A stretch of DNA of 38,775 bases, taken from a virus. The notes below the pieces were generated by a model. It searched no databases. It saw nothing but the letters and a program-made list of their open reading frames with translations, and was not told the origin of the DNA. The position numbers were made by a program, and so were the translations under genes. This document shows, piece by piece, positions 1 to 38,775 of this stretch; position 1 is the stretch's first letter; every line of letters begins with the position of its first letter. The stretch covers positions 1 through 38,775 of the IMG/VR virus record IMGVR_UViG_3300003873_000026, one strand, 5' to 3'.

Positions 1-18
1 CCGTACCCATGGGTACGG
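1..18 (-). terminator. Palindromic terminator hairpin at window edge
   Basis: CCGTACCCATGGGTACGG is a perfect palindrome just beyond the stop of the 226-aa minus-strand gene. The window ends here, so a following U-tract cannot be checked. Confidence 0.55.
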
Positions 19-30
19 TTACCTATAATA

Positions 31-711
31 TTAGTCGTTGGATTCTTCTACTTCAGTATCGATGATTACCTCATCGATACTTATCGTTTTAAAATCATAA
101 ACATTTTTAACAGGTACCAGCTGGCTCTCGATAACGATGCAAGGCAGGCCTTCAGGATCGTCATCATCAGATGGTACAGTATCAACCAGAAATGCATGAG
201 GTGTAAATGGAAATTCCTTAATAATCTGACCGCTAGTTACGAAGTCGCCATCTTTAGTTCGTGCCACGCCAGTATATCTATTACCGTCAGGGTCTGAGAA
301 AATAATAGCTGTATTGAATACAATATCACCGTCGTGCGTGATAAATAATGATGGTAACCTAATGTGCTGTTTAGCAACATCTTTATCATTGTTAATCGTA
401 CGCCACTGATCTTCGGTGTTGGTAACAGCACCTAATGGTGTAAATTCAGACAGCCTTGAAGCAGTGTTCATTATATAATTAATAGCACATTCGGAACGAT
501 CTGATTCTTCTAGAACCTCAGCTATCTTGATAATGAGCTCACTAACTTCTTGTTGTTCTTTAGTTACATAATCACCATCTTCTGACATAATACCACTGGC
601 TTTAAATTCAGATACCACATAATCGCTAAATGCATGTTTCTTAAGGCGATACCCCATTAGTGTACTATTAACTTGTTTTTCATCACTATCTTCTTTTTCG
701 GACATCAACAA
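31..711 (-). CDS. Hypothetical acidic protein, 226 aa
   Basis: I do not recognise this protein. It is strongly acidic, with a DDDDPEG stretch in the C-terminal third and a Glu/Asp-rich end (VEESND). The N-terminus is charged and there is no membrane segment or signal peptide. The start is supported by an AGGAG about 7 bases before the ATG. It is the last gene of a minus-strand run coming from the dUTPase side and is followed by a palindromic hairpin. The central part (IVFNTAIIFSDPDGNRYTGV) looks like beta strands. Composition and codon use resemble the neighbouring phage genes. No function is proposed. Confidence 0.75.
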   Translation of the reverse strand: MLMSEKEDSDEKQVNSTLMGYRLKKHAFSDYVVSEFKASGIMSEDGDYVTKEQQEVSELIIKIAEVLEESDRSECAINYIMNTASRLSEFTPLGAVTNTEDQWRTINNDKDVAKQHIRLPSLFITHDGDIVFNTAIIFSDPDGNRYTGVARTKDGDFVTSGQIIKEFPFTPHAFLVDTVPSDDDDPEGLPCIVIESQLVPVKNVYDFKTISIDEVIIDTEVEESND

Positions 712-722
712 CTCCTATTAAT

Positions 723-1049
723 TTATTTACGATTTCTAGTTACCCAAAACGTAATATAGAATAATCCTGTTTGGAAAACATCCAGAATATTCTCTTTAAA
801 CGTATTCTGGTGCGCGCCTATCCATCCGACATATTTGAATGGGTTGAATTCAAAACTACGCCATGCTCGTTGCACTATCTCTATGACCACACCCATTATA
901 AATGCCGCTAGCAGAGAGACTCCTACTAGAGATAACCATGGTGTGGATAAGGCATATCCTGCGATAGCTGTTATTAAAGATCCTAACCCGCCAAGCATGG
1001 CGTGTTTAACGGAATTAGGATCTGTATTCATGTGCTCGGTGATAATCAT
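723..1049 (-). CDS. Small membrane protein, 108 aa
   Basis: Two hydrophobic segments are visible at about residues 18-36 (LGGLGSLITAIAGYAL) and 38-58 (LSLVGVSLLAAFIMGVVIEI). A weaker one near residues 90-103 contains LFYITFW. A basic RNRK end follows, so this is an integral inner-membrane protein. Size and topology would suit a holin or another small phage membrane protein, but no family motif was recognised. The ATG is preceded by ACAGGAG. It lies 11 bases upstream of the next gene in the same direction, consistent with one operon. A holin role would be speculation, since no lysis genes were seen beside it. Confidence 0.7.
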   Translation of the reverse strand: MIITEHMNTDPNSVKHAMLGGLGSLITAIAGYALSTPWLSLVGVSLLAAFIMGVVIEIVQRAWRSFEFNPFKYVGWIGAHQNTFKENILDVFQTGLFYITFWVTRNRK

Positions 1050-1082
1050 ATCATTCTCCTGTTAATCGTTATCATCTATTAG

Positions 1083-1541
1083 TTAGTTATTTCTCCTCTT
1101 GGACAACCTTACCCGCTCGCGTGCGAGGTATCCTTCGGCTTCTTTAAGATCTTTCATAGCTGTAGCATCATCCTCGTCATTAGCTTTCCATACAAGTTTT
1201 ATAACCGTACCTAGGTTAAAGGAGAAGCGTTCAGCTACATCAAGACACTTCACATTATTAGGATGTTCATCATGAATTATTTTATCTTTTCTGGCAGTTT
1301 CGACACGAGTATCTCGTTCTTCATATTTTAATGTTTCTTCAGGAGAGTCATCACATATATCCGCAACTATACATCGCGAGGTGTCGATGATACTATCTTT
1401 ATCATAACTCTTACATTGTTTACTAACTTTACCATCATCCATAACAGGAAATTTAGTACGATCAACTGAGTCTGATACAGTTGTATCACTACCAGCTGTC
1501 TTGCTTGGCAGGATGAACCCCTTATTATATACCTCGCCCAT
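1083..1541 (-). CDS. DUF3310-like protein, 152 aa
   Basis: The C-terminal half (about residues 93-146) reads HPNNVKCLDVAERFSFNLG, then TVIKLVWKA and DLKEAEGYLARER. This matches the general layout of phage DUF3310 domains, where a lGNaiKYlwRag-like helix is followed by a DLkKAxwYL helix. The family is sometimes labelled nucleotide kinase without firm biochemistry. The N-terminal ~90 residues are charged, low in hydrophobics and probably disordered, so the domain sits on an unusually long extension. CGGAGG lies shortly before the ATG. Location near dUTPase suggests nucleotide metabolism only loosely. The call rests on pattern recognition, not a search. Confidence 0.6.
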   Translation of the reverse strand: MGEVYNKGFILPSKTAGSDTTVSDSVDRTKFPVMDDGKVSKQCKSYDKDSIIDTSRCIVADICDDSPEETLKYEERDTRVETARKDKIIHDEHPNNVKCLDVAERFSFNLGTVIKLVWKANDEDDATAMKDLKEAEGYLARERVRLSKRRNN

Positions 1542-1565
1542 TGTAACCTCCGTATAATAATCTCA

Positions 1566-1757
1566 TTAATGTATCGTTTTATTAATACGTACAATTTTAT
1601 CTTTAGCACATCTTACACACCCACTACCATACACACCAGCCGTCCTAGGTATCCAATACCCGTGGTTAGTTACTTGCGACACACGACCACTAATTAACTC
1701 TCCTGAATACATGAATGATATGATATCACCAACACATATATTAATATCAGTAGTCAT
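1566..1757 (-). CDS. Small hypothetical protein with SH3/KOW-like pattern, 63 aa
   Basis: This short protein opens with VGDIISFMYSGELISGRVSQV, alternating small beta strands typical of SH3-like or KOW-like barrels. It has two cysteines close together (GCVRCAKDK) near residue 48. It may be a small nucleic-acid-associated beta-barrel, but this is inference from pattern only. The start codon overlaps the stop of the upstream 156-aa gene by four bases (ATGA type), which supports translational coupling and that this is a real gene. Confidence 0.6.
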   Translation of the reverse strand: MTTDINICVGDIISFMYSGELISGRVSQVTNHGYWIPRTAGVYGSGCVRCAKDKIVRINKTIH

Positions 1758-2224
1758 ACTCTAACACCATTTCCCTGTTTTATCATACTTATTTCTTTCG
1801 AGCTTCGAATGATGATATTGGCTAGCTTCATATCAGTCCTACTTAGAAATTTACATCCACGTTGTCTACGCTTGCATTCATTTATTCTACAATATAATTC
1901 ATCTGCCGTTAAATGGCTCAGCGACGAGTACTCTCTAGTTATTACTTCGAAATCACCCACTATATGATAGTGATTACGCTCATTTATGGATAACGCACCA
2001 TTTACCACAGTATATATCATTTTATTAGAGAACATTCTTATGGTAAAACGAATACCACTAACGCCACATACTCTAATAGTATGTCTCTCGGGTCGTAATT
2101 TAGTATTCGACTTATTCAAATTCAAACTATCTCCTGGTTCCGATAATCCAAGTTTACTTAATTCTTTTTTCTGGTGGTGATTAGGTTTAACCCTGAACAT
2201 AAGTCTTTTAGTATGCGGCCCCAT
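1754..2224 (-). CDS. Basic hypothetical protein, 156 aa
   Basis: Not recognised. The protein is rich in Lys, Arg and His, especially at the N-terminus (GPHTKRLMFRVKPNHHQKK) and in a helix near the C-terminus (CRINECKRRQRGCKF). This suggests nucleic-acid or ribosome binding but proves nothing. A good AGGAGG lies about 5 bases before the ATG. It is placed directly downstream of dUTPase and overlaps the next small gene by four bases, so the run dUTPase, this gene and the 63-aa gene is probably co-transcribed. Confidence 0.7.
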   Translation of the reverse strand: MGPHTKRLMFRVKPNHHQKKELSKLGLSEPGDSLNLNKSNTKLRPERHTIRVCGVSGIRFTIRMFSNKMIYTVVNGALSINERNHYHIVGDFEVITREYSSLSHLTADELYCRINECKRRQRGCKFLSRTDMKLANIIIRSSKEISMIKQGNGVRV

Positions 2225-2245
2225 GAAGTCCTCCTATTTATTAGT

Positions 2246-2680
2246 TTATTTACCAGTAGATCCGAAACCACCTGTTCCTCTGGCAGTGCTATCTAATTCG
2301 TATACCACAGATAGCTCCATTAATACAACAGGAGCTAGTACCATTTGGGCTATACGATCACCTTTCTTAAACTGGAACGATGCTGGACCAACACAGGTTA
2401 ATAACACACAAATTTCACCACGGTAGTCACTGTCAATAGTACCAGGGGCGTTGGTTACAAATACACCATGTTTCTTAGCTAGACCAGACCGAGACCTGAT
2501 CTGTACTTCATATCCGGCTGGTATCGCCAGAGCGAATCCTGTACGCACCATTACAGTACCGCCACGAATAACCACACCATCTTCGGCTGCTCTGATATCC
2601 ATACCTGCTGAATGTAATGTTTCATACGTTGGTAATTCTACATCTTGACCGTTTTCTAATCTTTTGAATTCAACTCTCAT
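2246..2680 (-). CDS. dut: dUTP diphosphatase (trimeric dUTPase)
   Basis: Hydrolyses dUTP to dUMP and pyrophosphate, keeping uracil out of phage DNA and feeding dTMP synthesis. All five motifs of the trimeric dUTPase family are visible in order: AGMDI (residues 25-29), RSRSGLA (62-68), GTIDSDYRGE (80-89, with the catalytic-water Asp and the Tyr that excludes ribose), GDRIAQM (107-113), and the P-loop-like RGTGGFGSTG (134-143) that closes over the nucleotide. The 144-aa length is typical and the protein looks intact. AAGGAG precedes the ATG. It heads a run of small minus-strand genes and is followed upstream by an endonuclease gene that may have inserted here. An active dUTPase argues against a dU-containing genome such as that of phiR1-37. 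Confidence 0.97.
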   Translation of the reverse strand: MRVEFKRLENGQDVELPTYETLHSAGMDIRAAEDGVVIRGGTVMVRTGFALAIPAGYEVQIRSRSGLAKKHGVFVTNAPGTIDSDYRGEICVLLTCVGPASFQFKKGDRIAQMVLAPVVLMELSVVYELDSTARGTGGFGSTGK

Positions 2681-2702
2681 ATTGTTCTCCTTTTTCTTTT
2701 GG

Positions 2703-3791
2703 TTACATATTGTATTTATCAGACCAAGCTTGTTTCATACGATTAACTACTTCTTTCATAATTCTATGTCCACTAACGCCCTCCAGTGATGTTTTACTAG
2801 ATACAGTAGGCAAATTCTTCTTACGATATTGTATAATTAAGGTATACCAATTATCATTACTAATTATTTTAATCTTATGAGGAACATATGGCACTTGAAT
2901 AATATGTGGTTTATTAGTTCCGATTATATATAGATTCCGTTCTAATAGTGCTTGGTCTATAGTATCACATCCTTCACTACCATGTTCTTTACACAGATGT
3001 TTAACAGACCATCGATAACTATACCCTGTCCATCTGATACCTTTATAACCGCTAGTATTATCTCGGCGCAGTCTCTGATTCCTAGACTGTTGTGAACCAC
3101 TACCAGATCTCATATTCCTAGGATCGTAGTTACCATCGTTATCGATCCTATCCATTGATTCACCTGGTCGAATATTACGCATATACCACTTAATGAACTT
3201 AATAGGATCGTGCCATTCTTTACATACGGAGATACCTCTAGCTCCGTAATCTTTATACCTAATATGTTCTTTACCGCCTGATAAGAATTTAAAACGTTTA
3301 ATATCCGATGTCAATAAGCCACTTTTATAACAACGCATCATCATCTGTCGCCATATATCGTATATTCTACCATTCTCACCTACCGTAAGCCCACCCATAG
3401 ATTTACCTAGGTGTCCACAGGACCTAATCTTACCACGCATTACGTTATTAAGACGCTTAACCGTGGTGTCACCACAACTACATTGGAATTTGGTCAGTAC
3501 TGCACCATCAGTATCCTTCTTAACACATATATTAAGCACAGTAAGTTCGTTAAAGGTCTGACCTATATATTGTTTAAGATTCTTGAGTTTGTGTTTACAT
3601 CCACAGCTAGTAGTATGGCCTGTCTTAATTTTATGCCATTGCGTCTCAAACTTACCATCACATAGCAGACACCTTAATTTAACTCTACCACTACCGGCTC
3701 TCGCTAATACTTCTATATCTCCTATAGTATTCCCAACAGCATCTTTGGGTTTCATTTTTGATAATTCTGGATCTCCTAATTTATATATCAT
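2703..3791 (-). CDS. Free-standing HNH-type homing endonuclease, 362 aa
   Basis: A DNA endonuclease of the kind that spreads between phage genomes. Zinc-binding patterns lie in the N-terminal half: CLLCDGKFE, TTSCGCKHKLKN, QCSCGD and IRSCGH. Then comes a region shared by many phage HNH-like endonucleases: KDYGARGISVCKEW, a WYMRNI segment, and the DRIDNDGNYDPRNMR nuclease signature (about residues 216-230), followed by an AP2-like tail (SGYKGIRW). It is a clear paralogue of the 431-aa endonuclease at 11730-13025. It sits between the beta-subunit 3' exon and dUTPase, outside any intron I can see. Specific cleavage site unknown. Confidence 0.88.
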   Translation of the reverse strand: MIYKLGDPELSKMKPKDAVGNTIGDIEVLARAGSGRVKLRCLLCDGKFETQWHKIKTGHTTSCGCKHKLKNLKQYIGQTFNELTVLNICVKKDTDGAVLTKFQCSCGDTTVKRLNNVMRGKIRSCGHLGKSMGGLTVGENGRIYDIWRQMMMRCYKSGLLTSDIKRFKFLSGGKEHIRYKDYGARGISVCKEWHDPIKFIKWYMRNIRPGESMDRIDNDGNYDPRNMRSGSGSQQSRNQRLRRDNTSGYKGIRWTGYSYRWSVKHLCKEHGSEGCDTIDQALLERNLYIIGTNKPHIIQVPYVPHKIKIISNDNWYTLIIQYRKKNLPTVSSKTSLEGVSGHRIMKEVVNRMKQAWSDKYNM

Positions 3792-3901
3792 AGTTTCGCC
3801 TCATTTCATTAATAGTAGTACATATTATCTAGATCTGCTACTTCAATTAATACATGGCGTTAAATTAATTATTTATGCTACCCTTGCCTTTTATAATGTA
3901 A

Positions 3902-3929
3902 GATAGTAGGGGAGTACTCCCCTACTATC
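3902..3929 (-). terminator. Inverted repeat after RNAP beta gene
   Basis: GATAGTAGGGGAG and CTCCCCTACTATC flank a two-base centre, a near-perfect hairpin just beyond the stop codon of the beta-subunit 3' exon. The following U-rich tract on the minus strand is weak. Confidence 0.7.
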
Positions 3930-3942
3930 ACCATGATTATAA

Positions 3943-4749
3943 TTATAAATCTTTTGTTTCCTTAACATATTCTAACTCAATACCAGACACATTTAGAATC
4001 GATTGAGTTATTTCAATAGCCTTATCGGTACCATATGGATGTATGTTTCTATCCACCAATACCTCGATATTAGATGGGTTATTAGCCCTAAGGATATTAC
4101 CATACACCAATTTGTGGGATTCTACAGAGTTAGCTCTGTCTTTCATCTCAGCTAAACCTTTCCTGCCAACATAAGCACAGTAAAGGCGGGATTCTGTTTC
4201 AGATAGAATCTTAACAGGGCTGTTCCTATATGGCGTGTTCTGCCTGGTCCTGGGACCTGCTGGGATAGGCATATCATAATGGTTAGTCTTCGCAGATGAA
4301 GTCGCCAGATATGTTTCAGGAGTCTTTGCTAATAATATGATATATTGTGGTGCTATTAATACATCATCCTGACTCCATTTACCACCACCATTACCATCAG
4401 GTATGAAATATTTTGATAGTATTGGTTCGTAGTCAGTTCCAGCTACGTTATTAACTACTTGATAAGGACGAGTCTTGGAAGACACCTTATAGTACACATA
4501 ACATTCCTTTTCATATACCTCCCTTATAATATCTTTTTTCTCCTCATGGTTAGTGTTAAGATACCCAGCATATTGTTCAGTTCCAAATAACTTAATACCA
4601 TTTGTAATTACTTCAAACACTTCTCCTATCTTATCATCGGGTAATGACTCAATGCCTCCGTGTCTATTAACTTCAACCATCAACATGTTCTTTATCTTTC
4701 TAGAGATGGCTGAGAAATAATGCTCGTATAGATTAGATGGATTCATTCT
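3943..4749 (-). CDS. RNA polymerase beta subunit C-terminal part, 3' exon
   Basis: Second exon of the split polymerase gene, about 268 aa. It supplies the part that follows the conserved (S/G)RMN motif of bacterial beta subunits. After splicing the join reads TSIPG-RMNPSNLYEHY, matching the bacterial GVPSRMNxGQ type sequence. Near the end, TPYRNSPVKILSETESRLY and the surrounding residues resemble the region of beta ending in GGQRFGEMEVWAL. An uninterrupted reading extends to an ATG at 4806, but those first 19 residues lie inside the intron: the same bases align with the 3' end of the other group I intron. This corresponds to phiKZ gene 73 in position. The spliced product is about 697 aa. Boundary inferred from intron homology and protein continuity. 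Confidence 0.85.
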   Translation of the reverse strand, partial: RMNPSNLYEHYFSAISRKIKNMLMVEVNRHGGIESLPDDKIGEVFEVITNGIKLFGTEQYAGYLNTNHEEKKDIIREVYEKECYVYYKVSSKTRPYQVVNNVAGTDYEPILSKYFIPDGNGGGKWSQDDVLIAPQYIILLAKTPETYLATSSAKTNHYDMPIPAGPRTRQNTPYRNSPVKILSETESRLYCAYVGRKGLAEMKDRANSVESHKLVYGNILRANNPSNIEVLVDRNIHPYGTDKAIEITQSILNVSGIELEYVKETKDL

Positions 4750-6575
4750 CGTTATATTCAAGTGATTCGTTACGTCACCCCGCACCTCTACATGCCGCTC
4801 ACCCATTACAGATGAAGACTAATCTTATTGATTAGAATGTACCATTTGGTACGACTAGATCATATCAATCCTTTTACATCATATATCAGATGTAGGAAGG
4901 CTCTATCATTTCGGACCCACTTGGTATCCTACAGGGACCTAAACCCCTTGATCGTTGAACTCACACACTCTATGTTACCATAGATGACTCTCGTCGTTGA
5001 AGGTGCTTTGCTGCGCTGATTGTGCCCAGGTCACGAAGTTTTCACTATGCCCTATCTGCTTTATGATAAGGTATTACATTATGTTTCCATATGTAAGTAG
5101 TATTCGTGGCTTTTACTCCATAAGGAGCATGTCGTATTGACATACAGGACTTCCCGCAATTAGATAGATTATTACTATAGCTAAATAGCTATAGCTTTTT
5201 CATCGCTATATTTCTATAACGACGGGCTTATAACATAATATTATGTAGTAGTTGTTACTTAGGGTATTGCGTACCCTTTAATGTTAGATATTGATCAATA
5301 TCCGATGTATTTATACTCTTAGGTATATCTGTTGAATTTTTATAAAACTTATTACCTGCACGATACTTATATATTTTACTAAGCTCGCGGAAAAATGCTC
5401 GGTCTATAGCGTCGAACTCGGTATACATTATGCGTATGAGAGGGATGCCTTGTTGCTTAGCTAATATATTCTTCTTTCTATCTCTCGTTTGCGTATTAGA
5501 CAGACCGACAGCACCACCAAAATATTTTAATGGCTTATAGTGCTGTGGTCCATCTATCTCCACGAGGACATTTAGCTTATTTAAATATACGTCATAACGA
5601 TATACGGAATTTCCTATACGATGCTCTCGTGTGTACTCTATGTTGTTATCTGTTAATATGTTACACATAATGCGCTCATACTTACTTTCTACACATGCGG
5701 GACATCCATTACCACGAACAAGCTCCCTGGCTACTTTGCTAAAATCACCGTGTTTCTTACAGGTAACTATAACAGGGTCGCCATCTCTTACATAGACGAA
5801 CTTATCGTAAGTATATCTATCCCTGAAATGACTCTTGATTTTGGATAGTACCTTATCTTGACTATGGCGTTTTGAATCAACCCCACATATTTTACACCCA
5901 AAACCCTGTATGTGCGTATTTACACGTTGCTCGAACCATCCGTGCTTAGGACATTTGATTCTCATCTTGCTAGATGAGTTCTTATAAGTGGGCCAATCAT
6001 AGGCATATTTATCACCATGTATTTCTTTAACCTTAATCTTAAGCTCACTAAGCGGGAGTTGTTTGCTTTCGATACCACATGCAGTGCATCTATTTCCCTG
6101 TAAATACGAACCGGTTGATATTTCGTAATTACCATGCTTCTTACAAGTCACGATTATCTTAGTGCGACTATTAACAAAGTTGGTGAGCTCATAAGTATCC
6201 GCGCCTTTATGAATCTTCTTACCGAGAGATATCACATCTTTTTTGGTGCGTATATACTTCCTAGGAGGTTTGTCATGTCTGCACACTTTACAACCGATAC
6301 CACCAGATAGATGAGTGTCTGCTCGTTGCTTAAACTTAATGTTATGTTTTATACAGCGAACCACGATAGGCGATTTAGCTCGTTGGTAATCAACTTCTGA
6401 GTAGTCGAATATCTTCTCTACATCATCTCCATATTGTTCCTTCGTACGCTCTAGGAAGCGTGCATTCTTCTCTGTTAATATCATACCGCCTCCTTATTAT
6501 TTTAATTCTCTGTACGCCAACGCAATTACCGTACAACACTACTTTTTCACTACATAATATCAATGTTACTGATTA
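4750..6575 (-). mobile_element. Group I intron in RNAP beta gene, carrying a homing endonuclease
   Basis: Self-splicing group I intron, about 1826 nt, on the minus strand. The 5' exon ends in CCTGGT and the intron ends in AACG, so the last base is G, as group I introns require. The core lies after the endonuclease gene. It contains AATCTATCTAATTGCGGGAA (P3/P4 region), CACAATCAGCGCAGC, the P7 5' strand in GTTCAACGATCA, and its partner TGATC in GATATGATCT (4858-4862 pairing with 4949-4953). These resemble T4 td-type elements. The endonuclease gene sits between the 5' splice site and the core, that is in the P1 region. A candidate internal guide GCTA in GAAAAAGCTAT pairs with exon TGGT. It is homologous to the intron at 29115-29711. 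Confidence 0.88.
5255..6484 (-). CDS. Intron-encoded Vsr-like homing endonuclease, 409 aa
   Basis: Intact endonuclease encoded inside the beta-gene intron; it should cut intron-less alleles and drive homing. The N-terminal two thirds carry repeated units of about 65 residues, each with a C-K-H segment and a zinc knuckle: GCKVCRHD, RCTACGIES, GCKICGVDS, GCPACVESK. The C-terminal domain (about residues 270-370) is Vsr/PD-(D/E)XK-like: SKYERIM, YRYDVYLNKLNVLVEIDGPQ followed by HY, then TRDRKKNILAKQQGIPLIRI, giving the E, D, D, H and D positions expected of EDxHD-type enzymes. It has its own strong ribosome site (AAGGAGGCGG). The position matches phiKZ gene 72, between genes 71 and 73. Confidence 0.88.
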   Translation of the reverse strand: MILTEKNARFLERTKEQYGDDVEKIFDYSEVDYQRAKSPIVVRCIKHNIKFKQRADTHLSGGIGCKVCRHDKPPRKYIRTKKDVISLGKKIHKGADTYELTNFVNSRTKIIVTCKKHGNYEISTGSYLQGNRCTACGIESKQLPLSELKIKVKEIHGDKYAYDWPTYKNSSSKMRIKCPKHGWFEQRVNTHIQGFGCKICGVDSKRHSQDKVLSKIKSHFRDRYTYDKFVYVRDGDPVIVTCKKHGDFSKVARELVRGNGCPACVESKYERIMCNILTDNNIEYTREHRIGNSVYRYDVYLNKLNVLVEIDGPQHYKPLKYFGGAVGLSNTQTRDRKKNILAKQQGIPLIRIMYTEFDAIDRAFFRELSKIYKYRAGNKFYKNSTDIPKSINTSDIDQYLTLKGTQYPK

Positions 6576-7862
6576 ACCAGGAATGGAGGTGGGGTCCATT
6601 ATCATCTCTGCTCTATTACCATTAGCATCTACAGGCATCTCTGAATCTTCTCTAACGCCTACCACAACACCTTTTGATCCATGCAAAGTTGTGACTTTGA
6701 ATCCCGAGATATCAGGGATGGTGGTATGCTCTAATACTATTTCTACACGATATAAATCTACAATATCATTAGTGTTTGTATATCTTACATACCTACTATC
6801 TTCAGTAGCAACATAAGCATCCACTAATAATCTATGTAGTTCTGGAGAAACAGGAATATCAGTTCGATTCCTAGCTCTATAGTTACGATTAGCAGCATCA
6901 TAAGCTGTTATGATTTCGGCATAATACTTCTTAAGACCTACTACATATCGTTCTGCTTGATCAGTAGTAGTTGTATAAACTGACTTCCTTGCTTTTTTAT
7001 TAGAATAAGCTTTAATATCTACAACTTTAGCCCCATTAGATTTAGAATAATATGGCTTATCAAAATATGCTGAATAGTCTCTAACATCACGTCGTGATGT
7101 TGTATTAGGAGACATCATGCTGTCATATCTACGAGTAGCAGCCACAACTCTATCAGTATTAACATACTCCCCTATATCTGGAAATATTTTATATTCAGAA
7201 TCCCCGCCATATAAGTTAAGTGGAAATGATTTCTCTCCAAACTCAATAACAATTACTTCATATGTTCTAAACATAAACTTTTCAGCTAGAGATTTAGAGA
7301 TAATAACACCATCGCCAGTTACTTCTGGTATATGTAGATATGCTAAATTGACTGGTCTCCCAAATCGATAATCTTTACCGCCTTCAGAATCAGTTTCTAC
7401 TGTAGGTGAATCTGCAAAGATAGTACCAGCAGGAACTACGGTACCTAATGCAGCTCCGAGAATATCTTCATTTAGTTTATATCTAAAACCAAAATACTGA
7501 TGTAATTTATGGTATGTGGGTATATTAACTATATCCAACCCACCAGTAGTTAGATCTTCTAGAATTACTGAGTACTCTGTAGTAGAGTTAACAGTAGTGG
7601 CAGACACACCATTGTATCTCTTAATAATAGATAATACTCTCGAGTCATTACGAACCTTACATGAGAATGTATTATCGGCAAGTTGCGAGCCTAGCCCTGT
7701 CTGGATTATTTGTGAGGCTCCATCCTCAATAGTAACCACTTGGGATAAATGCGCAGCACACATAAGTGCTCTAGGTGATGATGATTCTGTCACAAATGGA
7801 TTGATAGCATGTAGGGAAAGTAATTCTTCCCGTATACGTAAGTCCGGATCAGGCATATTCAT
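6576..7862 (-). CDS. RNA polymerase beta subunit C-terminal part, 5' exon
   Basis: First exon, 429 aa, of a phage multisubunit RNA polymerase subunit corresponding to the C-terminal half of bacterial beta. INPFVTESSSPRALM (residues 20-34) matches the fork-like LIPFxxHDDxxRALM. GDGVIISKSLAEK (183-195) matches EDaIvISE. LHGSKGVV (393-400) matches RHGNKGVV, and the last residues AEMIMDPTSIPG match DIVLNPLGVPS just before RMN. Such split polymerases are known from phiKZ (gp71-73 in the non-virion enzyme), where they transcribe late phage genes without host factors. Read without splicing, the frame stops one codon into the intron. A promoter motif, a leader mini-ORF and GGAG lie upstream. The other polymerase subunits except the candidate at 13112-14668 are outside the window. 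Confidence 0.9.
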
Positions 7863-7896
7863 ATCTCCTTGTGTTACCCATAACCAATTTAATCAT
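7849..7896 (-). CDS. Possible leader peptide, 15 aa, overlapping RNAP beta start
   Basis: A strong AAGGAGG stands six bases before an ATG that opens a 15-codon reading frame (MIKLVMGNTRRYEYA). Its TGA lies 14 bases inside the beta gene. This is a better ribosome site than that of the main gene, so ribosomes finishing here may reinitiate. Coding status is inferred from the ribosome site alone. Confidence 0.4.
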   Translation of the reverse strand: MIKLVMGNTRRYEYA

Positions 7897-7928
7897 TAAC
7901 AGCCTCCTTAGTTATTGTTATCTTATTA

Positions 7929-7947
7929 CATATTAAGTATATATGTG
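7929..7947 (-). promoter_or_regulatory. Phage promoter motif upstream of RNAP beta gene
   Basis: On the minus strand this reads CACATATATACTTAATATG, one of eight copies of the same motif in the window, here about 70 bases before the beta-subunit start. The 3' TATG matches the short element reported for the phiKZ non-virion polymerase. Confidence 0.65.
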
Positions 7948-8063
7948 TATGTTCGATCGATATTCTCCCGCGATATCATTTGAATTTGTTAATATTAAAA
8001 AAATCATGAATAAACGACCAGGACTACTTTTCATGAATATATGAATTATCAGGAGGTTCTTAG

Positions 8064-8390
8064 ATGCCTAATACCCAACCTATACAAGATAGAATAACCA
8101 ACATGCCTCACCTAGACAAACGCATTATCCTCAAATGGAACACAGCTCTCCCAGATTTACTAGCGAGTAGTAATAATTCTACTATAAAGATAGACGGTCA
8201 GGTAGTAGGTATGTTTATATATGACTTCTATGGTTTACTTAATCATATTGGTATAGATCCAGAATTTTGGTATCCGTATTTGTTAGCTAATGATTATTAT
8301 AACCCTACAGAATTTTTAGGTAATAGATCCATAATTAGATCATTAGACCTACCAACCCTACGAAACTACTATGATGCATTTACCAGATAA
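8064..8390 (+). CDS. Hypothetical protein, 108 aa, plus strand
   Basis: Not recognised. A small mixed protein rich in aromatic residues (FIYDFYGLLNHIGIDPEFWY, then PYL), with no membrane segment and no motif. It is real by its excellent ribosome site, CAGGAGG, seven bases before the ATG, and by its isolated position. It is the only plus-strand gene in the first 20 kb. It is divergent from the polymerase beta gene and faces the structured RNA at 8411-8690. The TTCATGAATATATGAATTAT run before the ribosome site may hold its promoter, but it does not match the common motif. Confidence 0.75.
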   Translation: MPNTQPIQDRITNMPHLDKRIILKWNTALPDLLASSNNSTIKIDGQVVGMFIYDFYGLLNHIGIDPEFWYPYLLANDYYNPTEFLGNRSIIRSLDLPTLRNYYDAFTR

Positions 8391-8410
8391 ATAATATCGA
8401 TACACAGAAC

Positions 8411-8690
8411 AAAAAAATAAATATAACCACTGTAGACATAATTGTCTACAGTGGTTATGATAACATCAAGTATTTTATTTTTACGGTAGAGAGGCGGCGA
8501 GACTATATATGAGTCCCGCTTTGCATGTCAGTGCCGAATGATTTGTACATATATGCCTGACATCATATACGTTTTTGTCATTCATTATACGCCTCTATAC
8601 CAACCAAGTGTGCTATACCCTATGTGGATATAGAACAGCTTGGGTAACTAGAATACATCAATCTTAGTGTTGGTACTATTCTAGTTACTC
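8411..8690 (-). ncRNA. Structured noncoding RNA, about 270 nt, unknown family
   Basis: No convincing ORF is present, yet the segment has a promoter motif at one end and an intrinsic terminator at the other, both for the minus strand. In RNA order it shows: a perfect 12-bp hairpin (8677-8688 with 8644-8655); a second hairpin (8605-8642) with CAAG/CTTG and CTATA/TATAG stems; and a long closing stem (8590-8601 with 8485-8496, one mismatch). The closing stem encloses hairpin ATGTCAG/CTGACAT (8557-8563 with 8525-8531) and an 8-bp hairpin (8512-8519 with 8497-8504). The latter has a G-U wobble on the minus strand that would be A-C on the plus strand. A loop of the fourth element (8536-8541) can pair with 8578-8583 as a pseudoknot. 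The terminator stem is 8423-8458. Confidence 0.75.
8423..8458 (-). terminator. Intrinsic terminator of the structured RNA
   Basis: ATAACCACTGTAGACA pairs with TGTCTACAGTGGTTAT. On the minus strand the stem is followed by ATTTATTTTTTT, a textbook U-tract. The other side is less U-rich. Confidence 0.85.
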
Positions 8691-8713
8691 ATATTAATAA
8701 TATATGGTTATAA
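8690..8713 (-). promoter_or_regulatory. Promoter motif for the structured RNA
   Basis: The minus strand reads ATAACCATATATTATTAATATG, matching the motif found upstream of protein genes. Its 3' TATG is directly followed by the first hairpin of the RNA, so transcription probably starts within a few bases. Confidence 0.7.
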
Positions 8714-8732
8714 AAAATTGATATGCTAATAT

Positions 8733-8760
8733 ACTATGGAGGGGTGCACCCCTCCATAGT
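8733..8760. terminator. Perfect 14-bp palindromic hairpin
   Basis: ACTATGGAGGGGTG and CACCCCTCCATAGT form a perfect inverted repeat between the end of the 446-aa gene and the promoter of the structured RNA. The T-run (GTTTTTTT) is on the plus side, so it is best placed to stop plus-strand transcription, while still able to fold in the minus-strand message. Confidence 0.7.
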
Positions 8761-8771
8761 GTTTTTTTAAC

Positions 8772-10112
8772 TTACCTACCCCATGCGTTAGGCTGCATAG
8801 GTTGTTGTTGTTGCATACCATTACCGAACGCACGCACTTCACCTACAGCACCAATGGATACTGGTTGCATCTGCTGTTGCGGATACATAGGTTGTTGTTG
8901 TTGTGGGTTCTGATATACAGGTTGTTGCACAGGCATCTGCATAGGCATCTGCTGTTGCGGATACATAGGTTGCTGCATCATGGGTTGCGTAGGTTGTTGT
9001 TGATACTGCACAGGCATCTGCGGCTGCATCTGCATAGGTGGATTAGCGACACCACTTACATTACCATACAACGCAGTTCGTATTGCGTCAGCTGTGCTAT
9101 CAGTACTCCCAGCATTCGGATCTACCTGCATCTCCCGCACTGGTTCTTGCATAACAGGCGCGTTAGTAGGCGCGCCCAGTTTAGTCTTGACTAGATCGCT
9201 TTCAGTAGGAATGCTGGCTAATGCTCGTTTGTAAATACCAAGATTAGTGAGTTCGTCAGAATCCACAGTTAACGTTATAACACAACCATCTTCTAGCTCG
9301 CTATCGACTCCATCGATATCGCCTCTAACAGCAGCAAATTTTGTCATCACCTTATTATATAAAGTATATAACGAGATAAATCCAGGACATTCTTTATCAT
9401 TACTACCTATCGTAACGATGCCTTTACTATTGATGTTTTCGATAAGATATTCAAAGATTATCTTAAAGATAGTGATATCCTTATTACGAAGAGTAACTCC
9501 ATTAATACGACCTCCTTTACTCATGCCGAGAAGTTCTTCATATACAGGAGACTTAAATGTCGTCACCCGGTTATATCGTTTACTACCTATACGCCCTCCT
9601 TTCTTAACGTATACTTTAAACATAGGATGACTACCAGCCTCAAATGAGTTATCATAGATCTTTAACCATTTGCTAATAGTATTAGCATCTACGATCTTCT
9701 TAATACCAGGGTTCATAGCTTCTTGAAGTCGTACCAAGAACTGGTTAAGTAACATAGTTGATTTAGTCTGAAACTTAGAATCACTCGCCATGGTTAGTAA
9801 CAAAGAACCCAATACAGTAAATTTATTATTAAGTCTGGTCGTTACTAGCGACTTAGTCTTAGATAACGATAAAGAATCACCCTTGATAATCGTTTCATCA
9901 AGTGGATTATACAATTTTTTCGTTACTATAATCTCCCCGTCAGCATCTTCGTCCAACATGGTGCGAATGTGGTTCTTGGTTGGTAGCACCAGAGGAACGC
10001 CGTCATCAGTATAGTTCACTAATCGATCACCATCGTTAATCATGAGATATCCCTTAGATACCTCTACATCCAAGCTGGATAAAACCCGCTCGTAAAATTC
10101 ATTAATGTCCAT
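8772..10112 (-). CDS. Conserved phage protein with Gln/Met/Pro-rich tail, 446 aa
   Basis: Function not recognised. Residues 1-310 look like a folded domain, with a basic patch (KKGGRIGSKRYNRVTTF) near residue 170. The last ~115 residues are low complexity, built from Gln, Met and Pro with repeated PMYPQQQ and PMQMP units. This tail may be disordered and self-associating. The gene lies two places upstream of the polymerase beta gene, the position of phiKZ gene 70; that link is by order only. It starts with an AGGAGAGAAG ribosome site. The repetitive tail DNA contains a repeated block (about 8870 and 8946), so length variation between relatives is likely. Confidence 0.75.
   Translation of the reverse strand: MDINEFYERVLSSLDVEVSKGYLMINDGDRLVNYTDDGVPLVLPTKNHIRTMLDEDADGEIIVTKKLYNPLDETIIKGDSLSLSKTKSLVTTRLNNKFTVLGSLLLTMASDSKFQTKSTMLLNQFLVRLQEAMNPGIKKIVDANTISKWLKIYDNSFEAGSHPMFKVYVKKGGRIGSKRYNRVTTFKSPVYEELLGMSKGGRINGVTLRNKDITIFKIIFEYLIENINSKGIVTIGSNDKECPGFISLYTLYNKVMTKFAAVRGDIDGVDSELEDGCVITLTVDSDELTNLGIYKRALASIPTESDLVKTKLGAPTNAPVMQEPVREMQVDPNAGSTDSTADAIRTALYGNVSGVANPPMQMQPQMPVQYQQQPTQPMMQQPMYPQQQMPMQMPVQQPVYQNPQQQQPMYPQQQMQPVSIGAVGEVRAFGNGMQQQQPMQPNAWGR
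8868..8975 (-). repeat. Internal repeat in low-complexity gene tail
   Basis: The string CATCTGCTGTTGCGGATACA followed by TAGGTTG occurs twice, about 78 bases apart, within the Gln/Met-rich tail. Shorter GGTTGTTGTTG units recur around it. It encodes repeated MYPQQQMQ-type peptides. Confidence 0.7.
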
Positions 10113-10132
10113 TCTTCTCTCCTATTTATTAT

Positions 10133-10158
10133 CGGGAGGTCTAATCATAGACCTCCCG
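10133..10158 (-). terminator. Intergenic hairpin
   Basis: CGGGAGGTCT and AGACCTCCCG form a perfect 10-bp stem with a short loop between the stop of the 491-aa gene and the start of the 446-aa gene. No strong U-tract follows, so it may attenuate or stabilise mRNA ends instead of fully terminating. Confidence 0.6.
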
Positions 10159-10166
10159 TATATTCA

Positions 10167-11642
10167 TTAATGCCCGCTATAACTACCTACAGTGTTTTCA
10201 GGACTCATACTCATTACGGTATCTACCACTGATTCAAAATCAGAAATAACCGCTTGCTTAGTGAGATTATTAGTAACTACTGGCGAGTATAGACTATCTG
10301 CGAATGTAGGAACCCTATAAATTACAGGACTGCCATTTTCTAAAGCCACACTTATAACAGTATCCCCCAATAGATCACAGTTAAATACAATATCCACTAA
10401 TCTAAGATTAGACATAGATACTTGCGGCATGATAACTGAATTTACATAATTAATGATTCGATTACCATACGGCGTTATATCTACTCCTTCTAGAAATGAA
10501 TTTATATTACTAATGGTAGTAAACGGCATACCTCCCGCATTAGTTACTGTACCACTAATTACCGATACAAGATTTTCACTCATATTAGCAGTCAGCGCAT
10601 TAATGAATGTTTGCGCTACTTGGGTATCTTCTGTGTAGTTAAGCATGGATTCGGTGTTTTCAGTATCGAATCCAGTAGCTAGATGTACGGGGTCAGATAC
10701 AATCCCACCAGAAGCCACCAAAGTGATCTTACTATTAATACCAGGGAACATTCTGTCCATAAGAGACAACGTAAAATACGATGGCTCAATAACACCTGAC
10801 ATGCGTGCGAGTGCGTATATGAATGCATTACTTGTTATAGCTTGTTCTGCGACCATACCATTAGCATTAGCTAGCACCGTTTCTGGTGTATTGAAACCAT
10901 TGTATATTGACTTTCCTGTAATAACAGCATTTATGGTGTTAGTAAAGTATTTAAGCGGATCGTTATTCGCTTTATTACTAACGTTAGCACCATTAGAAGG
11001 TGATGATGTTTTAACTGTTAAATTTACATCAGGCACGCCTGAATACATAGCCGACGAATGCAGGTTAGTAATGACATCATATGGCCTAATTAATTCTATC
11101 CCTGCGGTAGGTTCTGATACTTGTTGGTATGAAGCATTTCCAGTAGGATCAGATACAACATTATACGTAGCAGACACACGACTATCAACTCCATTAGTCA
11201 TCATGTTTCTGGTACGAGTAACTGTTGTTATAGAGTTGATATAAAATGTGGCGTTAGGATCAATCTTACCTGTAAATGACGGATCGTAATATTCACTATA
11301 TCCTTGTAGGTAATGAGCCAGGCTGGTGTTATCATTAACATATTCATCCACTACCAACACAAACATCAGTCTTTGTGTCGCCCACCCATTAGGTATATTA
11401 GCCATACCTGTGGGTGTAGCATTCAGTCTGATAGAACTACCTATCTCGTTAGCCGCCCTAACTACTCCCACTTGACCGTTATTACTAACTCCCTCGTTAA
11501 CAAAGAAGTTATATAGGTTGTCGGCCTGTCCGTTATTTAATCCTAACGAAAAACTTCTTTGGTACATATTGTTATACTCGTGATGACTGGGAATCAACAA
11601 CATCATCTTTATAGATATGTTTGATCCAACATTATTTTGCAT
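10167..11642 (-). CDS. Conserved phage protein, probably structural, 491 aa
   Basis: Not recognised by motif. It is rich in Asn, Ser, Thr and Val and poor in Lys, as many virion proteins are, with no membrane segment. A central segment reads YDPSFTGKIDPNATFYINS. The beginning (MQNNVGSNISIKMMLLIP) is duplicated at 13003-13122, where a degenerate copy overlaps the end of the 518-aa gene. Ancestrally this gene probably started inside that overlap, before an endonuclease gene was inserted between them. Gene order suggests the place of phiKZ gene 69. The ribosome site is ATGGAGGAAT, also part of the duplicated segment. Gene reality is certain; function is not. Confidence 0.8.
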   Translation of the reverse strand: MQNNVGSNISIKMMLLIPSHHEYNNMYQRSFSLGLNNGQADNLYNFFVNEGVSNNGQVGVVRAANEIGSSIRLNATPTGMANIPNGWATQRLMFVLVVDEYVNDNTSLAHYLQGYSEYYDPSFTGKIDPNATFYINSITTVTRTRNMMTNGVDSRVSATYNVVSDPTGNASYQQVSEPTAGIELIRPYDVITNLHSSAMYSGVPDVNLTVKTSSPSNGANVSNKANNDPLKYFTNTINAVITGKSIYNGFNTPETVLANANGMVAEQAITSNAFIYALARMSGVIEPSYFTLSLMDRMFPGINSKITLVASGGIVSDPVHLATGFDTENTESMLNYTEDTQVAQTFINALTANMSENLVSVISGTVTNAGGMPFTTISNINSFLEGVDITPYGNRIINYVNSVIMPQVSMSNLRLVDIVFNCDLLGDTVISVALENGSPVIYRVPTFADSLYSPVVTNNLTKQAVISDFESVVDTVMSMSPENTVGSYSGH

Positions 11643-11657
11643 GCGCTATTCCTCCAT
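11620..11657 (-). repeat. Direct repeat, copy at the functional 491-aa gene start
   Basis: About 38 bp including TTTGATCCAACATTATTTTG and the ribosome site of the 491-aa gene. It matches the copy at 13100-13138 with three differences, and the pair flanks the endonuclease gene. Confidence 0.85.
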
Positions 11658-11729
11658 AAATAAGTTACTTATTGTTTACTGTTATTGTTCTATTTACATA
11701 TCTTATGAATAATATGTGCTTGTACGTTA

Positions 11730-13025
11730 TTAATATTCACCAGGATTATGTGCTCTATCTACTCTATTTAGAGAATTTATTAACTTACACATGACATCCT
11801 TATCAGGGTTCTTAGAGATTGTTCTAGCATCGCTGTAATGTGTGATACCGTTGCTATCGGTTAACACAAGTCGCCATGTTTTAAGGTCCTTGGGATCGTC
11901 TATATGAACAGCCATTTCAACATCTTCTATAATCGCACTTAGCGCATTCGGCCAGCCGTTTTCTATTATATATAGATTGCGGTTCATTACGGCAGTTAAT
12001 ATAGAAGGTTGCGCGCAACCATAACCACGTACTGACTTATACGAAACATGCCACCACCATTTACCGTGACTTGGACCAACTCCAATATATCCAGATTTGT
12101 TAGATTTAGTCTTACGTCTATTAATACTTTGCGTAAATTTATTTGCAGATCGTATATTATTAGGATAATAACCTTTGTCATTATCGATCCTATCCATTGT
12201 TTCATCATCCTTAATATTCTTCATATACCAAGGGACAAATACTTCTGGGTCATACCAGTCCTCACATACCGTAATACCTCGGGAACCATAGTCCTTATAA
12301 CCCGGATGCCGTACACCCCTCTCCAGAAATTTAAGCCCTGGTATATCTGTTATAAAGTGACCAGACTGATAGCATCTACGCATCATGCTATTCCATGCCG
12401 AGTATCCGCGAATAGACTCCTTGCTAGCCACTCCATTTTTAGTATAGACCAAACAACCACAAGATTTGGTATCTCCGGCTTTTATGGTGCGTAGTCGCTT
12501 GATACATATGTTACCACACTCGCACTCACATTCTACTGTAGCTCTATAATAATCATCGGCATTATTGACACATTTAATTATACGCAATCTGCCATATACA
12601 TTACCTATATACTTACTGTAGTCGAGTTTACGCAAACACCCACATGACTTAGTATTTCCATTAATCAGACTACTTAGCTTTACCACCACAGTACTCCCGC
12701 AGTGGCATGCGCACTTCACCATAATACCCCTACGACCTTTAACCCCATTCGCTGACTGTAAAACTTTCAATTTATTATATATTTTACCTATATAATCAGC
12801 GACGTTTAGGCTACGTAAACAACCGCATGATTTATACGCCCCAGCGACTACATTAGTGGCGCGAAATGAGGCATTCTTGCCGCATGATAGACACCTACAC
12901 GATACCATAGTCACGCCTCTATCACCTTGAACCTCTAATATATCTAATATAGTTAATCCTCCATATAGTTTACCTATGTGCGGTGACCACTTTAAATAAC
13001 GCCTATCCGTATGCCATGTTTCCAT
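11730..13025 (-). CDS. Free-standing HNH-type homing endonuclease, 431 aa
   Basis: Paralogue of the 362-aa endonuclease near dUTPase, with one more N-terminal repeat. At least three zinc-type units end in SCGCL (YKSCGCLRSLN, TKSCGCLRKLDYS, TKSCGCLVYTKN), each paired with an upstream CxCxCG motif and an IGxxYxxLxI(L) strand. The nuclease part contains KDYGSRGITVCEDWYDP, WYMKNI and DRIDNDKGYYPNNIR (about residues 275-289), then SGYIGVG and an AP2-like WWWHVSYK. TAGGAGG precedes the ATG. The gene has been inserted between the 518-aa and 491-aa genes with duplication of their junction on both sides, so neither neighbour is broken. The cut site was presumably that junction. Confidence 0.88.
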   Translation of the reverse strand: METWHTDRRYLKWSPHIGKLYGGLTILDILEVQGDRGVTMVSCRCLSCGKNASFRATNVVAGAYKSCGCLRSLNVADYIGKIYNKLKVLQSANGVKGRRGIMVKCACHCGSTVVVKLSSLINGNTKSCGCLRKLDYSKYIGNVYGRLRIIKCVNNADDYYRATVECECECGNICIKRLRTIKAGDTKSCGCLVYTKNGVASKESIRGYSAWNSMMRRCYQSGHFITDIPGLKFLERGVRHPGYKDYGSRGITVCEDWYDPEVFVPWYMKNIKDDETMDRIDNDKGYYPNNIRSANKFTQSINRRKTKSNKSGYIGVGPSHGKWWWHVSYKSVRGYGCAQPSILTAVMNRNLYIIENGWPNALSAIIEDVEMAVHIDDPKDLKTWRLVLTDSNGITHYSDARTISKNPDKDVMCKLINSLNRVDRAHNPGEY

Positions 13026-13122
13026 GTGACCTCCTATACAATATCATTCTCCACACAGCGTGCTCTGTAGGGATTAAATACATCTTATTAACGGAAATAT
13101 TTGATCCAACATTATTTTGCAT
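13003..13122 (-). pseudogene. Truncated duplicate of the 491-aa gene start
   Basis: The reading MQNNVGSNISVNKMYLIPTE matches the first ~20 residues of the 491-aa protein, then diverges and stops after 39 codons, overlapping the endonuclease start. It keeps the ATG and a GGAGG upstream, inside the end of the 518-aa gene. It is best read as the left-hand relic of the original gene start left by endonuclease insertion. Confidence 0.75.
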
Positions 13123-13138
13123 ACGCCAATTCCTCCAT
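13100..13138 (-). repeat. Direct repeat, copy at the end of the 518-aa gene
   Basis: Partner of the repeat at 11620-11657. Here it encodes the last residues of the 518-aa protein (MEELAYAK, stop TAA) while also holding a ribosome site and ATG in another frame. This shows the two genes once overlapped. Confidence 0.85.
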
Positions 13139-14668
13139 GTCTATTATAAATTTAGCTAATTGATTTTTAAATCCTGGGTCTAATAACCTAGGGGCTCCTC
13201 CCGCAAATAACTCATCAGCACAATGCTTAGGTATATTAGGTAGCCATTTCTTACTGAATACAGCATACGTTATATCTGTTATAGATGCCTCAATAATGCT
13301 TTCGGTCTTAGTAGCATTAAGTTGCTTCTCGTACGGATACAACATATTAAGTTTATCTTTAAGTTCTACTTCTAACCTTACGTTAGGCATAATATTAATC
13401 TCTATACCATCACCACTATCAGAAAGCACCTTGGCCAGTAGTAACGCAGCAATAGCCTTATGTCCTCTAACCCATGCTATTACAAACCCTAGACTCACTA
13501 TGTTAATGATCCCAGAAATGTCTACATAATCAAATGATCTAGGGTCAATGATTCTCTTAAATATATAACCAGCAAGTATCACCTGTTCGGTAGAGATTGG
13601 TACTTCTCTAAAACACTGGGCACAATGTAATGCTTCTTCTAATAACGCTCTATTATCACAAGCACCCACATCTCTTATTAGCAGTTCCATATTACCGGCA
13701 TACCAATTTAACTCAGTCTCTATGCCTGATGACAGACTAGATACTGCGCGATATGCCTCTAACATAGATTCCTTATCACCACCATCGCCATCTGGATCTG
13801 ATGAAGGTCTTTTGTCACGGACTTTAGATCCTGAGCTACCTTTGGTTTTAAGTTTGTTAATAATATAGTTATAGATTCTTGTAATAACATTTCTGTTTTT
13901 ATTATCTGTAATTATCGCGGCTATAGAAAGTTTTTGTATCATAACCACGGATAATATATAGTTCGCTAATTCTTCTGTTGGTATCTGTTTCTCAATTATG
14001 GTAACGGAAGATGTCTCGCCAGCACCTACTGTGAGATCGATAAGCACTTCGGCCCAATTCCTTAGTTTAGCGACAGCATTATTCTGCATGATAGGATGGT
14101 TACAAAATATACCGTATAAGATATACTCTCTATGAATACCCAACATACTATCTGACTTACGGATAGCGTACATGGATAATAAACCTACTAAAACTTTAAT
14201 AGGTATTGTTAATGCGGCTAGTTCGTAATAGTCTTGTTTAATATATGTCTGCACCCTAGTGCCAAGACCATCGCTTTCGATTAATGGATCAAATGATTCT
14301 TTAAGATTCTCGGGAGGAACTACTCTGAATACATCTCTCACATACGAGATGATATCCTGCATATCGAACATATCCAATATCGTATATATACTAGCTGTAG
14401 GTGGATGCGACAGACCTCGGTATAAACACGACTCTTCAACCTGGTTAGAACATTCTACTATATTAATATATAGCAACTTCTTGAAATCTGTTCCTTTATA
14501 ATCCAAATATGAATTAAGGAGTTGGAACTGTTCTACCTCGGCTAGTTCCTCCTTATTCCGTTTTGAAATTAAACCAGCAAGACTAAAAGATACTGAATCA
14601 GTACCATTAGGAGAGGATACCTTTATCTCTAATGGTTTAGCCGTCTGTACGTTAAGTAACTCAAACAT
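13112..14668 (-). CDS. Candidate non-virion RNAP accessory subunit (phiKZ gp68-like), 518 aa
   Basis: No enzyme motif is visible. It is a mostly helical protein of 518 residues with a basic linker (KLKTKGSSGSKVRDKRPSS, near residue 275). In phiKZ the non-virion polymerase contains, besides split beta and beta-prime parts, a fifth subunit (gp68, about 520 aa) that has no counterpart in bacteria and helps recognise promoters. It is encoded three genes before gp71. This gene has that size and that place in the order, hence the proposal. Sequence similarity itself was not tested. A promoter motif lies about 90 bases upstream and AAGGAG sits at the start. The stop overlaps the ancestral start of the 491-aa gene. 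Confidence 0.6.
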   Translation of the reverse strand: MFELLNVQTAKPLEIKVSSPNGTDSVSFSLAGLISKRNKEELAEVEQFQLLNSYLDYKGTDFKKLLYINIVECSNQVEESCLYRGLSHPPTASIYTILDMFDMQDIISYVRDVFRVVPPENLKESFDPLIESDGLGTRVQTYIKQDYYELAALTIPIKVLVGLLSMYAIRKSDSMLGIHREYILYGIFCNHPIMQNNAVAKLRNWAEVLIDLTVGAGETSSVTIIEKQIPTEELANYILSVVMIQKLSIAAIITDNKNRNVITRIYNYIINKLKTKGSSGSKVRDKRPSSDPDGDGGDKESMLEAYRAVSSLSSGIETELNWYAGNMELLIRDVGACDNRALLEEALHCAQCFREVPISTEQVILAGYIFKRIIDPRSFDYVDISGIINIVSLGFVIAWVRGHKAIAALLLAKVLSDSGDGIEINIMPNVRLEVELKDKLNMLYPYEKQLNATKTESIIEASITDITYAVFSKKWLPNIPKHCADELFAGGAPRLLDPGFKNQLAKFIIDMEELAYAK

Positions 14669-14759
14669 TTTTACTCCTTATTCATAGTTAAGAATGCTAT
14701 AAATGATGGAATCACCTACTGGCGACCCACCATCTACTGTTATTCGTATATTGACATTA

Positions 14760-14781
14760 CATATTAAGTATATATGGTCAT
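14760..14781 (-). promoter_or_regulatory. Promoter motif upstream of the 518-aa gene
   Basis: The minus strand reads GACCATATATACTTAATATG, an exact match to the window consensus, followed by a leader of about 90 bases without other features. Confidence 0.7.
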
Positions 14782-14798
14782 ACTTAATGGATTCACGT

Positions 14799-15392
14799 TT
14801 ACACAGATTTACTTTTGGGATCAGTATACTTAACCTGAGCATCGTCAGCTAGATGTTTATCCATGAGTGACTTTAATCGGTTGGTATAGGCTGTAGCATA
14901 TAATGCAGATAATTCTGCTTTATCTGTTATGATATCACCGTCGGCGTTTTTAATCTTATGCCATTTATCATTAGGTAGAATATCAAACTTAACCTTCGTT
15001 TTCTCACCAGATACAACAGCCAGATATAGAATACCATCTTTATCCTTACCGCATATGGCTGTGGCTTGTAGAATTACGTTTTCGGTCTTCATATCATTAA
15101 CGTACTCTATGTTATAACATTCCAGAGAGTATTTTACTGGACCTTTATGCGCTATGGCTTTAGCCATATATCCTATAAAGATGTTAACCATTACAGCATT
15201 CATTGGTGCTATGATTAAATTATCATAACTAAATTCATTGTCTTTCTTATTATGGTTATCCGTATATACAGTTAACCTAGGATATCCCATACGTATAGAC
15301 CAAGTAAGACTAGCATAGCTATCCTTATTAATATCTTTATGCAGTGATAATGGTCCGAATGAGATTATTTTAACTTTATTACTATTTGGCAT
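14799..15392 (-). CDS. Hypothetical protein, 197 aa
   Basis: Not recognised. The N-terminal half has alternating beta-like strands (KVKIISFGPLSLH, SLTWSIRMGYPRLTVYTDN) and a hydrophobic helix (NAVMVNIFIGYMAKAIAHKG, about residues 70-89). The C-terminal part is Lys/Asp-rich and helical. It carries no signal peptide. The strand-rich, charged layout would allow a nucleic-acid-binding role, but this is a guess. It has its own promoter motif (15429-15454) and AGGAGG ribosome site, so it is expressed separately from the gene upstream, which ends in a terminator. Confidence 0.7.
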   Translation of the reverse strand: MPNSNKVKIISFGPLSLHKDINKDSYASLTWSIRMGYPRLTVYTDNHNKKDNEFSYDNLIIAPMNAVMVNIFIGYMAKAIAHKGPVKYSLECYNIEYVNDMKTENVILQATAICGKDKDGILYLAVVSGEKTKVKFDILPNDKWHKIKNADGDIITDKAELSALYATAYTNRLKSLMDKHLADDAQVKYTDPKSKSV

Positions 15393-15428
15393 AAACTACC
15401 TCCTTTACTTATTACAATCGATTCATAT

Positions 15429-15454
15429 CGTATTAAGAATATATGGCTATAAAG
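15429..15454 (-). promoter_or_regulatory. Promoter motif upstream of the 197-aa gene
   Basis: The minus strand reads ATAGCCATATATTCTTAATA followed by CG, one base off the TATG end of the consensus. It stands about 40 bases before the start codon. Confidence 0.6.
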
Positions 15455-15538
15455 ATACGATGATTAGCATAATAAGTACTCAGTTGTATGTTACTCTCCA
15501 AAAAAATATAGCGATCCCCAGAACAAAAAATAATATTA

Positions 15539-15567
15539 GACTACGGGAACTTGTAGTTCCCGTAGTC
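15539..15567 (-). terminator. Intrinsic terminator after the 135-aa gene
   Basis: GACTACGGGAACT and AGTTCCCGTAGTC form a 13-bp stem. The minus strand continues TAATATTATTTTTTG, giving a U-rich tail. Confidence 0.85.
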
Positions 15568-15573
15568 TTAGTA

Positions 15574-15981
15574 TTACTTATTGGACATTTGTTCAAGAAG
15601 AGTTAATAATCGCTCTTCTCGCACGGCTGCTATATCTGCCTGGTTGCGAATCCAAACATCTTTAGCTATGGACTCTTTTTTAGCCAGTTCTTCCAGACCG
15701 ATACCTCTGGAAATGAATCCAGATATAACCGAGCCAGCTCGTTCCAGATATGGCATGGCCCATCTGGTTGTTACAAAATCATTAACTTTGTTAAACTCAT
15801 GCTCATGTTCGAACCCCGAGCGTTCTTTAGCACGTTCTTTAGCATGCTCTTCTATTTCGGCTTTAGTTTTATCAAACACATCTTTGAATTCTTTATTGCT
15901 ATCAATAGCTTTATCAATACGTTCATTAATTTCCCGATAGCTCTTTTCAAATTCAGTTTCTTCTTGATTGTGACTTGTCAT
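15574..15981 (-). CDS. Charged coiled-coil hypothetical protein, 135 aa
   Basis: The first ~60 residues are highly charged and helical (FEKSYREINERIDKAID, then EEHAKERAKERSGFEHEHEF), consistent with a coiled coil. A mixed C-terminal helix region follows (AKKESIAKDVWIRNQADIAA). There is no membrane segment. Function unknown. It forms a one-gene unit with its own promoter motif and terminator. Its 5' leader (15982-16019) folds into two hairpins, the second presenting the GGGA of the ribosome site in its loop. A matching leader precedes the neighbouring membrane-protein gene, so the two are probably under common translational control. Confidence 0.75.
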   Translation of the reverse strand: MTSHNQEETEFEKSYREINERIDKAIDSNKEFKDVFDKTKAEIEEHAKERAKERSGFEHEHEFNKVNDFVTTRWAMPYLERAGSVISGFISRGIGLEELAKKESIAKDVWIRNQADIAAVREERLLTLLEQMSNK

Positions 15982-16019
15982 AATATCCTCCCATGGATAT
16001 ACTGGTGCTGATCTCCAGT
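15982..16019 (-). promoter_or_regulatory. Structured 5' leader, copy A
   Basis: In RNA order, hairpin 1 is ACTGG, 9-nt loop AGATCAGCA, CCAGT (16015-16019 with 16001-16005). Hairpin 2 follows directly: ATATCC, 6-nt loop ATGGGA, GGATAT (15995-16000 with 15983-15988), with the ATG one base further on. The ribosome site is therefore partly in a loop and partly in a stem. Geometry is identical to copy B upstream of 16762, with compensatory stem changes. Confidence 0.7.
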
Positions 16020-16056
16020 CAAGCGACGCTTACGTATCATTGCTGTATACATAAGT

Positions 16057-16080
16057 CATATTTATAATATATGGTTATAA
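16057..16080 (-). promoter_or_regulatory. Promoter motif upstream of the 135-aa gene
   Basis: The minus strand reads ATAACCATATATTATAAATATG, a close variant of the window consensus ending in TATG, about 75 bases before the start codon. Confidence 0.6.
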
Positions 16081-16119
16081 AAAATTGATTTACATTTTTT
16101 ACTATAAAAAATAAAGATA

Positions 16120-16153
16120 GCCTACTAGATGTCGTATGCGACATCTAGTAGGC
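16120..16153 (-). terminator. Intrinsic terminator after the 200-aa gene
   Basis: GCCTACTAGATGTCG and its perfect complement form a 15-bp or longer stem. The minus strand continues with TATCTTTATTTTTT. Confidence 0.85.
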
Positions 16154-16159
16154 ATTACC

Positions 16160-16762
16160 TTAATACAGATATTTATTGGCTAACCACATCTGCCACCAGT
16201 TCAACACTGGGCCAGCTAATACTAACGCTATAGCTGTAGGTATATCCAAGTCCAATTCAAGTATGCTATACATAAATAATGCTAACAAACTGCCGCACAA
16301 ACCAGACATCACCTGCCAGCTCTCATCTCGTTTGCGTAATACAGCACTATACCTATGTGCCGTATCCTTAATGAAGTTACGTCTCTCGAAACGAGACATG
16401 GCTTCGTTATGAGCTGATTGTGTTATTCTCACAACCACCCCGGCTATAGCTATGACTATAGCAATAATAAACTTATCATTTAGTATTACTATAGCTAACG
16501 CCATCATTAATGATATCGCTACATCAGAATATAGATACATTTTATACGCTGACTTAATCGACCATTTAAGATGGGCAATCTTGATACCAATAAGTTCTGC
16601 TATTAACCATACAACCACAGCTACAGGCAGCCAGACACTCCCCAGATTAGCATGAGCTATAGCTACATATGTAGCGGCCAGCATATATATACCACAATCT
16701 ATAGCTGCTGGTATTTGTGTTTTCTTTACGAACTTGAAATAGTTCGTAGTTGTTTCTTTCAT
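16160..16762 (-). CDS. Polytopic membrane protein, 200 aa
   Basis: Five or so hydrophobic segments are visible: about residues 18-36 (AIDCGIYMLAATYVAIAHA), 42-62 (VWLPVAVVVWLIAELIGI), 76-95 (YSDVAISLMMALAIVIL), 98-114 (KFIIAIVIAIAGVVVRI), and 150-185 near the end (LCGSLLALFMYSILEL and TAIALVLAGPVL). A basic cytoplasmic stretch (RFERRNFIKDTAHRYSAVLRKR) lies between segments four and five. It is therefore an integral membrane protein, possibly acting at the host inner membrane. No transporter or holin motif was recognised. It is a single-gene unit with promoter, terminator and a structured leader shared with the 135-aa gene. Confidence 0.8.
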   Translation of the reverse strand: MKETTTNYFKFVKKTQIPAAIDCGIYMLAATYVAIAHANLGSVWLPVAVVVWLIAELIGIKIAHLKWSIKSAYKMYLYSDVAISLMMALAIVILNDKFIIAIVIAIAGVVVRITQSAHNEAMSRFERRNFIKDTAHRYSAVLRKRDESWQVMSGLCGSLLALFMYSILELDLDIPTAIALVLAGPVLNWWQMWLANKYLY

Positions 16763-16799
16763 AATTACCTCCCAGTAATTACCAGTACTTATCTCTGGT
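16762..16799 (-). promoter_or_regulatory. Structured 5' leader, copy B
   Basis: In RNA order, hairpin 1 is ACCAG, 9-nt loop AGATAAGTA, CTGGT (16795-16799 with 16781-16785). Hairpin 2 is TAATTAC, 6-nt loop TGGGAG, GTAATTA (16775-16781 with 16762-16768), so the ribosome site is in the loop and the A of the start codon is in the stem. Relative to copy A two base pairs of stem 1 and nearly all of stem 2 are changed on both sides while the loops are conserved. Confidence 0.7.
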
Positions 16800-16836
16800 T
16801 AAGTAATGACTACAGATCGTTTCCGTATATGTAGTT

Positions 16837-16860
16837 CATTTTCAGTATATGTGGATATAA
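16837..16860 (-). promoter_or_regulatory. Promoter motif upstream of the 200-aa membrane protein gene
   Basis: The minus strand reads ATATCCACATATACTGAAAATG, the most diverged copy of the motif (AATG instead of TATG) but at the same distance from its gene as the neighbouring copy. Confidence 0.5.
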
Positions 16861-16895
16861 AATATCGATATGCATTTAGGTAAGAAAAAAGAATA

Positions 16896-16927
16896 ACTAC
16901 CACAGACCCTATAGGGTCTGTGGTAGT
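16896..16927 (-). terminator. Intrinsic terminator after the 272-aa gene
   Basis: ACTACCACAGACCCTA and TAGGGTCTGTGGTAGT form a perfect 16-bp stem. The minus strand then reads TATTCTTTTTTC. Confidence 0.85.
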
Positions 16928-16939
16928 GTTATCTTTAGT

Positions 16940-17758
16940 TCACAATACTGGTACTTTTATACCAGATTTCTTAATTAGACTAGCGACCTTAACAGGACTA
17001 GACTCTGGGTTTATATGTCCTGTAACCGTCAGTTCATATACCGATCTGCGATCCACAATAGACATAGGTTTGACGATTGACTTATCTCCTAATATATACA
17101 GAAGTTTAGAATCCATTGGTAATATAGATAAATCCCTCTTTCCGATAGGATGATATTTAGGACCAAATTCTCGCTTAGTCTTAACTTTGCCTGTATGTGA
17201 TTCTAATAATGACACTCCAGATAAATTAGAAACACCAATCAAATCTAATGTAAAATGTGACATAAGTAACATAGGGTTATACGTAGAAGGCAATAGTCCT
17301 CGGTTACCTCCTGAATATACAGTACCTGGGTACTTAAGTCCTTTAAGATTCTTCTTAATATATAAATGCGTTATATATGGCCTATATGCAGTATCTGGTT
17401 TACCATTATTATATTTCTTATATAGCTGGGTGTAGTCAGGCATATAGAAAACTAATTTGGTATCAACAGATTTATATAACTCTATTAGTATGTACATATC
17501 ATTAATCAATTGTTCTTGTACTAACTTACTACTAATGAGCTGTTCCTTATCCTTATGCACTATAGAACTAACTACATTTCTAAACAAAGTATAGATGTTA
17601 AATATATGGGTCTTATAACTATTAGGATCTACTCTATCCGGTATACTTCTGTTGGTATCATATACTTTAACATCGAATAATGTTTCGAGTGCTAATCCAG
17701 TACCTATCGAGACGCCAGTAGATGTTACAGTTCTATCATTAACAATATTTTTAAGCAT
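16940..17758 (-). CDS. Hypothetical protein, 272 aa
   Basis: Not recognised. It is a soluble mixed protein with many Tyr, Lys and Ser and no membrane segment. Notable stretches are KLVFYMPDYTQLYKKYNNGK (near 100-119) and a Gly/Pro-rich centre (KYPGTVYSGGNRGLLPSTYN). It has its own promoter motif 18 bases upstream of the ribosome site and its own terminator, so it is transcribed as a single gene. A strong AAGGAGGAG precedes the ATG. A virion or DNA-packaging role cannot be decided from sequence. Confidence 0.7.
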   Translation of the reverse strand: MLKNIVNDRTVTSTGVSIGTGLALETLFDVKVYDTNRSIPDRVDPNSYKTHIFNIYTLFRNVVSSIVHKDKEQLISSKLVQEQLINDMYILIELYKSVDTKLVFYMPDYTQLYKKYNNGKPDTAYRPYITHLYIKKNLKGLKYPGTVYSGGNRGLLPSTYNPMLLMSHFTLDLIGVSNLSGVSLLESHTGKVKTKREFGPKYHPIGKRDLSILPMDSKLLYILGDKSIVKPMSIVDRRSVYELTVTGHINPESSPVKVASLIKKSGIKVPVL

Positions 17759-17775
17759 AACTCCTCCTTCTAATT

Positions 17776-17798
17776 CATATTAAGTATATATGGCTAGG
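17776..17798 (-). promoter_or_regulatory. Promoter motif upstream of the 272-aa gene
   Basis: The minus strand reads TAGCCATATATACTTAATATG, an exact consensus copy only about 18 bases from the start codon, so the leader is very short. The ribosome site follows the TATG by about 7 bases. Confidence 0.7.
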
Positions 17799-17803
17799 TA
17801 TTG

Positions 17804-18925
17804 CTAATTAGCAACTACCGTATCTAATTCTGATAATACTATATCCATATCAACCCTACTAAGATTATGTTTACCTAACTCCTCGGTAAGAAGTGATCTT
17901 ATGTTACCCTTAGTTATTTCAAATGGAGTAAATACCACTCTATTATTCACAACTTTATCATCACTAACAACCACCTTCTTTTTATCCACAGATATTATAA
18001 GATCCTTATATTTATCTCTAATAGGAACTAATAGTTTATTTATATCAGTACCAGATACAACTATCTTAACTCTAGTTCCCAACGCTAGTTTATTTAATTC
18101 TTTATTAAGAAATTTAGACATATCCGATGTTTGCATACTAGATATATCATACTTTCTATATGGATAAGCATTCTTATTTTCTATAAACAAGAATTCCATA
18201 TCACCAGTATGATATATAGTCATCATCATGAGTCCTTTCTTTTCCTCTTCATTATGAGCTAATCTATCAAATGAGCCTTGTGCTAGTATTCTGCGGTATG
18301 CAGATGAGGTATGTATATGACCTATGTTTATGTAATACCTTACTAACTCTAGATATGAATCTTCGTTATGAGATGACTCAAGTTCTATCATGGGTAACTG
18401 ATAATCAAACTGACCATGCATAATAGCTATATCTACTTTATCTAAATCATGTTTAGTCATAAGATCTTGTACGTTATCTAAAGTATCATTAGCTATTCTG
18501 TTCCATTCATCTGGTACATACAGAACGGTAATACCTAGGTCTTCAATACTTTCAATGTGTAAATAATCTATATACTTATAATCAACATCAATACATAGTG
18601 CTTCTAGAGTGTTAGCAAATAACCTCATTTGTTTCCAGTCGTGGGATGGGGTTCCTTCTAATACTCTTAATTTTATCTTATTAGATACACAATACATAGC
18701 CAGTCTTGATAACCATTCGTTAGCCATAACAAATTCATTAGAACAGGATGCTAGTAATTTATCAAACACATCACCAGCTAGAAATATTATATCTAGTTTC
18801 TTAAATCTATTATGGTTCTTTCTGAGTACGCCATCTAGATTACTTATTATATAATCTGTTTTAGTCCGACTATGTCCCAGATGTATATCTGATAATACTA
18901 GATATTTTATATTAGACTTTTTCAT
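17804..18925 (-). CDS. Calcineurin-like metallophosphoesterase, SbcD/Mre11-like, 373 aa
   Basis: A two-metal phosphoesterase, probably a DNA nuclease acting in recombination, repair or end processing. The family motifs are in order: DIHLGH (residues 13-18), GDVFDK (51-56), GTPSHD (91-96, in place of the usual GNHD, keeping His and Asp), IMHGQFD (168-174) and INIGHIHT (199-206). GSFDR follows soon after. The first Asp/His pairs and the last GHxH are the metal ligands, so the active site looks complete. The C-terminal ~120 residues would be the capping part, as in SbcD. No SbcC-like ATPase is in the window. It overlaps the upstream membrane-protein gene by 14 bases, suggesting coupling. Confidence 0.88.
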   Translation of the reverse strand: MKKSNIKYLVLSDIHLGHSRTKTDYIISNLDGVLRKNHNRFKKLDIIFLAGDVFDKLLASCSNEFVMANEWLSRLAMYCVSNKIKLRVLEGTPSHDWKQMRLFANTLEALCIDVDYKYIDYLHIESIEDLGITVLYVPDEWNRIANDTLDNVQDLMTKHDLDKVDIAIMHGQFDYQLPMIELESSHNEDSYLELVRYYINIGHIHTSSAYRRILAQGSFDRLAHNEEEKKGLMMMTIYHTGDMEFLFIENKNAYPYRKYDISSMQTSDMSKFLNKELNKLALGTRVKIVVSGTDINKLLVPIRDKYKDLIISVDKKKVVVSDDKVVNNRVVFTPFEITKGNIRSLLTEELGKHNLSRVDMDIVLSELDTVVAN

Positions 18926-19262
18926 ATACGGTTTTAAACATATATAATACAGCTATATTTCCTAGTATTAACAAACTAGTAAGGACTGAATCACCTATGT
19001 TATATGGAATCCCCACAAGGTTACTGACAAGCCATGTGGTCGTTAGTATAGATACTAGCAATGACGCGCTTATTAATACCTGTGGAATATTTCTATATGA
19101 TGTAATATCCAATAATCTGCATGAGCAATATAAACACATTATACCATACACAAAAGCGTTTAATAATAGTGTTAATATTCCATAGACACTATATTCATCC
19201 CAACTATAGATAATCATTATTGTAGTAGTCCAAAGTACCATGGAATACATCAATAATACCAT
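18912..19262 (-). CDS. Small polytopic membrane protein, 116 aa
   Basis: Almost entirely hydrophobic, with about four transmembrane segments: residues 2-20 (VLLMYSMVLWTTTIMIIY), 28-46 (ILTLLLNAFVYGIMCLYC), 59-80 (VLISASLLVSILTTTWLV) and 89-110 (VLTSLLILGNIAVLYMF). No motif is recognised. The start overlaps a 45-aa ORF by 59 bases and the stop overlaps the metallophosphoesterase gene, forming a compact three-gene unit. The ribosome site is weak (GGGGG, seven bases before ATG), so translation may depend on ribosomes finishing the upstream small ORF. Confidence 0.65.
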   Translation of the reverse strand: MVLLMYSMVLWTTTIMIIYSWDEYSVYGILTLLLNAFVYGIMCLYCSCRLLDITSYRNIPQVLISASLLVSILTTTWLVSNLVGIPYNIGDSVLTSLLILGNIAVLYMFKTVYEKV

Positions 19263-19341
19263 ATTGATGCCCCCAGACAGTAGGTTTCAAAGGCTCCCCA
19301 TCTATATTTAGTTCATGCTCATGCTCGTAATCATAACACAT
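19204..19341 (-). CDS. Small acidic protein, 45 aa
   Basis: A short frame reading MCYDYEHEHELNIDGEPLKP and ending NNDYL, with a good AAGGGAG eight bases before the ATG. It is acidic and His-rich. It overlaps the start of the 116-aa membrane protein gene by 59 bases in another frame and would be first in that unit. Coding potential is judged from the ribosome site and amino-acid composition only. Confidence 0.55.
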   Translation of the reverse strand: MCYDYEHEHELNIDGEPLKPTVWGHQYGIIDVFHGTLDYYNNDYL

Positions 19342-19392
19342 TTCTTAATCTCCCTTATTGTTATTGTTCGTTAAATTGTATTTTGATTAAAA

Positions 19393-19426
19393 ACTACCCA
19401 TAGCTGGATATCCAGCTATGGGTAGT
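19393..19426 (-). terminator. Intrinsic terminator after the 317-aa gene
   Basis: ACTACCCATAGCTGGAT and its exact complement form a 17-bp palindrome. The minus strand continues TTTTAATC. Confidence 0.8.
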
Positions 19427-19434
19427 CATATCAA

Positions 19435-20388
19435 TTATGATACTTTAATGGTATTGATATACATGGATATGTGTTTTTCAATAGCCTTAGCGTCAATAGT
19501 TCTGGAATTCTTAGAGAGCAGCATGCCGATGCGTGCCTTCTGGTAATTTCGACTAGTAGTAGCTGCATATACTAAAGCTATCCAAGTAGGCATATTTTCT
19601 AAAGCTATGATAGGGGTCTCCGATTGACCTGGTCCAAACCACACTTTACCCATAACACCAATAATGCTATCTATCGTATAGAACTTAGCTTTATCGGAAG
19701 AGACACTATTAGCAATATTTAATACTAATTCTTCTAGCTTAGTGCCGCCATCAAAAATATATTTGTTGCATCGTTCCTTAACCAATTTATTACTGAGTTT
19801 GAATGCTCTTTTAGAACTAACAACCCTAGCAATTACGGTATCGATATTATCTCTGTTATTTTCACCCTTAGGATAATATAGTAAATTAGCATACATAGCA
19901 GTAATAATTTCAATATTAAACATTTCTTCTGGTGTTAGTAAACTGATGGTTCCCGCCATACCACTTAACCAGACACCCATAGCTGTGGCTGTTGGTTTAA
20001 CAATAGACCTGTGCTGGGTCCAGTCATTATTAATAAAATCAACTGTTAGTAACGCACGCACAATCATAAACTCTACAGCAGCTGGATTCTTAGTAATATC
20101 TGATAACCTAGCCTCGAGTTCTGTGGTCTTATTAACATACTTACGTAAATCTGTAACAACTACCTTATGACCTTTAAGCGTGTCCATTACTAATGGATGT
20201 TCCCATGCTGGAAGTTCTTTTTCTTCGTCGTTATATCCAGTTACATACACACATCTAGTATCGCCTGGTACAGGATACTCATATTCTATCTCATTGAGAT
20301 TTACTGTGTTAACATATTTGGATAACGCACTTGTTAGTTTACTTATATTAACAAGCGATCCGTACGTGGTCTTATATGGCTCAAACAT
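19435..20388 (-). CDS. Hypothetical protein, 317 aa
   Basis: Not recognised. It is a mixed alpha/beta soluble protein. The middle is helical and hydrophobic (TAMGVWLSGMAGTISLL near residue 130) but broken by charged residues, so it is probably not membrane-spanning. Near the end, MPTWIALVYAATTSRNYQKA and KNSRTIDAKAIEKH look like conserved helices. It is transcribed away from the fibre genes and ends in a strong terminator. The start ATG follows an AGGAGATTC. A virion role is possible from the neighbourhood (fibre and terminase genes nearby) but no sequence feature decides it. Confidence 0.7.
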   Translation of the reverse strand: MFEPYKTTYGSLVNISKLTSALSKYVNTVNLNEIEYEYPVPGDTRCVYVTGYNDEEKELPAWEHPLVMDTLKGHKVVVTDLRKYVNKTTELEARLSDITKNPAAVEFMIVRALLTVDFINNDWTQHRSIVKPTATAMGVWLSGMAGTISLLTPEEMFNIEIITAMYANLLYYPKGENNRDNIDTVIARVVSSKRAFKLSNKLVKERCNKYIFDGGTKLEELVLNIANSVSSDKAKFYTIDSIIGVMGKVWFGPGQSETPIIALENMPTWIALVYAATTSRNYQKARIGMLLSKNSRTIDAKAIEKHISMYINTIKVS

Positions 20389-20536
20389 TATGAATCTCCT
20401 GATGATCTTAGATGTTATGCAATTAATGAATTTAAATTTAATATCAACAAAAAAGATACCTATATTTGTCTAAACAAGTAAATCTTATTTCGATCACCTG
20501 GTTTCTTGAATATTAAATATTTTTCATGGAGGTATT

Positions 20537-20881
20537 ATGGCGCAATTTAAATTAACTTCATTCATAGACCTCGGTACTAAAGGATATCATACTGCCACTA
20601 GCTGGCGCGTTACGTTGGATCGACAAGGTCACAACATAATAGACGAGAGCCTAGAAGATAAAGTGAATTTATATCACTGGATCTCGCCACTGCCTGATGG
20701 TAACGGTTGGTATTACGCAGATCTTGATGCGGTGCATCTGTGGGTGCGGGTTCATATACTGAACGACGCATCAGAATGGTATTATTGCGGGTACATGAAT
20801 CAGAATGATCAGACTTTTATAGTATCTGAAAATAATAAACCTGATAGAACTATAAATTCACTAACATCAGGAATACACTAA
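20537..20881 (+). CDS. Small probable virion/fibre-associated protein, 114 aa
   Basis: Rich in Trp, Tyr, Asp and Asn, with alternating beta-like strands (FKLTSFIDLGTKGYHTATSW, YYADLDAVHLWVRVHILND, EWYYCGYMNQND). Such composition is common in small fibre-associated or adhesion-domain proteins. It lies nine bases upstream of the long fibre gene on the same strand and shares its transcription, so the two products likely work together at the virion surface. The ribosome site is ATGGAGG. The family was not identified. Confidence 0.65.
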   Translation: MAQFKLTSFIDLGTKGYHTATSWRVTLDRQGHNIIDESLEDKVNLYHWISPLPDGNGWYYADLDAVHLWVRVHILNDASEWYYCGYMNQNDQTFIVSENNKPDRTINSLTSGIH

Positions 20882-20890
20882 GGAGCCACT

Positions 20891-23113
20891 ATGCTACGAA
20901 ATATTAAGTTATCTGTAGATAACGTTTACATCAATCCAGGAAGTAGTTTGTCCCACACGGGTACTAGTTACCAGGTATCCCCGACACCTGATTTTTCGGT
21001 AGTTGGTAATCTAGTACTAAATATAAACAATAGTTCTACATCACTACTCGAACATATGTTCGAGTATAATATGGGTCCTAGTACCCCGCTATATGTAAGG
21101 ACTAGATATCATTTCAATAACGGCAAAGCCTCCGAGTGGAGCAATATTATTGAAATTAACTCCACACAGGAAGGTATCAAGAGTTCCGATACATTAATCT
21201 CAACACCAGTACTGTCAGTAACATATGATTACAGCACCACTAAGGCAGGAGAAGTTGTTATTTCTCTAGATAACCTTAATGTGCAAGCTGGTATAGGTAA
21301 TATTAATAGTGTTTCTTGGAGATTAGAGACTACTGATGGTGAAGTTATATACGAATTACCTAATAGTACTGATGTTAAGAATGTCTTAAGACTGCCTATC
21401 TCAACAATTGTTAATCATCAATGTTTTATGGTTATCGCAACAGCTAATAGTGACACTAACACTAGTAGTAATGAAGCAAGAGAGATATCCATATCTAAGT
21501 CATTCGATATGATATATTTCCAAACAGCAATCAAAGGTGCATTATACGCAGACTGTAATAATTATATTTCTATATCAAACCCAGCGGAAGTGTATACTGA
21601 ATCTGAGGTAAGAGTTACAGATACTAATGGCGCTATTGTGGACGCATACACGGCATTAGATCCTGTGGTTGCTTTATTTAAAACTAGTGCTGTAAATGTA
21701 GGACAATATTATACTGTAGATATTAGACTACGTTCCACAAGTGGTAATCATACACCATGGATTAATGCATATTCCGGGATTGCGTATGTTAGCGTGCCTA
21801 GGGTATATTCAGATACAATTAGTTATGTTACTACTAATATGGGATTTGGTGGATATTTTAACTTTAATGGACTATCTGCACAGTCGGTACAGGCTGATGA
21901 TGATGGTGTGTTTTATTTAGCTATACCGGAAACTAACACCCTAGAATCGTTCAAAATTACCAATGGCGCTATTTTCCCGTTAGGCAATACATATAGTTAC
22001 GGATCTGTAGGATTACATCCTATTCCTAGTTTTAATGTTATTAAAACATATGATGGTAACATGGTGTATGATCGCTCGTTAGGTCTTATTAATGGTGTTA
22101 GCGAAAGACCACGATTTGAATTGATGAACTATAATATGGTTACTAAGTCCATGATTAGTCAGCATTATCTAGATCGACTTGATGAAAGAGGTAGTACTGG
22201 TACTACTAATTCAGCCGTAATAAAGAAAGATGGTAAAGTATATTATATACCAGCACATATTGTAGATAATGCAGGCGCTTCTGTAGATCTGGAAATGCGT
22301 GTGTATGATAGTATTACTAATACTATTGTAGAACATATCGCGTTACCAGTAACTGGTATTAAACAGAATGCTGGACTTACTGAAGATAAGAATGGTGATT
22401 TATATTTCTTCGGTGGCTCTGGCGATGATATAGAAAGTACCGTTGATGGATCTCTATGGGCTACGCCTATGAACCATGTTATGCATAAGTATGATATGAT
22501 TACGAAAACATGGAGTACATTAGCTACCGCGCCTATAGTTAATAGTGATATGTATAGATACAAATTACAAACATTACGTAACGGTGATATCTTTATCATA
22601 GACGCTACTCCGAATTTTGTATCTGCGGGTGTTAGACATAGTTATATATATAGACCATCTACCAATACATATACTCACACTATTATTAATAACCCACAAA
22701 GAGAGCATTTGGGAATTAGTGTTGAATTACCTAACGGCGATATTGCCAATATCACAAGCACGCCTGACCTTGTGGAAGCTACCAGTTTTCTGGTGACTAC
22801 TGTTAGTGATGCCCATTTAACCGCACAGACGCTAACGGATAGTCAGCGCGTTCTGGATTTGGTTGTCGCGCAAGGCGATACTGTATTTATTAGAGATCCA
22901 TATAGATATCGTACGGTAACTATTCAGGGCACTAATATGGCTAATACTGGTACGTTGGCGTGGGAAAGAAATGGTGTTATTAAGAAATATTACTATAATG
23001 ATTTAATTATCACACGTAATACTACAATCGTAACTCCGGCTACAGGAACTCCGCCTACTTATAATAATGTTGTTGTTGTAGGTAATGCTACTTTAACATT
23101 ACAGAATTTGTAA
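20891..23113 (+). CDS. Probable tail fibre or receptor-binding protein with kelch-like repeats, 740 aa
   Basis: A long, Ser/Thr/Asn-rich beta protein. The first half has fibronectin-III-like stretches, such as PLYVRTRYHFNNGKASEWSN (near 75-94) and DIRLRSTSGNHTPW (near 275). The second half has kelch-type blades with the usual Tyr-Asp...Trp layout, such as FELMNYNMVTKSM, MRVYDSITNTIVEH, MHKYDMITKTWSTLATAP and YIYRPSTNTYTH. The last ~100 residues are Asn/Thr-rich (YNNVVVVGNATLTL). This arrangement suits a surface fibre that contacts the host. AGGAG precedes the ATG. A strong bidirectional terminator follows, shared with TerL. Direct proof of a tail location is lacking. Confidence 0.75.
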   Translation: MLRNIKLSVDNVYINPGSSLSHTGTSYQVSPTPDFSVVGNLVLNINNSSTSLLEHMFEYNMGPSTPLYVRTRYHFNNGKASEWSNIIEINSTQEGIKSSDTLISTPVLSVTYDYSTTKAGEVVISLDNLNVQAGIGNINSVSWRLETTDGEVIYELPNSTDVKNVLRLPISTIVNHQCFMVIATANSDTNTSSNEAREISISKSFDMIYFQTAIKGALYADCNNYISISNPAEVYTESEVRVTDTNGAIVDAYTALDPVVALFKTSAVNVGQYYTVDIRLRSTSGNHTPWINAYSGIAYVSVPRVYSDTISYVTTNMGFGGYFNFNGLSAQSVQADDDGVFYLAIPETNTLESFKITNGAIFPLGNTYSYGSVGLHPIPSFNVIKTYDGNMVYDRSLGLINGVSERPRFELMNYNMVTKSMISQHYLDRLDERGSTGTTNSAVIKKDGKVYYIPAHIVDNAGASVDLEMRVYDSITNTIVEHIALPVTGIKQNAGLTEDKNGDLYFFGGSGDDIESTVDGSLWATPMNHVMHKYDMITKTWSTLATAPIVNSDMYRYKLQTLRNGDIFIIDATPNFVSAGVRHSYIYRPSTNTYTHTIINNPQREHLGISVELPNGDIANITSTPDLVEATSFLVTTVSDAHLTAQTLTDSQRVLDLVVAQGDTVFIRDPYRYRTVTIQGTNMANTGTLAWERNGVIKKYYYNDLIITRNTTIVTPATGTPPTYNNVVVVGNATLTLQNL

Positions 23114-23129
23114 TAGGCATAAATGAACT

Positions 23130-23163
23130 ACAAGCACTACAGCCTATAGGCTGTAGTGCTTGT
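23130..23163. terminator. Bidirectional terminator between fibre and terminase genes
   Basis: ACAAGCACTACAGCCTA and TAGGCTGTAGTGCTTGT form a perfect 17-bp palindrome between converging genes. The plus side continues with ATTCTTTAAT; the minus side has TCATTTATG. Confidence 0.85.
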
Positions 23164-23168
23164 ATTCT

Positions 23169-25292
23169 TTAATAATATCTATCTGCGGCTATCTTTTTCT
23201 TATCCAGTTCTAAACTACTTATTAAAGAGTCTATGCTAAATATCTGAATGACATTAGTATCGATATCTTTATATAAGTACTTAAGTCTATTAACCATGGT
23301 GGCTAATTTAATAGCTGATGTTTCGTCTTTTATCTTATCTACAAGATTATCTATTTCTTTTTTAAGCTCTAGTTGGTATTCTCTGGCTTCCATAGCTTCA
23401 GTACCACCATTTTCATTAATAATAACTTCGGTAACTGTGGTCAGTACCTTATTAATAGGAATGCCGTAAAAGTCTAAATTCTCACCTTTAGCTAACATCC
23501 AGTAACCTAACAACCAACCTATAACTAAATCGTCATGCCCGTGTAAGGAATGATCAATTCTATTATTCTTTATCTTAAGTCCTGTCAACTGTCCGGCTAG
23601 TTTCACATCCCTTACGGTATCAGAAGTATAGGATATGCAAGCATTGAATATTTCGCCATAGAGGACATCTCGAGAACTACGACCAGCTCCAGATGTCGCA
23701 TAACCAAAGTATTTTCTATACTTAACGTATACAGAAGGATCTCTTCTGCTAAATGCAACATCAGTTACTTCCTTACGATAATTATCTTTTAATCGAGCAT
23801 CATTAACGACCCAGTTGAATAATCGCTTGAAAGGATCTACTTTATTATGTACTAGTATTTCTATAATACCATCTATAATAGACACGCCAGTGTTCTTACG
23901 TTCTACTATAAGTGTTACATTAGTGTACTCCATAAGGAACTCAGAAAGCCATCTTGAGAAGGTTACAGTATTACATTCGTTAAAATCACCAGAGCCTAAT
24001 ACTTCAGCAGTACTAGCGTCTCTTAGGACTAATCCGATACCATCCTTACCTATGGCTTCTGATGTATCTAGTCCGGCTATTATAATATGGTTCCTTAGCT
24101 CATCTCTTGGTATATATAATTTTATTATATAACCGTATGTAAATATCATATTATCCGGTTCATAAGACCTACTAGACATAATAGCTTTTTTCTTATCCTT
24201 AGGAATGAGATCTGACCCACTTCCCTCTGGCCAGATGCCTAAAAAATCAGACGAAGTTGCTTCACCGCTAGACATAGCATCTGCTATCTTATTTCGTAAC
24301 CAGTTATCGGTATAGCCTAACTGCCTATGATTAAAATCCAGCAGTACTTGAACTTTACCAGAAGGAGAGTTGGTGGCTATCATCTCTCTAAGATTATCTA
24401 TTCCGTCGCAATCGAATAACGACTCAGACCACCGGAATGAATCACTATATATTCCGTACGCAAAGCTACCTGACTTAGTGGCTAAATAACCAGGAGTAGT
24501 TGTAAATATATTACCATAAGGAGCGTCCGCTTCTGCAGCACTATCACGAGCGCTACCTGTTGCTGGTAGTAGTGCTGGTAGCGTATATTCAATGTTATTA
24601 ATAAAGGCTATTTCATCTATATGCACAATAGGTGTAGTGGTACCACGACCTAAATTAATAGCCGCCTTAGGCGATGCTTGTGCTACAGATGTGTTATAAG
24701 TATTGCCTAAATTATTAACAGTTATCTTCTCAGTATTATTAGTATCCTTCCTAGTGCGCAACTGAAGATATCGTGGTAAACATTCTATAATACCTTTCAG
24801 TCTAGACACGTTCTTAACTCGTAATGAATCATCTTTAGTAACGAGCGTCATATCCGTATTGGTAGCTAATAACATAAGTAAAGATACCATAAGTGCATCC
24901 GTACTAACTGATTTACCAGTCTGTCGTGGTTGTATAAGCATCGTAGTAATATGATTAAAGAATAACCAATATAGAGATATATTACCTCTATTACCCCGCA
25001 ATGGTACTGGTGATATACCGGCCACGGGAGGTATCCTTATTATTTCTCTAAGAACATACCATGGGTTCTCGGAAGCCTCATCTACGATCATAGCTATTTC
25101 TTCATTAGTAAGATCTTTAGAATGTGGATCAATACCCTTAAGAGCGGGGTTTATTAATGCTAGGTGAAATAGACAATTGCTAACACCCATTTTATTATAA
25201 ACACCGGCTAGTTTTACCCAACTACGGTTTTTAGTTCCGTAATCAACAATAGCTGTAGGATAATCCGCCCAATCTTTTTGAAAAAGTATCAT
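23169..25292 (-). CDS. terL: Terminase large subunit
   Basis: The DNA-packaging motor: an ATPase that drives phage DNA into proheads plus a nuclease that cuts concatemers. The ATPase part has a Walker A variant QPRQTGKS (residues 121-128), Walker B IVHIDEIAF (222-230, with catalytic Glu after Asp) and a coupling motif TTTPGYL (264-270). The C-terminal RNase H-like nuclease shows GLDTS (407-411), LIVERKNTG (461-469) and HGHDDLVIG (584-592), giving the metal-binding acidic residues. At 707 aa it is complete and uninterrupted. phiKZ gp25 is the counterpart. The gene ends against the fibre gene terminator, and a 407-aa gene lies directly upstream. No small terminase was recognised. Confidence 0.95.
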   Translation of the reverse strand: MILFQKDWADYPTAIVDYGTKNRSWVKLAGVYNKMGVSNCLFHLALINPALKGIDPHSKDLTNEEIAMIVDEASENPWYVLREIIRIPPVAGISPVPLRGNRGNISLYWLFFNHITTMLIQPRQTGKSVSTDALMVSLLMLLATNTDMTLVTKDDSLRVKNVSRLKGIIECLPRYLQLRTRKDTNNTEKITVNNLGNTYNTSVAQASPKAAINLGRGTTTPIVHIDEIAFINNIEYTLPALLPATGSARDSAAEADAPYGNIFTTTPGYLATKSGSFAYGIYSDSFRWSESLFDCDGIDNLREMIATNSPSGKVQVLLDFNHRQLGYTDNWLRNKIADAMSSGEATSSDFLGIWPEGSGSDLIPKDKKKAIMSSRSYEPDNMIFTYGYIIKLYIPRDELRNHIIIAGLDTSEAIGKDGIGLVLRDASTAEVLGSGDFNECNTVTFSRWLSEFLMEYTNVTLIVERKNTGVSIIDGIIEILVHNKVDPFKRLFNWVVNDARLKDNYRKEVTDVAFSRRDPSVYVKYRKYFGYATSGAGRSSRDVLYGEIFNACISYTSDTVRDVKLAGQLTGLKIKNNRIDHSLHGHDDLVIGWLLGYWMLAKGENLDFYGIPINKVLTTVTEVIINENGGTEAMEAREYQLELKKEIDNLVDKIKDETSAIKLATMVNRLKYLYKDIDTNVIQIFSIDSLISSLELDKKKIAADRYY

Positions 25293-25303
25293 ATACCGAC
25301 CTC

Positions 25304-26527
25304 TTATCGTATGGCGCGCATAAATAAATACACGATAACAACTAATGTGTTAGCAGACACTACCCATCTAGTACGACGTTTGGTAGACTTCTTAATCATA
25401 TCAGATATGATATGCTTAACCATAGCAACATCACTATCTTTAACACTGCCACTACTCCAGTATCCTTTCATATGTCCTACGATAGCTACTATATTATCTT
25501 TATAGTCAGAATGTATTCCTTTTGTATTAACATAGGCTATAGTCTTAAGAATAATAGCATCTAGATAATTACTATCTTTACTTCTAGGGTCGTATGTTTC
25601 TGACATTTGGATTAATGTATTCCTAACTATATTCTGATCACTAGATTTTACAAATGATGTAGCTAGATATATAAGATCATCATCTACAATACTAGCGGCA
25701 TTACCGATAGCTGCTTTAAGACTGTTTATGTACTTATCTGGCCTGTCGGTAAGTGATTTAGTAGCCTCGTCAGCTCCGGAACTATCTTCGATGTGTGATG
25801 TGGATTGTATTTTGTAATCATTTTCACGTACTTCCATCATAACGAGATATACGTTTTTTATAGTTTCCCGAATTCTTCCCTGTAGGTCATTAGCAATCTT
25901 AATAGCATCATCAGTACTGTATATTTCTAACCGCTTGCTATGTAGTCCTTTAGGTGGTATAACATCATTAGCTCTATATTCTATAACATTATTCCAGTTA
26001 CCAAGTTTCTTTATTAAGAATCTATTACTAAGTCTCTCATATGTGGCTTTGGCGATAGCCGGTGTAGTATTATACTTAAAGTAATGAGATATCAGACTAC
26101 CAAATACTTTATAGGCGAATATATGGTAGCATTCCCTAATAGCTTCTTCTTTATGTTTACCAAGATTGCCATCAGTAATGAATCTATGCATTGTGTATAT
26201 AAGTATCTGTAATACAGGATTAGTAGCCACCGCCCATGTTTTATTAATATCTGGTAATTTTAATATATTAGTATAAAGAGTATTAATATCTATATTATAG
26301 ATATCAGTAACTAACATATCGTCATCTCTAGTAGAAAATCTAACTGCATGCAGACCCAGTAGATTACTTCCTAAGAACTCTGAATATTCTATATTCTTAC
26401 GACTCCAAGACACTCTGAATTTCTGTAATTTATTAAATAACTTACGATCAAACTTAATGTCTTTGCATACATAATCAAAGAGATTATTCATTTGATCTCC
26501 GTGCTTAGCAGGGATATAATTAATCAT
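25304..26527 (-). CDS. Hypothetical protein upstream of terL, 407 aa, C-terminal membrane anchor
   Basis: Not recognised. Mostly helical and charged, ending in a basic patch (KKSTKRRTRW) and a single hydrophobic segment (VVSANTLVVIVYLFMRAI, residues 388-405), which would make a tail-anchored membrane protein with its bulk in the cytoplasm. It lies 11 bases upstream of terL and overlaps the 194-aa gene before it by eight bases, so the three are one operon. Association with terminase suggests a packaging or head-assembly role, perhaps docking at the membrane. That is inference from context only. Confidence 0.75.
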   Translation of the reverse strand: MINYIPAKHGDQMNNLFDYVCKDIKFDRKLFNKLQKFRVSWSRKNIEYSEFLGSNLLGLHAVRFSTRDDDMLVTDIYNIDINTLYTNILKLPDINKTWAVATNPVLQILIYTMHRFITDGNLGKHKEEAIRECYHIFAYKVFGSLISHYFKYNTTPAIAKATYERLSNRFLIKKLGNWNNVIEYRANDVIPPKGLHSKRLEIYSTDDAIKIANDLQGRIRETIKNVYLVMMEVRENDYKIQSTSHIEDSSGADEATKSLTDRPDKYINSLKAAIGNAASIVDDDLIYLATSFVKSSDQNIVRNTLIQMSETYDPRSKDSNYLDAIILKTIAYVNTKGIHSDYKDNIVAIVGHMKGYWSSGSVKDSDVAMVKHIISDMIKKSTKRRTRWVVSANTLVVIVYLFMRAIR

Positions 26528-27104
26528 CGCAACCTCCTGATTCTACTGGCTCAATACCCCAATTAGTATTCCAGTAGTCATAACTTATGTTTTGAGATAC
26601 TTTATCTCCGTTAGAATTGACACCGGACCAATGTAACTTACAATCACCCGATATGAGTAATATAGGAGATGGGTACGACGCCGCTCCTTCCAACCTAGAC
26701 TTACCAGAACTACCTTCTCCGATTAACTCTATATTACCCGTAACTGAATACTCTACGTTATCATACCCTCGACCGGGTATTGTCCATAGTAATAATATAT
26801 CATTCTTATGACATGGATCATTATCCATAACAACATTATAACATTGATTGTCCTTGCTATCTACAAGTGGTGATCCATTTCTCATTACAGGATCAAGCTC
26901 GTACGCATCACCATCCAGAGTTATATGCGATTCCTCAGATTTGAAATAGAGATCATGCAGACACGCATACCATCTCCATGTGTTAGTTCCTCTTGAACCG
27001 TGATTTATGTTAAAATGCACCTTACCACTATTACTATCGACATATTTGTCCGCAATAGCGCACGATATAACCGAATTACTTAAACGCAAAATCTTCATAA
27101 CCAT
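26520..27104 (-). CDS. Hypothetical protein, 194 aa
   Basis: Not recognised. It is Gly, Asn, Asp and Ser rich with several Trp (TNTWRWYACLHDLYF, KLHWSGVNSNGD, YWNTNWGIEP), the look of a secreted or virion beta protein, although no signal peptide is clear. Two ATGs two codons apart both fit the AGGAG; I keep the upstream one, while MKILRLSN at 27098 is equally plausible. It is first in the operon with the 407-aa gene and terL. A partial promoter motif (TCTTAATATG, minus strand, near 27138-27147) lies about 35 bases upstream. Confidence 0.7.
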   Translation of the reverse strand: MVMKILRLSNSVISCAIADKYVDSNSGKVHFNINHGSRGTNTWRWYACLHDLYFKSEESHITLDGDAYELDPVMRNGSPLVDSKDNQCYNVVMDNDPCHKNDILLLWTIPGRGYDNVEYSVTGNIELIGEGSSGKSRLEGAASYPSPILLISGDCKLHWSGVNSNGDKVSQNISYDYWNTNWGIEPVESGGCDD

Positions 27105-27249
27105 AATCTCCTAATGTGTTAATAATCGTTCTAATCATATTAAGACGCGGTAGACTAAAATGCGCCGATAACATCAGTTAACCTTACATATTTATAGTAA
27201 CGCACTATATTAGTATAGATACTACGTATTTACAAAAAAAAAGAAATAT

Positions 27250-27287
27250 TACTACACAACTAGGCTCGCGAGCCTAGTTGTGTAGTA
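27250..27287 (-). terminator. Intrinsic terminator after the NUMOD4/HNH gene
   Basis: TACTACACAACTAGGCTCG and its exact complement form a 19-bp palindrome. The minus strand continues ATATTTCTTTTTTTTT, a very strong U-tract. Confidence 0.9.
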
Positions 27288-27292
27288 GAAAA

Positions 27293-28594
27293 CTAACTAT
27301 ATATTAATCTATCTAATTTCTCGATAGATATATCTTTTCTAGACAGTATATCAGATATCATAGGTATAGATATCTGATGTATATTAACATGTATGGAATC
27401 TAACCCGCCACTAATAGTATATGGTCTTATGAATCTAATTAATTCTACGATACCGATAACTATTACTGACGTGTCGTTACCTACTTTTACTCTATATACA
27501 GAAGTGTTAATCATTCTATTATTCTTACTACATATTAAATCACTTTCCGTACGGCGTGACCACACTAGTGGCATTTCTGTTTCTGTATAACTGCGGATAC
27601 CTAATCCTAGTAATATCCCAGTCTGACCAGCGTTCTTGTAATACTTAATAGTCCTAGTTACTATAGATGGATTATCTATAGGTATTCCTGAATACTCGCT
27701 TAACTCTTTACACACATCCTGTAGTGAATTAAATACTTTTGATTCCTTAGTATAGTAGTTATATATTTCATACTTAATATTCCTAAAATTAATATATGTA
27801 GTACTTCTATATTTTTCTCGGGCTGATATTATATCCTTATCACTAGATGTTATAACACTCGTGTCGGTTATAGGTGTTTTTGATATTATATATCCTTGTG
27901 CCAAAGGGGTATTATTACCAGTCCGTATGATCCTGGCTAAATTGTTTATACCACACATATAGCTAGCGGCATAAATGCTAGGATATTCAGAAGTTGTATC
28001 TGTCAATTTGTCATAAATATATATAATACTACCTAACTTATCACTTTTAGGACGGCATAACAATCTATTTTCATCTAGTGTTATTACATATTTACCCATA
28101 AAAGGATGTTCCTTAGAATACCTAATTTTATATATAACAGCTATAGATGCTACGCCTAAGTATGTGCATAACCGCTCTAGTGATTTAAATTCCTTAGTTA
28201 TTCCTGTGTTTTTATCGAGCAGAGATACTGGCACGTTATTAACCGTAAGATTATTATCTACAGCATGTGCCATATTTTCACTACCAGTACACCATTCTAG
28301 GTTATCCACATGGTTATTAGTTTTAATACCATCTTTATGATTAACTTGTGCTCTATTGTCGGGGTTAGGGATAAACGCCTTAGCCACTAGTCTGTGTATT
28401 GAATATTTTATTGGTTTTGGCTTACCATTAACCATTTTGCGCACGCCAGCGCGCAGATAGCCATATTTAGATAAATATGGTTTTATTGGTTTATTTTTTC
28501 TATTACTAATAACCATACCAGTATTAGTTATGCTATAATCAGGACATCCTTCAATACCCTTAGTTATTACTTTTATTTCTTTATTATTGCTCAT
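27293..28594 (-). CDS. NUMOD4/HNH homing endonuclease, 433 aa
   Basis: Free-standing homing endonuclease. The N-terminal NUMOD4-like part reads GCPDYSITNTGMVISNRKNK (residues 15-34) and is followed by the HNH module: YSIHRLVAKAFIPNPDN, QVNHKDGIKTNNHVDNLEWC (near 84-103), then SENMAHAVDN. The remaining ~300 residues contain several helix-turn-helix-like NUMOD units (SLERLCTYLGVASIAVIYKI, PSIYAASYMCGINNLARIIR, SLQDVCKELSEYSG) that would bind DNA. It differs in family from the other endonucleases here. It lies back to back with the DHH gene, whose own intron lacks an intact endonuclease, so it may serve that intron or that locus. A promoter motif and a long U-tract terminator bracket it. Confidence 0.9.
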   Translation of the reverse strand: MSNNKEIKVITKGIEGCPDYSITNTGMVISNRKNKPIKPYLSKYGYLRAGVRKMVNGKPKPIKYSIHRLVAKAFIPNPDNRAQVNHKDGIKTNNHVDNLEWCTGSENMAHAVDNNLTVNNVPVSLLDKNTGITKEFKSLERLCTYLGVASIAVIYKIRYSKEHPFMGKYVITLDENRLLCRPKSDKLGSIIYIYDKLTDTTSEYPSIYAASYMCGINNLARIIRTGNNTPLAQGYIISKTPITDTSVITSSDKDIISAREKYRSTTYINFRNIKYEIYNYYTKESKVFNSLQDVCKELSEYSGIPIDNPSIVTRTIKYYKNAGQTGILLGLGIRSYTETEMPLVWSRRTESDLICSKNNRMINTSVYRVKVGNDTSVIVIGIVELIRFIRPYTISGGLDSIHVNIHQISIPMISDILSRKDISIEKLDRLIYS

Positions 28595-28641
28595 TTTTAG
28601 TTCTCCATAGTTAACCTCATAACCACATCATAACCGTATAA

Positions 28642-28666
28642 CCATATTAAGGATATATGGTTATGA
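28642..28666. promoter_or_regulatory. Palindromic, probably bidirectional promoter
   Basis: ATAACCATAT and ATATGGTTAT stand seven bases apart as an inverted repeat. Read on the minus strand it is ACCATATATCCTTAATATGG, a full consensus copy for the endonuclease gene. Read on the plus strand it is ACCATATTAAGGATATATGG, close to the consensus, for the DHH gene. The two genes diverge from it. Confidence 0.6.
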
Positions 28667-28718
28667 TACATTAATTTATACGCCCACAATAGATTGATAA
28701 CAACAAACGGAGGCCAGG

Positions 28719-29114
28719 ATGAATATAGACGATATCTCGCAAATGTCTCTTGAAATAGTAAGACAGAATGTCCGTAATTATGACCAATTATCAGATGGTG
28801 AAATATTGCAGTATTTTGATTCTAAATTCGATATAACTAAGATACCATCTCTAACAGATGAGGATAAAGCAGTAGCGTTAATAAATGAAGTTATATCAAA
28901 TAATAAGCGTATAGCCATCATAGTCGATTATGACTCAGATGGACTCAACTCAGGAGCCGTAGCGCATAAAGCCCTAGAAGGTAAGTCTAGTAATTATGTC
29001 GTAATAAACAATAAACGATGTAATGGAAATGGTTTTAATAAAGTTCTAAACGCTAGAATAATGAAGATGCATGATGAGACTCCTATTGATCTTATAATCA
29101 CAGGTGATCATGGT
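28719..29114 (+). CDS. DHH phosphoesterase (RecJ-like), 5' exon
   Basis: First 132 residues of a DHH-family phosphoesterase, probably a 5'-3' single-strand DNA exonuclease like RecJ or a related small-substrate phosphodiesterase. It contains the first metal motif IAIIVDYDSDGLNSGAV (Asp70, Asp72, Asp74) and the start of the next (DLIITGDHG, Asp130 and His131). Read without splicing the frame runs six codons into the intron and stops. I place the exon end after GGT at 29114 because the other intron in the window also follows GGT, and because the joined sequence, GDHG-SSCRDELKELKDYG, matches the spacing in RecJ proteins. The start has CGGAGG eight bases upstream. Confidence 0.85.
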
Positions 29115-29711
29115 GAACTAACTCTCAATTGAGTTAGCTAATAAATATTGTATTAACGATCGGTTCTATAGGACATTCTTAGATTTATGTAAGGGGGAAA
29201 AGTTCCCTAGAGATACCACCGTAGCGGATATTAAGCAATATTTATCAGTACGCCCAGCACAATGGAAACAATGTGCTGAAAAAGCTATGTAATAATACAT
29301 AGTGAATAATCTATCTAATTGCGGGAACCCTTGTATAAAGTTAATAATACCACTTACATATAGAAATATATCGTAATACTGAACCCAGTAATGGAAGTGT
29401 TCAGCATGGTAAAAACTTATTAACCTGGGCGGAACCGACGCAGCGAAGTCCCTTCAACAGCGAGAGCTATCTAGCTATGCTAGAGTGGATGAGTTCAACG
29501 ACTACGGAAGTTATGATCCGGTAGGGCCCAAGTGGGTGAGGTTCGTCCTCTTAAATCGAAATGGTAGAACCTAAACAAGTAATGTTGTAGGTGTGATATA
29601 GTCTGTTCGACCGAGAGGTCCTTTATGTCTCATAAGACATATCGTTATCTGTAATGGATAAGTAGCGAGTAGAGTCGCAGGGTTAGAGTAACGACTAGCC
29701 TGAACATAAAG
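29115..29711 (+). mobile_element. Group I intron in the DHH gene
   Basis: A self-splicing group I intron of about 597 nt, a multiple of three. Core elements are AATCTATCTAATTGCGGGAA (near 29308-29327), GAACCGACGCAGCG (Q-like), and the P7 strands GACTA (29500-29504, in GTTCAACGACTA) and TAGTC (29599-29603, in GATATAGTCTG). The intron ends in ACATAAAG, a terminal G. The internal guide GCTATG (29284-29289) pairs with the exon CATGGT through six base pairs, including the required U-G at the splice site. Blocks of the core and the 3' end match the intron at 4750-6575. Between the 5' splice site and the guide lies a start-less ORF, a probable endonuclease relic. Confidence 0.88.
29122..29292 (+). 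pseudogene. Relic ORF in P1 region of DHH intron
   Basis: A frame open for 56 codons without any start codon reads ELANKYCINDRFYRTFLDLC and later ADIKQYLSVRPAQWKQCAEK. It ends AM-TAA exactly on the internal guide. It is out of frame with the exon. Composition is protein-like. It occupies the place where the other intron keeps an intact endonuclease, so I read it as the 3' remainder of a lost endonuclease gene; family not recognised. Confidence 0.5.
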
Positions 29712-30995
29712 AGTAGTTGTAGAGACGAACTTAAGGAATTAAAAGATTATGGTATTAAACATGTCATAATTACTGATCATCACGATATCCCAGAAGACAG
29801 ATATCCTGATACTGTTGATGTGTTTATCAACCCTAGGAAATCTGATGGTGACCCCGTTGGTATGTGTGGTACGTATGTAATGTTTAAAGTACTCAGTAAC
29901 CTACATCTTGATGACGACGATATATATAGTAATCTATACCGAAAATGTTTACCACATGTAGCCATAGCTACAGTATCTGATGTTATGGATGTTAGTATTT
30001 GGTATAATAGAGTTGCTGTCAGGGCTGGTTTAGAGATAATGAACAGTGGCGTTATGTTATGGGATAAGTTATCTACAGTTCTTAACATACCTGTAAGATA
30101 TAGTTATAAAGATATAGGTTATGTTGTAGCTCCGTATATTAATACTGGCAATAGAACTTCTAGAGAAGAACTATATTACGAGATATTAGTTAATGATAAC
30201 GAAGAAGAACTTGATTCTCTCATTCTTGAGGGAGCAAGACTTAATGCATCCAGGAAATCTGTCCGTAAGACAGTCTTAAGTAACGTATTGATGTCAATAG
30301 ACCCTGCTACAGTTCACAACAGCATAGCGTTGATTGTAGAAGCTCCTATGGCTATTAACGGTATACTTGCGAATGCTATTGGGGAAGTTCATAGTGTTCC
30401 TACTATATGTTTTAGTCTTAATAAAGAAGATAACACACTTGCTGGGTCAGCCAGAGCGTGTGTTGATCATGTGCATATCGCTAAGGCGTTTAATAGAATG
30501 GCTGATATGGATTCTGACTTGTTTATAGCACATGGTGGTCACGCCGGAGCTGGTGGTTGTTGTATACCATTTAATAAATTTGATGTGTTTAAGAAGTTAT
30601 TCGATATAGCATCATCAGAGTTTCCTAAACCAAAAGAAGTTAAGAAAACAGATATTATCTTAGATATTAATACCAAACACCTAACACCTAGTGTTATAGA
30701 TTGGGTTAATTACTCCGGTCCTTATGGCAAGGGTTGGATCCTACCGCAACTTAGAGGGGTGTTTAGGTTACAAGGTATGTTTCATGTTGGTACTATGGCG
30801 ATACTTATGCTTCAGGGTGCTAATGGTAAGAAATATAAGGCTACATATTTTTATAATAAAAATGAAACAAAAGATAGTGTTAGCGACAGATTAGTTAGAA
30901 ATTCTATAGTGACTGCTATATTCGAGCCACAATACTATAGACGAAAAAATAGCATATCAGTAAGTCTTATGATACATGAGATAATGGAGAAATGA
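29712..30995 (+). CDS. DHH phosphoesterase (RecJ-like), 3' exon
   Basis: The remaining 427 residues of the DHH protein (spliced total about 559 aa, close to RecJ). It opens SSCRDELKELKDYG and has the signature VIITDHHDIPED, then FINPRKSDGDPVGMCGTYVM, matching the RecJ NP...G.G motif. The C-terminal DHHA1-like domain has AHGGHAGAGGCCIPF, with the GGHxxAgG substrate-binding loop. All catalytic motifs are present, so the protein is expected to be active only if the intron is removed. The role is probably DNA repair, recombination or nucleotide turnover. A small gene follows one base after the stop. An unspliced reading would begin at an internal ATG at 29820 and lack the DHH motif. Confidence 0.87.
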   Translation, partial: SSCRDELKELKDYGIKHVIITDHHDIPEDRYPDTVDVFINPRKSDGDPVGMCGTYVMFKVLSNLHLDDDDIYSNLYRKCLPHVAIATVSDVMDVSIWYNRVAVRAGLEIMNSGVMLWDKLSTVLNIPVRYSYKDIGYVVAPYINTGNRTSREELYYEILVNDNEEELDSLILEGARLNASRKSVRKTVLSNVLMSIDPATVHNSIALIVEAPMAINGILANAIGEVHSVPTICFSLNKEDNTLAGSARACVDHVHIAKAFNRMADMDSDLFIAHGGHAGAGGCCIPFNKFDVFKKLFDIASSEFPKPKEVKKTDIILDINTKHLTPSVIDWVNYSGPYGKGWILPQLRGVFRLQGMFHVGTMAILMLQGANGKKYKATYFYNKNETKDSVSDRLVRNSIVTAIFEPQYYRRKNSISVSLMIHEIMEK

Positions 30996-30996
30996 A

Positions 30997-31392
30997 ATGA
31001 AAGCAATCGCTGAACTTAGTCCTGATGGATTTGTCACAAATGGTAAAGCCATGATGCTTAAACTGTATGAGTACTTTATGAGTTCAGATTATTCACAGTC
31101 TAATGTATTTATGGGTGGTATAGCTTCTTTAAAATATATTATAAGCGAAGCTTCTGATGCTATCGTTTTAGATACAATGGTTACTGAAGCTCTAACGACT
31201 ATGTATGAATCATACTTTACTAACGTTGCTGTAACGACTACTGTGGTAGATAAAGATAATAAAATTACTATAACTGTAAACATAGTAGGTACTGACGCAG
31301 CTGGTAATATTTGTAGATTAGATAAATCTGTATATTCGGTAAATAATAAAATAGTAGGCTTTGATAAAGAACAGGAGAAATATTATGCGTGA
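30997..31392 (+). CDS. Hypothetical protein, 131 aa
   Basis: Not recognised. The first half is helical (MMLKLYEYFMSSDYSQSNVF), the second half has beta strands (NVAVTTTVVDKDNKITITVN, then IVGTDAAGNICRLD). There are no membrane segments or motifs. Its ATG follows the DHH stop after one base, with GGAGAAATGA as ribosome site inside the end of the DHH gene, so translation is coupled. Its end overlaps the start of the next gene by eight bases. Being co-transcribed with a spliced DHH message is the only functional hint. Confidence 0.75.
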   Translation: MKAIAELSPDGFVTNGKAMMLKLYEYFMSSDYSQSNVFMGGIASLKYIISEASDAIVLDTMVTEALTTMYESYFTNVAVTTTVVDKDNKITITVNIVGTDAAGNICRLDKSVYSVNNKIVGFDKEQEKYYA

Positions 31393-31966
31393 CGATAAAA
31401 CACTTCAAGATGTGGTCGATGCTGAAAGAGCCATGACGACTAAAGAAACTAGTGACACTATCAAAAAGATACATGATAATATCAAAAACAGCATAGTAAA
31501 TTCAGTTATTCCTGAAATGGTATTTATAGAATACTTTTTAGATTTTTTTAAACACCCTACCAAACATACTGATTCACCACTACTATCTAAGTGGATTGAG
31601 TTATCCGGAGGGCCGTATAATGAGGTTGATGTTGTTAACGCAGAAGGTAAAATAATATATACTGTTCCTGGTGCGTACATGCCACCTGTAGCAAATTTTG
31701 AAATACTATCTAATTATAATTTTGCGAATATCGCTAGTAACTATCAAATGAAGAAGAAGATTACTAGTGTGCAGGCCACTAATTATATAAGTACTATACT
31801 GTCTACGATACCGGATCTACTACGACCCAATGTGGAGATGTATATTAATAGATGGGCATCAATATTCTCTAGGTATGATATGGAGAAAACTACAGATACT
31901 CTGAAGCCTAAGGTGACGAAAGTACCTGTGGTCAGTTCTATCGATACTAATATTTTGGGTATATAA
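31385..31966 (+). CDS. Hypothetical protein, 193 aa
   Basis: Not recognised. The N-terminus is charged and helical (MRDDKTLQDVVDAERAM). A long stretch around residues 45-100 has FIEYFLDFFKHPTKHTDSPL and a Gly/Pro-rich turn, and the C-terminal half is helical (SVQATNYISTILSTIPDLLR). I chose ATG 31385 because AGGAGAAA stands nine bases before it; a longer reading from a TTG at 31361 lacks such a site. It is the last gene of the plus-strand DHH operon and is followed by a bidirectional terminator. Confidence 0.72.
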   Translation: MRDDKTLQDVVDAERAMTTKETSDTIKKIHDNIKNSIVNSVIPEMVFIEYFLDFFKHPTKHTDSPLLSKWIELSGGPYNEVDVVNAEGKIIYTVPGAYMPPVANFEILSNYNFANIASNYQMKKKITSVQATNYISTILSTIPDLLRPNVEMYINRWASIFSRYDMEKTTDTLKPKVTKVPVVSSIDTNILGI

Positions 31967-31982
31967 TTAAAAAATAACTTAC

Positions 31983-32014
31983 GATACCTACAGGTCCCAG
32001 GACCTGTAGGTATC
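31983..32014. terminator. Bidirectional terminator between converging operons
   Basis: GATACCTACAGGTCC and its complement form a perfect stem of about 15 bp between the plus-strand DHH operon and the minus-strand structural operon. The minus side continues GTAAGTTATTTTTTAATT, a good U-tract. Confidence 0.85.
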
Positions 32015-32032
32015 AGTTATAGTTATTGCTGT

Positions 32033-32335
32033 TTATTTAGAAAGTAAGCCACATACAACGCAGTCATCTACCCAACCAACCGAAACTTCAAACGACTCAG
32101 TTGAGTTAAACATAATTACTACGAAGCCAGAATCTACTAGCTCATCTTTTAGGTTATCATTAACTTTTGATGCTACCATAAGACATATATCACTTTTGAT
32201 CATTCTAGATCTAATATGTGGGGATAACTCTAATCCATATGATAAGTCATCAATGTGGTTTTTGGATTTAGCCCACATATCATTACATACTTCTTGGTCT
32301 AGCACATACTTTATGCTATCAACAGGTTTAAACAT
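32033..32335 (-). CDS. Hypothetical protein, 100 aa
   Basis: Not recognised. A short acidic protein with a Trp-Ala-Lys helix (NDMWAKSKNHIDDL) and beta strands near the end (SGFVVIMFNSTESFEVSVGW). It has no membrane segment or signal. It is the last gene of the minus-strand operon from the right edge; its ribosome site (CGGAGGTAA) overlaps the stop codon of the 458-aa gene. It could be a small chaperone or assembly factor for the structural proteins before it, but that is only position. Confidence 0.65.
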   Translation of the reverse strand: MFKPVDSIKYVLDQEVCNDMWAKSKNHIDDLSYGLELSPHIRSRMIKSDICLMVASKVNDNLKDELVDSGFVVIMFNSTESFEVSVGWVDDCVVCGLLSK

Positions 32336-32341
32336 ATATAG

Positions 32342-33718
32342 TTACCTCCGAACATCTACTGTGTCCGTTCCTTTATTTATATTATCAATATACGGTTCAA
32401 GCAACACATTAAGTATTGTTACATGCGTATTATCCGTAGTATTATACTTAGTGAAATTACTATGTAACACACCTCGTAATTTTATTACACCATGATCACT
32501 ATCTTCGTATATATAGGATACAGGCATGCCTGGGTACAATAATGTTGGATCTGAATGCATCCATGTTATGGAATACTTATTCAGCATGTTACTAGCTATC
32601 TTAGAGTATTGCCTGTATGGATTATCCGTAGGTCTAATATAATTAGCCTCGGCTGTCCCATCACGCATACCTACCAACTTTTCACCAACTAAATTATCCT
32701 TACTTTTAACCTTAACAGTAGGATCAACAGTGGTTACTTTATCCATCATGATGCTATCAGGCTTAGCTGTGACCACAGAACTACCGATATCTTTAATTAG
32801 ATTTTGCGATACTTCAGAACTAGTAACATTACCATTACCTATTATCTTAATAACATCCCCTTCTATAAGAAACGAATTCTCAATAACCGCCATAATATTA
32901 GTAGGCGCGCTAAGGATCATTAGTTTCTTACCAGGAAGATCCCATAACTCAGGGTTATATAAAGGATATACAAATACAGTACTGATTTCTTTAGTTCGAT
33001 CGTGCTCATTACTATACCGCTGTATATAAGTTCCTATACCCGAACTATACACGCCATAATCCATCTCATGTAGATAGGTAGGAGAGTCTAATAGCTTAAC
33101 GCCCAATGGTATTGATATGTGTCTATATTTTTTAGAATTATTAGGAGTTACGATATTAATATTATAGTCCACGGTAGTGCCATCAATACGTAGATCAAAT
33201 ATAGCCTTATGGAATAATGTGTGTATAACGTCATACATCGTACTGTATGAATATACTCCATTAACAGGATGGGTTCTTATTGCTTCTACCAACCTATCAA
33301 CACACTGAACCTCTACCATTACTTTATCTATCTTATTAAGCTCATCTCTAGTATAACTACTATACATACTTCCTGTAAGACCTTCCATACCTTTAACAAT
33401 AACCATCTTGTATCTAGTATGAAATTTCTTACTATACTCACTAGTTATTATAGTCATTTCTAAATTATCCATATTCTGATGGATAACTTTAACATAGTCT
33501 CCTAGCATGATACTAAACGTCACTAATATAAAATCAGAAATATCGTTACAGTAATCTCTGCTGATTTCTATAGAAATTAACTCAGTAGGGGTTAAATCAA
33601 CGTCCGGTGTGTTAATAATAACTCTGTGTGTGATCGCGTTAGAATGTACGAATTCAGAATGGATAATCTTATCTATATCCTTAGCTATTAAACCAGGTGC
33701 CAATGGTCTTACAGGCAT
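32342..33718 (-). CDS. Probable virion structural protein, 458 aa
   Basis: No family was firmly recognised. It is beta-rich with several strands in the N-terminal half (ISDFILVTFSIMLGDYVKVI) and a C-terminal small beta domain containing HSDPTLLYPGMPVSYIYED and VTILNVLLEP, which resembles the shape of tail-hub or baseplate proteins where a compact barrel carries an exchangeable lower part. No transmembrane segment is seen. It belongs to a tight run of seven minus-strand genes spaced by a few bases or overlapping. Virion role is inferred from composition and operon. Confidence 0.65.
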   Translation of the reverse strand: MPVRPLAPGLIAKDIDKIIHSEFVHSNAITHRVIINTPDVDLTPTELISIEISRDYCNDISDFILVTFSIMLGDYVKVIHQNMDNLEMTIITSEYSKKFHTRYKMVIVKGMEGLTGSMYSSYTRDELNKIDKVMVEVQCVDRLVEAIRTHPVNGVYSYSTMYDVIHTLFHKAIFDLRIDGTTVDYNINIVTPNNSKKYRHISIPLGVKLLDSPTYLHEMDYGVYSSGIGTYIQRYSNEHDRTKEISTVFVYPLYNPELWDLPGKKLMILSAPTNIMAVIENSFLIEGDVIKIIGNGNVTSSEVSQNLIKDIGSSVVTAKPDSIMMDKVTTVDPTVKVKSKDNLVGEKLVGMRDGTAEANYIRPTDNPYRQYSKIASNMLNKYSITWMHSDPTLLYPGMPVSYIYEDSDHGVIKLRGVLHSNFTKYNTTDNTHVTILNVLLEPYIDNINKGTDTVDVRR

Positions 33719-33724
33719 AATAAG

Positions 33725-34741
33725 TTATACCCCCGCAATTAAGGACTTTATCAGATTACATGCTTGCGAGATAACAACAAGGTTTTCGTATACGATAGAT
33801 TCCTTACGAATAACATACTTACCAGCGACGTATAGTTTATTAATAGCATTACCAGTGCCTGTCAATAACCCATCTACGAATTCCTGGCTAAGTGGATCTT
33901 TCTCAATTGTTTTACTAATTTGATCTAACGCAACCTGGTATGGGTTAGTATATTCCAGATTAAACCCAGCCTGAGGATATACCATATGGTTATCATAGTT
34001 ATTCAACAACTTAACAATATTAGTCAGTATCACCACACCTGACAACACAGCCTCAGGAGTCTTCCTGTAATTAGTAAGTGCGTCATACGGACCAACATAA
34101 TCTGTAATCTGACTATCGATATCATCAACCTTCATTTCAGCTACAGTGCCTTCAGACTCGGCTAGGTATTTTTCTACTGTAGTATAATCATACTCGTCAA
34201 CAGCTGTTTCAATATTAATAAGTGTAAGTTCTTCATAAATTCCATATAACCAATCTATGTAATCTACAGCAAAGATATCGTTATTACCCATTTCAACTTG
34301 CGCGGCCCTGGAAAGTCTCTTTTCATATAGTTCAGAATGCGCTAATGATTTATTTGCTTCTACAGACCAGATATCCTTGGCGGCGCGAATGTCATCAGAC
34401 TTAACGCACTTAGCTAGTTCTTCGTTATATACCTCGATCTGATGCACAACATCAAACGCTTCAGCATAATCCGATTTTACATCATCAACAAGTTTAACTA
34501 ATACTTTATTAACTTCCGATACTAAATCATTAGTAGCATAACTAACGTTAGCCGGAATACTAAGAATTTTGATAAACTTAGTAATATCCTCTGTTACGAG
34601 CTCGTTAGGTTCAATATTAGCCATAGCTTTAACAGGATCTGTAATAATATCATTGCGCAAGCTTATCATATAGTCAATATCAGCTTGTCTTTTATTCAGC
34701 TTGTTAATAAGCTCCTTGAGCTTGTTAGTCAAGTGTTTCAT
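33725..34741 (-). CDS. Helical hypothetical protein, 338 aa, structural operon
   Basis: Largely alpha-helical with a heptad-like N-terminus (LTNKLKELINKLNKRQADID, residues 4-23) and further charged helices in the middle, consistent with a coiled-coil rod or scaffold-like protein. The C-terminal part has a hydrophobic helix (YENLVVISQACNLIKSLIAG). No enzymatic motif. The start overlaps the stop of the preceding 216-aa gene by four bases (ATGA), showing translational coupling. A role in head or tail assembly is the natural reading from its operon, but it is not proven by sequence. Confidence 0.7.
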   Translation of the reverse strand: MKHLTNKLKELINKLNKRQADIDYMISLRNDIITDPVKAMANIEPNELVTEDITKFIKILSIPANVSYATNDLVSEVNKVLVKLVDDVKSDYAEAFDVVHQIEVYNEELAKCVKSDDIRAAKDIWSVEANKSLAHSELYEKRLSRAAQVEMGNNDIFAVDYIDWLYGIYEELTLINIETAVDEYDYTTVEKYLAESEGTVAEMKVDDIDSQITDYVGPYDALTNYRKTPEAVLSGVVILTNIVKLLNNYDNHMVYPQAGFNLEYTNPYQVALDQISKTIEKDPLSQEFVDGLLTGTGNAINKLYVAGKYVIRKESIVYENLVVISQACNLIKSLIAGV

Positions 34742-35388
34742 TTCGCTTCTCCTGGTTTCATTCTTTTACGTTTATTAATAGTCGATTTACGTTTTACTTT
34801 ATATGGATCGACTTTACTATTATTGTGTGTCATATACACATCGGATACATTAGATGGAGTAATACCCACGCCTGGATTTTGTTCCATATAGGTTTCAGTA
34901 ACATTGCGACGGCGGCTTCTCCGTGTTGTATTAGTAATAGGAGAAACGATATCCATCTTATGTATGCCTATATCAAATCCAGAGGTTCTGTTAATAGTAT
35001 TACCCACAATATCGCATCGATTCAGATCAAACATCTCACTAGCGAATCTATCGATATCAATATCACGAGCCTCTTCATACACAGTACTATTGAGGTCCGG
35101 GGTAGATGAATTAAAATCTCTTAGATAATTCTCTAATATGTTATATATTAGAGTAACTTCATCCGGGTTAGTTAAGCTAATAGGCGCGCCTGAGCTATAA
35201 ATGTCGATGATTCTAGTTAATGGTAACATCACTAGTGACATTTGCGCGGGATCAACGACATCCCTATCCCGTTTATCTTTCTGCATAGGTAACCCCATAG
35301 CTCCAATGTCTGCGTCACTGTAGGTATATATGGTTGGTACTTTTACCATAAATAATGTATCAGGCAGTTGATTATACTTATATGCCAT
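34738..35388 (-). CDS. Hypothetical protein with basic tail, 216 aa, structural operon
   Basis: Not recognised. The first half is mixed (LPDTLFMVKVPTIYTYSDAD, MSLVMLPLTRIIDIYSSG) and the end is strongly basic (KVDPYKVKRKSTINKRKRMK), with another basic patch TRRSRRR near residue 156. The basic tail may contact DNA or acidic partners in the virion. It overlaps the 338-aa gene by four bases and lies nine bases from the 424-aa gene before it. Translation starts after AGGAGATAGTT. Confidence 0.7.
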   Translation of the reverse strand: MAYKYNQLPDTLFMVKVPTIYTYSDADIGAMGLPMQKDKRDRDVVDPAQMSLVMLPLTRIIDIYSSGAPISLTNPDEVTLIYNILENYLRDFNSSTPDLNSTVYEEARDIDIDRFASEMFDLNRCDIVGNTINRTSGFDIGIHKMDIVSPITNTTRRSRRRNVTETYMEQNPGVGITPSNVSDVYMTHNNSKVDPYKVKRKSTINKRKRMKPGEAK

Positions 35389-35397
35389 AACTATCTC

Positions 35398-36672
35398 CTA
35401 CAAAGGTGAGTATGTGTTATTAATCAATGATTGCACTATTAGTAACAGCATAGGAATCATGTTATATTGGTCTTCATAAGACCAGTATTTATATTCTGCC
35501 ATAACAGTACCTAGTAATGCAGTATTGGGTATCTCGCCTCTAAGATATTGTAATAACATTGTTTCCATATTGCTAAATGTAACGCCGGGAGTTCTGTTAT
35601 AGAAACTAGCCGAAAGGATATAGTTACCGTCTTTAGCTGTTACTGGAGAAGCCACGCTTTTACGACTCGCTAGAGGATTAGGTTTTATATTAGGTGTTAA
35701 TGTCGGTAGATTAGGTCTACCGCTAATGGCATATTCTATACCTAAATAACTTACGAGTTTTATACTAGTCTCTCGGCCTACATTGGCTATAGCGTATTTA
35801 AGGTCAATCTTACATATATCTAACAAACCAATATCCCGTTGTAGAAGAGCATCCCATATGCTAACTATCCCATCCAACGGCTCCAATCTGGCCAGTTCTG
35901 CCATTTCTGGAACATCGTTTATACTTATAATCTTAAACATGAAATTGTTTATAAGTTGATCAACATACCGAGATGCTGTTGTTGGCAATCTGAATGTTTT
36001 GGTTTCTACATCCAAAAACGTATCCATATAGTGTTTAATTATATGCCCGGGGAGTAAACTCATATCTAGTTTCTTCTTATATTCAGATGCTAAGATAATA
36101 GGATTACTAAACGTATTAATCGCGTCTTTATCGTAAACATAAGTACGTACAGACTTATGTATTAAATCATTATACATAGCCGTAGACTCATCTGCAAAAT
36201 AAGTTAACTTAAAATCAGCCTTATAAATATCATGCGTATTATAATACTCTTTAGATACATTAGTCAGAACAAATATCCCAACTCTACCACCAGCTAGTGT
36301 GGCTGTGAAGGCGTCACCAATAAACGGAACGAAGCCAGCATTAATAGTACACGATCCAGTTATGTCTGTAACATTACCTGTAGGGAGGCCGGAATCTAGA
36401 TATATATCTAGTTCTTCTATTCGGTTATATTTAAGAGTAGCTTCTGGTATATTAATATCAGGAGCCATAGGTGCTGTATTAACATTAAGTATCTGATTAA
36501 AATAACCTACAGTCCACGGCATACCACTAACTTGGTGTGCTATTGTAGATACTGATAACTCATTATTAAATATTGTAGATGTTTTAAGTTCTGCTTGGGT
36601 TCGGTAGTCACCAGCCGGTTTCGGCATAGCACTAGGCGTGCCTGGTGGGGTGTTGACATTTAAAATCGGCAT
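35398..36672 (-). CDS. Probable virion structural protein, 424 aa
   Basis: Not recognised as a named family. The N-terminus is Pro/Asn-rich (MPILNVNTPPGTPSAMPKPA) and is echoed at residues 62-72 by ILNVNTAPMAP, a small internal repeat. The centre is beta-rich, with GGRVGIFVLTNVSKEYYNTH. The rest is helical with no membrane segment. AGGGAGGCGG precedes the ATG. A hairpin at 36708-36735 separates it from the 524-aa gene upstream, so expression can be uncoupled from that gene. Composition fits baseplate or neck proteins; function is inferred from context. Confidence 0.7.
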   Translation of the reverse strand: MPILNVNTPPGTPSAMPKPAGDYRTQAELKTSTIFNNELSVSTIAHQVSGMPWTVGYFNQILNVNTAPMAPDINIPEATLKYNRIEELDIYLDSGLPTGNVTDITGSCTINAGFVPFIGDAFTATLAGGRVGIFVLTNVSKEYYNTHDIYKADFKLTYFADESTAMYNDLIHKSVRTYVYDKDAINTFSNPIILASEYKKKLDMSLLPGHIIKHYMDTFLDVETKTFRLPTTASRYVDQLINNFMFKIISINDVPEMAELARLEPLDGIVSIWDALLQRDIGLLDICKIDLKYAIANVGRETSIKLVSYLGIEYAISGRPNLPTLTPNIKPNPLASRKSVASPVTAKDGNYILSASFYNRTPGVTFSNMETMLLQYLRGEIPNTALLGTVMAEYKYWSYEDQYNMIPMLLLIVQSLINNTYSPL

Positions 36673-36707
36673 TATCCGCCTCCCTATTATTATTCATAGT
36701 ATGAGTT

Positions 36708-36735
36708 ATCCTTCTGATCATGTGATCAGAAGGAT
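36708..36735 (-). terminator. Hairpin after the 524-aa gene
   Basis: ATCCTTCTGATCA and TGATCAGAAGGAT form a perfect 13-bp stem directly after the stop codon. No long U-tract follows (AACTCATACT), so it may attenuate within the operon. Confidence 0.65.
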
Positions 36736-36739
36736 CTAC

Positions 36740-38314
36740 TCACTTAGGCTCTAACATTGATGTTAGGACCAATGATACTTGCTTGGTGAATACTCTATTC
36801 CAAAGAGTGTTCTTTACATTCATAGCTATATCAAAACTAGTTATGTTTCTAGCGCTATTTAAGTCTAGCGATATAGTTGTAGTATCTAAGTTAAGAACAC
36901 CCATGACAGTATCCACAACACTGAATCCATTAATAGATTGTTTATCAACAGTATCTATATTAGATTTAAGTGTGGTTAGGTCTCTAGAAGGTATAACTGC
37001 TATATCGGATAAAATATTAAACGCCACACGATAGTTGCCACGGATATCTAGTGGTATATTAGTCGTTAGTTTTAATCTATAACGAGTCACACCTTTAACT
37101 ACTACGGCCTCCGGCGTCATGATAACTTTATATCTATAATCTCTTCGTTCGAAATTATATATATCGAAGTAGAACATAGACCTATGCGGATCACCGACCC
37201 GAGGCGCTTCTAACTGAAGAAGCTCTAATACATCTTTCTTTATCGTTATGTGTGGTATTTCATCAAGATAAAATAACATAGTAGGATCAGCGTGATCTAC
37301 TATAGAGAAAACACTGAAGATCCTGACATAGTAACTCTCAGGTTTAGGGAGAACCAGGTTATCCTCAGGCGGAATATTTATATAATAACTAGACTCTGGA
37401 ATAGATAATATAGAAGTATCTTTTGTTCCTAATCTAGCTAGACCTTCTTCGCCAGTAGTATGTGCCGCTGATGTACGAGGCAAAGACTTGCGTTGGGGCA
37501 TATATTCCGAAGGGATAGGCTGGTTGTATATAGCTATAGGATATGTTGTTAGTAGTTGTACTGGCAGGTCATATTCTAAAGAATACTCTAATTCAATATA
37601 CCAACGATTAGTATCATCATCCTTTTCCATACGTATAGTATACACATCAGTATCTATAGTACCTAAAACACCTAATTGTTTTTCTCTAATGACTAACTTA
37701 TTAAGTTCAGTAATACCAGACTCACTACCAACAACACTAGCTCTTTGACTAAATGTGTTAGCTATGTATTGATCTAAATCCAATTTTGTAATAAGGTAGG
37801 TATTCTTAAGATTGTTAATAGTATCTAATAACATAGTTATTTCATCTGGGAAATAATAAAAATACTCTAGGTCGTGATATCTCTGCCTACCTTCTGTAGC
37901 CGGTAGCATGCTTAATTTATTAACTAATCGAGATACCATACTTTTACTCTTAGAATAATACTTGGTATTGATATTCAAGGTACGTCTAGATAACATAGGT
38001 GCTACCCAGGCTCTAATCTCTTTATCTAAGTACACATACCCATTGACTGCCGCCGTTGAATGTAACGCTACAGTATAATCATCTGTGGTATGTTCTGTGT
38101 ACGATAAATACAATTCCTCATCTAGAATATCTGGGGTATGCGTAATCTTACCATTGACATCCTTATGCAACTCTAACTGTGGATCATCACCGATAGACAT
38201 ATGCACATCTTTACCGATGCCTAAGAACTGTTTTATATCCTGCCCTATAGCAGTTACCATAGGACGTGTAGCAGTCTCATCCAGTCCATTGATATCTACC
38301 CTTGCGGTAAACAT
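36740..38314 (-). CDS. Probable virion structural protein, 524 aa
   Basis: Not recognised as a named family. A large mixed protein with long beta-rich parts, such as EDGDYVALH-like strands near the N-terminus (DDYTVALHSTAAVNGYVYL) and repeated strand pairs in the second half (YYVRIFSVFSIVDHADPTML, RYKVIMTPEAVVVKGVTRYR). There is no membrane segment and no catalytic motif. Its start shares one base with the stop of the 138-aa gene before it (TAATG), so the two are coupled. Size and composition resemble baseplate or tail-assembly proteins of jumbo phages; this is inference. Confidence 0.7.
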   Translation of the reverse strand: MFTARVDINGLDETATRPMVTAIGQDIKQFLGIGKDVHMSIGDDPQLELHKDVNGKITHTPDILDEELYLSYTEHTTDDYTVALHSTAAVNGYVYLDKEIRAWVAPMLSRRTLNINTKYYSKSKSMVSRLVNKLSMLPATEGRQRYHDLEYFYYFPDEITMLLDTINNLKNTYLITKLDLDQYIANTFSQRASVVGSESGITELNKLVIREKQLGVLGTIDTDVYTIRMEKDDDTNRWYIELEYSLEYDLPVQLLTTYPIAIYNQPIPSEYMPQRKSLPRTSAAHTTGEEGLARLGTKDTSILSIPESSYYINIPPEDNLVLPKPESYYVRIFSVFSIVDHADPTMLFYLDEIPHITIKKDVLELLQLEAPRVGDPHRSMFYFDIYNFERRDYRYKVIMTPEAVVVKGVTRYRLKLTTNIPLDIRGNYRVAFNILSDIAVIPSRDLTTLKSNIDTVDKQSINGFSVVDTVMGVLNLDTTTISLDLNSARNITSFDIAMNVKNTLWNRVFTKQVSLVLTSMLEPK

Positions 38315-38730
38315 TATTTACCCAGATGATAAATAAGTAGTGAGTAGAATAAAATAGTATTTTTAAGTCCTGCGGTATTAAACAGATAATACATCTCTGG
38401 TTTAAGTTTATCATAATCCAAAAAAGGACTTGTGGTATACTTAGCAGGAACTCTAGGGTTATCATTATCGATTAGATATTTCTCCATGAAGGCATCATGT
38501 GTGAGGTTGGTGTATTCTTCGGCGAGTAAATTAACCACTATATTAACATCATTACCCTTAAGTCCTAAAAATAACTTATGTGCAGACATACCCAAACGTC
38601 TTTTTACTAACTTATAGAAGTTAGCAAGGTCTTCTGCAGAAATAGGAGAAGATGTTATTTCAGATAAGGCTACCACATCTTCAATGGTCTTTAACTTAGT
38701 ACGTTCGTCCAAAACATGTGACATAAACAC
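38314..38730 (-). CDS. Hypothetical protein, 138 aa, first of the structural operon in this window
   Basis: Not recognised. A small helical protein (LDERTKLKTIEDVVALSEIT, EEYTNLTHDAFMEKYL) ending in a hydrophobic helix (KNTILFYSLLIYHL). Its size and place before a larger coupled gene would suit a chaperone or adaptor, but nothing specific is visible. AAAGGAG precedes the ATG. Transcription probably comes from beyond the right edge, since the 45 bases left contain no promoter motif. Confidence 0.65.
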   Translation of the reverse strand: MFMSHVLDERTKLKTIEDVVALSEITSSPISAEDLANFYKLVKRRLGMSAHKLFLGLKGNDVNIVVNLLAEEYTNLTHDAFMEKYLIDNDNPRVPAKYTTSPFLDYDKLKPEMYYLFNTAGLKNTILFYSLLIYHLGK

Positions 38731-38775
38731 TCCTTTTAGTATGGGTTATTGAATTCATTCATGAAAACCCATTAT

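Follow-up and report, generated by a model that had tools for sequence, protein, structure and literature searches.

GOLLD, ROOL, and OLE are ornate non-coding RNAs, and the first two of them are found in phages. In nucleus-forming jumbo phages, non-coding RNAs have received very little study, and the few examples known were obtained by profiling the RNA of phiKZ and phiR1-37. Grad-seq of phiKZ revealed ncRNAs from the 3' UTR of PHIKZ298 (about 100 nt) and the 5' UTR of p40 (about 180 nt) (PMC8545117), and a 297-nt ncRNA, misc_4, was seen by RNA-seq in phiR1-37 (PMC4848604). As for promoters, the early ones of AR9 follow the layout AAATATATATTAT-(6N)-G+1, and those of phiKZ and phiR1-37 likewise start 6 nt downstream (PMC5312081). 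In both phiKZ and AR9, the nvRNAP genes belong to the early class (PMC7598289), and TATG is the late start motif of phiKZ (PMC4666361).

Here, we describe a probable new RNA gene from a phage of this kind, with good sequence support and no homologue in the records searched. A preliminary description had reported a structured minus-strand segment at this position, an observation that was confirmed, with the refinements given below.

The window and its conserved gene block

The 38.8-kb window (the whole stretch of DNA analysed) was assigned to a phiKZ-like jumbo phage on the basis of synteny from gp65 to gp71/73, with six minus-strand genes matching phiKZ gp65, gp67, gp68, gp69, gp70, and gp71/73 in that order. 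The genes of the block are the following:

17804-18925, minus strand: homologue of phiKZ gp65, SbcD-like (common PHROG and position)
16940-17758: gene at the position of phiKZ gp66 (positional match)
14799-15392, minus strand: homologue of phiKZ gp67, ChmC
13112-14668, minus strand: homologue of phiKZ gp68, sigma-like nvRNAP subunit
10167-11642, minus strand: homologue of phiKZ gp69, PicA
8772-10112, minus strand: homologue of phiKZ gp70, with its stop at 8772
8064-8390, plus strand: small gene of phrog_3455 between the gp70 homologue and the beta gene, with its stop at 8390
6573-7862/3943-4806, minus strand: homologue of phiKZ gp71/73, nvRNAP beta

An identification of the gp70 homologue as the RNA-binding protein ChmC was rejected, ChmC being gp67 and PicA gp69. 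The phrog_3455 gene is kept between gp70 and beta in relatives, on the opposite strand every time, and its phiKZ counterpart is an unannotated 124-aa minus-strand ORF (L301, 4671-5045).

Introns and endonuclease genes are also present in the window. The conserved GNRAE..DPTSIP region of nvRNAP beta (3943-7862, minus strand) is broken by a probable group I intron, with a weak RF00028 match at 4837-5228 and an HNH ORF at 5255-6484. This intron is common to the relatives L127 and L128, which add a second one about 30 codons upstream; the beta gene of another relative, G003, carries the upstream intron only, which has neither an ORF nor an Rfam match and sits at the point that separates gp71 from gp73 in phiKZ. 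A RecJ-like exonuclease gene (28719-30995, plus strand) is divided by a group I intron without ORF (RF00028 match at 29251-29623, E 1.6e-7, under the gathering score). Three more HNH endonuclease genes were found on the minus strand (11730-13025, 2703-3791, and 27293-28594), one of which separates the homologues of gp68 and gp69.

Signals and predicted fold of the segment

The stops of the gp70 homologue (8772) and of the small gene (8390) delimit a spacer of 381 nt, in which the minus strand begins with a promoter (8720-8690), followed by two hairpins (H1 and H2), then by a domain with several branches (H3), and finally by a terminator (8458-8423). The features identified are:

8690-8720, minus strand: phage early-type promoter, TTTTTTATAACCATATATTATTAATATG, predicted start G8690, 6 nt past TATATTAT
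8411-8690, minus strand: predicted ncRNA transcript of about 275-280 nt from promoter to terminator, with no ORF above 34 aa and a fold z of -9.6
8644-8688, minus strand: H1, the 5' hairpin, 8677-8688 with 8644-8655, 12 perfect bp and a 21-nt loop
8604-8643, minus strand: H2, the second hairpin, 16 bp in three segments, with a minus-only G-U pair (8628-8618)
8485-8601, minus strand: H3, multibranched domain, closing stem 8590-8601 with 8485-8496, 11 pairs and one mismatch
8578-8583 with 8536-8541 and 8564-8572 with 8547-8555, minus strand: inner stems of H3 (predicted fold)
8513-8520 with 8498-8505, minus strand: H4, hairpin inside H3 (predicted fold)
8525-8563, minus strand: predicted pseudoknot helix of 7 bp, loop AUGUCAG (8563-8557) with CUGACAU (8531-8525)
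8410-8458, minus strand: intrinsic terminator, perfect 16-bp stem (8423-8458), 4-nt loop, tail ATTTATTTTTTT
8731-8767, plus strand: opposed terminator, 14-bp stem (8731-8762) and T run, absent from the preliminary description

In agreement with the claim that 8411-8690 holds no convincing ORF, no credible one was found in the segment, the longest being of 34 aa on the minus strand and 31 aa on the plus strand. The U-tract terminator proposed for the minus strand was also recovered, as a perfect 16-bp stem followed by a U-rich tail, in the style of the other operon-end terminators of this phage. The plus-strand terminator, for its part, could end a transcript of the gene at 8064-8390 that would run antisense through the whole RNA.

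The promoter motif TATAACCATATATTATTAATATG terminates at G8690 on the minus strand and recurs before genes in the window, L127, L128, and G003. When both strands of the window were scanned with a matrix trained on 14 G003 sites alone, the 8690 promoter ranked first, with 28.9 bits, followed by a site at 16087 with 27.4 bits; this top rank and the conservation of the motif among relatives bear out the phage promoter previously placed at this border of the segment. Two degenerate matches on the minus strand of G003, of which one is intragenic, were left out of the comparison. Each of the other 22 clean matches in the window, L127, L128, and G003 is followed by an ORF after 27-185 nt, while 832 nt separate the RNA promoter from the next ORF on its strand. 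Early promoters with no ORF behind them could be sought cheaply with this matrix. The second-best site, 16087 (region 15574-16153), precedes a 135-aa gene at 15574-15981 that has no PHROG match and is a candidate early host-takeover gene.

The arrangement CATATATTAT-TAATAT-G8690, with an AT-rich block near -10, fits the early layout of virion-RNAP promoters (in AR9, AAATATATATTAT-(6N)-G), and from their 6-nt start rule, the 5' end of the RNA is predicted to be G8690. The same motif precedes nvRNAP beta itself in L127 and L128, and the gene before beta in L129; since nvRNAP genes are early, its position in L127 and L128 leads us to read it as a virion-RNAP promoter. The RNA gene would then probably be switched on by the injected virion RNA polymerase, its early timing being inferred from motif similarity. 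As the promoter ends in TATG, which also fits the phiKZ late start motif, late or dual use is possible.

The whole unit folds at -103 kcal/mol (z -9.6), a score to which the terminator contributes. Without it, the core (8482-8648) still gave z values of -6.35 to -6.85 on the minus strand and -5.05 on the plus strand against shuffled sequence; across the record, z of -6 or lower on either strand was reached by 5 of 307 windows of equal length, four of which contain terminator hairpins. By regions, H2 alone (8603-8648) scored -4.4 on the minus and -2.85 on the plus strand, and H3 (8482-8602) scored -5.5 on the minus strand. The structural elements of the preliminary description were recovered here, namely the perfect 12-bp 5' hairpin, which begins 2 nt from the predicted 5' end, the second hairpin, and the long stem closing the inner hairpins, with its single mismatch. 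The pseudoknot was refined: the 6-bp helix reported earlier (8536-8541 with 8578-8583) is present, and a stronger helix of 7 bp, between 8557-8563 and 8525-8531, crosses that stem. AUGUCAG lies in the loop of a 9-bp hairpin, its duplex with CUGACAU amounts to -9.7 kcal/mol, and seven matches arose in 0.045% of shuffles of both short segments (p 0.00045), the predicted geometry being that of an H-type pseudoknot within a multiway junction.

The minus strand had also been deduced from a G-U pair, and three minus-only pairs were found inside core stems (8628-8618, 8570-8549, and 8516-8500). However, wobble pairs also occur on the plus strand, most of them at the edges of stems, so that this argument is supportive and not decisive; a strand assignment from G-U pairs alone was dropped as ambiguous.

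Homologue searches and the same spacer in relatives

A search of the whole window against Rfam 15 gave no RNA-family match for the segment at the gathering cut-off, and a lax search of the segment gave weak matches only, far under the cut-offs, in line with the earlier remark that it fits no named RNA family. The group I intron model RF00028, which sees the two introns of the window, gave no match in the segment. By blastn, only short chance matches were found among phages and plasmids, and the best matches among 78 records of relatives were AT-rich words of 14-41 nt. A covariance-model search of related jumbo phage genomes, as proposed in the preliminary description, was run on about 110 records including phiKZ and phiR1-37 and yielded no homologue: nothing exceeded chance, and the best match, of 13.1 bits, had most base pairs broken; being built from one sequence, the model would miss distant relatives. 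Pattern scans of IMG/VR for the closing stem, H1, and the promoter, as well as one scan of GTDB for the closing stem, returned chance matches or nothing. Within the window, no core-like sequence was found elsewhere, and none of the other long spacers that precede beta in 83 loci showed a comparable fold on the strand tested. ToxI-type antitoxin RNAs are marked by a short pseudoknot unit repeated in tandem next to a toxin gene; these features were not found either, the segment having no tandem repeats and its neighbours being the gp70 homologue and the phrog_3455 gene.

The spacer between gp70 and the small gene could be compared in phiKZ (41 nt), FLC9 (92 nt), RVTF4 (33 nt), and those of the closest metagenomic relatives, picked by three protein alignments, that span it: L127 and L128 (60 nt each) and L129 (43 nt). 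The RNA unit is absent from this spacer in all six. In phiKZ and L127-L129, the spacer contains one common hairpin terminator; in the window, the hairpin at 8731-8762 occupies the expected place of that terminator, and the RNA unit comes after it. With spacers of only 33-92 nt in these phages, the RNA is probably an insertion specific to the lineage of the window, which is the simplest reading, loss in all the others being less likely. The spacer between the small gene and beta is also variable, with a kinase-like ORF in L128 and extra genes in LucasX and phiKZ, and so the region tolerates accessory units. The location next to the polymerase genes noted previously is true as an adjacency; however, it is part of a conserved arrangement of genes in which relatives have no such RNA, and hence it implies no link with the RNA polymerase.

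Interpretation and comparison with known RNAs

The promoter motif, the terminator, the missing ORF, the above-chance fold, and the absence from relatives are observed directly, and we consider it likely that the segment is a non-coding RNA gene. The discrete minus-strand RNA gene proposed earlier is thus supported by promoter, terminator, fold, and lack of ORF, all of them evidence from sequence. Counting against it, good folding is seen on the plus strand too (z -5.1), and the opposed terminator allows a plus-strand transcript. The position of this terminator, past the RNA, makes overlapping convergent 3' UTRs the strongest rival, with the gp70 mRNA extending to 8423-8458 and that of the small gene to 8731-8762, where a structured UTR or antisense RNA would regulate or stabilise mRNAs and would possibly be processed like the PHIKZ298 fragment. 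The two opposed terminators flanking the segment, the above-chance folding of both strands, and the stable 3'-UTR-derived RNA known in phiKZ (PMC8545117) agree with it. We nevertheless regard it as unlikely, given the full phage promoter inside, just upstream of the structure, the preference of the fold and of the internal G-U pairs for the minus strand, and the relatives, which end both genes with a short common hairpin and without a long UTR.

That the hairpins only stop or separate convergent transcription, with no function in trans, would suit a location between convergent genes with strong hairpins at both ends, but a core that is multibranched, pseudoknotted, and devoid of U-tracts does not resemble a row of terminators, and a single hairpin in 33-92 nt suffices in relatives; we find this quite improbable. 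Similarly little weight is given to a DNA element or a remnant of a mobile element (an origin, an intron relic, or inverted repeats that work at the DNA level) with no functional RNA: the segment is present as an insertion in the lineage of the window only, and this phage has introns and HNH genes, but neither a group I intron nor any other Rfam match was found in the segment, nothing core-like exists elsewhere in the window, and a promoter and a terminator would hardly be explained. A leader or attenuator of RNAP beta, in which a longer transcript would pass a conditional terminator into 7862-6573, is very improbable. Beta is indeed the next gene on the same strand, and its own motif at 7951 matches less well, but a promoter-like site stands just upstream of beta, as in L127 and L128, a gene on the opposite strand intervenes, and the terminator at 8423-8458 is strong.

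For the non-coding RNA gene, we infer transcription, early timing, and stability. At the onset of infection, the virion RNA polymerase, which is injected along with the genome, would transcribe the RNA from G8690 on the minus strand, and the transcript, of about 275-280 nt, would stop at the terminator (8423-8458). The RNA was probably gained as an accessory unit between the gp70 homologue and the small opposite-strand gene, and its 5' and terminator hairpins may shield its ends. Complementarity to gene starts within the window was not above that of shuffles, a mild argument against base-pairing to phage mRNAs in the window, and the RNA would most likely work in trans, stable and pre-folded, as a ligand or decoy. 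In such a case, the pseudoknotted H3 domain could bind a protein, which may come from the host, from a defence system, or from the phage itself, for instance the RNA-binding ChmC homologue, a mechanism that we put forward as a tentative conjecture. The targets suggested in the preliminary description (host or phage regulators, defence systems, the phage polymerase) are likewise guesses. The account as a whole, of an early, discrete, folded ncRNA encoded by an accessory unit and acting in trans via a protein, falls just short of what we would call probable. It seems rather improbable that this RNA founds a so far unnamed class of RNAs from jumbo phages, pseudoknotted, early, and driven by the injected polymerase, which, prior to formation of the phage nucleus, would serve as takeover or counter-defence factors or as the RNA component of an early phage ribonucleoprotein. 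If the proposal is true, an RNA gene with its own early promoter would give one of the earliest products of infection, at a stage that decides on the takeover of the host and on escape from its defences, and such a compact RNA-only factor would be invisible to protein-based annotation.

Among known RNAs, GOLLD, ROOL, and OLE are far larger than the RNA of the window, whose segment has no Rfam match. misc_4 of phiR1-37, likewise from a phiKZ-like phage, is similar in length, occupies a spacer next to an RNAP beta gene, and has a strong fold (L298 3641-3937, z -7.8), predicted as a row of long simple hairpins; however, it adjoins virion beta, a different gene from the nvRNAP beta of the window. 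Its candidacy as a homologue was rejected, as the best score of the full covariance model over its region was 9.4 bits, for a match squeezed into 53 nt of the opposite strand.

The Grad-seq RNAs of phiKZ resemble the predicted RNA in being structured, non-coding, and without credible ORFs in a phage of the phiKZ type. They are derived from UTRs and described as two stem-loops, the PHIKZ298 fragment having no start site of its own (PMC8545117), whereas the RNA predicted here is flanked by a promoter and a terminator of its own and folds into several branches with a pseudoknot; with a full promoter motif directly upstream, it differs from UTR-derived RNAs that have no own start site, and processing is possible. 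The promoter itself shares with the early promoters of phiKZ, AR9, and phiR1-37 the AT-rich block around -10, which contains TATATTAT, as well as a start that follows after 6 nt, while the motif of this phage differs from them in its upstream TATAACC and its TATG end; those promoters stand before early genes, whereas this one drives no ORF. Phage ncRNAs are already known, and what would distinguish the present one is the combination of its own putative early promoter with a predicted multibranched, pseudoknotted fold.
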